Source of the DNA: a virus
Reading direction: 5' to 3' (one strand)
Length of the DNA stretch: 36,033 nt
Virus record (IMG/VR): IMGVR_UViG_3300032235_000666
Coordinates: 1-36,033 of that record
Shown here: positions 1-36,033 of the stretch, in pieces
Layout of the letters: each line of letters opens with the position of its first letter
Numbering within the stretch: position 1 is the stretch's first letter
The notes under the pieces: model-generated
The model's input: the letters and a program-made list of their open reading frames with translations, nothing else
Told to the model about the DNA's origin: nothing
The model's database searches: none
Position numbers and translations under genes: made by a program

Positions 1-45
1 AACCGATGCCAGAAGGGGCAGGGCTACAGTAAAGAATTGTTGCAT
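1..45 (-). CDS. 5' end of a probable secreted or membrane protein (cut by window edge)
   Basis: Only the first 15 codons are inside the window. They read MQQFFTVALPLLASV, a short polar start followed by a hydrophobic stretch, which looks like a signal peptide or a first membrane segment. The ATG is at 45-43, and no other ATG lies in frame just upstream. A sigma70-type promoter at 175-203 points at it, with a structured leader of about 125 nt between. The function cannot be told from so little sequence. The call rests on the hydrophobic N-terminus, the strand shared with all neighbours and the promoter upstream. Confidence 0.42.
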   Translation of the reverse strand, partial: MQQFFTVALPLLASV

Positions 46-170
46 TAATTTTAATTGAACTCTACATCCGTATAGAAGGGGGGTACACCACCTCTCTCGA
101 AGGGCACCTTCCACGGCTCTAATTGTCACTCACTTTCTCATAGTGAAAAACCCACCGCTTGAGTGGGTTC
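46..170 (-). other. structured leader with no gene
   Basis: I see no credible reading frame here. On the minus strand it would be the 5' untranslated leader of the gene starting at 45. It can form several hairpins: the terminator-like stem at 149-169, a CACT/AGTG stem around 131-145, and a GAAGG/CCTTC stem around 100-113. A G-rich and a C-rich run at about 75-98 could also pair. It does not fit a tRNA. It may be a regulatory leader or a small RNA, but nothing identifies a family. Confidence 0.35.
146..169 (-). terminator. hairpin terminator at the promoter start
   Basis: On the minus strand a 7-bp stem (AACCCAC with GTGGGTT, 7-nt loop) is followed by a short T run. It would end transcripts of the 80-aa and GIY-YIG-like genes. 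It begins where transcripts from the promoter at 175-203 should start, so it could also sit at the 5' end of that RNA. Confidence 0.6.
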
Positions 171-174
171 GTAC

Positions 175-203
175 ATAATAAGATATTATTTAGGATTTGT
201 CAA
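175..203 (-). promoter_or_regulatory. sigma70-type promoter TTGACA-17-TATTAT
   Basis: The -35 box TTGACA is at 203-198 and the -10 box TATTAT at 180-175, with a 17-bp spacer. The -35 is perfect and the -10 matches 5 of 6. The TGA stop codon of the upstream 80-aa gene (202-200) lies inside the -35 box. The promoter points to the secreted-protein gene at the left edge. Confidence 0.68.
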
Positions 204-442
204 TATAGGCATTCTTCTTCACCACCAACTTCACGAACTTTTTCCAAATACATAATATCCAATGTTTTATTAGGATCATCATATTCAACAATCCATTCAT
301 CAAATTCTTCAGCAATCGCCATAGCATTTAAATAATAATACATTTTATCTGTTTTTGGCGATTCAGTTTCAGACAATTCATGAATTTTGTCAATTGACCA
401 CTGACGGATATCAGCAACAATTTCTTCAGTTGTCATTTCCAT
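200..442 (-). CDS. hypothetical acidic 80-aa protein
   Basis: The reading frame is open back to 619, but the part upstream of 442 overlaps the GIY-YIG-like gene and looks like its shadow. I chose the ATG at 442 because GAAAAG lies 6 nt upstream; an ATG two codons later (436) is the alternative. The product is small, acidic and largely helical in appearance, with motifs such as MTTEEIVADIRQW and EEFDEWIVEYDD, and ends in EEECLY. I do not recognise a family. The start overlaps the end of the preceding gene by 17 nt, which suggests translational coupling. A promoter-like sequence at 480-508 may serve it separately. Confidence 0.6.
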   Translation of the reverse strand: MEMTTEEIVADIRQWSIDKIHELSETESPKTDKMYYYLNAMAIAEEFDEWIVEYDDPNKTLDIMYLEKVREVGGEEECLY

Positions 443-869
443 AATAATCTTTTCGGAAGTACCTGTTGAGGATGTTTCCATTGTAGTACTTGGGCGTTCC
501 GTCGTCAAGTGATTCTGTGAGGACATTGTTGGCAAAGAGTTGCCTTGTTTCTTCAAAGTTAGTTTTGCCCTTTGTTTTATGTAATGAGATAATAGTGCGC
601 GTAAAATTTTCCCTACCATACTGCTTTACATCCTCCTTGAGTTCTGGACATGATCCATAATAGCACTTCCAGTCAGATTCTGCCTTAACTTTTCTAGACT
701 TCCCCTTTGGTGTGCGGAACGACCAGAAATATTTTCTACCAATATAATCCCTATTAGTTTTATTGCAATGTATGTGATATACAAAACCAAAATAATCTTG
801 AATATCACTTGAACCAAATACTTTCCCACTGTAGGTCCAAGGATTTTCATAGTCAATATCTGTACTCAT
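426..869 (-). CDS. GIY-YIG-like nuclease (putative free-standing homing endonuclease)
   Basis: The 147-aa product has features of the GIY-YIG nuclease fold. GFVYHI at about residues 28-33 stands for the first motif and YIGRKYFW at about 42-49 for the second. They are followed by the WKCYYGSCPEL and QYGRENF motifs common in T4-phage GIY-YIG proteins, and a Glu in NFEETRQLF near residue 105 could be the metal ligand. There is no obvious DNA-binding C-terminal domain, so the protein is short for a homing endonuclease. It starts inside the end of the 53-aa gene upstream (17-nt overlap). The fold assignment is from motif reading. Activity and a homing role are inferred. Confidence 0.68.
   Translation of the reverse strand: MSTDIDYENPWTYSGKVFGSSDIQDYFGFVYHIHCNKTNRDYIGRKYFWSFRTPKGKSRKVKAESDWKCYYGSCPELKEDVKQYGRENFTRTIISLHKTKGKTNFEETRQLFANNVLTESLDDGTPKYYNGNILNRYFRKDYYGNDN
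480..508 (-). promoter_or_regulatory. possible internal promoter TTGACG-17-TACAAT
   Basis: TTGACG at 508-503 and TACAAT at 485-480 are separated by 17 bp, 38 nt ahead of the 80-aa gene start. It lies inside the GIY-YIG-like coding region, so chance similarity is possible. Confidence 0.35.
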
Positions 870-1014
870 CTATTATATCAAGAACTTCGTTCAGATATTT
901 ATGAGCAAGACCCTTCATATCCATTTCTGGGCGAATATGTTCCTTATAAAGATTATTTTTCAATCTCAAAACTCTTTCTTTCATTTCACCTTTGGTAAGT
1001 TGATTTTTAGACAT
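853..1014 (-). CDS. small hypothetical protein, 53 aa
   Basis: An open frame of 53 codons starts with ATG at 1014 (MSKNQLTKGEMKERV) and ends in DIIDEYRY at a TGA that overlaps the start of the GIY-YIG-like gene. The product is basic and probably helical. A near-consensus late promoter TATAAGTA lies 21 nt ahead of the start, right after a terminator. There is no strong ribosome binding site. I do not recognise a family. Position, coupling to the next gene and the promoter support it as real. Confidence 0.55.
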   Translation of the reverse strand: MSKNQLTKGEMKERVLRLKNNLYKEHIRPEMDMKGLAHKYLNEVLDIIDEYRY

Positions 1015-1034
1015 AGATAACTTTACAACTAAAG

Positions 1035-1042
1035 TACTTATA
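1035..1042 (-). promoter_or_regulatory. T4-type late promoter, near consensus (TATAAGTA)
   Basis: TATAAGTA differs at one position from the T4 late consensus TATAAATA. Its first T is the last T of the terminator U-tract just upstream. It lies 21 nt before the 53-aa gene. Confidence 0.5.
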
Positions 1043-1070
1043 AAAAAAGAGACCTACTAGAGGTCTCTTT
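1042..1070 (-). terminator. rho-independent terminator after the Lys/Ala-rich gene
   Basis: A perfect 10-bp stem (AAAGAGACCT with AGGTCTCTTT, 5-nt loop) is followed by TTTT. It lies 20 nt after the stop of the 336-aa gene. Confidence 0.85.
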
Positions 1071-1090
1071 GTTTTGATTTTAAAATATTA

Positions 1091-2101
1091 TCAAATATTT
1101 TCGATGATCTCTTCTAACCAAGATTCACTCATATTTGCCATAATTACGATTGCATTTTCGTTAGTATCAGCATATCCTTCAGCAATAAGATGCTCAAGAA
1201 CTACATCAAATAAATCATCTCTTTGAACTTCTTCACCAAGTTTTGATGCAACCTTACCAGCACCCGTAGAAACCGCCCTTGCTGCCTTTCCTACAGCACT
1301 CTTAGCACCAGCTTTCGCAGCACTTGCAGCACCTTTCACATTACGCTTTGCAACTGCTGCCTTGTTCTTAGCAGATTGTACTGCCTTATTTTTAACATCA
1401 GATGCTGCTTGCTTAGCAGAACGTGCTGCTGCATATCCTGATACTGCTGCAGATGCTGCCTTTTGCTTCACTTTACCAGCTGCTGCCTTAATTTTAGCAC
1501 CAACTCTAGATTTAATATCTTTAGCAACGGCAGAACGAAGTTCACCTCTACCTTTGCTAGATTGAGTTTTGAGACCAGCACCCTTAACCAAATTACGGGA
1601 AGATGCATACTTAGCAGCACCTACATGTGATTGCTGTTTAACATCTTTAACTTTTTTTTCTGCAGATTTTTTTGCAGATGCTGCAGTTGATTTAACTTTA
1701 GCAACTCCTGCTTTTACAGATGCTTTAACTTTAGCAACTCTTTCTGCTCTTTTTTCTTTAGCGACTACAGCAGCACCAGATTTTCTAGCAGCGGCAGCAG
1801 ATTTTTCACTAGCAGCAGCGGCAGCTTTATTTCTCTCTGCTCTTGCACTCATCTGCTGAGGGGTCATTCTTGCCTCATCGAGGACATTTATACCAAGAGC
1901 TTCTTCTAAAATTTCTTCGATTTCATCAATTTCAAAACCTTCGTCAAGAATTTCAAAAATTGATTCTTCTATAATACTAGTTAATTCTTCGTCTGACAGG
2001 TCTTCTGCACCTGCAAACTCTTCAGACATTTCCTCAAATTCTAGTCTAAGTACTTCATCATAAATGGCATTGTATGCCTCGTAAAGATTAAAAACACTCA
2101 T
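1091..2101 (-). CDS. Lys/Ala-rich histone-like protein with acidic ends (putative virion protein)
   Basis: The 336-aa product has three parts. Residues 1-75 are strongly acidic (EELTSIIEESIFEILDE). Residues about 78-290 are low-complexity Ala/Lys with histone H1-like runs such as AAAAASEKSAAAARK. The last 45 residues are acidic again and end in NMSESWLEEIIENI. Acid ends around a basic Ala/Lys core are seen in several large proteins of marine T4-like phages, and the 773-aa protein in this window is built in a similar way. I infer a virion or head-internal, DNA-contacting role. A consensus late promoter 26 nt upstream fits late expression, and a terminator follows. The exact function is unknown. 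Confidence 0.8.
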   Translation of the reverse strand: MSVFNLYEAYNAIYDEVLRLEFEEMSEEFAGAEDLSDEELTSIIEESIFEILDEGFEIDEIEEILEEALGINVLDEARMTPQQMSARAERNKAAAAASEKSAAAARKSGAAVVAKEKRAERVAKVKASVKAGVAKVKSTAASAKKSAEKKVKDVKQQSHVGAAKYASSRNLVKGAGLKTQSSKGRGELRSAVAKDIKSRVGAKIKAAAGKVKQKAASAAVSGYAAARSAKQAASDVKNKAVQSAKNKAAVAKRNVKGAASAAKAGAKSAVGKAARAVSTGAGKVASKLGEEVQRDDLFDVVLEHLIAEGYADTNENAIVIMANMSESWLEEIIENI

Positions 2102-2126
2102 TTCTCTATTTTTTGTTGTTTAAATA

Positions 2127-2134
2127 TATTTATA
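2127..2134 (-). promoter_or_regulatory. T4-type late promoter (TATAAATA)
   Basis: A perfect TATAAATA lies 26 nt before the start of the 336-aa gene. Its first T is the last T of the nrdB terminator U-tract. Confidence 0.75.
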
Positions 2135-2158
2135 AAAAAAGGGGAGGTTACCCTCCCC
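2134..2158 (-). terminator. rho-independent terminator of the gp61-nrdA-nrdB unit
   Basis: A GC-rich 7-bp stem (GGGGAGG with CCTCCCC, loop GTAA) is followed by seven T residues, 8 nt after the nrdB stop. Confidence 0.88.
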
Positions 2159-2165
2159 AACATAT

Positions 2166-3347
2166 TTAAAGTTTAAATCCACTAAATGTATCCTTTTTAA
2201 CATCTTGTTTGATACCACCAACAATATAAGATTCCACTTCGGTTTCTTGAGGAGCAACTTGTAGACCTTTAGAACTGATCCAATGCTCTGTCCATGGAAG
2301 AGGATTATTTGTTGCTGGTACATCATAAACTGGTTTCAATCCAATTGATTTCATCCTACGATTAGCAATCCATTCAACATACTGCTGAAGAAGTTTATCA
2401 TTAAGTCCAATCATACTACCATCTTTAAAAAGATAATCCGCCCAACGCTTTTCTTCATTTACAGCACGATCAAACATTTTATAGACCCACTCTTCTTCTT
2501 CTTTCGCAATCTGCTTCATCTCTGGATCATCACCATCTTTCCACTTATTTAAGATATTTTGAGTAATTGCTAAGTGTTGATTTTCGTCTCTTGCGATGAG
2601 AGAGATGATCTTAGCTGATCCTTCCATAATCTTAAGTTCACCGAAAGCGAAAGAACAAGCAAAACTAACGTAAAAGCGAATACCTTCAAGAATATTAACG
2701 TTTGCGACTGCTCTGTAAAGTTTTCTTTTGACATCATTGAGTGTTTGCTTTGCTGACGTAACTCCTTCAAGTTGATGTATCCAAGCATTAGAAGATCCGT
2801 ATTCTTGTGCTGACTGAATAAATTCATCATATGCCTCAGTCACGCTAGTAGCACGTTCTACAATACGGTCGTCAGTAACAATAGCATCAAAAACTTCAGA
2901 TGGATCTGAATAAACATTTTTAATAATATAAGTATAAGAGCGACTATGGATCATCTCCATAAATCCCCATACCTCCATACATGCCTCAAGTTCTGGTAAA
3001 GAACAATAAGGAATGAACGCCATACCAGGTCCACGACCCTGAACAGAATCAAGCATGATCTGATACTTCAGATTAGAAGTATAGATATGCTTTTGTTCTG
3101 GGCGAAGAGTTTGGTAATCTCCACGATCCTTCTGGAGAGACACCTCTTCGGGTCTCCAAAAATAACCAAGTTGTTGTGTGGTTAATCTATCAAAAACAGG
3201 ATATTTGTATGAATCATATCTCTGAATTCCTAGAGGTTTTCCAAAAAACATGGGTTGTTTTTTAGTATCTACTTGTTCGGTGTTGAAAACCGTCATCCCC
3301 TTCATTTTTAGATTTTCCCCCATATTACCCAGAAACTCGATTTGCAT
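2166..3347 (-). CDS. nrdB: ribonucleotide reductase class I, beta subunit
   Basis: The small subunit of aerobic ribonucleotide reductase holds the di-iron site and tyrosyl radical used by NrdA to make deoxynucleotides for phage replication. The 393-aa product has the expected ligands by alignment from memory: D100, E131, H134, E221, E255 and H258. The radical tyrosine is Y138 in EMIHSRSYTY, and ARDENQH carries the last ligand pair. I used the ATG at 3347 because AAGGAG lies 7 nt upstream. Homologous phage proteins often begin near MTVFNTEQ (3296), so the first 17 residues may be an extension. It follows nrdA after about 70 nt and ends at a strong terminator. Confidence 0.97.
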   Translation of the reverse strand: MQIEFLGNMGENLKMKGMTVFNTEQVDTKKQPMFFGKPLGIQRYDSYKYPVFDRLTTQQLGYFWRPEEVSLQKDRGDYQTLRPEQKHIYTSNLKYQIMLDSVQGRGPGMAFIPYCSLPELEACMEVWGFMEMIHSRSYTYIIKNVYSDPSEVFDAIVTDDRIVERATSVTEAYDEFIQSAQEYGSSNAWIHQLEGVTSAKQTLNDVKRKLYRAVANVNILEGIRFYVSFACSFAFGELKIMEGSAKIISLIARDENQHLAITQNILNKWKDGDDPEMKQIAKEEEEWVYKMFDRAVNEEKRWADYLFKDGSMIGLNDKLLQQYVEWIANRRMKSIGLKPVYDVPATNNPLPWTEHWISSKGLQVAPQETEVESYIVGGIKQDVKKDTFSGFKL

Positions 3348-3419
3348 TCCTTTTCTCCTTTACTTTCCAAAATTTGATCACCACAATTAATATTTAAACT
3401 TTTAAAAAATTAGCAATTT

Positions 3420-5711
3420 TTAAATTTTACAACTCTCACAATCTTCTTCAGAATCTAAAATGTCTGAAAGTAAATTTTCAAGAGATTGTTTGGTTTCTTC
3501 AATTTCATCAGTCTTATGATCATAAGTATTCTGATAATAAGAAGTCTTCCATCCATACTTGTAAGTATTCAGAAAATCTTGTGCCATCACAGACACAGGA
3601 ACTTCATTATCGGGATAATTTTCTGGATTATACGACCAGTTTCCAGAGATCGCCTGATCAAAGAACTTCTGCATAACAGCAACAATATTGATATAACCAG
3701 CATTGCTAGGCATATCCCAAAGAAGCGTATAGTTATTCTTAAGAGATTGATACTGTGGAACAATTTGCTTAAGTGGTCCTTTCTTGGACTTCTTAACGGA
3801 CAAGTATCCCCTAGGTGGTTCAATTCCATTAGTTGCGTTTGACACAACGGAACTGCTCTCCGATGGCATCTGTGCGGACAATGTTGAGTGCCTAATACCG
3901 TATTGTAAGATAGATGCCCTAAGAGTTTCCCAATCATGCTGGAGAGGAATAGAAGAAATTTCGTCTACATCTTTTTTATAAGTATCAATGGGAAGAATTC
4001 CTTGCGAATACTTTGTTCTATTAAAATATTCACAAGAACCCTTTTCTTTGGCAACTTGGTTGGACGATTTCAACAAGTAATATTGAAATGATTCGGTAAG
4101 TCCATGAACAGCATCCCACGCCCCTTGAGAATCATATTTAAACCCAAGTTTTGCCAAATAGTGTGCTAACCCAATAAACCCTATGCCAAGTGATCTACGT
4201 GCCTTTGTAGCGACTTCTGCGGCGATTACAGGGTACTTTTGATAGTCAATCAACTCTTCTAATCCACGAACAGAAAGATCACAAAGTTCTTCAAGTTCTT
4301 CATCAGATTTTACTTTACCGACATTAATAGCAGAAAGAATACAAAGAGCAATCTCACCACCACCATCAATGTGTTGGATAGGATCTGTAGGAAGAGTAAT
4401 CTCCTGACAGAGATTTGACATATTTACTTTGTCAAGGAAGGAACTGTGAGAGTTACAATGATCAATATTCATAAGATAAATACGACCAGTCTCTGCCCTT
4501 TCCTTCAGGAGATCCAGAATGAGTTCTTGAGCTCCAATAGTTTTTCGTGGAATAGAGAGATCTCGTTCGTAATCCACATATAGATCGTCAAAATTATCAG
4601 TTCCGAAAGCATCATACAGACCAGGCACGTCGTGTGGCGAGAAGAGTGTGATTTCTCCATCTTGGATAAAGCGTTCATAGAACAGTTTAGAGATTTGGAT
4701 AGAGTAGTCTAACTTACGGACACGATTATCTTCAGTTCCTTTATTATTCTTTAATACAATAATGTCCTCTATTTCTTGGTGCCAGATTGGGAAGTGGACA
4801 GTTGCTGATCCACCACGGATGCCATTTTGAGTACAGCATCGGACAGTTGCTTCAAACTTTTTGAGGAATGGGACAACACCTGTGTGCTGAACTTCTCCGC
4901 CTCTGATTTTGCTGTTGATGCCACGGATGCGACCTGCGTTGATACCGATGCCCGCCCTTTGTGAAACATACCTGCCGATAGCCATATCAGAACTAAAGAT
5001 GCTATCGAGGGTGTCATCAACATCAACAAGAACACAGCTAGCAAATTGTCGAAGTGGAGTTCTAACCCCTGCCATGATAGGTGTGGGAATGTTGATTTTG
5101 TGTTTGGAGATTGCGTCATAGTACCTCCTTACATATGACATTCTGGTTTCTTTTGGATACCCTGCAAAAATTGTCAGGGCAATCATCATGTACATAAACT
5201 GTGGTGTTTCATACACTACCCCACTACTTCTATCTTGCACAAGGTATTTGTCAACGACTTGACGTAGACCTGCATAAGTGAATAAGAAGTCACGATTATG
5301 ATCAATAAAGTGATCTGCTTTAGCAAGTTCTTCTTCAGTATAATTATCAAAGATTTCCGAATCATATACATTTCTATTCACACATTTGGTAATGTGATCA
5401 TTAAGTGATGGAAATTCTCTCATTCTACCGTAAATACTTTTACGAATAGAGAATAATAACAATCTAGCAGCAACGAATTGATAATTTGGATGATCAAGAT
5501 CAATCAAATCACTTGCACTACGAATAAGAATTTCTTGGATCTCTGCTGTGGTAATGCCATCATAAAATTGAATGCCAGACTGCATCTCAACTTGAGAGGC
5601 AGAAACTCCAGCAAGATCTTTACATGCTTCATCAACCATAACATGCATTTTATCGAGATTAATATTCTCGATAGATCCATCTCTTTTTTTAACCTTTAAA
5701 CCGTTGCTCAT
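3420..5711 (-). CDS. nrdA: ribonucleotide reductase class I, alpha subunit
   Basis: The catalytic subunit reduces ribonucleotides to deoxyribonucleotides in the cytoplasm. The 763-aa product starts with an ATP-cone-like region (LKVKKRDGSIENINLDK). It carries the active-site Cys in RQFASCVLVD (C226), NLCQEI (N433, C435, E437), the partner Cys in ALCILSAIN (C457) and a C-terminal redox pair in CESC (758-761). No intein or intron is visible. The start overlaps the gp61 stop by 4 nt (ATGA), and nrdB follows, so the three form one transcription unit. Length and motifs fit an intact class Ia/NrdA enzyme. Confidence 0.97.
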   Translation of the reverse strand: MSNGLKVKKRDGSIENINLDKMHVMVDEACKDLAGVSASQVEMQSGIQFYDGITTAEIQEILIRSASDLIDLDHPNYQFVAARLLLFSIRKSIYGRMREFPSLNDHITKCVNRNVYDSEIFDNYTEEELAKADHFIDHNRDFLFTYAGLRQVVDKYLVQDRSSGVVYETPQFMYMMIALTIFAGYPKETRMSYVRRYYDAISKHKINIPTPIMAGVRTPLRQFASCVLVDVDDTLDSIFSSDMAIGRYVSQRAGIGINAGRIRGINSKIRGGEVQHTGVVPFLKKFEATVRCCTQNGIRGGSATVHFPIWHQEIEDIIVLKNNKGTEDNRVRKLDYSIQISKLFYERFIQDGEITLFSPHDVPGLYDAFGTDNFDDLYVDYERDLSIPRKTIGAQELILDLLKERAETGRIYLMNIDHCNSHSSFLDKVNMSNLCQEITLPTDPIQHIDGGGEIALCILSAINVGKVKSDEELEELCDLSVRGLEELIDYQKYPVIAAEVATKARRSLGIGFIGLAHYLAKLGFKYDSQGAWDAVHGLTESFQYYLLKSSNQVAKEKGSCEYFNRTKYSQGILPIDTYKKDVDEISSIPLQHDWETLRASILQYGIRHSTLSAQMPSESSSVVSNATNGIEPPRGYLSVKKSKKGPLKQIVPQYQSLKNNYTLLWDMPSNAGYINIVAVMQKFFDQAISGNWSYNPENYPDNEVPVSVMAQDFLNTYKYGWKTSYYQNTYDHKTDEIEETKQSLENLLSDILDSEEDCESCKI

Positions 5712-6697
5712 ATTTTTTTCCAGTTAGTAAATTTAAGTTTTGCCTGTAATCCACTATAGGTATTTAATTCTACCATCTTCTGAACATTATGTCCAGATAA
5801 AATCATGTCATTAATATCTTTATCCTTTATTGTTGTAGGCCAAATTACAACTCTTTCACCTCGGTCAATTGTTTTGGAGATTCTAGATACAATTTCTGCA
5901 TTTCGTGGTTCGTTATCATACACCCAAACAGGATTGTTAACATTCCACTTATTAAGATCACCATCAGCTCCACAAAGAGCAATCGCGTTTGAAATGAAAG
6001 TGGAATCGAAGGGACCTTCAGTGACATAAATTGTTTCATAATTTTTAATATTATCTAAACCATAAATTTTTGGTGCATCATCATCAATCATGATGGTAAT
6101 ATATTTAACCTTGTTTGAACCTAGTGCTCTTCCTTGAAATCCAACAAATTTATTTTGATAATGAATTGGAATAATAATCCTAGGTTCATCATATTCTAAA
6201 CTTTTTTTATCAAAAGTATGAACTAATGAATTTGTCCATTCTTTGAATTTATCCACATAATAAAATTTATCTGGATTCAGTTTTCTACGTTCAAGATAAA
6301 TTTTTGCCGTGGAATTAGAAGATGCTTTGGGAATATTAAGTTCTTCTGGTTTTTCTTTTTTACTGAAAGTAGGACTTTTAAATTCAAATTTTGGAGTATC
6401 AACAACAAAATTTTTACCAGTATGCCCCTCTTTAAATTTTTCTAAAATATATTGTTTATGTATTTCAGGATCAATAGTTTTCAAAAAATTATTAAAGGAT
6501 AAACTAGATCCACAATTATGACACTTATAGTTTGTATTATTTTTTACCGAGTATAGATATCCTCTAGCCTTTATTCTAGATTTATGAGAATCACCACAAA
6601 TAGGGCAGCGAAAGTTGTAGAGATCTGCTTTAACCCTTTTAAATTTTTGTAGTCTTGGTGATACCAATCCTATGAATTTCACATCAACAAAATCCAT
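5708..6697 (-). CDS. 61: DNA primase, T4 gp61 type
   Basis: The primase makes RNA primers for lagging-strand synthesis and works with the gp41 helicase. The 329-aa product has an N-terminal zinc-binding module (CPIC at 31-34, CHNC at 59-62). A TOPRIM region follows with VTEGPFDS (E227) and an acidic motif VYDNEP near 259-264. The order and length fit gp61 of T4-like phages. It opens the gp61-nrdA-nrdB unit behind a sigma70-type promoter at 6720-6748. Confidence 0.93.
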   Translation of the reverse strand: MDFVDVKFIGLVSPRLQKFKRVKADLYNFRCPICGDSHKSRIKARGYLYSVKNNTNYKCHNCGSSLSFNNFLKTIDPEIHKQYILEKFKEGHTGKNFVVDTPKFEFKSPTFSKKEKPEELNIPKASSNSTAKIYLERRKLNPDKFYYVDKFKEWTNSLVHTFDKKSLEYDEPRIIIPIHYQNKFVGFQGRALGSNKVKYITIMIDDDAPKIYGLDNIKNYETIYVTEGPFDSTFISNAIALCGADGDLNKWNVNNPVWVYDNEPRNAEIVSRISKTIDRGERVVIWPTTIKDKDINDMILSGHNVQKMVELNTYSGLQAKLKFTNWKKI

Positions 6698-6719
6698 TTT
6701 TCATAATCTAGGTTTAACC

Positions 6720-6748
6720 ATGGTAACACTAGTACCTCGTAGTGTCAA
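6720..6748 (-). promoter_or_regulatory. sigma70-type promoter TTGACA-17-TACCAT ahead of gp61
   Basis: A perfect -35 TTGACA (6748-6743) is followed after 17 bp by TACCAT (6725-6720), which matches 4 of 6. It overlaps the end of the 45-aa gene and lies 23 nt before the gp61 start. It probably drives gp61-nrdA-nrdB. Confidence 0.6.
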
Positions 6749-6866
6749 TTGATTTTTCAAACGACTGATAGGACATTATACTTGTCCATTTTATAACAGA
6801 ATTAGTAACTTTTTGAAGATAATATAATGATTTTATTTTCTTCAATTTGATTTCAGTTTTAGTCAT
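6729..6866 (-). CDS. small hypothetical basic protein, 45 aa
   Basis: An ATG-started frame of 45 codons (MTKTEIKLKKIKSLYYL ... SIDTTRY) fills most of the 195-nt gap between gp61 and the coiled-coil membrane protein. The product is basic with an amphipathic-looking start. A late-type AATAAATA lies 24 nt upstream. A small hairpin (GGCG/CGCC, loop AAAA-type, 6868-6880) lies directly before the ATG. No clear ribosome binding site and no family were recognised, so it could be a chance frame. Confidence 0.4.
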   Translation of the reverse strand: MTKTEIKLKKIKSLYYLQKVTNSVIKWTSIMSYQSFEKSIDTTRY

Positions 6867-6889
6867 GGCGTTTTGCGCCGATTTAAATA

Positions 6890-6897
6890 TATTTATT
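6890..6897 (-). promoter_or_regulatory. possible late promoter (AATAAATA)
   Basis: AATAAATA fits the NATAAATA form and lies 24 nt before the 45-aa frame. It overlaps the stop codon of the gene upstream. Confidence 0.4.
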
Positions 6898-7303
6898 TTT
6901 TTATTTGTTCAACTGTGACTGTTTCTGGAATAATAAGAGTTCTTACAGTAGGGATCATACCAACTATTATTAGTAATGCACTTACTATTGCAGCAAATTG
7001 CCATCTAAATTTTTTTAAATCTTCTACTACTTTTTCAAGATTTTCTATTCTAGCTACAACTGTCTTGTGATCTTGTTTATTTTCTTCTTTTAGATTATCA
7101 ATCATTCTCACGATAAGTTCATCTGTTTTTATGCTTTGCTCAATTCTTTCATCATGCTTTGCAAGAATTGTGGCGATGCGAGAATTACCTTCCGAGATCT
7201 TATCTACAGCGGTCTCTAGCTTTGATAACATTTCGCGGGATAAATCTTCATAGATGTTGAGTTTGGATTCAAGAACCGCTAATTTTGATTCTTGTGAGAA
7301 CAT
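6893..7303 (-). CDS. coiled-coil protein with C-terminal membrane segment (XhlA-like)
   Basis: The 136-aa product has a long heptad-type helical region (about residues 5-98, for example DKISEGNSRIATILAKHDER). One hydrophobic segment follows at about 102-120 (FAAIVSALLIIVGMI), then a short charged tail. This layout resembles XhlA-type lysis-associated membrane proteins and conserved unknown proteins of marine T4-like phages. A role in lysis or membrane attachment is inferred from architecture only. It follows the 72-aa gene by 2 nt in a run of small late-region genes. Confidence 0.78.
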   Translation of the reverse strand: MFSQESKLAVLESKLNIYEDLSREMLSKLETAVDKISEGNSRIATILAKHDERIEQSIKTDELIVRMIDNLKEENKQDHKTVVARIENLEKVVEDLKKFRWQFAAIVSALLIIVGMIPTVRTLIIPETVTVEQIKK

Positions 7304-7305
7304 TG

Positions 7306-7524
7306 TTATTTTCCTTTATCGTTAAAGTAATCTAACCAGTTTTTACGAGATTTTTGTCCACCATAAATGTATCTCTTTTGTATTTTTTTACTTCCTAACA
7401 TTTTATCTTTTCCAGCAACAGGACCTTCTGCTGGAGATTTAGTCGAAAAACCACCACCAGTTCCTGGTGCATTAGCAACCATCATTTCTCTAAGTATTTC
7501 AATTACTTTATCAACACTTCTCAT
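7306..7524 (-). CDS. small conserved hypothetical, Gly-rich, 72 aa
   Basis: The product begins with a helix (MRSVDKVIEILREMM), followed by ANAPGTGGGFSTKSPAEGP and a basic tail (KKIQKRYIYGGQKSRKN). The Gly/Pro linker and basic end suggest a small structural or nucleic-acid-contacting protein, but I do not recognise a family. It starts 14 nt inside the end of the 129-aa gene and is followed 2 nt later by the coiled-coil gene, so the three are probably co-transcribed from the late promoter at 8709. Confidence 0.72.
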   Translation of the reverse strand: MRSVDKVIEILREMMVANAPGTGGGFSTKSPAEGPVAGKDKMLGSKKIQKRYIYGGQKSRKNWLDYFNDKGK

Positions 7525-7900
7525 CTTTGTAAACCTTCTGCAGTTCTGCTAAACAATTAACATCAACAGGAACATCATGGATATAACATTTTGGATATTG
7601 TGGTAATCTATTCAAAAATATAACAAAAGTTTTCATTACAGACCACAAATCACGCTCTATTTTATAAAAAAGCATTGGAGTTGTAGCTTCACCAAAAATA
7701 TTATAGAGAATAGTGAAATGATTTATTAAAAGATGTGTTTTTAGTTGTCCACTATTTTTATACCTTTTCAATAATCTTTTAATGTATTTAAAATGGTTCA
7801 AATCCCTATCAAAATCCTCTTTAGTTACTGCTTGAGGATTTTCATAATGTTTAATGGCAAATAATAAAAAATTATCTTCATTCAGTTCATTAAAAAACAT
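7511..7900 (-). CDS. conserved hypothetical protein of T4-like phages, 129 aa
   Basis: The product begins MFFNELNEDNFLLFAIKHYENP and contains DRDLNHFKYIKRLLKRY and FGEATTPMLFYKIERD. I recall similar small proteins from many T4-like phages, always without known function. It is an all-helical-looking soluble protein with no signal peptide or membrane segment. It lies between a virion-type protein gene and two small genes in the late cluster, which suggests a virion assembly role, but this is only context. Confidence 0.75.
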   Translation of the reverse strand: MFFNELNEDNFLLFAIKHYENPQAVTKEDFDRDLNHFKYIKRLLKRYKNSGQLKTHLLINHFTILYNIFGEATTPMLFYKIERDLWSVMKTFVIFLNRLPQYPKCYIHDVPVDVNCLAELQKVYKDEKC

Positions 7901-7906
7901 ATACTA

Positions 7907-8677
7907 TTATGCTAATGGATTTCCGTCGTAAATTGGAGTGTTGCCAGTTGTAATTCCAGACATAGCAACAAGAGTTTCTTTTTTAACTCTTAAGGACCCA
8001 GAACTATCAACATAAGTAGTAACACCAACCCAACCCTCATGAGTTAGTTCATACTTAGTAGTTAATGCACCCTCACGACCTCCAGTGGCAACACCATAAA
8101 CGCTCTTACCATAAGTACCACTAGATCTAGTAATCTTTACAGCAGCACCATTAGCAACAGCACTTGCAATGGTTGATCCAAATGATACAGTTGTTGTACC
8201 AATAGAAGTAATTACTTTTGAAATGCTACCGCTAACAAAAGTATCACCAGCGATAATTCCAGTAGTTGATGCAATAGCAACAGTAGAAACACCAATATTA
8301 GCAGTTGCTCCAGCACTAGTTTGGATTACAACGGTTGTTTCTGCTGGATTATTTTGAATATTATATTGACTATAGTTACTGTCAAGAACTGTATACTTAG
8401 GAAGTTGGCTGATGTCAAATGCCAATCCAGAAATAGCAGCACCACTTAAACCAGCTGTTGATGCAATTGATAGTTGATTTGTTGCCGCAATACTAACAAT
8501 TACAGCGTCACCAACATAAGTTGAATCAGTTCTACTACCAAATCTAATTACATCCCCAGTGGCAGCAGCACCCACTTGTCCAAAAGTAGTTCCAGATCCA
8601 GTTACAACCAATGTAGAATAATTGAGAGATACTGTTCCTCCAGATCCTTTAGCATCATTATTTCCCCAGAGTGCCAT
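7907..8677 (-). CDS. virion structural protein, beta-rich Gly/Thr/Ser type
   Basis: The 256-aa product starts MALWGNNDAKGSGGTVSLN and is made of short beta-type repeats rich in Gly, Thr, Ser, Val and Ala (VVTGSGTTFG, GDVIRFGSR, GTTTVSFGST). This pattern and start resemble structural proteins of marine T4-like phages that I recall; the exact place in the particle is not known to me. It ends in YDGNPLA. A perfect late promoter TATAAATA lies 32 nt upstream, directly after a terminator, which fits strong late expression. Confidence 0.8.
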   Translation of the reverse strand: MALWGNNDAKGSGGTVSLNYSTLVVTGSGTTFGQVGAAATGDVIRFGSRTDSTYVGDAVIVSIAATNQLSIASTAGLSGAAISGLAFDISQLPKYTVLDSNYSQYNIQNNPAETTVVIQTSAGATANIGVSTVAIASTTGIIAGDTFVSGSISKVITSIGTTTVSFGSTIASAVANGAAVKITRSSGTYGKSVYGVATGGREGALTTKYELTHEGWVGVTTYVDSSGSLRVKKETLVAMSGITTGNTPIYDGNPLA

Positions 8678-8708
8678 GTTTTCTATTCCGTAAAGTTAAT
8701 CTAAGAAA

Positions 8709-8716
8709 TATTTATA
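8709..8716 (-). promoter_or_regulatory. T4-type late promoter (TATAAATA)
   Basis: A perfect TATAAATA lies 32 nt before the structural gene. Its first T belongs to the U-tract of the terminator just upstream. Confidence 0.75.
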
Positions 8717-8747
8717 AAAAAGGGAGACGTTACTTTTTGTCTCCCTT
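8716..8747 (-). terminator. rho-independent terminator with a stop codon in its loop
   Basis: A 9-bp stem (AAGGGAGAC with GTCTCCCTT) with a 10-nt loop is followed by a T run. The TAA stop of the 54-aa membrane protein (8732-8730) lies in the loop. Confidence 0.8.
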
Positions 8748-8894
8748 GAGTAAAACTACTTTTAAAAAGTGAGTTATTAAATCGAGTAATCCATTTTCTT
8801 CAAATCTTTTTGTTTTTGCTAACCACTCAGAGGCAGTTAGTAATAGACCAAGAACAATGGTTACTCCCCAGTTAGTTACAAAGCAGGTAATCAT
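8730..8894 (-). CDS. small membrane protein, 54 aa
   Basis: The frame starts at ATG 8894, overlapping the stop of the 59-aa gene as ATGA, and encodes MITCFVTNWGVTIVLGLLLT and then a charged helical tail ending KGDKK. Residues about 8-20 are hydrophobic enough for one short membrane span. Its last codons and stop form the 5' arm and loop of a terminator. It might belong to the lysis apparatus or the virion, but no family is recognised. Coupled translation from the 59-aa gene, which has a strong ribosome binding site, supports it as real. Confidence 0.65.
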   Translation of the reverse strand: MITCFVTNWGVTIVLGLLLTASEWLAKTKRFEENGLLDLITHFLKVVLLKGDKK

Positions 8895-9070
8895 GCTTCA
8901 GACTGTGGTTTAAAGAGAAGTTCTTTAACCGTAGCAAGAACCATATCATCAATACTATTATCAGTTGTCTTTACATATTTCTCAAGAAGTTCAATCACAA
9001 GATTTTTAACTGCTGGGTGAGTGGCAATTTTAAGAAGAAGTGGTTTTACCACTACTACAACTGCGTTCAT
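8891..9070 (-). CDS. small hypothetical protein, 59 aa
   Basis: The product MNAVVVVVKPLLLKIATHP continues into helical charged segments and ends FKPQSEA. The first 20 residues are hydrophobic with two basic residues. A strong GGAGG lies 6 nt before the ATG, and a late-type GATAAATA lies 31 nt upstream. Its stop overlaps the start of the 54-aa membrane protein. The two form a small cistron pair between two large late genes. I do not recognise a family. Confidence 0.7.
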   Translation of the reverse strand: MNAVVVVVKPLLLKIATHPAVKNLVIELLEKYVKTTDNSIDDMVLATVKELLFKPQSEA

Positions 9071-9100
9071 AATGACCTCCGTATGAAGAGTATCCTGTCC

Positions 9101-9108
9101 TATTTATC
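9101..9108 (-). promoter_or_regulatory. late promoter (GATAAATA)
   Basis: GATAAATA fits NATAAATA and lies 31 nt before the 59-aa gene, just after the stop of the 773-aa gene. Confidence 0.55.
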
Positions 9109-9110
9109 AA

Positions 9111-11432
9111 TCAATCAAATCTAGAAGACATATTATCTTGTGATCTTTGTTTTTCAGCACGACGCTTTGCTACTTTTTGTGCTGGAGATGTAGGTCCACC
9201 ATACTCACCAGCTTTAGGTGGTTTCTTACCTGGTTCTTTTTTCTGCCCTCTTGGTTGAACTCCCATTCTTCCAGAACCCATACTCTTCATAACAGATCTC
9301 ATTACTTTTGAACTAGTATCACTTCCACCATATTTTCCACCAGAAGATGTTGGTTTATCAGTTCTGGAATCTTTTCCAGTTTCTTTTTCATAACGATTGA
9401 GTTCACTGACAGTTTCACCTTCATTTTCAAAAGAATCACCAATATTGGTTACACCAGATCTAATTGCCTGTGATTGTGCTTGTTGAAGATTTTTTCTTGC
9501 AGACAAAATTTTGTTCAATTTTGCCTGAGCATTTTTAGTCTGTCTTTGTTCAGTATCTTGTTGTTTACCAGTAACCTGATTTCCTTGTTGTCCAGTTACA
9601 GTAGAAATCGCTTCATCTACTTTTTTTGCAATTTTATGTGCTTTATTAATAGTAGATTTTTTTAGTGGTGGAGTATCACCAGTCGATTTCATTGCTGCTG
9701 CCATACCGATAGCATAAGGATTTTTTGCTTCTTCTGGAACACAATTAGGAACTTCTTTACCACCTTTCTTTTTTGTTCCTACCATTTGATATCCTTTCCA
9801 GCAAGGATCTTCACCTTTCATCTTCTTTGCTTCATTTTGAAGATGATCTGCTGCTTTATATCCTTTATGACCCGCTTTATAATTTTGCCATGCTTTAGTA
9901 TTCGCCTTTTTATCAGAGGCAGTAACAGTCATTCTGGTATCTTTTGGTTCTGGTTTTTCACCACCATAAACCGCTTCACCAACTACTGCTTTCTTTACCT
10001 TTTTAGCAGCAATACCCGTTGCCTTAACTCCAGAAGCAACACCTTTACCAAACTCAGATGCACCCTTGGCTGCAACCTTTACTGCTTTACCTGCGGTTGC
10101 AGTCGCTGCCTTATGACGCTCCATGCCTTGTTGATATGCCTTAACAGCACCAAGAACACCCTTAGCAATTCTATCTTTTAGTGGTTTTTTGGATGGTTGA
10201 GATGCCTTTGCTTTCTCTACTGCCTTTTTACCTTTATCAGTAGTTACTTTTTTAGCAACCGAGGATTGACTTCTAAGAGCAGCAGTCATTCCAGATGGAC
10301 GATCATCAGACTTATCTCTTGCTGCCTTTTCTTTCTGCTTTGCTCTAATAGCAGATGCTTTCGCACCACCCTTTAAACTACCAATTGACTTTCCAGACTT
10401 AGTAACTGGCTCAATACGTCCGCTTCTTCTTGCTTCAGTTAATTCATAATCTTCTGCAACATAGAAAACAAAATCAGTAAATTTTTCCAATCCAAGTTCT
10501 TCAATAACAATTTCCAAACCTTCTTCATTCAAACCTTGATTGAAGAAATATTGTGTTGCAGTGTCAACAGTTTCAAGTATATAATTTTCATCAATCTCTT
10601 CAACACCAATTAGTTCTGCACCAAGTAAAGACATTGCTTCTTTCAATGGTGGGTTAATTACAATCTTATTATTTACTTTTTTTTCAGAGATTTTTTTGTC
10701 AGCAGTTTGCTTATCTAAAACATCCATAACTTCACTGAGATCATCTCTCCAGGAAGAATATTCTTCTTTTACACCGTAAGATTTTTTAGTGATAGACTTT
10801 TTAATTGCTTTATCTCTTGACCCTTTCCACTCATCAGTACCACTCTCTACTTTACCATCACCATCATAATCTTTTTTCGCCTTCTTTTCTGGTTTTTTAT
10901 GTTGAAGAGCAGATGCTGTTTGTTCACCCTTCTGCTTTTCACCTTCATAAGGAGTTCCGTAAGCAGTTCCAACAACTGATTGAATTTGGGGATTTTTTCT
11001 CAATTCATGCTTCTTTTTAAGATCAGCATAACGACGATATGGTTTACCAAACCCCTTTGCAGGAGTAACTAAAACCATATCTTTCTTTTTTCCTTTATTT
11101 TCACCCTCTTCCAATTCAAATTCTTCTTTTTTAACTCCACCAAAAATCATATTTTTAGCAAGTTCTTTAACAGGTGCAGATGCAGATGAATTTTGAAGAA
11201 CTTGAGACCATGCTCTTTCTAAAGGAATATCTTCTCTTCTTGCTTTGTAGCGAGTATCGTAAGCAAGTTGTCTTGCTTGTTTCTTAAGATTATCTTCTCC
11301 TCCCCCATCACCTCCACCACCACTCTCAGAAGATGGTGCTTCCTTTTTTCCCATCTGGGGTTTAATTTTTGCTTCCATCTCCATCAAATAAACTTGATGA
11401 AGATCAGTAATAACGTGGTGTAATTTAGACAT
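9111..11432 (-). CDS. large low-complexity basic virion-type protein, 773 aa
   Basis: The product is long and modular. Residues 1-50 end in a Gly/Ser-rich linker. A basic region follows with DYDGDGKVESGTDEWKGSRD near 188-207, an acidic Ca-loop-like motif that is not a perfect EF-hand. An acidic helical domain (about 255-345, for example NEEGLEIVIEELGLE) precedes a Lys/Ala-rich stretch (about 375-500) like that of the 336-aa protein. A CWKGYQMVG...NCVPEEA module follows, then a Gln-rich part and a Gly/Lys-rich tail. Such patchwork proteins recur in marine T4-like phages as structural proteins. I infer a virion role. A late-type CATAAATA is 31 nt upstream. Confidence 0.8.
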   Translation of the reverse strand: MSKLHHVITDLHQVYLMEMEAKIKPQMGKKEAPSSESGGGGDGGGEDNLKKQARQLAYDTRYKARREDIPLERAWSQVLQNSSASAPVKELAKNMIFGGVKKEEFELEEGENKGKKKDMVLVTPAKGFGKPYRRYADLKKKHELRKNPQIQSVVGTAYGTPYEGEKQKGEQTASALQHKKPEKKAKKDYDGDGKVESGTDEWKGSRDKAIKKSITKKSYGVKEEYSSWRDDLSEVMDVLDKQTADKKISEKKVNNKIVINPPLKEAMSLLGAELIGVEEIDENYILETVDTATQYFFNQGLNEEGLEIVIEELGLEKFTDFVFYVAEDYELTEARRSGRIEPVTKSGKSIGSLKGGAKASAIRAKQKEKAARDKSDDRPSGMTAALRSQSSVAKKVTTDKGKKAVEKAKASQPSKKPLKDRIAKGVLGAVKAYQQGMERHKAATATAGKAVKVAAKGASEFGKGVASGVKATGIAAKKVKKAVVGEAVYGGEKPEPKDTRMTVTASDKKANTKAWQNYKAGHKGYKAADHLQNEAKKMKGEDPCWKGYQMVGTKKKGGKEVPNCVPEEAKNPYAIGMAAAMKSTGDTPPLKKSTINKAHKIAKKVDEAISTVTGQQGNQVTGKQQDTEQRQTKNAQAKLNKILSARKNLQQAQSQAIRSGVTNIGDSFENEGETVSELNRYEKETGKDSRTDKPTSSGGKYGGSDTSSKVMRSVMKSMGSGRMGVQPRGQKKEPGKKPPKAGEYGGPTSPAQKVAKRRAEKQRSQDNMSSRFD

Positions 11433-11436
11433 TCCT

Positions 11437-12084
11437 CTAATTTCTACTTTTTACTTTATACTTATTTATGAAATTAATACCATATGGTTTTTGACCTTGC
11501 GCCAAATACTCCTTGTTTGTATTCAATGCACCTGGTGTCATTTTCGCAGCATATTTAAAATATCCAGTTGTCCCAACCAATGTATTCGGTTTACCTGGTG
11601 CCCTCATCTCACTATCAACTTTAACTTCTGTGTATTCAACTACATCCTTTATCCAAGATTTAAACATTTGATCGTCTTCAGTGACACATATCAAATAATT
11701 AGTACCTCGTCTTATAATTTTACCAACTAACCCAGTATTAATATTTTCAACTACTTCGTTTTGTTTAAATATTTCACCAGAAATATATCTCTCACGTAAA
11801 TCTCTTTCGTATTCAATACTTTCTCTAGTAGACTTTTTAGCAGCCTGTTGAGTATATGCAATTTGTTGATTTCTTTGCGTTCTTACTTGAGGAGGATCTT
11901 TTTGTGCAAGAACTTGATTTTGATTATAAAACTTTAATCTACCACCGTCATTTTTGGCAATAAATTCTCCCGTCTTTTTATCATGATATCCACCATGCCC
12001 ATCTGGCACGAGACCCAACCTCTTGCTTTGAATCGTTGCAAGAGATCTAGTAGTTTCATCTATAAACTGAGAAAAACTTTTCAT
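11437..12084 (-). CDS. virion protein with T4-type capsid-targeting N-terminus
   Basis: The 215-aa product begins MKSFSQFIDET, closely matching the T4 internal-protein packaging signal MKTYQEFIAEA. IDE fits the (I/L)xE cleavage site of prohead protease gp21. Next comes GLVPDGHGGYHDKKTGEF, then a KOW-like beta region (GLVGKIIRRGTNYLICVTED) and a conserved GKPNTLVGTTGYF segment. The later parts resemble structural proteins of marine T4-like phages. I infer packaging into the prohead and possible processing after residue 10. A late-type AATAAATA lies 20 nt upstream. Confidence 0.78.
   Translation of the reverse strand: MKSFSQFIDETTRSLATIQSKRLGLVPDGHGGYHDKKTGEFIAKNDGGRLKFYNQNQVLAQKDPPQVRTQRNQQIAYTQQAAKKSTRESIEYERDLRERYISGEIFKQNEVVENINTGLVGKIIRRGTNYLICVTEDDQMFKSWIKDVVEYTEVKVDSEMRAPGKPNTLVGTTGYFKYAAKMTPGALNTNKEYLAQGQKPYGINFINKYKVKSRN
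11463..11470 (-). promoter_or_regulatory. late promoter (CATAAATA)
   Basis: CATAAATA fits NATAAATA and lies 31 nt before the 773-aa gene, within the last codons of the gene upstream. Confidence 0.5.
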
Positions 12085-12103
12085 AATTGTCTTGATATAC
12101 TAA

Positions 12104-12111
12104 TATTTATT
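12104..12111 (-). promoter_or_regulatory. late promoter (AATAAATA)
   Basis: AATAAATA lies in the short gap between two late genes, 20 nt before the 215-aa gene. Confidence 0.5.
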
Positions 12112-12114
12112 ACT

Positions 12115-13470
12115 TTAAGCAGCTCTTGAAATTAATTCGGATAAAAACTGTTCTTTTTCCAGATATTGTCTGTAATATATTTCCCCATTAGATTTTTGCT
12201 CATATTTTGACCTTATAGTTATTAATTTCTTTCTTGTCAATTTTTCATTGATTGTAATCGCAGGTAATGTTTGATCATCACCACTAGAATAAGTATCATA
12301 TTCTACATAAAAATCATATTGAGACATAAGATCTGGAAGATTTTTAAAGTTATATATTCTAACATCACCAGATCCAATTTGAACTAACTCAACATTATCT
12401 TCATTTAAAGTTGCATAGTATTTTATACCTTTACCCAATTTTTCAAATAAACTTTTTTTAGTTCTATCAGTCTTTATTAAATCATTTAGTCTATCTCGAA
12501 TTTCAGAATAAACTAATACAAATGCCTGATCTGTTTTTTTATCTTCTATTAACAATTTTTCATACTTAGTCTTTAATATATCAATATTAATATCAAATAA
12601 TTCGCTAAAAAATTCTTTAATTGAATCAAATTTAACGCCACCTTTTTGACCAAATTGTTTTACGTCATCACTCTTTAAGGATGCCTTTATATCAATATTT
12701 CTAAGTTTACCTTTATGATCTGTTAATTTGACATCAATATCAACTTTAGTATTTTTTGATGCAACTCCCTTTGCTTCTATTTCTATCTTATCATATCTAC
12801 CATTCAAATATATTAATTTTGCCCATCTTGAAACTTTTTGATTATTAGCATACTTTACTGCACCTTTAACATATCCATCTAAATCTTTTTTATTTTCCCT
12901 AGATCCAAATAAAAAATCAATATTTGCAGATGCAAGTTCAACATATAATTTAACATCATCTTCAATACTTATACCTTTATTTTGAGATTTTAAGTTGACT
13001 GTAGTAGAAAAACTTTTTCTGCCTGCTATTGGAGTTTTTCCACTACTATGCATTTTATCAATCATATCATAAACATCGTTTGATGTTATTGGCGTCTCTT
13101 TATTCACAAATCTACAGGCTATTGCAGCAGCAAATACACCCTCAGCAACATTACCTAAATTATAATCAGTTCTAGTCTCAGTTTTTACATTTAGAACTAT
13201 ATTGTTTATTGAAATTTCTTTTTTCGGTCCACTTGAAAAGTAAGTAACATTAACCTTTTTAGTTCCCTTATTAAATTTACTATCCAGATAATTTCGTATA
13301 TTCTCGGATGTTTGATGCACATTAACATCATCTGGTAAAATTATATCTGCTTTACGTCCACCAATTACTGGAGCATTTACAGTCATAATCCTACCAAGTT
13401 TATATGTCTTCCTATCTCTTTGAGATATACCTTCTATAAGAGATTTTACAATTTGTAAATTTATTACCAC
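12115..13470 (-). CDS. unknown 451-aa protein, possible PD-(D/E)XK nuclease-like core
   Basis: The start is a GTG at 13470; the next possible start is ATG at 13386 (MTVNAPVIGG). The product contains LGNVAEGVFAAAIACRF (E110 on a helix), TKVDIDVKLT (D244/D246) and RNIDIKASLKS (D260, K262). The order Glu helix, Asp strand, then D-x-K is that of PD-(D/E)XK nucleases. The rest is mixed alpha/beta with long charged helices. I recall proteins of this size in marine T4-like phages as unknown or structural. The nuclease reading is inference. It sits at the upstream end of the late cluster, after the tRNAs. Confidence 0.7.
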   Translation of the reverse strand: MVINLQIVKSLIEGISQRDRKTYKLGRIMTVNAPVIGGRKADIILPDDVNVHQTSENIRNYLDSKFNKGTKKVNVTYFSSGPKKEISINNIVLNVKTETRTDYNLGNVAEGVFAAAIACRFVNKETPITSNDVYDMIDKMHSSGKTPIAGRKSFSTTVNLKSQNKGISIEDDVKLYVELASANIDFLFGSRENKKDLDGYVKGAVKYANNQKVSRWAKLIYLNGRYDKIEIEAKGVASKNTKVDIDVKLTDHKGKLRNIDIKASLKSDDVKQFGQKGGVKFDSIKEFFSELFDINIDILKTKYEKLLIEDKKTDQAFVLVYSEIRDRLNDLIKTDRTKKSLFEKLGKGIKYYATLNEDNVELVQIGSGDVRIYNFKNLPDLMSQYDFYVEYDTYSSGDDQTLPAITINEKLTRKKLITIRSKYEQKSNGEIYYRQYLEKEQFLSELISRAA

Positions 13471-13502
13471 AATTGAATGCGTTTATTTACATGTATTTAG
13501 AA

Positions 13503-13584
13503 TGCCCAAAAGAGGACTTGAACCTCCACAGATATATCTACAGGAACCTAAACCCTGCGCGTCTACCAATTCCGCCATTTGGGC
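13503..13584 (-). tRNA. tRNA-Leu (anticodon UAG)
   Basis: The 82-nt sequence folds as a tRNA. It has acceptor GCCCAAA with TTTGGGC and discriminator A, D-arm with GGTAGACGC, anticodon stem CAGGG/TCCTG with loop TTTAGGT, a long variable arm typical of leucine, and T-loop TTCAAGT. The 3' CCA is not encoded. It reads CUA-type codons, which are frequent in AT-rich phage genes. Confidence 0.95.
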
Positions 13585-13587
13585 ATT

Positions 13588-13611
13588 ATTCGCTATTTGC
13601 AAATAGCGAAT
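13588..13611. repeat. perfect 24-nt palindrome between the two tRNA genes
   Basis: The sequence is self-complementary over 24 nt, with centre ATTTGCAAAT and arms ATTCGCT/AGCGAAT. It starts at the discriminator base of tRNA-Ala and ends 3 nt before tRNA-Leu. In RNA it would form a hairpin between the two tRNAs. Confidence 0.9.
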
Positions 13612-13683
13612 GGAGAATAGCGGACTTGAACCGCTGACATCCTGCTTGCAAAGCAGGCGCTCTACCAACTGAGCTAATTCCCC
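13611..13683 (-). tRNA. tRNA-Ala (anticodon UGC)
   Basis: The 73-nt sequence has acceptor GGGGAAT/ATTCTCC, which includes the G3-U70 pair that marks alanine tRNAs, and discriminator A. The D-arm is GCTC/GAGC, the anticodon stem CCTGC/GCAGG with loop TTTGCAA, and the T-stem AGCGG/CCGCT with loop TTCAAGT. CCA is not encoded. It is transcribed first of the two tRNAs. Confidence 0.96.
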
Positions 13684-13745
13684 AGATGGATTAAGTGTGA
13701 TATGCCTCAAGGACATTCAGGGACTTAACCTCTATCATAGTATAT

Positions 13746-13775
13746 AGTATAAAACCCCCCCAACTAAAAAGTCAA
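13746..13775 (-). promoter_or_regulatory. sigma70-type promoter TTGACT-18-TATACT ahead of the tRNAs
   Basis: TTGACT (13775-13770) and TATACT (13751-13746) are separated by 18 bp, about 60 nt before tRNA-Ala. The -35 box lies inside a hairpin (13755-13781, CCCCTTGAC pairing with GTTGGGGGG through G-U pairs), followed by TTTT. That hairpin may act as a weak mazG terminator. Confidence 0.65.
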
Positions 13776-13791
13776 GGGGTTAAATCAATAA

Positions 13792-14199
13792 TTAAAGATC
13801 CCCTTCCACCCTATTTTCAGAACGATAAACATCAAAAGTTCCTTCAGGATAACGGGCACTCAACTTTTTATAATTTCTTTCCATAACATCTTCAAAAGAA
13901 ACATCAAGTGCCATACATGCTTGAGCGGCATACCAAAGAATATCACCCAATTCAATTTTAAGATGTTCGATATTTTCTTCGGTATATGGTTTACCTTGGA
14001 AAATAATCTTCTTAACAATTTCAGTGAACTCCCCAGCTTCGGCACTCATACCAACAGCAGCAGTTAATAGACGGGGAACATCACAATCTAATGTTTCAAG
14101 TTCTGTCAGACGAGATAAGAATGCTGCATAGTCGGTACTTGCAGCACTAGTAGTTTGACGTACAAAATCAATATATTTGTTTGTATCGATGGTTGCCAT
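13792..14199 (-). CDS. mazG: MazG-like nucleotide pyrophosphohydrolase
   Basis: MazG proteins split NTPs or alarmone-like nucleotides to monophosphates. Phage versions are thought to adjust nucleotide pools during infection. The 135-aa product has the signature: E54 and E57 in SAEAGEFTE, then E83 and D86 in KIELGDILWYAAQ, which gives the ExxE...ExxD metal site. The length fits the single-domain phage form. It has its own well-formed promoter at 14223-14251, which overlaps the end of the upstream dehydrogenase gene, so it can be expressed apart from the sugar cassette. Confidence 0.92.
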   Translation of the reverse strand: MATIDTNKYIDFVRQTTSAASTDYAAFLSRLTELETLDCDVPRLLTAAVGMSAEAGEFTEIVKKIIFQGKPYTEENIEHLKIELGDILWYAAQACMALDVSFEDVMERNYKKLSARYPEGTFDVYRSENRVEGDL

Positions 14200-14222
14200 A
14201 ATTTTTTAATGTGTTCAGTAGT

Positions 14223-14251
14223 ATTGTATCAATATAACCAGTTTTGGTCAA
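14223..14251 (-). promoter_or_regulatory. sigma70-type promoter TTGACC-17-TACAAT ahead of mazG
   Basis: TTGACC (14251-14246) and TACAAT (14228-14223) have a 17-bp spacer, and each box matches 5 of 6. The TGA stop of the dehydrogenase gene (14250-14248) lies inside the -35 box. The mazG start is 24 nt downstream. Confidence 0.72.
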
Positions 14252-15471
14252 GGATTAAATCGGGTATTGCCGTAATGAATTACGAAGACATCATCAGATT
14301 TAAATTTTCTCCAAGGGTCAACAACAATGCTTCTCTTAGGGATTTCACAATAGAGTTCATCATTACTACCATCATGCCAATAAGTTGTAGAGGCACTGTG
14401 GGCAAGAAGAAAAACTGCTGGACCATCAGGAGTATAATCATCTCCAGTGTATTTGTCAACATAGATGGGCGGTTTACCCATTTGAGTGCAGTAGTGCCCA
14501 ACTAAGATACTATAACTTCCATCAATATAAGGAACTTTTGGTTTGTATGCTTTACCATGAATAACAATAGGTAAACCACCATCAGTATTTGCAAGTTCTA
14601 CTAAACGTTCAGCAAGTTTTTTTGCTTGCATTTCACGAGATCTCATAATACCTTCAAAGAAATCGTATCCGAGTTCCAATTTTTCAGCAAGGTGACGAAG
14701 AGCAATGTTATCTCTAGGATGACAAGCACCACCATCACCCATACCAGCCTTCATGTAATGTGGACTAATGATTCTTGAAGCACCCAAACATAAGGCATTA
14801 GTAACAATATCAACATTAATATTGTGAGAATGTTCCGCAACATCTTGGATCATGTTAACAAAACTAATCTTACTGCTAATGAATGTATTATAAAAAACTT
14901 TAATACATTCACATTCATCCCAAGTTCCAACAACATATGGAGGATCATTCTCCATAATTGTCTCATAAAATTGAATTAATTGTTTAGCATCCCCAGTTTT
15001 AGTTCCGTCTTCAGTACCAATCATAACCATTTCGGGATTAACCATATCCCAAGCAACAGATCCCATTGCAATAAGATATGGATTATAAACAAAACGAGTA
15101 TTATTAACTAATTGCCAGAATTGAGTTCTAGTTGTACCAGGAAGAACTGTAGAAATAAGAACCAAAAGTTGATCCTTATTCATATATTTGTTTGCTTCAA
15201 TTAAACATTCTTTTACAATATCATAATTAAAGTCTTTTGGTTCCAAATCCATACATGGTTTACTACCATCATATTCTGGATCATGGGGAGTGGGTACAGC
15301 AATAAAAACAATTTCTCTACCTTCAACTGCTTCTTTAATAGAGTTTGTAATAGTAACTAAATTACTGCTGCGTTCTGAAACGTCATACCCACTTACAGTA
15401 TGCCCACGAAGAACAATCTCCTCTGCACATGGCATTCCAAGTTTACCTAATCCAATAAAACCAATGTTCAT
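14248..15471 (-). CDS. UDP-glucose/GDP-mannose dehydrogenase family, full length
   Basis: These enzymes oxidise a nucleotide sugar at C6 to the uronic acid with two NAD+. The 407-aa product has an N-terminal Rossmann motif (GFIGLGKLG), a central domain with K191 and N195 in KVFYNTF, the catalytic Cys C250 in GGACHPRDN, and a complete C-terminal sugar-binding domain (VIHGKAYKPKVPY). The usual CxPKD motif reads CHPRD here, with Arg for Lys. I chose ATG 15471, with AGGGAG 5 nt upstream, over the GTG at 15477. It is almost contiguous with the amidinotransferase gene, so the two are probably co-expressed. Confidence 0.9.
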   Translation of the reverse strand: MNIGFIGLGKLGMPCAEEIVLRGHTVSGYDVSERSSNLVTITNSIKEAVEGREIVFIAVPTPHDPEYDGSKPCMDLEPKDFNYDIVKECLIEANKYMNKDQLLVLISTVLPGTTRTQFWQLVNNTRFVYNPYLIAMGSVAWDMVNPEMVMIGTEDGTKTGDAKQLIQFYETIMENDPPYVVGTWDECECIKVFYNTFISSKISFVNMIQDVAEHSHNINVDIVTNALCLGASRIISPHYMKAGMGDGGACHPRDNIALRHLAEKLELGYDFFEGIMRSREMQAKKLAERLVELANTDGGLPIVIHGKAYKPKVPYIDGSYSILVGHYCTQMGKPPIYVDKYTGDDYTPDGPAVFLLAHSASTTYWHDGSNDELYCEIPKRSIVVDPWRKFKSDDVFVIHYGNTRFNP

Positions 15472-15473
15472 AA

Positions 15474-16451
15474 TCACTCCCTCTCAAGATCCAAAGTTAC
15501 ACAGTGAAAACCACCACTTAGGGTACGCTGATGCCTCATAGGAAGCATAGCACATTCTATACCAGCTTTTTCAAGAACTTTTCTGGTTGAGTGTTGATGC
15601 TCTTCAAGAGCAACTAAATTAGGATTTACACTAAACAAATTCATATTCACCCATTCTGAAGCATTATTATACCCTGGATAATATCCAATGTCTACTGGTT
15701 CTGGACACCAAATAATATCCCACCGACTAAAAGGTTCTGGAAGAACATCTCTAGATTTAATTCTACTTGGATTTGCTAAAAGTAAACCTTCACGCAAAAA
15801 TGCTACGGTAGTATCAATATGCACATAACTATAAACATTTTCCAAATAATGAACTTTGTATTGAACACTAGATCCATCATTCAATATATTAGAAATTTTT
15901 CCACCACCAGATTTATTTCCACTATTAGATACAAGATATAAAATATGTTCATTGGCACGTATTGCATTGGCAGCATCAAATGCTACTATATTTTCATTTA
16001 GTGCTAAAATGTCTGGATCACCAATACAATTTTCATTGTAAAGATCATCCATATAATTACATTTTAATTCTATAATATCATTTTTAAAATGATGTGCCAT
16101 TGATCTCCAATTATCTTTTCTAGATCTCAATGGCATAGGTGCAGAAATGACTTTATCACCATGAATAAAAATACAATCTCTAGGGCAAAAATTATAATAT
16201 TCAGTTGGTTCTTTTTTTGGTCTTAAAACCTCAACATTTTCTTTCTTTAAAAAGTCAACAAATATTTCCAAATCTTCATTTGCTTCATCTATTACTTGTT
16301 TGGGATAAGGTCCTGTTTTAATAGTATTTTCATCTTTAATATCAGCATAATTAATAGTCCGAAGACTTTTATCCAAAGGAGGAATAGTGGCATAATCAGA
16401 AACTCCCACTATAACCTTTTTCAGTTTACCCCATTCATTAGTACTATACAT
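15474..16451 (-). CDS. amidinotransferase (glycine/inosamine-phosphate amidinotransferase family)
   Basis: Family members move the amidino group of arginine to an amine, giving a guanidino product and ornithine. The 325-aa product has the expected catalytic triad: D159 in AFDAANAIRA, H211 in HIDTTVAF and C317 in GGFHCVT near the C-terminus. NFCPRD near 87-92 is also typical. The size is closer to StrB-type and bacterial enzymes than to the longer eukaryotic form. It has its own promoter (16467-16495) and is followed by a UDP-sugar dehydrogenase. The acceptor is unknown. An amino sugar made by the DegT enzymes nearby is an inference. Confidence 0.87.
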   Translation of the reverse strand: MYSTNEWGKLKKVIVGVSDYATIPPLDKSLRTINYADIKDENTIKTGPYPKQVIDEANEDLEIFVDFLKKENVEVLRPKKEPTEYYNFCPRDCIFIHGDKVISAPMPLRSRKDNWRSMAHHFKNDIIELKCNYMDDLYNENCIGDPDILALNENIVAFDAANAIRANEHILYLVSNSGNKSGGGKISNILNDGSSVQYKVHYLENVYSYVHIDTTVAFLREGLLLANPSRIKSRDVLPEPFSRWDIIWCPEPVDIGYYPGYNNASEWVNMNLFSVNPNLVALEEHQHSTRKVLEKAGIECAMLPMRHQRTLSGGFHCVTLDLERE

Positions 16452-16466
16452 CTATTAAATAATCAC

Positions 16467-16495
16467 ATTTTAAATTATTTCTACCCAATTGTCAA
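16467..16495 (-). promoter_or_regulatory. sigma70-type promoter TTGACA-17-TAAAAT ahead of the amidinotransferase
   Basis: A perfect TTGACA (16495-16490) and TAAAAT (16472-16467), 17 bp apart, lie 16 nt before the start codon. The TGA stop of the last GT25 copy (16494-16492) lies inside the -35 box. Confidence 0.7.
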
Positions 16496-17295
16496 CAATC
16501 AACTCTAATTGTCATTTTTTCATCATTCAATTTCCCATAAGTAAAGAATTCATCTAAAGTGAAATCATTTCTTTTATTGATCCACCAATAATAATAATAT
16601 TTTTTACACAAATCATGATGTTTTCTATCAATTTTTACATCATATTCAGTACTACCAAGTTCTGTATTTGTAGTAATTAAAGGTATACAATATGTTCTTC
16701 CAGTGTGCCCAATAAAATAATCTACAGTAATAGAACAATCTCTAAATGTTACATCACCAACCAATCTATCTAAACAATACTTATCACCAACAGTATGTAA
16801 TCTTAATATTTTTTCAGCATATTCTCTAGTAATTAAAATTGGACCAAAAAAACTCCCCCTAGTTTTAGGATGTAAAAAGAATGGAATGTATTCTTTGGTT
16901 TCAAATCCCAATTGAATACAATCCCAATCATAAGGAAGTCTCGACATCAAGTAGTCCCAATCAAAATGCCAATATCTTATTAAGTTCAAATCATAATCAT
17001 CTTCCATTAAAATAACATAAGGGTCATTGGTAGTGTTTAACCATGATTTCAAGGTTTCAAAATGACTTATAGCAGTTCCTACAACATACGCAGGTATATT
17101 TTTTACTTTTCCATGAATTAAATTTCCCCATTCATTGGATTTTGAAGCCAAATATTTGGAAGTAGAAACTCTTGTATAATTTGTTATACCCCAATGTAAA
17201 AACTGTTTTTCCATATATTCCCTCCTATCCAATCTATTATCCAAATTTAAGTAATAGATATGAGGTATATTTTTCAATTTATTAAATAAATCCAT
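16492..17295 (-). CDS. GT25-like glycosyltransferase, copy F
   Basis: The 267-aa product matches the GT25 layout (LPS/procollagen-type galactosyltransferases). The N-terminal motif is IPHIYYLNLDNRLDRR with WGITNYTRVS, the acidic metal site is MEDDYDL near residue 95, and YWHFDWDYLMSRLPYDWDCI follows. GPILITREYAEKILRLH comes next, and the C-terminal signature is FTLDEFFTYGKLND. The acidic motif is intact, so activity is likely. The ATG at 17295 overlaps the preceding TGA (TGATG); a GTG at 17298 is less likely. It is the last of six tandem copies. The sugar and acceptor are unknown. Confidence 0.87.
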   Translation of the reverse strand: MDLFNKLKNIPHIYYLNLDNRLDRREYMEKQFLHWGITNYTRVSTSKYLASKSNEWGNLIHGKVKNIPAYVVGTAISHFETLKSWLNTTNDPYVILMEDDYDLNLIRYWHFDWDYLMSRLPYDWDCIQLGFETKEYIPFFLHPKTRGSFFGPILITREYAEKILRLHTVGDKYCLDRLVGDVTFRDCSITVDYFIGHTGRTYCIPLITTNTELGSTEYDVKIDRKHHDLCKKYYYYWWINKRNDFTLDEFFTYGKLNDEKMTIRVDC

Positions 17296-18104
17296 CACTC
17301 AAATAACCACCAACTATAGTTTTTAATTTTTCTAATCATAGAAATATCATTTGGTTTACCATAAGTAAAAAACTCATCCAATGTAGTTTTATTAGATTGT
17401 TTCTCCCACCAATCATAGTACGCATTTCTACAAGCAGATATTAATTTATATTTTTTACTTTCCTTATTTAAAAATTTAGGATTAGAGGGTAGCAATGGTA
17501 TAGAATAAGTTTTTCCATTATGCCCTATAAAATAATCAATGGTCCCAGAGTGACCTCCCATGTTCATATTTGCAATATAATTAGACAATTTGTATTTGCC
17601 ATCAAAATGATGTAACTTTATTATTTTTTTAGCATAGTGCCTGTTAATTAAAGAAGGTCCAAAAGTGTGGCTTGGTAATATTGGGTGTAGATAAAAAGGA
17701 ATTATTGAGACATTTTCAAATCCCAATTGAATACAATCCCAATCATAAGGAATATTTTGCATTATGGTTTTCCAATCAAAAATCCAATGATTTATTATAT
17801 CAAAATCAGTTGTATCCTTTATTAAAATAAAATATGAATCATCCGTTTCATCTAACCATTTTTTAATAAATTCAAGAACCGTTACAGAATATGCAGATAC
17901 ATTATAGTTTAACTTATATAATTCTAAATCTAATACCTTTTCTACAACATTATTTTCATTATACTTGGATGCAGATATTCTCTCAAAATTTGTTATACCA
18001 AATTTTGCAAATTGATCTTCAATATATTTTTTTCTATTTAAATGTTGATCATAATTTAAATAGTATATTTTAGGTATTCCAACTAATTTTTCATGTAAGT
18101 CCAT
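17295..18104 (-). CDS. GT25-like glycosyltransferase, copy E, acidic motif degenerate
   Basis: The 269-aa product keeps the family frame: IPKIYYLNYDQHLNRK, the FDW...PYDWDCIQLGFE block, GPSLINRHYAKKIIKLHH and the tail TTLDEFFTYGKPND. The metal-binding MEDDYDL of its neighbours has become IKDTTDF, which removes the EDD triplet. It may be inactive or have a changed role, while its frame stays intact. I chose ATG 18104 because all copies begin MDL/MNL just before this point; ATG 18113 is the alternative. It lies between two copies with intact motifs. Confidence 0.83.
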   Translation of the reverse strand: MDLHEKLVGIPKIYYLNYDQHLNRKKYIEDQFAKFGITNFERISASKYNENNVVEKVLDLELYKLNYNVSAYSVTVLEFIKKWLDETDDSYFILIKDTTDFDIINHWIFDWKTIMQNIPYDWDCIQLGFENVSIIPFYLHPILPSHTFGPSLINRHYAKKIIKLHHFDGKYKLSNYIANMNMGGHSGTIDYFIGHNGKTYSIPLLPSNPKFLNKESKKYKLISACRNAYYDWWEKQSNKTTLDEFFTYGKPNDISMIRKIKNYSWWLFE

Positions 18105-18105
18105 A

Positions 18106-18993
18106 TTATTCATATTCTACTAATAATTGTTCTCTTATACTTATCATCTTATTAAAAAAATATTTAGGATCGCAGTCAACAACACTCCTTTGCATCATTC
18201 CATCATTAGATTTATTATACGTAAAAAATTCATCTAGAGTAAACTTATCACGTTCATACTTCCACCAATCATAGTAAGTATCTAAACATATTTGCATGTG
18301 TGGTCTTGGTAACCAAACATTATCCTCAAAACTACCAAAACATGGATTTAATGGAATTAATGGTAATGCATACGTTTTGCCATTTTGACACAGGAAATAA
18401 TCTCCAGTACCAGAAACACTCTTGTACCCTTTATGATTTTTCCAGACAGCGTTTCCTATATTATTATCTAACTTATATCTATCACCAATACAATGTAGTC
18501 TCAATAGTTTTTTAACATAATCTCTATTAAGCAAACATGGTCCCAAAGAATACTCATAATTTAATGGATGTAAATAAAAGGGAATTATATCTGGTGATTC
18601 AAATCCCAACATAATACAATCCCAATCATAAGGAAGTCTTGACATCAAGTAATCCCAATCAAAATGCCAGTATTTAATTATTCCTAAATCATAATCATCT
18701 TCCATCAATATTAAATATTCATCATTAGTTGTATCCAACCATTCTTTTAAAAAATCAAAATGTGTTATTGCATGTGCAACAGCATAAGAAAATGAATTCG
18801 TGGTATCTCCTATTATCAAATGTTTCCACTTCTCTTTTTCCGACACTAAAAACTTTGATGCAGAAATTCTAGTAAAGTTATCCAATCCCCAATTTTTGAA
18901 TTGGGTTTCCATATACTTTTTTCTATCCACCCTTTCATCAAGATTAACGTAGTAAATATGTGGTATATTTTTTAATTTATTTTCTATAATCAT
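18106..18993 (-). CDS. GT25-like glycosyltransferase, copy D
   Basis: The 295-aa product has an intact GT25-type layout: IPHIYYVNLDERVDRKKYME, MEDDYDLGIIKYW near residue 95, FDWDYLMSRLPYDWDCIMLG, GPCLLNRDYVKKLLRLH and the tail FTLDEFFTYNKSND. A C-terminal extension of about 35 residues follows. The start overlaps the end of copy C by 17 nt. The acidic site is complete, so this is one of the copies likely to be active. Confidence 0.87.
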   Translation of the reverse strand: MIIENKLKNIPHIYYVNLDERVDRKKYMETQFKNWGLDNFTRISASKFLVSEKEKWKHLIIGDTTNSFSYAVAHAITHFDFLKEWLDTTNDEYLILMEDDYDLGIIKYWHFDWDYLMSRLPYDWDCIMLGFESPDIIPFYLHPLNYEYSLGPCLLNRDYVKKLLRLHCIGDRYKLDNNIGNAVWKNHKGYKSVSGTGDYFLCQNGKTYALPLIPLNPCFGSFEDNVWLPRPHMQICLDTYYDWWKYERDKFTLDEFFTYNKSNDGMMQRSVVDCDPKYFFNKMISIREQLLVEYE

Positions 18994-19837
18994 ACATCTT
19001 ATATTGTGTTGGGTTATAAACCATTAGGTAATCATTGGGTTTTCCATAAGTAAAAAATTCATCTAAAGTAAATTTATCTCTTTCATGTTTCCACCAATAA
19101 TAATAGGTATTCCTTGCCATAACATCTCCACCCTGCCTGTAAATGTTATGTTGAATTCTGCTGTGATTTTCAAAACTACCAAAATCAGGGTTTGTTGTTA
19201 TTAGAGGTATAGTATAAGTTTTTCCAGGATGGCACATAAAATAATCAACTGTTCCAGAACCAGCAACATCTTCTTGCCTATTCCAAGCAGCACTACAAAC
19301 AGTGTTTATTAATTTGTACTTATCATCTACACAATGTAATCTTATTAATTTCTCTACATAATTTCTATTCAATAGACATGGACCAAAATCATGGGCAGAA
19401 TCTATAGGGTGTAAATAAAATCTAAGTCCCAAAGGATTTTCATATCCAAGTTGAATACAGTCCCAATCATAAGGAAGTCTTGACATCAAATACTCCCAAT
19501 CAAAATGCCAATATTCTATCAAACTTAAATCATAATCGTCTTCCATCAATATTAAATATTCATCATCACTACTGTCTAACCAAGTTTTCAAAAAATCTAA
19601 GTGTGTTATTGCATTTGCAGCAATAGGAACTAGAAGATTATAATTTTGATTATCAAGTATTAAATGTCTCCACTCATCTTTTTTGGATGCTAAAAATTTA
19701 GTTCCAGATATTCTAGTATAATTTGTCACACCCCATCTTTCAAATTGGGTTTCCATGTATTCTCTTCTATCTGTCCTATTATCAAGATTAAAATAATAAA
19801 TGTGAGGTATTCCTTTTAGCTTGTTATCTAAATCCAT
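18977..19837 (-). CDS. GT25-like glycosyltransferase, copy C
   Basis: The 286-aa product has an intact acidic motif (MEDDYDLSLIEYW) and FDWEYLMSRLPYDWDCIQLG. GPCLLNRNYVEKLIRLH and the tail FTLDEFFTYGKPND follow. It is closest by eye to copies D and F: the three share nearly the same motif strings, which points to recent duplication. The start overlaps copy B by 10 nt. The donor sugar cannot be read from sequence. Confidence 0.87.
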   Translation of the reverse strand: MDLDNKLKGIPHIYYFNLDNRTDRREYMETQFERWGVTNYTRISGTKFLASKKDEWRHLILDNQNYNLLVPIAANAITHLDFLKTWLDSSDDEYLILMEDDYDLSLIEYWHFDWEYLMSRLPYDWDCIQLGYENPLGLRFYLHPIDSAHDFGPCLLNRNYVEKLIRLHCVDDKYKLINTVCSAAWNRQEDVAGSGTVDYFMCHPGKTYTIPLITTNPDFGSFENHSRIQHNIYRQGGDVMARNTYYYWWKHERDKFTLDEFFTYGKPNDYLMVYNPTQYKMYDYRK

Positions 19838-20673
19838 AATATTTTTTGCTCATCTGACATAAATTTTATATTTAACGCTTCACCATGTACCTTATTTTGA
19901 TAATCATCATCCAAAAAAATTTTCATTTTAGAATCATTTGATTTACAATAATGAAATTTATCAAAAATAGTAAATAACTTTGATTTTGTTCTCCACCAAT
20001 TTTCTGTAGTAATAGAAGAAATCTTTTCATCATTATCTTCATAATTACCCCAAGTATTAAAAATAGGGAACATATAACATACACCTAATTCAAATAGAAA
20101 AAAATTTATATTCCCATAATAGTATTCTTGCACACCATAATTATTACTATTAATGTGTAATTTATATTTGCCCTCATAAAAATGTAATTTTTTTATTTTT
20201 TTGGCGAATTGTCTAGTTACCATAAAACATTTTGATTTATATATTTCATCTTCTTTTGGTTTAAGATGCATAGAAATAGTATCAGATTTAATAACATTTA
20301 ACTGTATACAATCCCAGTTATACGGTAAGCATGTCATTAAAAAATTCCAATCAAAAGACCAATATTCGGCCAAGTCAATATTTACATTATCGTCCATAAA
20401 AATACAGTATTGATCGTCACAATTGTCATACCAATCAATAATAGTTTTTAAATATATTAAATTGTATTGCAACTGGTTATCATCTAAAGATAGATTTTTA
20501 TCTAAAATTAATTTTTTATAGTTTTTAAGTTCATAAGAAATTCTCTCATAGTTAGTTATCTCCCACTTAGAAAAATTATCTTCCATAATTTTTCTATTAG
20601 AATTATTTTGATCAAGATTAAAATAATATATTTTAGGAAGTCCTGTAAGTTTATTTTTATGTTCTATATTCAT
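19828..20673 (-). CDS. GT25-like glycosyltransferase, copy B, strongly diverged
   Basis: The 281-aa product is the least like the others. It retains LPKIYYFNLDQNNSNRK, WEITNYERIS, a DWNFLMTCLPYNWDCIQL block and a worn C-terminal signature (FTIFDKFHYCKSND). The acidic motif reads MDDNVNIDL instead of MEDDYDL, and the usual arginine-rich N-terminal motif is altered. It has a longer tail after the signature. It may act on another substrate or be losing function. It overlaps copies A and C by 4 and 10 nt, so it is still held in the operon. Confidence 0.8.
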   Translation of the reverse strand: MNIEHKNKLTGLPKIYYFNLDQNNSNRKIMEDNFSKWEITNYERISYELKNYKKLILDKNLSLDDNQLQYNLIYLKTIIDWYDNCDDQYCIFMDDNVNIDLAEYWSFDWNFLMTCLPYNWDCIQLNVIKSDTISMHLKPKEDEIYKSKCFMVTRQFAKKIKKLHFYEGKYKLHINSNNYGVQEYYYGNINFFLFELGVCYMFPIFNTWGNYEDNDEKISSITTENWWRTKSKLFTIFDKFHYCKSNDSKMKIFLDDDYQNKVHGEALNIKFMSDEQKILWI

Positions 20674-21545
20674 AATGTTATATAAGTGTTATTGAAAGAT
20701 GGTATTGTTATTGTCATTTTGTAATCAGTAGATTTATTATAATTGAAAAAATCTTCTGCAGTAAATTGTTGACTTTCATTCATCCACCACTTTCTAATAT
20801 AGTAACTAGAAAATATATCATTCATTTTGTTATGATGCATTTTTATAGTATCATCATACTCCTGACCTGGAAATAAACTTGGTTTATTATCTGGATTTTG
20901 TGATAGGTGTTGATTTAATGAGAATAATGGTAATGTATAATTAATACCAACTTGATATATTAAAAAGTCATCACTACTGTAACAAGGTTTTTCTACTCTA
21001 CAATCTCTCAAACTATTATCAAGTTTAAACCCACCATCAGGTCTTAAATGCATTTTAATTAGTTTTTCAGCATACCATCTATTAATCATATAACATGCAC
21101 CTGAGCAGCAATTATGAAGTCTTTTTTTAAGGTGCATTGGAATATATGCATAATGACAGAAATATAAAAGAATACAATCCCAATTATAAGGTAGATTTTT
21201 CATTAAATAGTCCCAATCAAACATCCAATATTCGATTAGTTCTAAAGATAAATCATCTTGCATAATGATACAATATTCTGAAATTCCAGAATTGTACCAA
21301 TCGATTATTGTTGTAAATTGGTTCATTACAATTGAAGCATCTGAAGGAGTTAATAACATTAAATCTAACTTATCCTTCCATTCATCAATTTTATCAATAG
21401 AATATCGAGAAGCAGAAACTCTAGTATAGTCTGTTATTCCCCATTTTTTAAATTGGTTCTCCATATTAGTTTTTCTATCAATTCTATGGTCCAAATTTTG
21501 ATAGAATATTGGAGGTAAATTTTTTAATTTATTGTCTAAATTCAT
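20670..21545 (-). CDS. GT25-like glycosyltransferase, copy A
   Basis: The 291-aa product is the first transcribed of the six. It has LPPIFYQNLDHRIDRK, WGITDYTRVSASRY, an acidic motif MQDDLSLELIEYW near residue 95 (QDD for EDD), FDWDYLMKNLPYNWDCILL, and a tail FTAEDFFNYNKSTD. An insert before the tail makes it longer than copies C and F. The aspartates of the motif are kept, so activity is plausible. It overlaps the short DegT gene by 4 nt (ATGA). Confidence 0.83.
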   Translation of the reverse strand: MNLDNKLKNLPPIFYQNLDHRIDRKTNMENQFKKWGITDYTRVSASRYSIDKIDEWKDKLDLMLLTPSDASIVMNQFTTIIDWYNSGISEYCIIMQDDLSLELIEYWMFDWDYLMKNLPYNWDCILLYFCHYAYIPMHLKKRLHNCCSGACYMINRWYAEKLIKMHLRPDGGFKLDNSLRDCRVEKPCYSSDDFLIYQVGINYTLPLFSLNQHLSQNPDNKPSLFPGQEYDDTIKMHHNKMNDIFSSYYIRKWWMNESQQFTAEDFFNYNKSTDYKMTITIPSFNNTYITL

Positions 21546-22141
21546 TTTTTAAAAACCTCCATATCAGGTAAATATGGGTAATTCAAGTATCCATATCGTT
21601 TAGGTTGTTTATAAGCAACCTCTTTAAATTTTTCAATACCAGACATCGCAATTTCTGGTGTCATATAATAATGATATCCAACCATACTTATATTTTGTTC
21701 TCCCCATGGTTTATCTGATGTTCTTCCATCATAGACCATTTTTTTAATAGTATCATGTGCATCTTTATTATCCAATAAAATTATTCCACCCCTACCCAAA
21801 CTTAAATGTTTTCTAAATTGAAAACTTATACACATGTAAGTTTCAGGAATATAACTATTTTTTTCCCATAAAAAAGCAGCATCTATTATATTAGTGTTTC
21901 CAAGATAGTAATAATCACGCCATTGATAATTTTTTTTCCAATCCCATTTCAACCCAAGTTTCTCAGCAGTAAATGGAATTGAAATATAAGTATGCTCTGG
22001 AATAAGAATGTTATCATATTGCTCATATCTTAAGCACAATTCAATTGCATGTGTGCAACAATCAGTTGCCACAGCATACGGAGAATTAAAAAATTTTGCT
22101 ATTAATTTTTCAAAATCGTCGATAACAGAAAAACTATTCAT
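21542..22141 (-). CDS. half-length DegT/DnrJ/EryC1/StrS aminotransferase-like protein
   Basis: Full family members are near 380 aa and use PLP to aminate keto sugars. This one has 199 aa but keeps recognisable landmarks in order: SPYAVATDCCTHAIELCLR, IIDAAFLW (D87) and FQFRKHLSLGRGGIILL with K111 at the PLP lysine position. The C-terminal domain and part of the large domain are missing. The frame is clean, with 4-nt overlaps on both sides, so it is not a recent frameshift wreck. It could be a compact form, a binding partner of the full-length enzyme at 24967-26106, or inactive. Confidence 0.75.
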   Translation of the reverse strand: MNSFSVIDDFEKLIAKFFNSPYAVATDCCTHAIELCLRYEQYDNILIPEHTYISIPFTAEKLGLKWDWKKNYQWRDYYYLGNTNIIDAAFLWEKNSYIPETYMCISFQFRKHLSLGRGGIILLDNKDAHDTIKKMVYDGRTSDKPWGEQNISMVGYHYYMTPEIAMSGIEKFKEVAYKQPKRYGYLNYPYLPDMEVFKK

Positions 22142-22782
22142 ATTGATTTACCATAAAGAATGAAATCTTTTTCATATAATTTGTAAAAATAATTTAAATT
22201 AATTTTAACATACTTTTCAAATATTTTTTCACAAGTAAGTTTTGTGATTAAATTACTTTCTCTCTCAACATTCAAAGTTATTTTATTGGAATATAATATT
22301 AATTTGTTTATTTTATCTTCCAATCCACTATCCATTTTTAAGTATGTGTTGGTTAGTTTGGTTATGCATGGATCTATAGATAAATGCTGTGGTGCAGTAT
22401 GAAGATCAAATATATATTTTTTATTTTTAACTTGTTCAACAATATAGTCAATAGATCCATCAAATCTATTCATAAATTCACCAATACCAGAAATCCATCT
22501 TTTTACAGGATCCCGTATTACACAAAAAGATCTATATTTTTTAGTGCATAATAATAAATTGATATCATCTTCACTGAAATTAATCATATCAATAAACGCA
22601 GATTTTTGTAATGCTGACGATATTGATGTACTAGCACATTTATCTATATGCAAATATATCAGTTTTTCTTTTGCACTTATGTAAGATCCATTAAATTTTT
22701 GTTTATTTTCAGTATTTAAATTTCTATATTTAAATGTGAAAGAAGAACAATAGTTAGAATATTCATTTATAACATTATCCAT
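22138..22782 (-). CDS. sulfotransferase-like protein
   Basis: Sulfotransferases move sulfate from PAPS to a hydroxyl or amine, often on a sugar. The 214-aa product has a 5'-phosphosulfate loop in YLHIDKCASTSISSAL (K48, near residues 45-53) and a 3'-phosphate site in FCVIRDPVKRWISG (R90 with Ser98). Both resemble the Sulfotransfer_2-type carbohydrate enzymes. The ATG at 22782 overlaps the oxygenase stop by 8 nt; a TTG at 22788 is less likely. It sits in the sugar cassette, so the acceptor is probably a glycan. This is by context. Confidence 0.78.
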   Translation of the reverse strand: MDNVINEYSNYCSSFTFKYRNLNTENKQKFNGSYISAKEKLIYLHIDKCASTSISSALQKSAFIDMINFSEDDINLLLCTKKYRSFCVIRDPVKRWISGIGEFMNRFDGSIDYIVEQVKNKKYIFDLHTAPQHLSIDPCITKLTNTYLKMDSGLEDKINKLILYSNKITLNVERESNLITKLTCEKIFEKYVKINLNYFYKLYEKDFILYGKSI

Positions 22783-23296
22783 TATCAATTCTTGCAGTTA
22801 CCTGTAAAGTATATCTATTTTCTCTACCTATATTAGCAGCAATATGAGGTGCTTCCCCAATCCACATACAACAATCACCTTTTTTCCAATTAGTTATGGG
22901 ATTATCATCAACTTCAAAATAATGCCCAGATTTCCAATCATCCAAGAATACAAGAATTCTACACAACTCATTAGGATCATCTACATTTAATATTTTTTTA
23001 TATACTGGATAGGTATCTTTATGCTCTGGCATTATAGTTCCAGGAGACATGCAATATAAGCACAGTTTAGCATCTGATATTTTAAACTTTTCAATGACAT
23101 CTTGTAGAACATCATAACACCATGCGGGAAGACCTTTATATTCTTCAATCAAAAATCCAGTATAGTTTACATACAAGTGTCCAATTTCTTTCCAAGTGTT
23201 GACAGTATTATCATCTGGAAATTGCCTTCTAGGAGAATAATTTAAATTTTTAAATTCACCTATCAAATCTGGGTTAATTCTTTTAAAGTAATGCAT
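22775..23296 (-). CDS. 2OG-Fe(II) oxygenase-like (Asp/Asn hydroxylase type)
   Basis: The 173-aa product has a double-stranded beta-helix motif set: H92 and D94 in PEHKDTYP, H151 in EAPHIAANIG and R161 in ENRYTLQVT. These fit an HxD...H iron site and a 2-oxoglutarate arginine as in aspartyl/asparaginyl hydroxylase-like proteins. The central block is RILVFLDDWKSGHYFEVDD. I chose ATG 23296, inside the end of the epimerase gene (14-nt overlap), over the GTG at 23314. The substrate may be a sugar, a protein or a small molecule. Confidence 0.78.
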   Translation of the reverse strand: MHYFKRINPDLIGEFKNLNYSPRRQFPDDNTVNTWKEIGHLYVNYTGFLIEEYKGLPAWCYDVLQDVIEKFKISDAKLCLYCMSPGTIMPEHKDTYPVYKKILNVDDPNELCRILVFLDDWKSGHYFEVDDNPITNWKKGDCCMWIGEAPHIAANIGRENRYTLQVTARIDNG

Positions 23297-24206
23297 CGTT
23301 TTTATACCACTCACACGTTTTCTTCAATCCTTCATCAATAGAAGTAAACTTTGTTATATTAGTTATATCAGTTAATAAATCAATATTTGGACATCTCCTA
23401 TTGACCGATCCTTCTTTAGATTTCAAAATATTAATCTGAGGATCGTATTCAAATATAGAAAATATTTTATATATCAAATCTTTTATTACAATCTCATCAG
23501 CAACACCGAGATTGATAATTCTACCATCACTAAGAGAACTATTCATAATAAGATCCAACATGGTTACAGCATCATCAATATAACAAAATGATCTAGTTTG
23601 ATCCGCACCATATATTTTAAATGGAGTTTCTTTTAAAAGAACTCTTTTAATAACTTCTGGAATTACATGATTATATCCCATTCGTGGACCATAAACATTA
23701 TGTGGTCTAACTATAGAAAAATTAATACCAGAATTTATAAACAACAATTCACCAAATATTTTACTTCCAGCATAAGACCATCTAGGATTATATACATCAT
23801 CAATAGAAACTACCACATCTTCTTTTGTTGGTATTTCCTTTTCTTTAGTTGAAGCATATACTTCAGATGAAGAGGTATACAATACCTTTTTCACTTTCGT
23901 TTTTTTACACCATTTTATAAGATTTATATTAATTAACGTATTAACTTCCAATACCTCATAGGGAATTTCATAGAAATTACTAGTACCATTTATTGCAGCA
24001 AAATGATAAACATAATCATAATTATCTAATTTATCATAATCTTTTTCTTTTGTTAGATCACACTCAATATAATTAAGATCTTCGACAAAATTATCATTCT
24101 TACCTCTAAAATTATTATCACAAATAGTGACATCATTATTTTTGCACAGGTAATTTGCTAAGTGTGATCCTATAAATCCAGTACCACCAGTTATAAGTAT
24201 TTTCAT
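23283..24206 (-). CDS. NAD-dependent sugar epimerase/dehydratase (extended SDR)
   Basis: Extended SDR enzymes act on nucleotide sugars as epimerases, dehydratases or decarboxylases. The 307-aa product has the Rossmann motif GGTGFIGSH (7-15), YHFAAINGT, the active-site TSSSEVY (111-117) and YAGSK with Y145 and K149. RPHNVYGPR and YGADQTRSFCYIDDA complete the family pattern. The length is normal. It overlaps the dehydrogenase gene by 4 nt upstream and the oxygenase gene downstream. The exact reaction is not decided by these motifs. Confidence 0.9.
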   Translation of the reverse strand: MKILITGGTGFIGSHLANYLCKNNDVTICDNNFRGKNDNFVEDLNYIECDLTKEKDYDKLDNYDYVYHFAAINGTSNFYEIPYEVLEVNTLININLIKWCKKTKVKKVLYTSSSEVYASTKEKEIPTKEDVVVSIDDVYNPRWSYAGSKIFGELLFINSGINFSIVRPHNVYGPRMGYNHVIPEVIKRVLLKETPFKIYGADQTRSFCYIDDAVTMLDLIMNSSLSDGRIINLGVADEIVIKDLIYKIFSIFEYDPQINILKSKEGSVNRRCPNIDLLTDITNITKFTSIDEGLKKTCEWYKNDALL

Positions 24207-24970
24207 AAGAATTTTTTATTGTCAGTAATAATTGCATCAAAAAATTTAATATCGATATTATTTTTTTTACAATAATTACTCATTGCAAGAGTATCTTTTG
24301 GTAAACAAGATCCAGAAAATCCCCTAAGATTTTTATTACAATTCAGATATAAATCTGATATGAACTCTCTTTTTGCAAGGGCAGTTTTAATATCATCATA
24401 ATTCACACCAAAATTTTCACATATTTCATAAAAAACATTGGATAAAGTAATCATAGTGGCATTATGAATATTATGGAAATATTTTAAAATTTCACTCTGA
24501 GTTGGATTTAACATAATAAAATTTTTGGGATAAAATCCATGAGTTTTCTTAACAATATCAAACACATCTTCATCTAGAGTTCCAACTACACATATATCAT
24601 GATTGTCCATGAAATCAGATATTGAGCACCTCTCTCTAAGAAACTCTGGAACATGACATATTCTCATCAAATCATATTGCTCTATCAATTTTTGAGTTGT
24701 CCCTGGTTCAACTGTGGATTTTATAGCAACCACACCACGATAATGTAATGAATTAAGTTCACTTACAACATCAAGTACAATAGAAGTGTCACACTCACCT
24801 TCCAATGTACTTGGAGTGGGGACACAAATATAACATATATCAGTTACTAAGACATCTTTAATACTTGTTTGTAATACAATATCATGGGGAACTACTTCAT
24901 ATCCCAATCGAGTAAAACAATATTCTAATGTTTTACCTACAACACCCAACCCAACAATACCAATTTTCAT
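24203..24970 (-). CDS. short UDP-glucose/GDP-mannose dehydrogenase family protein
   Basis: The 255-aa product has GIVGLGVVG, VPTPSTLEGECD, KSTVEPGTT, CHVPEFLRERC, K163 in ILKYFHNIHN and the catalytic Cys C222 with K225 in GFSGSCLPKDT. These are all the N-terminal and central-domain residues. It ends about 30 residues later, so the C-terminal sugar-nucleotide domain found in full-length members (about 400 aa) is missing. The frame is clean, with 4-nt overlaps on both sides. It may be a compact enzyme, work as an oligomer with another subunit, or have a different substrate. Confidence 0.85.
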   Translation of the reverse strand: MKIGIVGLGVVGKTLEYCFTRLGYEVVPHDIVLQTSIKDVLVTDICYICVPTPSTLEGECDTSIVLDVVSELNSLHYRGVVAIKSTVEPGTTQKLIEQYDLMRICHVPEFLRERCSISDFMDNHDICVVGTLDEDVFDIVKKTHGFYPKNFIMLNPTQSEILKYFHNIHNATMITLSNVFYEICENFGVNYDDIKTALAKREFISDLYLNCNKNLRGFSGSCLPKDTLAMSNYCKKNNIDIKFFDAIITDNKKFL

Positions 24971-26106
24971 AATTTTTCATACCTAGATACGATATCAATA
25001 ACCTTATCTACATCAGAATTAGTCATTTCATAATGACAAGGTATCATTATATGATGATCTTCAGCATATTGAACATTCATTAAACTAGCATCAAGTCCAC
25101 CAAAAATTGGATATTGATCCAATCTTCTATTATTCATATGAACGTGAATGTTATTTTCCCACATCATTTCAGCAAATTTTTTCCGATCTTCAACAAATAC
25201 TGGAAATATCTGATAATTGGGAATATTGAAATTATGGTATTTTACCATATTAACTTTCTCAAAATTACTAAATGCATCTCTATATTTTTCACCAATATAT
25301 CTTCTACGTTCTAAACATATGTCCAAATATTCCAATGCAATATTTGCCATAGATGCAGTAATATCATTCATATTTAATTTGAATCCCAAAGTGTCTGGCA
25401 TATAATCGAAAAATGGATCTACATTCGGACTTCCATCTCTTGCTTCTCTATCTATACCAAACCAAATAGATTTTTTCAATTTACTATAATATTCTTCATT
25501 ACTAGTAGTAACAAATCCACCATCACCACAAGTAATTATTTTTACTGTTTGAAGAGAAAACGTACATAATTCACCAGATCCAATTTTTTGATCTTTATAG
25601 TAAGATCCCATAGCATGGCAACAATCTTCAATCAATGGTAGATTATATCTTCCACAAACATCACGCAACTCATCCAAATCTACTGGATTACCAGCAAAAT
25701 GAACACAAACTACAGCTTTAGTTCTATTTGTTATTTTTTGTTCTACACTTTTTGGATCAATATTTAAAGTATCTCTTTGAATATCTGCAAATACTGGTTT
25801 TGCTCCCATCTCAAGTATAGCAGTATTAGTAGCAATAAAAGTCCAGGGAGTGGTAATTACCTCATCCCCAGACTTTATTCCAATAGCAGAATACGCAGAT
25901 TTTAATGACCCCGTTCCACTGGTAGTTGCAATAGAATATCTTGCATTAAAAATATTACATATTTTCTCTCTTAATTGTCTCTCTCGTTTTCCAGTATTAA
26001 TCCATCCAGATTGAAGAACTTCCGATACATCCCTATCTAAATCTTTAGGGATAAATGCACCAGAACATCTAATTTCTTTTCCTATATTTCCGTCGTATTT
26101 AAACAT
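24967..26106 (-). CDS. DegT/DnrJ/EryC1/StrS sugar aminotransferase, full length
   Basis: This PLP enzyme adds an amino group to a keto sugar on a nucleotide carrier, or acts as the related dehydratase. The 379-aa product has TTSGTGSLKSA, PWTFIATN, VFADIQRDTLNID, EDCCHAMGSYY (D161), and SLQTVKIITCGDGG with K189 as the PLP lysine. Length and motif order are those of an intact member. It overlaps the upstream oxygenase (8 nt) and the downstream dehydrogenase (4 nt). With the short dehydrogenase and epimerase it would supply amino or oxidised sugars. Confidence 0.91.
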   Translation of the reverse strand: MFKYDGNIGKEIRCSGAFIPKDLDRDVSEVLQSGWINTGKRERQLREKICNIFNARYSIATTSGTGSLKSAYSAIGIKSGDEVITTPWTFIATNTAILEMGAKPVFADIQRDTLNIDPKSVEQKITNRTKAVVCVHFAGNPVDLDELRDVCGRYNLPLIEDCCHAMGSYYKDQKIGSGELCTFSLQTVKIITCGDGGFVTTSNEEYYSKLKKSIWFGIDREARDGSPNVDPFFDYMPDTLGFKLNMNDITASMANIALEYLDICLERRRYIGEKYRDAFSNFEKVNMVKYHNFNIPNYQIFPVFVEDRKKFAEMMWENNIHVHMNNRRLDQYPIFGGLDASLMNVQYAEDHHIMIPCHYEMTNSDVDKVIDIVSRYEKL

Positions 26107-26671
26107 GATTTTTATTAATTAAATCGAATACGTGATCTTCTTGTATTGTAAACCACATTGCAATAGTATATCTAGGGTTTAATTTAACTTCAGTAACACC
26201 ATGTTCAATATGTGATGGAAAGAATACAACTTTTCCTTTTTCGGGTATACATGCTTTATCTTCATTTGGAAAAAATGTATATCCACCATCATACCCATCA
26301 TTCAAGTAACATATAGAACTGTAGTATCTGAAAGATAAATTTGCAGTATCTGGATTAGTACCTCTACTGTAATCATAGTTATCAACATGGGAATCCATAC
26401 TCATTCCTGGAGCCCAGTATACAATATCAATAAATTCACTGAATATAAACTTTTCATCATAAAAAAGTTTAGATGCAGTTTGAACCATTTTTTGTTCAAA
26501 TGCTCTAAATTTTTGTATTAGTGAAGTGTCTCTTATTTCGCGTGGAGTTAAAGTTCTTCCATGGAAATCTTGATGTTTTTGCCACAAACTTCTTTGCCCA
26601 CTGTCATTAAAATATTTTATGACTTCATCACAAAATTCAGGCGATAAAAAATTAGGTATTTCGTAAATCAT
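26099..26671 (-). CDS. 2OG-Fe(II) oxygenase (prolyl-4-hydroxylase type)
   Basis: The 190-aa product shows the prolyl hydroxylase-like pattern: H95 and D97 in DSHVDNYD, the ICYLNDGYDGGYTFFP block, H157 in IEHGVTEV, and R167 in NPRYTIAMWFT for 2-oxoglutarate. The length fits small phage and bacterial members. It lies between the gp41 helicase and the aminotransferase, at the head of the sugar cassette. Targets of these enzymes in phages are not established. Confidence 0.87.
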   Translation of the reverse strand: MIYEIPNFLSPEFCDEVIKYFNDSGQRSLWQKHQDFHGRTLTPREIRDTSLIQKFRAFEQKMVQTASKLFYDEKFIFSEFIDIVYWAPGMSMDSHVDNYDYSRGTNPDTANLSFRYYSSICYLNDGYDGGYTFFPNEDKACIPEKGKVVFFPSHIEHGVTEVKLNPRYTIAMWFTIQEDHVFDLINKNHV

Positions 26672-26676
26672 AGTTA

Positions 26677-28053
26677 TTAAAATTTAAATGCATTAAATTT
26701 ATCTTTTGAATTTTTCTTTTCATCATATTCATATTCATCATTACCAGAATCGATTATTTCATCTTGTGCTTTTTGTTCACAATCATACAATCTCATTTTA
26801 GCACGATCAATACCAATAACAAACCTTTTATAAATTGTAGGATCATTATATCGGTTCTTCAATTGCTTTACCATAATCTGACCCAACTGTTCCAACTCTT
26901 CTGTGCTAATAAGGGCAAACATAAGATCAGCAGTAGCAGGGAGACCAAAGGATTCAGAAGTATCAGTAAGTTCAACATCAGAGTTGCCATAACCACTCCT
27001 AGTGGTCTGGGTAGCAGAGACAATGGGAACATTGAATTCCACCGCCAATCCACGTAACTCTTCTGCAATTGACTTAATGTACGAATAAGAATTGACAGAG
27101 CTATTTGCCTTATGCCTAGAGGAAGCACAAATATTAAGGTAATCAATGAAAATAATATCAGGTCTAAATGACTTCTTAAGTGCAAGTTCATTAAGAAGTG
27201 CTTTAAAATGTCCACTATGAGCAGATGCAGTGGGATACTCTTTAATTATAAGAGTTCCTTGAGTTTTGTTTGAAATTGCTGTTACCTTATTTTCAAACAT
27301 AGACTTAGGCAATTCTGCTAATTGTTGGATTGGGACATTGAAAAGATTTGCATCAATTCTCTCTGCAATTCGCTCTTCCGCCATTTCAAGAGTGATGTAG
27401 AGAACGTTCCTACCTTGCAATAAGATGGAACTAGCCACATGACACATGAATAACGATTTCCCAACACCTGTGCCAGCGAGAGCGATATTGAGAGTTTTAT
27501 TAGGGAGACCACCTTTCGTAATTTTGTTGAAATATTCCAAGTCAAACTCGATCTTATCTTCTTTGCGGTGGTAAAATTCATATCTTTCTTCATAATTTTC
27601 TAAGTAATCGTGTCCAACATTATTATCAAAACTTACTGCAAGAGCATCAGACAAAATACTAGGAATAGCATCACGATTTTTCTTAGTATCATTACCATCA
27701 GCAATGTAAATAGATTCCATCAATGCCAAATAAATGGCACGGTCCCTACACCACTTTTCAGTAGTATCAAGCAACCATTGTTGATCTGATGGTTGATATT
27801 CAAAACAACTAATAATTTGATTTAACTCTTTAATTTGTGTTTCATTAATATCTGTTCTATTAGAAATTTCAATCAATAATACCTCTACAGTAATTTGGGT
27901 ATTATAGTTTAGAATAAACTTAACAGTTTCTTCAAAAATAATTTTCTGACAATCATCCACAAAATAGTCAGGTTGGATAAAAGGAATTACCTTTCTTGAG
28001 TATTCTTCATTAAAAACGAGATTTTTTAAAACTGTAAGTTCAACACTGTCCAT
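26677..28053 (-). CDS. 41: replicative DNA helicase, T4 gp41 (DnaB-like)
   Basis: The hexameric helicase unwinds DNA at the phage fork and binds the gp61 primase. The 458-aa product has a helical N-terminal domain and a RecA-type C-terminal domain. Walker A is GTGVGKS (194-200), Walker B is IIFIDYLNIC near 300, and SATQTTRSGYG is in the DNA-loop region. The tail is acidic and Lys-rich. The start shares one base region with the oxygenase stop (28053). It sits downstream of uvsX as in other marine T4-like phages. Confidence 0.94.
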   Translation of the reverse strand: MDSVELTVLKNLVFNEEYSRKVIPFIQPDYFVDDCQKIIFEETVKFILNYNTQITVEVLLIEISNRTDINETQIKELNQIISCFEYQPSDQQWLLDTTEKWCRDRAIYLALMESIYIADGNDTKKNRDAIPSILSDALAVSFDNNVGHDYLENYEERYEFYHRKEDKIEFDLEYFNKITKGGLPNKTLNIALAGTGVGKSLFMCHVASSILLQGRNVLYITLEMAEERIAERIDANLFNVPIQQLAELPKSMFENKVTAISNKTQGTLIIKEYPTASAHSGHFKALLNELALKKSFRPDIIFIDYLNICASSRHKANSSVNSYSYIKSIAEELRGLAVEFNVPIVSATQTTRSGYGNSDVELTDTSESFGLPATADLMFALISTEELEQLGQIMVKQLKNRYNDPTIYKRFVIGIDRAKMRLYDCEQKAQDEIIDSGNDEYEYDEKKNSKDKFNAFKF

Positions 28054-28610
28054 CAGGTATAATGCAAATATGTACTTAAAAGATATTTTGATCCGTCAAT
28101 AGGAGGTTCTCCTTTATGAGGATACATCCATAGTGGGGGAAATACAAGGAGAGTTCCTTTTTTAGGAGTAATACTATAATCTTTAAATAATGTTTTACCA
28201 CCATCATTAACATCATTTAAATACCACATAAAAGACAAATATCTTTTAGCGGAATCATAATCAATCACATCAACATGAGTATCAAATTGATCTACTCCAT
28301 TTGGTTCATATTTTTTTATTCTTAGTTGTTCAAATGCATGTGAAGTTGGAAATACCCTTTCATCAACATATTCATAATAAAGATCCCTATGATGTATAAC
28401 TTTTTGGACTATGTAATTATGAATGTTTTCTAAATTTTCATCTAGTTGATGAACTTCCGTCAAATTTAATTGAGTAAAATTTGGACGTTTGTTGTTGTCA
28501 ATCCTTTCATGATGATTTGTATTTTCTTCAAAAAAGTTTATAAGATAATCACAAATTTGATCTTCTAAAGAATTTGGATGAACATGTATTAGATCGGTAA
28601 GATCAGCCAT
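28053..28610 (-). CDS. 2OG-Fe(II) oxygenase between uvsX and gp41
   Basis: The 185-aa product has H112 and D114 in DTHVDVIDYD, MWYLNDVNDGGKTLF, a KKGTLLVFPPLW strand, H165 in MYPHKGEP and K175 where a basic residue binds 2-oxoglutarate. It resembles prolyl hydroxylase-like enzymes. I chose ATG 28610, with GGGGA 8 nt upstream and an 8-nt overlap with uvsX, over ATG 28637 inside uvsX. Its place inside the replication block suggests early or middle expression. Confidence 0.86.
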   Translation of the reverse strand: MADLTDLIHVHPNSLEDQICDYLINFFEENTNHHERIDNNKRPNFTQLNLTEVHQLDENLENIHNYIVQKVIHHRDLYYEYVDERVFPTSHAFEQLRIKKYEPNGVDQFDTHVDVIDYDSAKRYLSFMWYLNDVNDGGKTLFKDYSITPKKGTLLVFPPLWMYPHKGEPPIDGSKYLLSTYLHYT

Positions 28611-29604
28611 ATTTAAATTCCCCGTTGGCAATTTCATCCAGTTTTTGCATTACTTCTTCAGTAAAGTATTCTTCAGGATTTGCCAGAATTTGTTTAGCAT
28701 AAATTTTCTTACCATCCATTTCATAGCGTCCTGCTACATTCTTCCAAAGTCCACCGAGTTCCCCAAGTTCAAGTAAACCATAATATCGATCAAGACCACG
28801 CTCATCGTAATAAAGACGAACTTCCACATCTTTGTTCTCCTTACTCAAACGCGATTTAGCAGTCTTAGCCTTGATAATATTGCCGACCACTTCCGTTCCA
28901 TCCTTTTCTTTCTTTTTGCTGAGATAAATGATCGTAGACGCTGCGTACTTAAGTCCGCTACCTCCCCCCATTTCCTTAGTTGGTACATAAGCTCCGATAA
29001 CATCATAAGTGTGATTAGTAACTATCATTGGAATATTTGCTTGACCAAGTTTTAAGGTAAGCATACGGAATGCACCTTTGACTAATTGAGATTTAGTCAT
29101 ATCACGAACTTGTTTGTCGTTAAGTGCATCAGTGATCTCTTTCTCTGTGGAGAGCATTCCTAAAGAGTCTAGCACAAACATGCATGGTCTGCGTTCTCCT
29201 TCAGGTTTTTTTAAGTACAGGTCTACTGCTTTGAGTGCTTTTCCGCGAAACTCTTCAACAGTAACAACATTGACAACCACAAGACGAGAAGTATCAATTC
29301 CACGGGATTCTACAAGAGATTTAGTGATAGCAGCCTCAGTGTCAAAGTAGAGACAGTAACCATCGGGATTATTATCAAGAAAGTTCTTAACCACGGCGAG
29401 AGAGAAAAAAGTCTTTCCAGTAGAAGTTTCTCCAGCAATAGCAGTAATTTTATTCCCAGATACACCACCAAATACACTACCTGAAACCAGTGCGTTAAAA
29501 ATGTATGAGCCCGTATCAACATATTTTTCAGTTTCGTTAATATCAGAAGCGAGTTGTGTGTACTCACCACCAATTTCTTTTACAATATCTTTTAAAAAGT
29601 CCAT
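28603..29604 (-). CDS. uvsX: UvsX, RecA-like recombinase
   Basis: UvsX forms filaments on single-stranded DNA and drives strand exchange for recombination-dependent replication and repair. The 333-aa product has Walker A in GETSTGKT (about 58-65), a Walker B-type strand in CMFVLDSLGM, and IVTNHTYDVIG with GGGSGLKYAAS in the loop regions. I chose ATG 29604, 1 nt after the stop of the gene upstream; a TTG at 29619 would overlap it. The length is close to other phage UvsX proteins. Confidence 0.95.
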   Translation of the reverse strand: MDFLKDIVKEIGGEYTQLASDINETEKYVDTGSYIFNALVSGSVFGGVSGNKITAIAGETSTGKTFFSLAVVKNFLDNNPDGYCLYFDTEAAITKSLVESRGIDTSRLVVVNVVTVEEFRGKALKAVDLYLKKPEGERRPCMFVLDSLGMLSTEKEITDALNDKQVRDMTKSQLVKGAFRMLTLKLGQANIPMIVTNHTYDVIGAYVPTKEMGGGSGLKYAASTIIYLSKKKEKDGTEVVGNIIKAKTAKSRLSKENKDVEVRLYYDERGLDRYYGLLELGELGGLWKNVAGRYEMDGKKIYAKQILANPEEYFTEEVMQKLDEIANGEFKYG

Positions 29605-29605
29605 A

Positions 29606-30148
29606 TCAACCAATGTCAATTTTCCAGTTTTTTACGTCAGTATCACCTTGTCTAGTGATAGTAAGAGATGTTTGATCATCAAAGGCATCTAGCACACCAA
29701 CACCCTGATTTTCATAAAGTGATTTTTCAAAATAGTACCAACTATCATCACTTCTTTGAATAGAAAACCAAGGACACCCCACACTAGGATTAGTAAAACA
29801 CATAAGAAGTGCCTTTCCAATAGGATCACCATTACGGGTCACTTTCTGTATTCGGATATAAACATCCATATCATTTACCCAGTTACTAATACCATCAACA
29901 ATATCAGCAACAATATCAGTACTAATTCCACCAATAGTAGTAGTTCCAGATACTTCTGGAAATGGACTCATAATATTTGTGTCTTTATCAATATAAGAAA
30001 TAGTTTTAGTTTCTGGAGATGGGGTTGCCATCTTAATTTGATAGAAAACATCATCCGCCCACCCATCACTATTCCTGACCATTACATCAGTATCTTTTAC
30101 CATCCAAGCGGTTAATCTTTTAAAAATAGATAATAATTTTTTCTTCAT
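29606..30148 (-). CDS. conserved hypothetical protein between gp43 and uvsX, 180 aa
   Basis: The product begins with a basic helix (MKKKLLSIFKRLTAWMV). It continues as a beta-rich soluble domain with TTTIGGISTDIVADIVDGI, VYIRIQKVTRNGDPIG and SDDSWYYFEKSLYE, and ends VKNWKIDIG. No membrane segment or catalytic motif is visible. Its start overlaps the 54-aa gene and its stop is 1 nt before uvsX, so it is translationally coupled inside the polymerase-recombinase block. A replication-linked role is only suggested by place. Confidence 0.78.
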   Translation of the reverse strand: MKKKLLSIFKRLTAWMVKDTDVMVRNSDGWADDVFYQIKMATPSPETKTISYIDKDTNIMSPFPEVSGTTTIGGISTDIVADIVDGISNWVNDMDVYIRIQKVTRNGDPIGKALLMCFTNPSVGCPWFSIQRSDDSWYYFEKSLYENQGVGVLDAFDDQTSLTITRQGDTDVKNWKIDIG

Positions 30149-30309
30149 GTTACAATCCCATATTCTTCTTGAAGTATTTTTTTATAAGGTAAATCTTGCT
30201 CCATAAGATCCTTTACAAGTTTTAACTTATGGTAAAGAGCAGCATCACCACCAAAACCAAGTGCTTTTACAATAGTTTCTAATTCTTTATTGTTAATAGG
30301 AAGATCCAT
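30145..30309 (-). CDS. small hypothetical protein after gp43, 54 aa
   Basis: The ATG at 30309 overlaps the gp43 stop (TGATG), and the TGA at 30147-30145 overlaps the next ATG. The product MDLPINNKELETIVKALGF then reads GGDAALYHKLKLVKDLM and ends KKILQEEYGIVT. It is helical in appearance, with no known motif. Overlaps on both sides and the absence of any gap make it very likely a real coupled gene. Confidence 0.78.
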   Translation of the reverse strand: MDLPINNKELETIVKALGFGGDAALYHKLKLVKDLMEQDLPYKKILQEEYGIVT

Positions 30310-32804
30310 CAGGAAAAAAACGATTCAAGGTTTACAGTTTTTTCTACATTCCATCCAATAGCATCTAAAATAGATCTAAATGGTTCTAAGAAAGCTTTCT
30401 CAAATTGTAAATCATAGTCTAGGTACTTGTCAAGATCAAGTTCTTTTGGAAACTCTTGGATGAAAGAAATAATATTTTCTCTAATGATATTAGGTTTTTT
30501 TAAGTAAATAAATTTAACCTTTTCACCATTATTAATAAGAGAATATTTATTAGTTAATTTTTTTTCTTTGATGTAATGATTGAACAACAATGCTCCACGA
30601 ATATGAACAGGAGTTCCTTTAATATAAATGCTAGATGAAGATTGATATTTTCTTACGTCAGAGGCACTTCTAGGAAAAGCAATTTGCTCTGGAGGAAGTG
30701 TTTTAAATTCAGATCTACATTTGTCGATGAAATCAATTACATCATCTTCAGATCCCCTCATCATGATTTTAAATCCGTCTTTAAACATCTTTCTACATGG
30801 TGCTGGTGTTGAAGACTTAATTGCCTCAATCCCTTTTATTTTTAGTTTTGGTTCTTCATAACGAACACCTTCACTATCCCAAACATTCAAAATATAACGC
30901 TTTTTGGCAGTCCAAATTCCACGATCAGCAATACATTCACGCTTCATATACATTTTTTGATCATAAGCATTCACGTATTCCGCCAATTTTTGGTAAGAAC
31001 TTTCAATATATTTTTCAAGTTCCATTTGACAGACCTTATCAAGGAACGAAACAATGCTCTCAGTAGTTTTCTCTCTTCCTTTGTATACAGTTTCAACCAG
31101 AGGACCCATATTAACGTAAAGAGAATCAGTGTCAGAAGCAATGACATAATCAACACCATTCGTTTTTAAAATTTTATTTAAATAACTATTCATAGAATTC
31201 ATAATCCATTGAATAGATACCTGACCAGAAAGGGTAATTGCCTCGGCGTTTGCTAATTTGAAATAACGGAAATACTGATTGCCGATAGCACCATAAGCAG
31301 AATTAAGTTGAATTTTCCTCGCCATTTGGATGTTGTTACATCTCGCAATTTCTTTTTCCAATTCCTTGGTCTTTTTCTTTTCATATTCTTGCTCCGCTGC
31401 AAGCATTTTCTTTTTGAAGATTACACGTTCATTATAAATTTTCTCCATCAGTTCTGGCAGAAATCCACGAACGTCTTTACGATACATTGCACCATTAGCG
31501 CAAACTGCGTAATCACTATAGGAATCAAATGTCAATTCTTGATTGAGAATTTTATCAACGTTGACTGTAGGATGACGCTGATCAAGCAAAGTTTCTGGTG
31601 AAATATTATATTGCATGATCAAATGAGGATATAGAGAGTTAAGGTCAAAACTGACTACCCAATCATATGCCCCTGGAATTGGTTCTTTTACGTAAGCACC
31701 AGCATACTTAGATTCCTTATCACTCCTTTCATTTGGAGGGATTACAATATTTCTTTTTTTAAGATAATTATAAATGATGGTATCCCACATACGAACTTGA
31801 GAGAATACATCCTCATAGTTTACTTTAGCATCATATGCCATTGTAAGAGCAAGTTCAATTAGTTTCATCTTGTCTTCCATTCGGTCAACAAGTTCTACGT
31901 CCACAATGTTATACTCTACAAATTTTTGCCAACCTTTAGTGTAAAAGTCTTTGAAAGTCTCATACTCAGAGTGATCTAGTTTTTTCTGTCCAAGTTCTAC
32001 TTCGGCAATATAGTCTAGACGATAAGATTCTTGAGTTTTATAAGTGAATTTTTTATAAAGATCCAAGTAATCTAATTGAGAAATCCCACCAATATCATAA
32101 GAAATATTTTTACGACCAGAGATATAAACTTCGTCTTCAGTCACCAAACCCCAGGGTGACAACCTCTTCATAAGTTTTTCACCTAAAACACGATCAATAC
32201 GACGAACAATATATGGAATATCGTACAACTTACTATTCCACCCAGTGACAACCTCTGGAGTATTATTCATCCACCAATGAATAAAATCATTTAGTAAATC
32301 ATATTCATTATTAAATTGTCTGTAATAAGAATTACTTTTAGTAAGTTTAAAAGGTCCTTTCCCCCAAGTAAAAATTTCCTTACTAGAATAATCTTGAATT
32401 GTAATAAGAAGAATTTCTTCAGATGCACTTTCAACATCTGGAAATCCATTCTCAGATGCAACCTCAATGTCTAAAGTAAATAACTTAATTTTACTAATAT
32501 CAAATTTAATTTCATTTTCAGAATACTTCTCAGCAATATATTGGTAAATGTATTTTTCATTACCAAATATCTTGAAACCTTCTACGTCAGTATATTTTTT
32601 AATAAATTCCCTACAATCACGAACAGTTCCAGGTTGAATAGATTCAACATATTCTCCAGTCAGTGTTTGATATTTTGTCTTTTTATTTGAAGGCACAAAA
32701 AGAGTCGGAGAGAATTTCTCTCGGATCATGAAATGTTCTCCATTTTCATATCCACGAACGAGAAATTGATCCCCGACCATTTGAACGTTGGTGTAAAACC
32801 TCAT
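30309..32804 (-). CDS. 43: DNA polymerase, family B (T4 gp43)
   Basis: The replicative polymerase with proofreading exonuclease. The 831-aa product has Exo I LDIEVAS (D112, E114, the same numbers as T4), Exo II GWNSKLYDIPYI (near 188-199), Exo III YNIVDVEL (near 298), motif A SFDLNSLYPHLI (D387), motif B KIQLNSAYG (497-505) and motif C SDTDSLYV (D558, D560). It is somewhat shorter than T4 gp43 (898 aa), with the difference mostly in the C-terminal half. No intein is visible. It starts next to the 88-aa gene and ends overlapping the 54-aa gene. Confidence 0.97.
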   Translation of the reverse strand: MRFYTNVQMVGDQFLVRGYENGEHFMIREKFSPTLFVPSNKKTKYQTLTGEYVESIQPGTVRDCREFIKKYTDVEGFKIFGNEKYIYQYIAEKYSENEIKFDISKIKLFTLDIEVASENGFPDVESASEEILLITIQDYSSKEIFTWGKGPFKLTKSNSYYRQFNNEYDLLNDFIHWWMNNTPEVVTGWNSKLYDIPYIVRRIDRVLGEKLMKRLSPWGLVTEDEVYISGRKNISYDIGGISQLDYLDLYKKFTYKTQESYRLDYIAEVELGQKKLDHSEYETFKDFYTKGWQKFVEYNIVDVELVDRMEDKMKLIELALTMAYDAKVNYEDVFSQVRMWDTIIYNYLKKRNIVIPPNERSDKESKYAGAYVKEPIPGAYDWVVSFDLNSLYPHLIMQYNISPETLLDQRHPTVNVDKILNQELTFDSYSDYAVCANGAMYRKDVRGFLPELMEKIYNERVIFKKKMLAAEQEYEKKKTKELEKEIARCNNIQMARKIQLNSAYGAIGNQYFRYFKLANAEAITLSGQVSIQWIMNSMNSYLNKILKTNGVDYVIASDTDSLYVNMGPLVETVYKGREKTTESIVSFLDKVCQMELEKYIESSYQKLAEYVNAYDQKMYMKRECIADRGIWTAKKRYILNVWDSEGVRYEEPKLKIKGIEAIKSSTPAPCRKMFKDGFKIMMRGSEDDVIDFIDKCRSEFKTLPPEQIAFPRSASDVRKYQSSSSIYIKGTPVHIRGALLFNHYIKEKKLTNKYSLINNGEKVKFIYLKKPNIIRENIISFIQEFPKELDLDKYLDYDLQFEKAFLEPFRSILDAIGWNVEKTVNLESFFS

Positions 32805-33070
32805 TACTTAGTCAAGTCTTGATATAGTTCAAGTAGTCTAGCAGTAGGTTCCGTAATAGTCAAGATTTTGTCTGAGTGCATCATGAACTCAGTTTGTTTT
32901 GTATAATCAGATAACCAAGGTTCCAAGGTTAATGCAAGTCCCTCAACTTGAGGTTTTTTGACACCAAATGGATTTAGTAACTTACAATCAGGTTCACCGA
33001 GTTCAGACCCAATCTCTTCAATGGAAGTTATTAAAACATTACCATTAACTAAAACTAAAACTTTAATCAT
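32804..33070 (-). CDS. small beta-type protein, 88 aa, paralog of its upstream neighbour
   Basis: The product MIKVLVLVNGNVLITSIEE then has KLLNPFGV, LTLEPWL and KILTITEPTARLLELYQD. The spacing of these blocks matches the 116-aa protein encoded just upstream (IKIAVIKTG..., IISKVEE, VKPCTI, IKLKPWI, WVVTLVDP). The pattern of a short strand, a Gly turn, then an Ile/Val strand ending in Glu recalls Sm-like folds, but that is a guess. The start follows the neighbour's stop directly (TAAATG), and the stop overlaps the gp43 start. Confidence 0.78.
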   Translation of the reverse strand: MIKVLVLVNGNVLITSIEEIGSELGEPDCKLLNPFGVKKPQVEGLALTLEPWLSDYTKQTEFMMHSDKILTITEPTARLLELYQDLTK

Positions 33071-33421
33071 TTAGCAGTCCTCACACCCATCAGTTAAAAT
33101 TACATTATGTTCTTGAGTATCTTCAGTAACTTTTAAAATATCTTGAAGGTACATAGTATTCAGATCTTCAACTGGATCTACAAGAGTTACAACCCATTCT
33201 AAAGGAACTGGAAATCTTTCACCTTTACCCAAAGGTATCCATGGTTTTAATTTTATATCAAAAGATGTAAGACCAGTTTCTTCGTTTAGAGATGGATCTG
33301 TAGTGTGTATTGTACAAGGTTTTACGAAAAAATATCCTACAACCTTTTCTTCATAAACCATCTCTTCAACTTTACTTATAATCTGCTGTCCAGTTTTAAT
33401 GACGGCAATTTTAATAGACAT
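33071..33421 (-). CDS. small beta-type protein, 116 aa, paralog of its downstream neighbour
   Basis: The product MSIKIAVIKTGQQIISKVEE continues with VGYFFVKPCTIHTTD, LTSFDIKLKPWIP, VPLEWVVTLVDPVEDLNTMY and a C-terminal DGCEDC. It shares its block order with the 88-aa protein next door, so the pair probably arose by duplication. Such small proteins next to gp43 recur in marine T4-like phages without known function, as far as I recall. A Sm-like or similar small barrel fold is possible. The terminal cysteines could bind metal or form a redox pair. Confidence 0.8.
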   Translation of the reverse strand: MSIKIAVIKTGQQIISKVEEMVYEEKVVGYFFVKPCTIHTTDPSLNEETGLTSFDIKLKPWIPLGKGERFPVPLEWVVTLVDPVEDLNTMYLQDILKVTEDTQEHNVILTDGCEDC

Positions 33422-33423
33422 AA

Positions 33424-33651
33424 CTATTCACTATCACTATTTTCTTCAACAGATTGTTCGGGTTCGGGTTCTGGTTCCAATTCTGATGGGGAAGGTCCAT
33501 ATAAAAGTTGTATTGCTTCTAAACCACCAATTAATTTCATTAAATAATCTCTTTTGTTCTTTAATTGAACTTCTAGATTATTAATTTCTAAAACTAAAGT
33601 ATCTCTTTGTTTTTCTAAATCTTTACGAAGAAGTTCTTGTCTGTCTTCCAT
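33424..33651 (-). CDS. small coiled-coil protein, 75 aa
   Basis: The reading frame is open to 33756, but the start is ATG 33651, which has AAGGAGA 6 nt upstream and lies downstream of the promoter at 33673-33701. The product begins MEDRQELLRKDLEKQRDTL. It has heptad-like leucines (residues 7-45), then an acidic, Pro-Glu-rich tail ending SDSE. This looks like a short dimeric helix with a disordered tail. No family is recognised. It starts the transcription unit leading into gp43. Confidence 0.78.
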   Translation of the reverse strand: MEDRQELLRKDLEKQRDTLVLEINNLEVQLKNKRDYLMKLIGGLEAIQLLYGPSPSELEPEPEPEQSVEENSDSE

Positions 33652-33672
33652 AATAGTTCTCCTTTTACTAAA

Positions 33673-33701
33673 ATAATAACACAAATAAAAAAGGGAGTCA
33701 A
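33673..33701 (-). promoter_or_regulatory. sigma70-type promoter TTGACT-17-TATTAT
   Basis: TTGACT (33701-33696) and TATTAT (33678-33673), 17 bp apart, lie 22 nt before the coiled-coil gene. The -35 box is partly inside the 3' arm of the terminator at 33687-33726. It probably drives the gp43 block. Confidence 0.7.
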
Positions 33702-33726
33702 TCTGGTTTTTGCCAGAACTCCCTTT
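33687..33726 (-). terminator. rho-independent terminator overlapping a promoter
   Basis: On the minus strand a 9-bp stem (AAAGGGAGT with ACTCCCTTT) encloses a second stem CTGG/CCAG and is followed by a T run. It ends transcripts from hsp20 and the 60-aa gene. Confidence 0.85.
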
Positions 33727-33762
33727 AATAGCGCCGACGATATCAGGGGTAGCCAAATCTAT

Positions 33763-33945
33763 TTATTCTCCCCCGTCACCACCATCTCCACCAGCGCCAC
33801 CCCCAGAGCTTGAGGAAGACCTTTTAGGAACTGCCCTACCAGCACCAATATTAGTTACTCTATTTTTATCATAAACTTTATGGGGTTTTGCCATCTTAAA
33901 ACTTATGGTTTTAATTTCGGTAAGAAATTGGTGAAAAGTTTTCAT
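33763..33945 (-). CDS. small protein with T4-type capsid-targeting N-terminus, 60 aa
   Basis: The product begins MKTFHQFLTEI, very close to the T4 internal-protein packaging signal MKTYQEFIAEA. LTE fits the (I/L)xE cleavage rule of prohead protease gp21. After that come a short basic segment (KMAKPHKVYDKNRVTN) and a Gly/Ser/Asp-rich tail. I infer a head-internal peptide that is packaged, trimmed and perhaps injected. It lies between hsp20 and the terminator, after a run of ten A on its coding strand. Confidence 0.7.
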   Translation of the reverse strand: MKTFHQFLTEIKTISFKMAKPHKVYDKNRVTNIGAGRAVPKRSSSSSGGGAGGDGGDGGE

Positions 33946-33962
33946 AGAAGTTTTTTTTTTAT

Positions 33963-34397
33963 TTAGAGATAATCTTTCCTAGTATGATGTTCTGGAACAA
34001 TTTTACCAAGTTTGATACTCAGTAATCCATCTTCAAATGAAACTTCCCTCACTTCTGTGTCGTCAGATAATGTCCACGCTCTTTTAAAAGATCGTTGTGC
34101 TAACCCTTTATGAACGTAGTTAGTATCGGTTTCTTTATCCTCCTTCTGCCCCTCAACAAAAAGTTTCCCATACTCAGTGTACACATAAACTTCACTCTTC
34201 TTAAATCCAGCAAGTGCAATCTCCAAATGAGATTCCACATTACTCACTTGCACGAGATTATATGGTGGATAATTAGAAGTAGTTTCGTGAAGATTAAATA
34301 GACGATCAAAATATTCATCCATTCCAATGCTATTGCGAGTGATCCTATCCATTAGGGTAGGAAGATCCGCAGCAGTATACCTTGCGATATTAGTCAT
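33963..34397 (-). CDS. Hsp20-type small heat shock protein
   Basis: Small heat shock proteins form oligomers that hold unfolding proteins. The 144-aa product has an N-terminal arm (MTNIARYTAADLPTLMDR), an alpha-crystallin domain from about YNLVQVSNVESHLEIALAGF to LSDDTEVREVSFEDGLLSI, and a short tail. LFVEGQKED and AQRSFKRAW are typical strands. ATG 34397 has AAGGAGC upstream, so the longer frame to 34454 is not used. Marine T4-like phages often carry this gene near regA. A terminator separates it from regA, and a TATAAT-like element at 34456-34461 may be part of its promoter. Confidence 0.92.
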   Translation of the reverse strand: MTNIARYTAADLPTLMDRITRNSIGMDEYFDRLFNLHETTSNYPPYNLVQVSNVESHLEIALAGFKKSEVYVYTEYGKLFVEGQKEDKETDTNYVHKGLAQRSFKRAWTLSDDTEVREVSFEDGLLSIKLGKIVPEHHTRKDYL

Positions 34398-34472
34398 TAT
34401 AGTAGCTCCTTTAAAAGCGAGTTTGTGTTTTGTGGACCCTTTCGGCGTCCTCAATATTATATATCAATATAT

Positions 34473-34507
34473 AAAAAAATCGGCACGGTGTAAAACCGTA
34501 CCGATTT
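34473..34507 (-). terminator. rho-independent terminator after regA
   Basis: A 13-bp stem (AAATCGGTACGGT with ACCGTGCCGATTT, one G-U pair) is followed by a T run. It closes the gp62-regA transcript before hsp20. Confidence 0.88.
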
Positions 34508-34560
34508 GGGTATGTTCCGAACTCGTAGAGACCGCACGAAAGTCGCTACAAAGTTATTTA

Positions 34561-35001
34561 TCAGTCTTCTTGAACTTTACCTTTTTTAGAACCGATATTA
34601 TACTTTTGTTCTAAAATCCAATCACCCTTATCTTTATAAGAAAGTACTTTGATTTGATTAAGAGGTGCAATATCGGCAATTGATTCTGGATCAACCGCAG
34701 TAATAAGACCCCAATCACAAAGTAAACGTGCAATACGATTGCGACGTTGAACATCATTAACAGTAAGGTTTGCATGTTTGCCATCTAGAGCAAACAATTC
34801 CTTAAAGTGGGTAATATAGTACCTACCTTGTTTATGGAGAATATGGCAACTCTGATAGAGTTTTTTCTCCTTTCTTGATGCTACTCCGATACGGGTCAAA
34901 GTCTCACGAACTTTCAGAAAATCATCAGGTTCATTAAGAATAACTTCCACCATCATATCAGGTGTCCAATGCACTTGGGGTTCGATAGTTTGAGTAGTCA
35001 T
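34561..35001 (-). CDS. regA: RegA translational repressor
   Basis: RegA binds early mRNAs near their start codons and blocks translation, including that of replication genes. The 146-aa product follows the T4 protein closely by eye: MVEVILNEPDDFLKVRETLTRIGVA, YQSCHILHKQGRYYITHFKELFALDG, and RIARLLCDWGLI. A short N-terminal extension (MTTQTIEPQVHWTP) precedes the T4 start, and the C-terminus is longer and basic. Its place after gp62 matches the T4 order. The start overlaps the gp62 stop by 4 nt. Confidence 0.95.
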   Translation of the reverse strand: MTTQTIEPQVHWTPDMMVEVILNEPDDFLKVRETLTRIGVASRKEKKLYQSCHILHKQGRYYITHFKELFALDGKHANLTVNDVQRRNRIARLLCDWGLITAVDPESIADIAPLNQIKVLSYKDKGDWILEQKYNIGSKKGKVQED

Positions 35002-35378
35002 TTTGTTCCGCCAATTTCAAGTTTTTGTTTAATAAAATCGAGTTGTGATTTTGATAAAATATTCAAAGCCTGGGATGCTTTTTCATTACTATAACCATAG
35101 TAACTTTTAACGCATTCTAAATCTTTGACCTTATCTTTTCTGAGCCAAGGAGAAAATCTCTTTCGCTTCCTCAGAGTATTTATATAAAATGAATATTGCA
35201 TATCTTTATCAAGATGATGATACTTATTCATTTCATTTGCGAATAAAATACAATCAATATGTCCAGAAAGGAATTTATTGATAATATAAGGAGAATATTC
35301 CTTCTTAAGTGAAGGATCTTGATCTATTAGATTATCCTTCGTCTGATTGATCGAGTTTAACCAGTCCTTCAGTTCCAT
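34998..35378 (-). CDS. 62: clamp loader small subunit, T4 gp62
   Basis: gp62 joins gp44 to load the sliding clamp gp45 onto DNA. The 126-aa product begins MELKDWLNSINQTKDNL, has SGHIDCILFANEMNKYHHLD and KRKRFSPWLRKDKVKDLE, and ends with VKSYYGYSNEKASQALNIL. This pattern is characteristic of gp62 in marine T4-like phages, where it is shorter than in T4. Its first 47 nt overlap the end of the methylase gene, an unusual length of overlap for this genome. regA follows. Confidence 0.9.
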   Translation of the reverse strand: MELKDWLNSINQTKDNLIDQDPSLKKEYSPYIINKFLSGHIDCILFANEMNKYHHLDKDMQYSFYINTLRKRKRFSPWLRKDKVKDLECVKSYYGYSNEKASQALNILSKSQLDFIKQKLEIGGTK

Positions 35379-36033
35379 AATTAAAAAGTAAAAGTTCTTT
35401 GCGATGTTTTTGTTCCCTCATATATTCTCCAACAGAACGCATCGTATAAGTCAAATCAAACTCAGTGGCGTTCCAATTTTTAAACCGATCTTTTACAAGT
35501 TGATCTGTATTATAACTTACCAACATGTCCATATTAGTATTAGAATTGCAATCAATAGCAAAATTATCGTGATCAAATCCTTTGTGCATTGATCCCTTAC
35601 GCCCATAGAGATTATCCTTAATGTCATAAGGAGGATCGAGATACATAAAAGCACCTTTGTTTCCATCCATCAAATAATCATAAGAGCGATTAGTTATACG
35701 CCACTTGGAAATTAGTTTTGAATATTCAGGAAGTTTCTCAATTCCTCGCAATGAAAAATTGCTTTGTGACGCTTGAGCAGAAAATGATGAACTTTCCGTG
35801 AGACCAGAGAATGAACACTTATTGACAATATAGAAAGCAACAGCACGATCAAGACTTGGTAGGTCCATTTCATTTACGTGTTCCTTTGATTTGAGGAAGA
35901 GTTCCCTTGCAAGTTCAGGAGTATTGTAAGCAACTTTACAATCAACCAATTCATTCTTCAGATCATTACCAAACATCTGGAGTTGTTGCCAGAAGTTTAC
36001 AAGAGGTTCATAAAGGTCATTTACCCAAATATC
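35332..36033 (-). CDS. dam: Dam-like DNA adenine methylase (5' end cut by window)
   Basis: D12-class adenine N6-methyltransferases modify DNA, commonly at GATC. The frame is open to the right edge, beginning with DIWVNDLYEPLVNFWQQLQ, which fits the N-terminal segment after the SAM motif. The catalytic motif is DPPY in MYLDPPYD, and CSFSGLTESSSFSAQ also fits the family. The SAM-binding FxG motif should lie just outside the window. The C-terminus reads through 47 nt of the gp62 start. In T4 the clamp-loader genes are adjacent, so the methylase next to gp62 is a local difference. Confidence 0.87.
   Translation of the reverse strand, partial: DIWVNDLYEPLVNFWQQLQMFGNDLKNELVDCKVAYNTPELARELFLKSKEHVNEMDLPSLDRAVAFYIVNKCSFSGLTESSSFSAQASQSNFSLRGIEKLPEYSKLISKWRITNRSYDYLMDGNKGAFMYLDPPYDIKDNLYGRKGSMHKGFDHDNFAIDCNSNTNMDMLVSYNTDQLVKDRFKNWNATEFDLTYTMRSVGEYMREQKHRKELLLFNYGTEGLVKLDQSDEG

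What the first reader, a model, noticed from the sequence alone, without database searches (positions are those of the whole stretch)
14248..26671. Twelve-kilobase phage cassette for a complex modified sugar or glycan
Between gp41 and mazG lie two DegT-type aminotransferase-like genes, two UDP-sugar dehydrogenases, an epimerase, a sulfotransferase, two oxygenases, six glycosyltransferases and an amidinotransferase. Together they could make and attach an aminated, oxidised, sulfated or guanidinylated sugar. I know of no described phage pathway with this set. Possible targets are the host O-antigen (receptor masking), virion proteins or phage DNA bases.
Basis: inference. Interest (0 to 1): 0.85.

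Follow-up and report, generated by a model that had tools for sequence, protein, structure and literature searches.

The report
Cyanophage guanidino-sugar glycan gene cassette
A virus of ocean cyanobacteria carries a 12-kilobase block of genes that probably builds an unusual nitrogen-rich sugar and attaches it to a protein or surface; the same block recurs in dozens of related viruses and includes a half-size version of a well-known sugar enzyme that no protein family library clearly describes.

Summary
In cyanophages Bellamy and S-SM2 the same site holds only one small gene.

The cassette is not a random pile. Its core is a miniature DegT aminotransferase (sDegT, 199 aa), a StrB1-like amidinotransferase (AMID), a PF05118 oxygenase (AspHyd) and GT25 glycosyltransferases. 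Of 80 viral loci fetched with AMID, 75 also hold sDegT and 72 AspHyd, at two different genomic sites. The full DegT, short sugar dehydrogenase and epimerase are rare extras.

sDegT folds confidently like sugar aminotransferases and keeps the PLP lysine. In marine bacteria its gene often precedes a GDP-mannose 4,6-dehydratase gene. All cassette genes are under purifying selection, including two GT25 paralogues that lost the EDD motif. One close relative has a replaced, divergent interior between conserved flanks.

Best reading: an operon making a guanidinylated 4-amino-6-deoxyhexose glycan (inferred). Virion protein is slightly favoured over host surface as target; DNA is unlikely.

Sugar clusters in cyanophages are known (P-SSM2, S-SSM7), so this is a new variant of a known kind.

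The parts
26099..26671 (-). 2OGa: 2OG-Fe(II) oxygenase (PF13640), first cassette gene, 5 bases after gp41
24967..26106 (-). DegT: full-length sugar aminotransferase (PF01041; best NCBIfam PseC/ArnB-like but below cut-offs); accessory, among AMID loci only in L003-L005
24203..24970 (-). UGDH2: short nucleotide-sugar dehydrogenase family protein (255 aa, no C-terminal domain match); accessory
23283..24206 (-). EPI: NAD-dependent sugar epimerase/dehydratase; accessory
22775..23314 (-). AspHyd: PF05118-type 2OG oxygenase, H98-x-D100 / H157 / R167 invariant in 29 sequences; core gene (72 of 80 loci)
22138..22788 (-). SULF: Sulfotransfer_2 family; 32 of 80 loci; among the least conserved cassette proteins
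21542..22141 (-). sDegT: 199-aa minimal DegT-type aminotransferase, PLP lysine K111 invariant; core gene (75 of 80 loci)
20670..21545 (-). GTf: GT25-like, motif QDD
19828..20673 (-). GTe: GT25-like paralogue that lost the third acidic residue of EDD; conserved pseudo-glycosyltransferase candidate
18977..19837 (-). GTd: GT25-like, EDD intact
18106..18993 (-). GTc: GT25-like, EDD intact; present in 16 of 80 loci
17295..18113 (-). GTb: GT25-like paralogue with EDD replaced by KDT; conserved pseudo-glycosyltransferase candidate
16492..17298 (-). GTa: GT25-like, EDD intact; AF2 model nearest mimivirus R655 and human COLGALT1
15474..16451 (-). AMID: StrB1/AGAT-type amidinotransferase; D159, H211, C317 invariant in 23 sequences; core gene
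14248..15477 (-). UGDH1: nucleotide-sugar dehydrogenase (phrog_9148); linked in 39 of 80 AMID loci
13756..13779 (-). intrinsic-terminator-like hairpin just after mazG, possible end of the uvsX-to-mazG transcription unit (consensus match only)
13792..14199 (-). mazG: conserved flank, not part of the cassette
26677..28053 (-). gp41 DnaB-like helicase: conserved flank, not part of the cassette

Best explanation
The cassette is a glycan-making and attaching operon inserted into the replication gene block of a T4-like cyanophage. A miniature DegT aminotransferase puts an amine on a nucleotide-bound 4-keto-6-deoxyhexose, most likely GDP-4-keto-6-deoxymannose supplied by a dehydratase encoded elsewhere in the phage or by the host. 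A StrB1-type amidinotransferase turns that amine into a guanidino group, with arginine as donor. A PF05118 2OG oxygenase, a sulfotransferase and a nucleotide-sugar dehydrogenase tailor the sugars further. Several soluble GT25 enzymes, helped by two related proteins that lost the catalytic motif, assemble a short chain on an acceptor. The acceptor is more likely a hydroxylated virion protein of the tail-fibre type than host lipopolysaccharide. Shown: the gene set, its linkage and conservation, retained active-site residues, predicted folds, and replacement of the interior in one close relative. Inferred: substrates, order of reactions, acceptor.
For: Linkage: among 80 viral loci fetched with AMID, sDegT is present in 75, AspHyd in 72, GTd in 70, at two kinds of site, gp41-mazG in 36 and elsewhere in 44. 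Isolate S-SCSM2R has GT-GT25-GT-sDegT-radical SAM-GT-AspHyd-AMID. AMID: StrB1 2.3e-76 ahead of human AGAT 4e-44; D159/H211/C317 invariant. sDegT: AF2 mean pLDDT 93.9; Foldseek best is GDP-perosamine synthase 1.9e-10, and VIA-align rows are Z 17 to 19 over 185 to 197 of 199 residues, nearly all sugar or cyclitol aminotransferases; K111 and D87 invariant. A GDP-mannose 4,6-dehydratase-like gene lies directly downstream in 27 of 53 sDegT loci without AMID, and three larger records of gp41-mazG-type phages carry a dehydratase above cut-off elsewhere. GTs: AF2 pLDDT 93.7; nearest folds are mimivirus R655 (Z 16.5) and collagen hydroxylysine galactosyltransferase COLGALT1 (Z 15.8). Purifying selection on all genes. 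In 30 of the 44 other loci a tail-fibre-like protein lies a few genes upstream. No cassette protein has a predicted membrane segment.
Against: No substrate was tested. Not one AMID-bearing locus of the sDegT set has the dehydratase directly downstream of sDegT, so the sDegT substrate could differ there. The tail-fibre neighbourhood is absent at the gp41-mazG site and in S-SCSM2R, and a relative keeps the tail-fibre/oxygenase block without the cassette beside it, so the neighbourhood may be coincidence. GT25 enzymes also act on LPS. No glycan of any cyanophage carrying this set is described in the papers searched.
Confidence: 0.55

Rival explanations
1. The same sugar pathway acts on the host: the phage enzymes rebuild the lipopolysaccharide or another surface glycan of the infected cyanobacterium, so that competing phages or grazers no longer recognise it.
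For: Sugar clusters of other cyanophages are read this way in the literature (PMC2984593; PMC9602691). The cassette sits in a block with replication genes, which suggests early or middle expression (inference from T4-like phages). In a close relative the interior is replaced between conserved flanks, as in O-antigen loci.
Against: No flippase, polymerase, lipid-carrier initiating transferase or membrane protein in the cassette. GT25 folds nearest to protein hydroxylysine glycosyltransferases.
Confidence: 0.35
2. The enzymes make a free small molecule such as a guanidino-cyclitol or aminoglycoside-like compound, in the manner of streptomycin biosynthesis.
For: AMID is closest to StrB1 of streptomycin biosynthesis and DegT enzymes such as BtrR appear among the fold matches of sDegT. 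Some relatives add carbamoyltransferases and radical SAM enzymes.
Against: Several linked glycosyltransferases with conserved positions, no exporter or resistance gene seen, and a lytic phage gains little from a secreted product.
Confidence: 0.04
3. The cassette decorates phage DNA bases with a sugar to evade host nucleases.
For: Phages with glycosylated bases exist (established knowledge), and a weak Tet_JBP match occurs for 2OGa.
Against: Thymidylate synthase/dCMP hydroxymethylase family absent in nine large relative records (with 9 of 14 controls positive); Tet_JBP below cut-off. The GT fold is GT25, nearest to protein glycosyltransferases.
Confidence: 0.03
4. The genes are functionless cargo picked up to fill the head, as was suggested for cyanophage LPS clusters.
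For: The stuffer DNA idea is raised in PMC3037559.
Against: Strong purifying selection on every gene and conserved order across many phages.
Confidence: 0.02

Closest known systems
LPS/sugar gene clusters of T4-like cyanophages (P-SSM2, S-SSM7, S-SM2, S-SCSM1)
   Same: Large glycosyltransferase and nucleotide-sugar clusters in Kyanoviridae-type phages; GT25 of this family occurs in P-SSM2 and S-SM2.
   Different: Those lie near hli03 or phoH (PMC3037559). In the phage collection only S-SCSM2R has a close AMID (68%) together with sDegT. The position between gp41 and mazG and the six GT25 genes were not seen in the isolates examined.
Streptomycin amidinotransferase StrB1 and human AGAT
   Same: Whole-length sequence match and conserved catalytic Asp-His-Cys.
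   Different: Acceptor unknown; partner enzymes and glycosyltransferases differ.
GDP-perosamine synthase and other DegT/DnrJ/EryC1/StrS sugar aminotransferases
   Same: Fold and PLP lysine motif.
   Different: sDegT is about 200 aa against 360 to 440, has a GYHYYMTPE signature, and gets only weak matches from Pfam, NCBIfam and PHROGs.
GT25 collagen galactosyltransferases (COLGALT1) and mimivirus R655
   Same: Nearest solved folds of GTa.
   Different: About 20% identity; acceptor not known; no collagen-like protein found in the window or the AMID loci.
Radical SAM array with amidinotransferase in Campylobacter phages CP220/CPt10
   Same: An AMID homologue (about 25% identity) beside two GT-A-like genes.
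   Different: No sDegT or AspHyd match in that stretch; dominated by radical SAM enzymes.

Membership tests
AGAT/StrB1 amidinotransferase | Catalytic Asp-His-Cys of the family | tested here: met
   Profile match over the whole length to 1bwd and human AGAT; D159, H211, C317 invariant
AGAT/StrB1 amidinotransferase | Arginine as amidino donor, amino sugar or cyclitol as acceptor | not testable with these tools
   Needs an enzyme assay
DegT/DnrJ/EryC1/StrS aminotransferase (sDegT) | PLP lysine and fold-type-I large domain | tested here: met
   K111 and D87 invariant; VIA-align Z 17-19
DegT/DnrJ/EryC1/StrS aminotransferase (sDegT) | Full length with complete C-terminal small domain | tested here: not met
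   199 aa in the window, median 202 in 75 relatives
GT25 glycosyltransferase | GT-A fold of the COLGALT/R655 type | tested here: met
   (GTa modelled; others by sequence alignment)
GT25 glycosyltransferase | EDD motif in every copy | tested here: not met
   GTa, GTc, GTd EDD; GTf QDD; GTb KDT/RDT and GTe changed third position, conserved in relatives
Cyanophage LPS cluster as in P-SSM2/S-SSM7 | Position near hli03 or phoH next to tRNAs | tested here: not met
   Here between gp41 and mazG; mazG is followed by tRNA-Ala and tRNA-Leu
DNA base hypermodification system | ThyA-family base hydroxymethylase or Tet/JBP oxygenase | tested here: not met
   No PF00303 hit and no PF12851 hit above cut-off in nine relative records, most of them fragments; the window's own genome is incomplete
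T4-like cyanophage (Kyanoviridae type) | gp43-uvsX-gp41-mazG order | tested here: met
   Same order as Bellamy and S-SM2

The most novel reading that the evidence does not exclude
Cyanophages carry an exchangeable serotype-like locus: a conserved set of enzymes, including a minimal half-size aminotransferase, that hydroxylates and then glycosylates their own tail fibres with a guanidinylated deoxyhexose, the interior being swapped between phages by recombination in the conserved gp41 and UGDH1/mazG flanks.
Probability: 0.2. Interest if true: 0.8.

Novelty: new variant of a known kind. Interest (0 to 1): 0.55.

Why it matters
Sugar gene clusters in cyanophages have been known for about twenty years without a demonstrated product or target in the papers read here. 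This cassette narrows the question to a conserved core found in one isolate with a cultured host (S-SCSM2R on Synechococcus WH7803), with a predicted product mass, so the target can be tested directly.

Tried and rejected
DNA modification was tested with PF00303 and PF12851 in nine relative records: no support. Collagen-like acceptors: a G-X-Y scan found none in the window or AMID loci, only in L105 and L135, which have sDegT but no AMID. Late-promoter-like CTAAATA motif: 4 matches against 12.5 expected by chance, uninformative. Sigma-70 scan: no excess over shuffles. Profile search of AspHyd in the PDB: only chance-level matches. Literature: no paper found joining amidinotransferase, phage genome, aminotransferase and glycosyltransferase; the one paper with amidinotransferase, cyanophage and glycosyltransferase (PMC11360552) gave nothing about this cassette in the passages read. 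The ORF at 13483-13716 was dismissed because it overlaps two tRNA genes. Linkage counts are per contig and include near-identical contigs; AMID sequences form 23 groups at 85% identity. The five AMID loci without sDegT were not examined one by one; some end close to AMID.
Full report
What is there. The window is an entire 36,033-base virus record, a fragment of a T4-like cyanophage. Reading along the minus strand the order is gp43, a 180-aa protein, uvsX, a 2OG oxygenase, gp41, then the cassette, then mazG and two tRNA genes. In the cyanophages Bellamy and S-SM2 the same order is found with only one small hypothetical gene between gp41 and mazG. The window therefore carries a 12.4-kb insertion in an otherwise conserved replication block. 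Nearly all cassette genes overlap or abut. A terminator-like hairpin follows mazG, but no terminator or promoter excess stands out against shuffles, so co-transcription is an inference. G+C falls to 26-31% across most of the cassette against about 30-39% in the flanks.

Gene by gene. Families were assigned by Pfam, PHROGs and NCBIfam. Four corrections matter. The DegT-like gene at 21542-22141 (sDegT) encodes only 199 aa. The dehydrogenase at 24203-24970 is a 255-aa short form of the nucleotide-sugar dehydrogenase family. Two of the six GT25 paralogues (GTb, GTe) lost the EDD motif, in relatives too, while GTa, GTc and GTd keep EDD and GTf has QDD. The amidinotransferase (AMID) is weak in Pfam, but its family profile matches StrB1, the inosamine-phosphate amidinotransferase of streptomycin synthesis, at 2.3e-76, ahead of human AGAT at about 4e-44, with D159, H211 and C317 invariant in 23 sequences.

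The conserved core. A viral-contig search with AMID gave 186 related stretches, of which 80 loci were kept. In these, sDegT occurs in 75, the PF05118 oxygenase AspHyd in 72, GTd in 70, UGDH1 in 39 and SULF in 32. Thirty-six loci have the gp41 and/or mazG flank (class a); 44 have neither (class b). The full DegT occurs only in L003-L005; matches to the short dehydrogenase and the epimerase are also few. Counts are per contig and some contigs are near-identical; AMID forms 23 groups at 85% identity. The isolate S-SCSM2R, on Synechococcus WH7803, has the core in the order 2OG, GT, GT25, GT, sDegT, radical SAM, GT, AspHyd, AMID, GT2.

sDegT. AlphaFold2 with 26 aligned sequences gave a mean pLDDT of 93.9. 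Foldseek's best hit is GDP-perosamine synthase (1.9e-10). VIA-align gives Z of 17 to 19 over 185 to 197 of the 199 residues, the rows being DegT-type sugar, cyclitol or related PLP enzymes of about 360 to 440 aa. The PLP lysine K111, the aspartate D87 and the glycines of the lysine motif are invariant, as is the GYHYYMTPE signature. In several of these the order is a ~140-aa cupin-like protein, a ~180-aa protein, sDegT, and a GDP-mannose 4,6-dehydratase-like protein. Over all 90 sDegT loci counted, the dehydratase is directly downstream in 27, all of them among the 53 loci without AMID. That points to GDP-4-keto-6-deoxymannose as substrate of the wider family. For the AMID-linked branch it is only an inference, although three class-a relatives carry such a dehydratase elsewhere in their records, two of them checked and lying beside an epimerase-family gene that resembles GDP-fucose synthase.

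Glycosyltransferases. GTa modelled with 42 aligned sequences gave pLDDT 93.7. The nearest solved folds are mimivirus R655 (Z 16.5) and human collagen galactosyltransferase COLGALT1 (Z 15.8), ahead of bacterial beta-1,4-galactosyltransferases (Z 14.2). R655 was once annotated as an LPS enzyme and is now regarded as a putative collagen glycosyltransferase (PMC9546862), so an LPS label alone is a weak guide to acceptor. A tree of 132 GT sequences recovers GTa, GTb, GTc, GTd and GTe of class-a phages as separate clades (GTe with support 0.86, the others 0.99 or more), while GTf is not recovered alone because its clade includes GTe. The tandem array therefore predates the divergence of these phages, and the motif-less GTb and GTe have been kept.

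Selection and exchange. Pairwise dN/dS is between 0.02 and 0.44 for all cassette genes compared, including GTb and GTe, so none looks like a decaying passenger. Against relative L010 the flanks uvsX, gp41, UGDH1 and mazG have synonymous divergence of 0.43 to 0.48, while the interior genes lie between 0.72 and 1.85, with protein identities of 38 to 74% against 93 to 98% in the flanks. The simplest reading is replacement of the interior by recombination in the flanks, as in bacterial O-antigen loci. Other pairs show a milder contrast.

Target. Three observations lean towards virion protein. First, in 30 class-b loci a 175-aa protein family lies a few genes upstream of the GTs; its S-SCSM1 relative is annotated as a tail fibre and virion protein, and that study identified virion proteins by mass spectrometry (PMC9602691). 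Second, between the two sits a protein with a C-terminal 2OG oxygenase domain and an N-terminal part that looks like a second one by motif. Third, no cassette protein has a predicted membrane segment and no lipid-carrier initiating transferase, flippase or polymerase was found. Against this, a 246-kb class-a relative keeps the tail-fibre/oxygenase block with the GT cassette elsewhere, and S-SCSM2R has them apart too, so the neighbourhood could be chance. Host-surface modification, the usual reading of cyanophage sugar clusters, remains nearly as likely. Phage DNA is unlikely: nine relative records have no PF00303 match, and one Tet_JBP match falls below cut-off. Most of those records are fragments, which limits the force of this.

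Verdict. Large sugar clusters in cyanophages are known, so the kind is not new. New here are the conserved AMID-sDegT-AspHyd-GT25 core, its recurrence at two kinds of genomic site, the half-size aminotransferase family and the retained motif-less GT25 paralogues. No passage found in the papers searched describes this set; the library holds open-licence papers only. Structures, substrates and target need experiments.

Noticed in passing
L105, L135:10839-12799: sDegT followed by a GDP-mannose dehydratase-sized gene and then collagen-like G-X-Y proteins in viral contigs without AMID.
   Followed up: no
L190:7234-10985: Block of paired tail-fibre-like proteins, two small proteins and a 388-aa 2OG oxygenase in a 246-kb relative, without the GT cassette beside it.
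   Followed up: partly
L191:8786-18141 and L192:4743-15569: A second glycan cluster in class-a phages: radical SAM, GDP-mannose dehydratase, an epimerase-family protein resembling GDP-fucose synthase, transferase-like genes and a single GT25.
   Followed up: partly
L037:9521-11038 and 23 other class-b loci: Nol-like carbamoyltransferase usually two genes after AMID, suggesting a further O- or N-carbamoyl decoration.
   Followed up: no
L085 (Campylobacter phage CP220): Amidinotransferase homologue within an array of radical SAM genes and two GT-A-like genes of unknown purpose.
   Followed up: no
L194 (642-kb uncultured phage LR756502): A huge phage carries sDegT and a UGDH1 relative within 5 kb of each other.
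   Followed up: partly
L193:5986-6630 (Flavobacterium phage immuto): Short 214-aa DegT in an isolated non-cyanobacterial phage, between mannosyltransferase and pilin glycosylation-like genes.
   Followed up: no
window 13483-13716: ORF that spans the tRNA-Leu and tRNA-Ala genes and is probably not a real gene.
   Followed up: yes

Follow-up and report, generated by a model that had tools for sequence, protein, structure and literature searches.

A glycan cassette between gp41 and MazG

The window analysed here is a 36-kb stretch of virus DNA (IMG/VR record IMGVR_UViG_3300032235_000666, positions 1 to 36,033) that carries nearly all of its genes on the minus strand. The polB, uvsX, gp41, ribonucleotide reductase and MazG genes match those of Synechococcus T4-like phages, with S-SRM01 the best match to the uvsX-gp41 part (83.5%), and the source is a cyanobacterial phage. 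A glycan cassette sits between gp41 and MazG. From the gp41 side, the order of genes and sites is:

26099-26671, minus strand: 2OG-Fe(II) oxygenase (PF13640, 5e-13)
24967-26106, minus strand: full-length DegT aminotransferase, PseC-like (below cut-off; PF01041, 4.6e-87)
24203-24970, minus strand: UGD1, short nucleotide-sugar dehydrogenase of 255 aa that retains the NPEFLREG glutamates
23283-24206, minus strand: NAD-dependent epimerase/dehydratase, LegB/dTDP-glucose dehydratase-like (below equivalog cut-offs)
22775-23314, minus strand: AspArgHyd, 2OG oxygenase of Asp/Arg hydroxylase type (PF05118, 1.4e-5)
22138-22788, minus strand: sulfotransferase (PF03567, 1.1e-7)
21542-22141, minus strand: DegT_s, half-size DegT sugar aminotransferase of 199 aa (PF01041, 51.8 bits, cut-off 19.8)
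16492-21545, minus strand: six tandem GT25-like glycosyltransferase paralogs (phrog_2835 for the first; weak PF01755), namely 1-3 at 16492-17298, 17295-18113 and 18106-18993 and 4-6 at 18977-19837, 19828-20673 and 20670-21545
16467-16495, minus strand: sigma-70-type promoter TTGACA-17-TAAAAT before AMT, hexamers and spacing conserved in L001-L009
15474-16451, minus strand: AMT, StrB1-like arginine amidinotransferase of 325 aa, with D159/H211/C317 (phmmer, model, invariant triad)
14248-15477, minus strand: UGD2, nucleotide-sugar-dehydrogenase relative (PF00984, 4e-17; PF03721, 1e-15; alignment)
13792-14199, minus strand: MazG pyrophosphohydrolase (PF03819)
13756-13779, minus strand: intrinsic-terminator-like hairpin 3' of MazG, the first such site downstream of UGD2

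The GT25-like paralogs overlap one another and are 34-57% identical to the first in alignment; their assignment to GT25 draws on PHROG, a sub-threshold Pfam match and a paralog in phage S-SCSM2R, the PDB profile match being weak (E 0.012). Paralog number and divergence differ between relatives. Elsewhere the window encodes tRNA-Ala (tgc) and tRNA-Leu (tag) downstream of MazG (13502-13684, minus strand) and an HSP20 small heat-shock protein (33963-34454, minus strand; PF00011, 2.6e-13). PADLOC returned no match for AMT, UGD2, DegT_s or AspArgHyd, and a role in defence or counter-defence was rejected.

The initial annotation gave AMT and a UDP-sugar dehydrogenase a promoter of their own, and the site is indeed present (16495-16467, minus strand). 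It occupies the 40-nt gap before AMT, with TTGACA overlapping the stop of the upstream gene. The match alone is weak evidence, since promoter-like sites are no more frequent in the region (121) than in shuffles (118.0). However, L001/L002, L003/L004, L005-L008 and L009 all retain the site, never with more than one mismatch and always with a 17-nt spacer, at a chance of 0.003-0.009 each per 60 nt. Between different lineages the spacers agree at 2-11 of their 17 positions, and at 2-6 when L004 or L009 is compared with the others. Because hexamers and spacing are conserved while the spacers have diverged, separate control of AMT in the window lineage is likely, and the AMT step may be timed apart from the upstream cassette. 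At other loci, where the gap between AMT and the gene before it is mostly only a few bases, any candidate site has two or more mismatches, and lineages lacking the promoter retain the same gene order. A two-gene unit is too narrow a description: downstream of UGD2 the first terminator-like site comes only after MazG, at 13779-13756, although such hairpins are not significant as a class (4 found against 5.1 expected in shuffles). In the window lineage the added promoter would therefore transcribe AMT, UGD2 and probably, by read-through, MazG apart from the genes upstream.

An amidinotransferase related to StrB1

The catalytic triad predicted for AMT (D159/H211/C317) is found at those positions and is invariant across 34 aligned AMTs, the distant Campylobacter phage enzyme included. 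By phmmer the nearest solved protein is StrB1 (L-arginine:inosamine-phosphate amidinotransferase, Streptomyces griseus, PDB 1bwd), at 184 bits against 99; amidinotransferase matches range from E 5e-53 to 2e-23, with no deiminase among the matches listed. A profile search likewise puts StrB1 nearest, at 258 bits against 152. Foldseek also ranks StrB1 nearest to the AlphaFold model of AMT (mean pLDDT 82), and VIA-align superposes the two over 317 residues (Z 41.7, rmsd 1.7; next Z 37.4). Amidinotransferases fill its first six ranks (Z 36.5-41.7), while deiminase and DDAH structures start at 24.6, the value for arginine deiminase. The earlier preference for an amidinotransferase over a deiminase is thus borne out by phmmer, Foldseek and VIA-align. 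In sequence, tree and model AMT is nearest to StrB1 of streptomycin biosynthesis and far from arginine deiminase, and it very probably has arginine amidinotransferase activity.

AMT and StrB1 have in common the pentein fold, the Asp/His/Cys triad, about 36% identity over the full length and a flap with a conserved Tyr in place of the DPNPM of AGAT. StrB1 belongs to an antibiotic cluster, whereas AMT lies in a phage glycan cassette, and no cyclitol genes were recognised within the window. The acceptors would differ in kind: inosamine phosphate for StrB1 and, for AMT, most likely an amino sugar on a nucleotide carrier that DegT_s would produce. The flap residues before the catalytic His, described as bearing on substrate binding (PMC4887976), read VYSYV in the window AMT and VYSY[MV] or close variants across the viral clade; at this position StrB1 has LYAST and AGAT has DPNPM. 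AGAT/GATM (L-arginine:glycine amidinotransferase, K00613) resembles AMT in fold and triad (Z 36.6-36.8) but has other flap residues and lower similarity; its 300-flap Asp-Pro-Asn-Pro-Met is absent from the window AMT, and no creatine-pathway partner was identified. A creatine-pathway role was rejected because the flap is unlike that of AGAT. A further paper, PMC11360552, treats GAMT and not the viral AMT clade.

In the IQ-TREE phylogeny 38 viral AMTs group in one clade (support 100/95), to which StrB1 and an actinobacterial/chloroflexal pair are joined; the long branch of human AGAT is of unsure placement, and the Campylobacter phage enzymes fall far outside the viral clade. Purifying selection acts on AMT, UGD2 and DegT_s (dN/dS 0.065-0.22). 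One AMT query retrieved 186 coding stretches from IMG/VR and a divergent query 188, in overlapping sets, and Synechococcus phage S-SCSM2R is an isolate with an AMT annotated as inosamine amidinotransferase (PQ898602.1). The gene is therefore common in aquatic phages, where the expectation that it would be unusual does not hold. The S-SCSM2R enzyme belongs to the same viral clade (about 69% identical), and its cassette likewise has DegT_s, GT25-like transferases and 2OG oxygenases; it differs in that no UGD2 adjoins the gene, the cassette includes a radical SAM gene and a GT2 gene follows downstream. The amidinotransferase of Campylobacter phage CP220 (Firehammervirus) also keeps the triad and lies near nucleotide-diphospho-sugar transferase genes, but it is only 28% identical and is surrounded by radical SAM genes, with no DegT_s found nearby. 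A scan with the CP220 enzyme as query returned two loci only.

DegT_s, Gmd and a predicted route to a guanidino sugar

What does AMT travel with? The 151 viral AMT loci reduce to 68 representatives at 95% identity, 53 of them with sufficient flank. DegT_s is near AMT in 51 of these 53 loci, AspArgHyd in 50 and GT25-like transferases in 37, counts which are not unbiased frequencies because the loci were gathered by similarity to AMT queries and the neighbours labelled by BLAST with window proteins. The two loci without DegT_s are L044, where Gmd lies directly upstream of AMT, and that of CP220 (L220). Sampling by DegT_s instead finds AMT at only 23 of 53 loci, the asymmetry that an earlier step for DegT_s would produce. 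In the full, redundant set of fetched viral loci, 182 have AMT with DegT_s, 28 DegT_s with Gmd, 26 DegT_s alone, 5 AMT alone, 3 AMT with Gmd and one (L059) all three. The constant partner of AMT is DegT_s, not UGD2, and DegT_s is the commoner gene. AMT thus fits a tailoring step after transamination, since it is nearly always found with DegT_s while DegT_s often occurs without it.

DegT_s has an invariant PLP lysine (K111) and D87 in 28 sequences. Foldseek places GDP-perosamine synthases first for its model (pLDDT 92; E 2.6e-10), and VIA-align matches it to sugar aminotransferases at Z 16.9-18.9 over 186-197 residues, a broad tie that includes the GDP-perosamine synthases. The protein lacks the C-terminal small domain and is 199 aa throughout the phage family, against 357-440 residues in solved members, and so falls short of a full-length DegT/DnrJ/EryC1/StrS protein (~370 residues plus the small domain). 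IMG/VR holds at least 566 relatives of DegT_s.

At many loci without AMT, Gmd directly follows DegT_s (PF16363, E 3e-110 or lower in the four examined). At L040 and L044 Gmd runs over the start of AMT, and the pair is preceded by a WbuC-type cupin, in L044 also by a "sporadic carbohydrate cluster" 2OG protein. The L044 row (5535-8966) comprises this protein, a TIGR04324/TIGR04323 fusion, then the cupin, Gmd and AMT. Gmd proteins beside DegT_s or AMT score 364-379 bits against a gmd equivalog cut-off of 415, so GDP-mannose is a likely but not certain substrate. The 36-kb window has no Gmd; two longer contigs of its type (G001 and G011) carry a full Gmd (557-566 bits) and a fucose-synthase relative elsewhere on the contig. 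Across longer records Gmd was matched in 5 of 16, one of them weakly, and was not found in 11, some complete-sized; Gmd was rejected on this count as a universal partner of AMT.

These neighbourhoods recall the GDP-perosamine pathway (Gmd plus a DegT-family perosamine synthase), both in the Gmd-DegT_s adjacency of phages without AMT and in the match of the DegT_s model to perosamine synthase. The phage system, whose reaction is a predicted one, differs in its half-size DegT_s and added amidinotransferase. A 4,6-dehydratase, the phage's Gmd in some lineages and a distant phage gene or host enzyme in others, would supply a nucleotide-linked keto sugar. DegT_s would convert the keto group to an amine, as GDP-perosamine synthase does, and AMT would transfer the amidino group of arginine to this amine via a covalent Cys317 intermediate, yielding a guanidino sugar and ornithine. 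GT25-like transferases could then attach this sugar to a virion glycan or to one at the surface of the infected cell, with further tailoring by the 2OG oxygenase and sulfotransferase.

From gene content and models, a nucleotide amino sugar is a reasonably likely acceptor for AMT, while GDP-perosamine specifically is a possible but rather doubtful one. That a guanidinylated nucleotide sugar, for example GDP-4-guanidino-4,6-dideoxy-mannose, arises through the half-size aminotransferase and AMT and is put on a glycan can be proposed tentatively. The broader reading, of a StrB1-like tailoring enzyme in a phage glycan cassette whose guanidino sugar is made via the DegT_s amine, seems to us on balance probable. 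The nearness of StrB1, DegT_s and AspArgHyd at almost every locus, DegT_s-Gmd adjacency without AMT, the Gmd-AMT overlap in L040 and L044, the fold of DegT_s, Gmd elsewhere in window-type relatives and purifying selection speak for it; the NRPS-like clusters of bacterial relatives, the absence of Gmd from the window, the missing small domain of DegT_s and the low Gmd scores speak against. The guanidino-sugar product foreseen in the initial annotation is likely, on the strength of the DegT_s and Gmd neighbourhoods and not of the pairing with UGD2.

Other candidate acceptors and the place of UGD2

A different possibility is that AMT makes a small guanidino metabolite (a guanidino amino acid, guanidinoacetate or a guanidino cyclitol phosphate) and lies in the cassette by coincidence. 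Bacterial relatives at 34-39% identity lie near PALP, ornithine-cyclodeaminase-like, AMP-binding/PP-binding and phosphopantetheinyl transferase genes, and these NRPS-like clusters suggest diaminopropionate as the acceptor there, so that homology does not fix the acceptor of AMT. Surveys, moreover, assign viral GATM to glycine/arginine metabolism (PMC8226683, PMC10653327). However, the viral AMTs stand apart from that bacterial clade in the tree, DegT_s or Gmd is adjacent or near at nearly all loci, and the flap is unlike that of AGAT; we regard a small metabolite as unlikely. Locus L086 (5862-13281) and similar loci in marine Halieaceae and other bacteria combine amidinotransferase relatives with PALP, ornithine-cyclodeaminase-like and AMP-binding/PP-binding genes, and possibly encode an undescribed guanidino-peptide pathway.

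AMT could also act later, on an amino group of the finished glycan or on a protein side chain. GT25 relatives and 2OG oxygenases co-occur in protein hydroxylation and glycosylation, and the cassette holds several 2OG oxygenases. Yet the nearest solved relatives of AMT use small molecules and the association with DegT_s and Gmd points to precursor synthesis, which makes a glycan or protein target quite improbable.

Pairing with UGD2 was the third candidate, a two-enzyme unit for a guanidino uronic acid. The start of UGD2 is either GTG 15477, which overlaps the AMT stop, or ATG 15471 (TGA-TT-ATG), to within a base of the 3 nt after the upstream stop first given; the gene ends at 14248. Its NAD-binding and central domains, with the catalytic Cys, are present (PF03721 and PF00984 above cut-off), and C250, K191 and N195 are invariant in the alignment. 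The NPEFLREG glutamates serve thioester hydrolysis in characterised members of the UDP-glucose/GDP-mannose dehydrogenase family. In all 9 of 9 aligned UGD2 proteins this motif reads NPYLIAMG, with both conserved glutamates lost, so that UGD2 may yield something other than a free uronic acid. UGD2 also scores 148.8 bits against a cut-off of 189.8 for NDP-sugar dehydrogenase (TIGR03026), and no Pfam match to a C-terminal UDP-binding domain came up at 1e-3, though a divergent domain is possible. With this score and the glutamates missing, UDP-sugar dehydrogenase is at most a putative name for it.

Nor do the loci support UGD2 as the defining partner of AMT. It lies near AMT in 27 of the 53, of which 18 have it directly downstream and 9 on the opposite strand, and is absent from the vicinity of AMT in 26. 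The 18 adjacent pairs, with the common promoter in the window lineage, favour a joint function. Against this, L009 is 93% identical to the window in UGD2 and 98% in MazG but 74% in AMT and 38-72% in the other cassette genes, which argues that AMT and UGD2 were exchanged separately; the cassette of L009 seems to have been exchanged through AMT, with UGD2 moving with the flank. The jump in identity between AMT and UGD2/MazG (L009, 8001-13108) is a sign of recombination at the cassette edge. Phage Bellamy has close UGD2 relatives with no AMT nearby. On co-occurrence AMT-UGD2 did not hold up as a functional unit, and with the catalytic glutamates lost as well a guanidino uronic acid is very unlikely. 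The Bellamy relative has NadE-like, carbamoyltransferase and methyltransferase genes in its vicinity, and in HTVC008M a UGD2 relative adjoins NadE.

That AMT is a hydrolase of arginine deiminase or DDAH type, with which it has the pentein fold, Cys/His/Asp chemistry and a weak arginine deiminase match over its last 56 residues (18.5 bits against a cut-off of 414) in common, is scarcely credible given the structural ranking and the StrB1 branch of the tree, and was rejected on sequence, model and tree.

The preferred reading remains a guanidino sugar made through DegT_s. Enzymes of this type are known, and one isolate has the gene annotated, whereas no description of the module or of a phage guanidino-sugar pathway was found in the openly licensed papers searched; the same holds for the guanidinylated nucleotide sugar and its route, if real. 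The gene association yields a concrete route (Gmd, DegT_s, AMT) with a minimal, half-size sugar aminotransferase, and where surveys place the viral enzyme in glycine/arginine metabolism, its neighbourhoods point to glycan tailoring. Since AMT is almost always near DegT_s and sugar-transfer genes, a strongly basic guanidino sugar destined for a surface glycan is probable. Such a glycan would carry a permanent positive charge, which could alter adsorption, superinfection exclusion or protection of the virion.

Follow-up and report, generated by a model that had tools for sequence, protein, structure and literature searches.

Six complete open reading frames, encoding proteins of 268–295 amino acids, form an uninterrupted row on the minus strand, spanning positions 16492–21545 of the window, i.e. 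the whole 36,033-nucleotide stretch of DNA analysed here, which is a genome fragment of a T4-like cyanophage. The first-pass annotation of this DNA had described six tandem paralogues, and this is borne out by the reading frames themselves, by a whole-length alignment with 43 invariant columns, and by matches of all six proteins to one profile, phrog_2835. The signatures IYY.NLD, FDW..LM..LPY.WDC and the C-terminal FT.DEFF.Y.K..D are likewise present. Neighbouring genes do overlap as had been noticed, by 4, 10, 17, 8 and 4 nt, although the range is 4–17 nt and not 1–17 nt. The array positions are numbered 1–6 by transcription order, position 1 being transcribed first. Pairwise identities range from 32 to 59%; positions 3, 4 and 6, the trio previously singled out for nearly identical motif strings, share 56–59%, and the remaining pairs share 32–48%.

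The phrog_2835 ‘glucosyltransferase’ profile is matched over most of the length of each protein with E-values from 9e-34 to 4e-52; therefore, a chance resemblance of the six to this single family is excluded. Two of the six copies were modelled, namely position 3, with an intact motif (AlphaFold2, pLDDT 94), and position 5, with a degenerate one (pLDDT 93); both models confidently adopt a GT-A fold. Among solved structures, the best matches are the GT25 enzymes mimivirus R655 and human COLGALT1, with Z-scores for positions 3 and 5 of 15.7 and 14.9 against 9crz, and of 14.9 and 14.7 against COLGALT1; the next family after GT25 scores 12.2 and 11.9, respectively. The EDD motif of R655 aligns with that of the array, at an overall identity of 12–19% in the structural alignment to GT25 enzymes. 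The Pfam GT25 profile (PF01755) gives 16.7 bits for the best window copy, below its curated cut-off of 24, and weak, sub-threshold matches (E ≤ 0.01) for 26 of 96 relatives. Because these profile scores fall below the cut-off, the proteins are best termed ‘GT25-like’; the predicted structures support their assignment to a divergent branch of that family, and the earlier family call stands on the same fold matches and weak profile matches.

The catalytic motifs are position-specific, a pattern that was checked in 17 non-redundant arrays. Position 1 (20670–21545; clade support 100/100) reads QDDLS in the window, and QDD is found in all 29 sequences, with no EDD. A full EDDYD motif is present at positions 3 (18977–19837) and 6 (16492–17298, with a GTG start as listed), where EDDxD is found in 30/30 and 29/29 sequences, respectively. 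Position 4 (18106–18993), which is missing in five-copy arrays, also reads EDDYD, and 11 of 13 sequences have the EDD metal motif. The donor sites of the other two positions are degenerate. Position 2 (19828–20673; DDNVN) is the fastest evolving; the third Asp is gone in 29 of 31 sequences, EDD occurs in one of the 31, and the N-loop Arg and the DYF Asp have gone from most sequences, with no fixed replacement residue. At two exceptional loci (L009 and L024), the motif at this position is still [D/E]DD. At locus L041, the position-2 frame is split. Position 5 (17295–18113; KDTTD) reads [K/R]D[T/I/Q/S/C]xD in 30/30 sequences and EDD in none; every one of these sequences retains the Asp after K/R as well as the fifth-place and DYF Asp residues, and has lost the first N-loop arginine. 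Purifying selection is indicated throughout the array, with dN/dS between 0.01 and 0.36 at every position, 2 and 5 among them. For these two, open frames and dN/dS values below 0.4 rule out decay into pseudogenes. Loss of a DxD-type motif under purifying selection fits what is expected of pseudo-glycosyltransferase partners such as COSMC or the N-terminal domain of COLGALT1.

Colinear five- or six-copy arrays occur at 40 further IMG/VR loci from environmental viruses. The first-pass annotation had proposed looking for copy-number change in related phages; the number does change, between five and six, and the order of the copies is shared by many of these viruses. The nearest relative of each window copy is the same-position copy in other phages. 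In the rooted tree, the array sequences are monophyletic (100/100), with the single-copy cyanophage GT25 genes outside; within this clade, each array position forms a separate clade, and adjacent positions group together. In type II arrays, copies 3 and 4 are a younger pair. The final tree was built without two divergent copies from the Synechococcus phage S-SCSM2R; with both included, position 4 stood apart, probably through long-branch attraction. Relative to the single-copy outgroup, the copies are all joined in one clade, and they are not each closest to a different outside homologue; separate transfer of each copy is therefore ruled out, and the sequence comparisons support an origin by tandem duplication, as had been suggested, at a time before the split of these phages. 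Because the same array is found, copy by copy, in many phages, its members must be old and have settled roles. A bacterial source was sought in GTDB genomes with one peptide pattern, hence not exhaustively, and no relative turned up; a DNA search of a phage collection with the cassette alone gave no match. A full-text literature search, to which subscription journals were out of reach, found no description of the array.

Three partners are nearly always found beside the array: a short DegT protein, a 2OG hydroxylase and a StrB1-like amidinotransferase. In the window, all partner genes are on the minus strand. The StrB1-like inosamine-phosphate amidinotransferase (AMT; 15474–16451) matches 1bwd over its full length (phmmer, E 4.6e-53), retains the conserved GGxHC block as GGFHC, and is found in both type I and type II arrays. 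Next to it lies a UDP-glucose/GDP-mannose dehydrogenase-like gene (UGD1; 14248–15477; Pfam PF00984/PF03721 above cut-off), which is conserved across type I loci. On the other side of the array are the short DegT/DnrJ/EryC1 aminotransferase-like protein (21542–22141; 199 amino acids; PF01041, 51.8 bits), a sulfotransferase-like partner of type I arrays (22138–22788; PF03567, 32.7 bits), and a 2OG-Fe(II) hydroxylase-like protein of the Asp/Arg hydroxylase family (22775–23314; PF05118, 25.4 bits, cut-off 22.6). A variable module of NAD epimerase, UGD2 and DegT aminotransferase (23283–26106) is confined, in its complete form, to the window and its closest relatives. This neighbourhood, in which UDP-glucose-dehydrogenase-like and DegT-like genes occur twice each and 2OG oxygenases several times, does not agree with the view that the phage otherwise packs unique genes. 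The cassette comes after the replication block gp43-uvsX-gp41. Evolutionary distances of the GT, AMT, 2OG and SulfT genes intercorrelate (r 0.69–0.95), whereas correlations of cassette distances with those of gp41 or uvsX are weaker (r 0.29–0.66), except at position 4.

The array can be compared with several known systems. Kyanoviridae (S-SM2, S-T4, ACG-2014f and others), also T4-like cyanophages, have a phrog_2835 gene that belongs to the same family over its full length, carries the EDD motif and often adjoins LPS-type genes; unlike the array, it usually occurs once per genome and falls outside the array clade. In several records, a gene of this single-copy type accompanies the array. The isolate S-SCSM2R (PQ898602.1) resembles the window in having overlapping array homologues together with a short DegT, an amidinotransferase and a 2OG enzyme, but has the type II order, four array homologues (one of them partial) and no [K/R]D position 5; no description of this cluster was found in the literature searched. 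The GT-A fold and EDD motif are common to the array and to GT25 enzymes including R655, COLGALT1 and bacterial beta-1,4-galactosyltransferase. COLGALT1 pairs an active with a dormant GT domain (PMC13382579); in the array, such roles would sit on separate genes. In P-SSM2, S-SSM7 and S-SCSM1, LPS or cell-wall clusters of nucleotide-sugar and glycosyltransferase genes are thought to change the host surface (PMC9602691); these mix GT families, whereas the array repeats one family in fixed order and with fixed partners. Finally, the streptomycin pathway combines StrB1, of which the window AMT is a full-length homologue, with a DegT-type aminotransferase; in contrast to that pathway, no cyclitol or aminoglycoside pathway was recognised here, and the array DegT-like protein has about half the usual size.

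The reading that we favour, at roughly even chances, is that of an old, positionally fixed GT25-type cassette, present in many T4-like cyanophages, that builds one glycan with the help of altered subunits. Tandem duplication would have taken place before these phages diverged, with the cassette inherited as a unit thereafter and its five or six copies working together. Conventional metal-dependent sugar transferases would occupy positions 3 and 6 and, usually, 4, with a variant (QDD) transferase at position 1. Positions 2 and 5 would be donor-site-altered subunits, either scaffolding or metal-free, most likely stabilising or steering the active copies. Precedents for this exist: COLGALT1 binds metal at its EDD site and has an N-terminal GT domain that is a dormant scaffold (PMC13382579), and COSMC (GT31), which has lost its DxD motif, functions as a chaperone (PMC7185993). 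The product would be one defined short oligosaccharide, with residues aminated and amidinated by the short DegT protein and the StrB1-like amidinotransferase, oxidised by UGD, and also sulfated. The most likely acceptor is a host surface glycan, e.g. LPS, altered during infection; this is a guess, because the genes searched yielded no recognisable flippase, polymerase or lipid-carrier enzyme. More tentatively, the array may encode a multi-subunit phage glycosyltransferase complex with built-in pseudoenzymes, in which non-catalytic scaffolds evolved twice independently, from one copy in each of the two ancient halves of the family, and which is coupled to guanidino-sugar chemistry.

A somewhat unlikely alternative is that all six proteins are active and form five or six different linkages, positions 2 and 5 being metal-independent, with a basic residue replacing the metal at position 5. 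Loss of DxD can indeed reflect metal-independent rather than lost catalysis, as in GT14 and bacterial GT6 enzymes (PMC7185993); the invariable exchange of E for K/R at position 5, its retained Asp residues and the purifying selection on array copies are consistent with this. Position 2, with neither a fixed replacement nor, mostly, its N-loop arginine and DYF Asp, argues against it, as does the missing first N-loop arginine at position 5.

It is less probable still that a phage protein, of the virion or otherwise, is decorated by 2OG-dependent hydroxylation followed by GT25 glycosylation, as for collagen hydroxylysine and giant-virus collagen. The constant 2OG partner and the leading fold matches to R655 and COLGALT1 point this way, and coupling of hydroxylase and GT25 is known (PMC9546862, PMC13382579). 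However, the neighbouring proteins that were read include nothing collagen-like, and the aminotransferase/amidinotransferase pair is left unexplained. The location after the replication block also speaks against it, as does, weakly, the late promoter: the single exact consensus form tried, TATAAATA, does not occur in the cassette and is matched no more often than by chance.

Glycosylation of phage DNA in the manner of T4 glucosyltransferases, with hypermodified bases produced by the amidinotransferase and the 2OG enzymes, is highly improbable. The array adjoins replication genes, and Campylobacter phages also have amidinotransferase-like genes, but PF00303 (the thymidylate-synthase family, including dCMP hydroxymethylase) is absent from six array records, the complete S-SCSM2R genome included. 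T4 DNA glucosyltransferases have a GT-B fold, whereas the closest folds here are protein and LPS transferases. The least credible reading is the original proposal of a recent expansion within the phage that lets it vary its sugars: the variation between five and six copies and the younger pair in type II arrays are in its favour, but it is contradicted by same-position orthology, position-wise clades and the large distances between copies inside one genome.

Arrays of paralogues in phages are easily taken as recent, or as generators of diversity; this array is neither. Its five or six copies have each kept their place and their own motif across otherwise diverged phages, and in two of them a damaged donor site has been preserved. 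The role of pseudo-glycosyltransferases thus becomes a testable question in a small bacterial system, and the array points to an undescribed cyanophage glycan, possibly bearing amino or guanidino groups, that would be added during infection.

The minus strand of the window carries six open reading frames (268–295 residues) arranged end to end over 16492–21545, from position 1 (20670–21545), the first in transcription order, to position 6 (16492–17298), the last. Neighbouring frames overlap by 4, 10, 17, 8 and 4 nt. A profile search assigns all six to one family, phrog_2835, and their alignment has 43 invariant columns with pairwise identities of 32–59%; the six consecutive paralogous genes described in the first-pass annotation are thus borne out. 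The Pfam GT25 model gives sub-threshold matches only, to three of the six. A GT-A fold had been set beforehand as the test of the family call, and AlphaFold2 models of position 3 (pLDDT 94, pTM 0.92) and position 5 (pLDDT 93, pTM 0.91) both adopt it. Their top solved match is the mimivirus GT25 protein R655 (Z 15.7 and 14.9, respectively), followed by the C-terminal domain of human COLGALT1 and then a bacterial β-1,4-galactosyltransferase; POMGNT1 and GnT I rank below the GT25 proteins (Z about 12). In COLGALT1, the metal site is formed by EDD (PMC13382579), and in a profile alignment the EDD of the array proteins lines up with that of R655.

The 36,033-base IMG/VR record, taken whole, is probably itself a genome fragment. 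Judged by sequence, its source is a T4-like cyanophage; it encodes gp43 DNA polymerase, UvsX, gp41 helicase and ribonucleotide reductase subunits, and Synechococcus phages match it at the DNA level. Just past the cassette lie tRNA genes for Leu (anticodon TAG) and Ala (anticodon TGC; 13502–13684). A gene at 9111–11432, kept next to the cassette at many loci, encodes a 773-residue protein rich in Lys, Glu, Ser and Gly, with a weak phrog_3477 match and no family in a Pfam search.

Relatives are encoded in 317 IMG/VR stretches, and 40 of the best 77 loci have a colinear five- or six-copy array. Besides the window, these comprise 17 six-copy and 22 five-copy arrays and locus L041; some are near-identical to one another, leaving 17 clearly distinct arrays when the window is counted. 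Contig ends cut the arrays of L001, L025 and L048. The position-2 gene of L041 is interrupted and reads as two frames (6037–6884), through either sequencing error or a genuine break; it is intact in the closely similar L040. The copy missing from five-copy arrays is position 4, often with a short gap instead of the usual overlap between positions 3 and 5. The five- and six-copy arrays (type I) are flanked by gp41, a 2OG-Fe(II) hydroxylase-like (2OG) enzyme, a sulfotransferase-like protein and a short DegT on one side, and by an amidinotransferase and a UDP-glucose dehydrogenase (UGD1) on the other. Type II, found in most of L046–L077 and in the isolate S-SCSM2R, has the same partners in a different order: a run of three or four copies precedes the short DegT, the 2OG enzyme and the amidinotransferase, after which an additional copy often follows. 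In S-SCSM2R (L078), the third array homolog (12907–13614) is very divergent and lacks the N-terminal part; it is perhaps another degenerate member. Several long array-bearing records also have an ordinary single-copy cyanophage GT25 gene elsewhere.

A tree of 257 copies places every window copy closest to same-position copies of other phages, and any two window copies are at least 1.28 changes per column apart. A second tree, built with care and using five single-copy genes as the root, unites all array copies in one clade (100/100) with two halves: alpha (positions 1 and 2 with copies 2 and last of type II) and beta (positions 3–6 with copies 1, 3 and 4 of type II). Within type I, each position forms a separate clade (bootstrap 98–100). 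Positions 3, 4 and 5 group together and positions 1 and 2 share one half, the pattern expected from tandem duplication. The expansion by tandem duplication proposed earlier therefore stands on sequence grounds, but it is old and not recent: orthology follows position across phages, and the alpha/beta split predates that between types I and II.

The donor-site motif is also fixed by position. Among unique type I sequences, EDDxD is present in 30/30 at position 3 and 29/29 at position 6, EDD in 11/13 at position 4, and QDD in 29/29 at position 1; three or four copies look like conventional metal-dependent transferases. At position 5, [K/R]D precedes T, I, Q, S or C (30/30), and position 2 has lost the third Asp in 29 of 31. 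Both have also lost arginines from the N-terminal NLDxRxxR loop, and most position-2 sequences lack the DYF Asp. This pattern recurs almost without exception in the 17 distinct arrays. Position 2 still reads [D/E]DD in L009 and L024, which means that the motif had not been fully lost there when that clade arose. Degeneration occurred on two or more occasions, since one of the degenerate positions falls in alpha and the other in beta.

By analogy, positions 2 and 5 could serve as scaffolds or chaperones: COSMC, which lost DxD, serves T-synthase (PMC7185993), and GT25 has examples of its own in the N-terminal domain of COLGALT1, reported to be dormant with a structural role (PMC13382579), and in CEECAM1, an inactive paralog (PMC3244457). 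Alternatively, they might catalyse transfer without metal, as bacterial GT6 and GT14 enzymes do (PMC7185993). The scaffold or chaperone role suits position 2 better; either reading is compatible with position 5, which has an invariant basic residue. Decay is ruled out by dN/dS below 0.4 at all positions (0.01–0.36 at position 2, 0.04–0.26 at position 5; the estimates are simple pairwise ones, and dS is high in some), which indicates that both copies are preserved.

The amidinotransferase (15474–16451) is a full-length homolog of the inosamine-phosphate amidinotransferase StrB1 (1bwd, E 4.6e-53) and retains its C-terminal GGFHC block; its sole close relative in the phage collection is in S-SCSM2R (68.5%). 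The short DegT (21542–22141) scores above the Pfam cut-off but has about half the usual length. Together, these families suggest that an amino group may be installed and then turned into a guanidino group. In complete form, a separate module of epimerase, second UDP-glucose dehydrogenase (only 255 residues) and full-length DegT aminotransferase (23283–26106) occurs only in the window and L002–L004; the remaining type I loci lack it.

Pairwise distances across 25 type I loci (a descriptive comparison, pairs of loci not being independent) correlate mutually among positions 1–6, the 2OG enzyme, the amidinotransferase and the sulfotransferase (r 0.69–0.95; position 4 from six-copy arrays only), and more weakly with gp41 and uvsX (r 0.29–0.66, position 4 excepted). 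This fits passage of the cassette between phages as a unit. UGD1 (14248–15477) and the short DegT depart from the pattern. In every type I locus, the latter has the sulfotransferase on one side and position 1 on the other; its distances track gp41 and uvsX (r 0.73–0.76) above the adjoining sulfotransferase (r 0.27) and position 1 (r 0.42), possibly through habitat-linked selection or local recombination.

Cyanophage GT25-like genes and phage LPS clusters were already known; a literature search covering few subscription journals found no paralog array that is conserved by position and has fixed degenerate members. A host surface glycan has been proposed as the target of other cyanophage sugar genes (PMC9602691). 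Such a glycan is also the favoured acceptor here; a phage protein ranks second and DNA last, since no PF00303 protein was found in six array records. Given their fixed order and motifs, the copies would probably perform fixed, differing jobs on one product.
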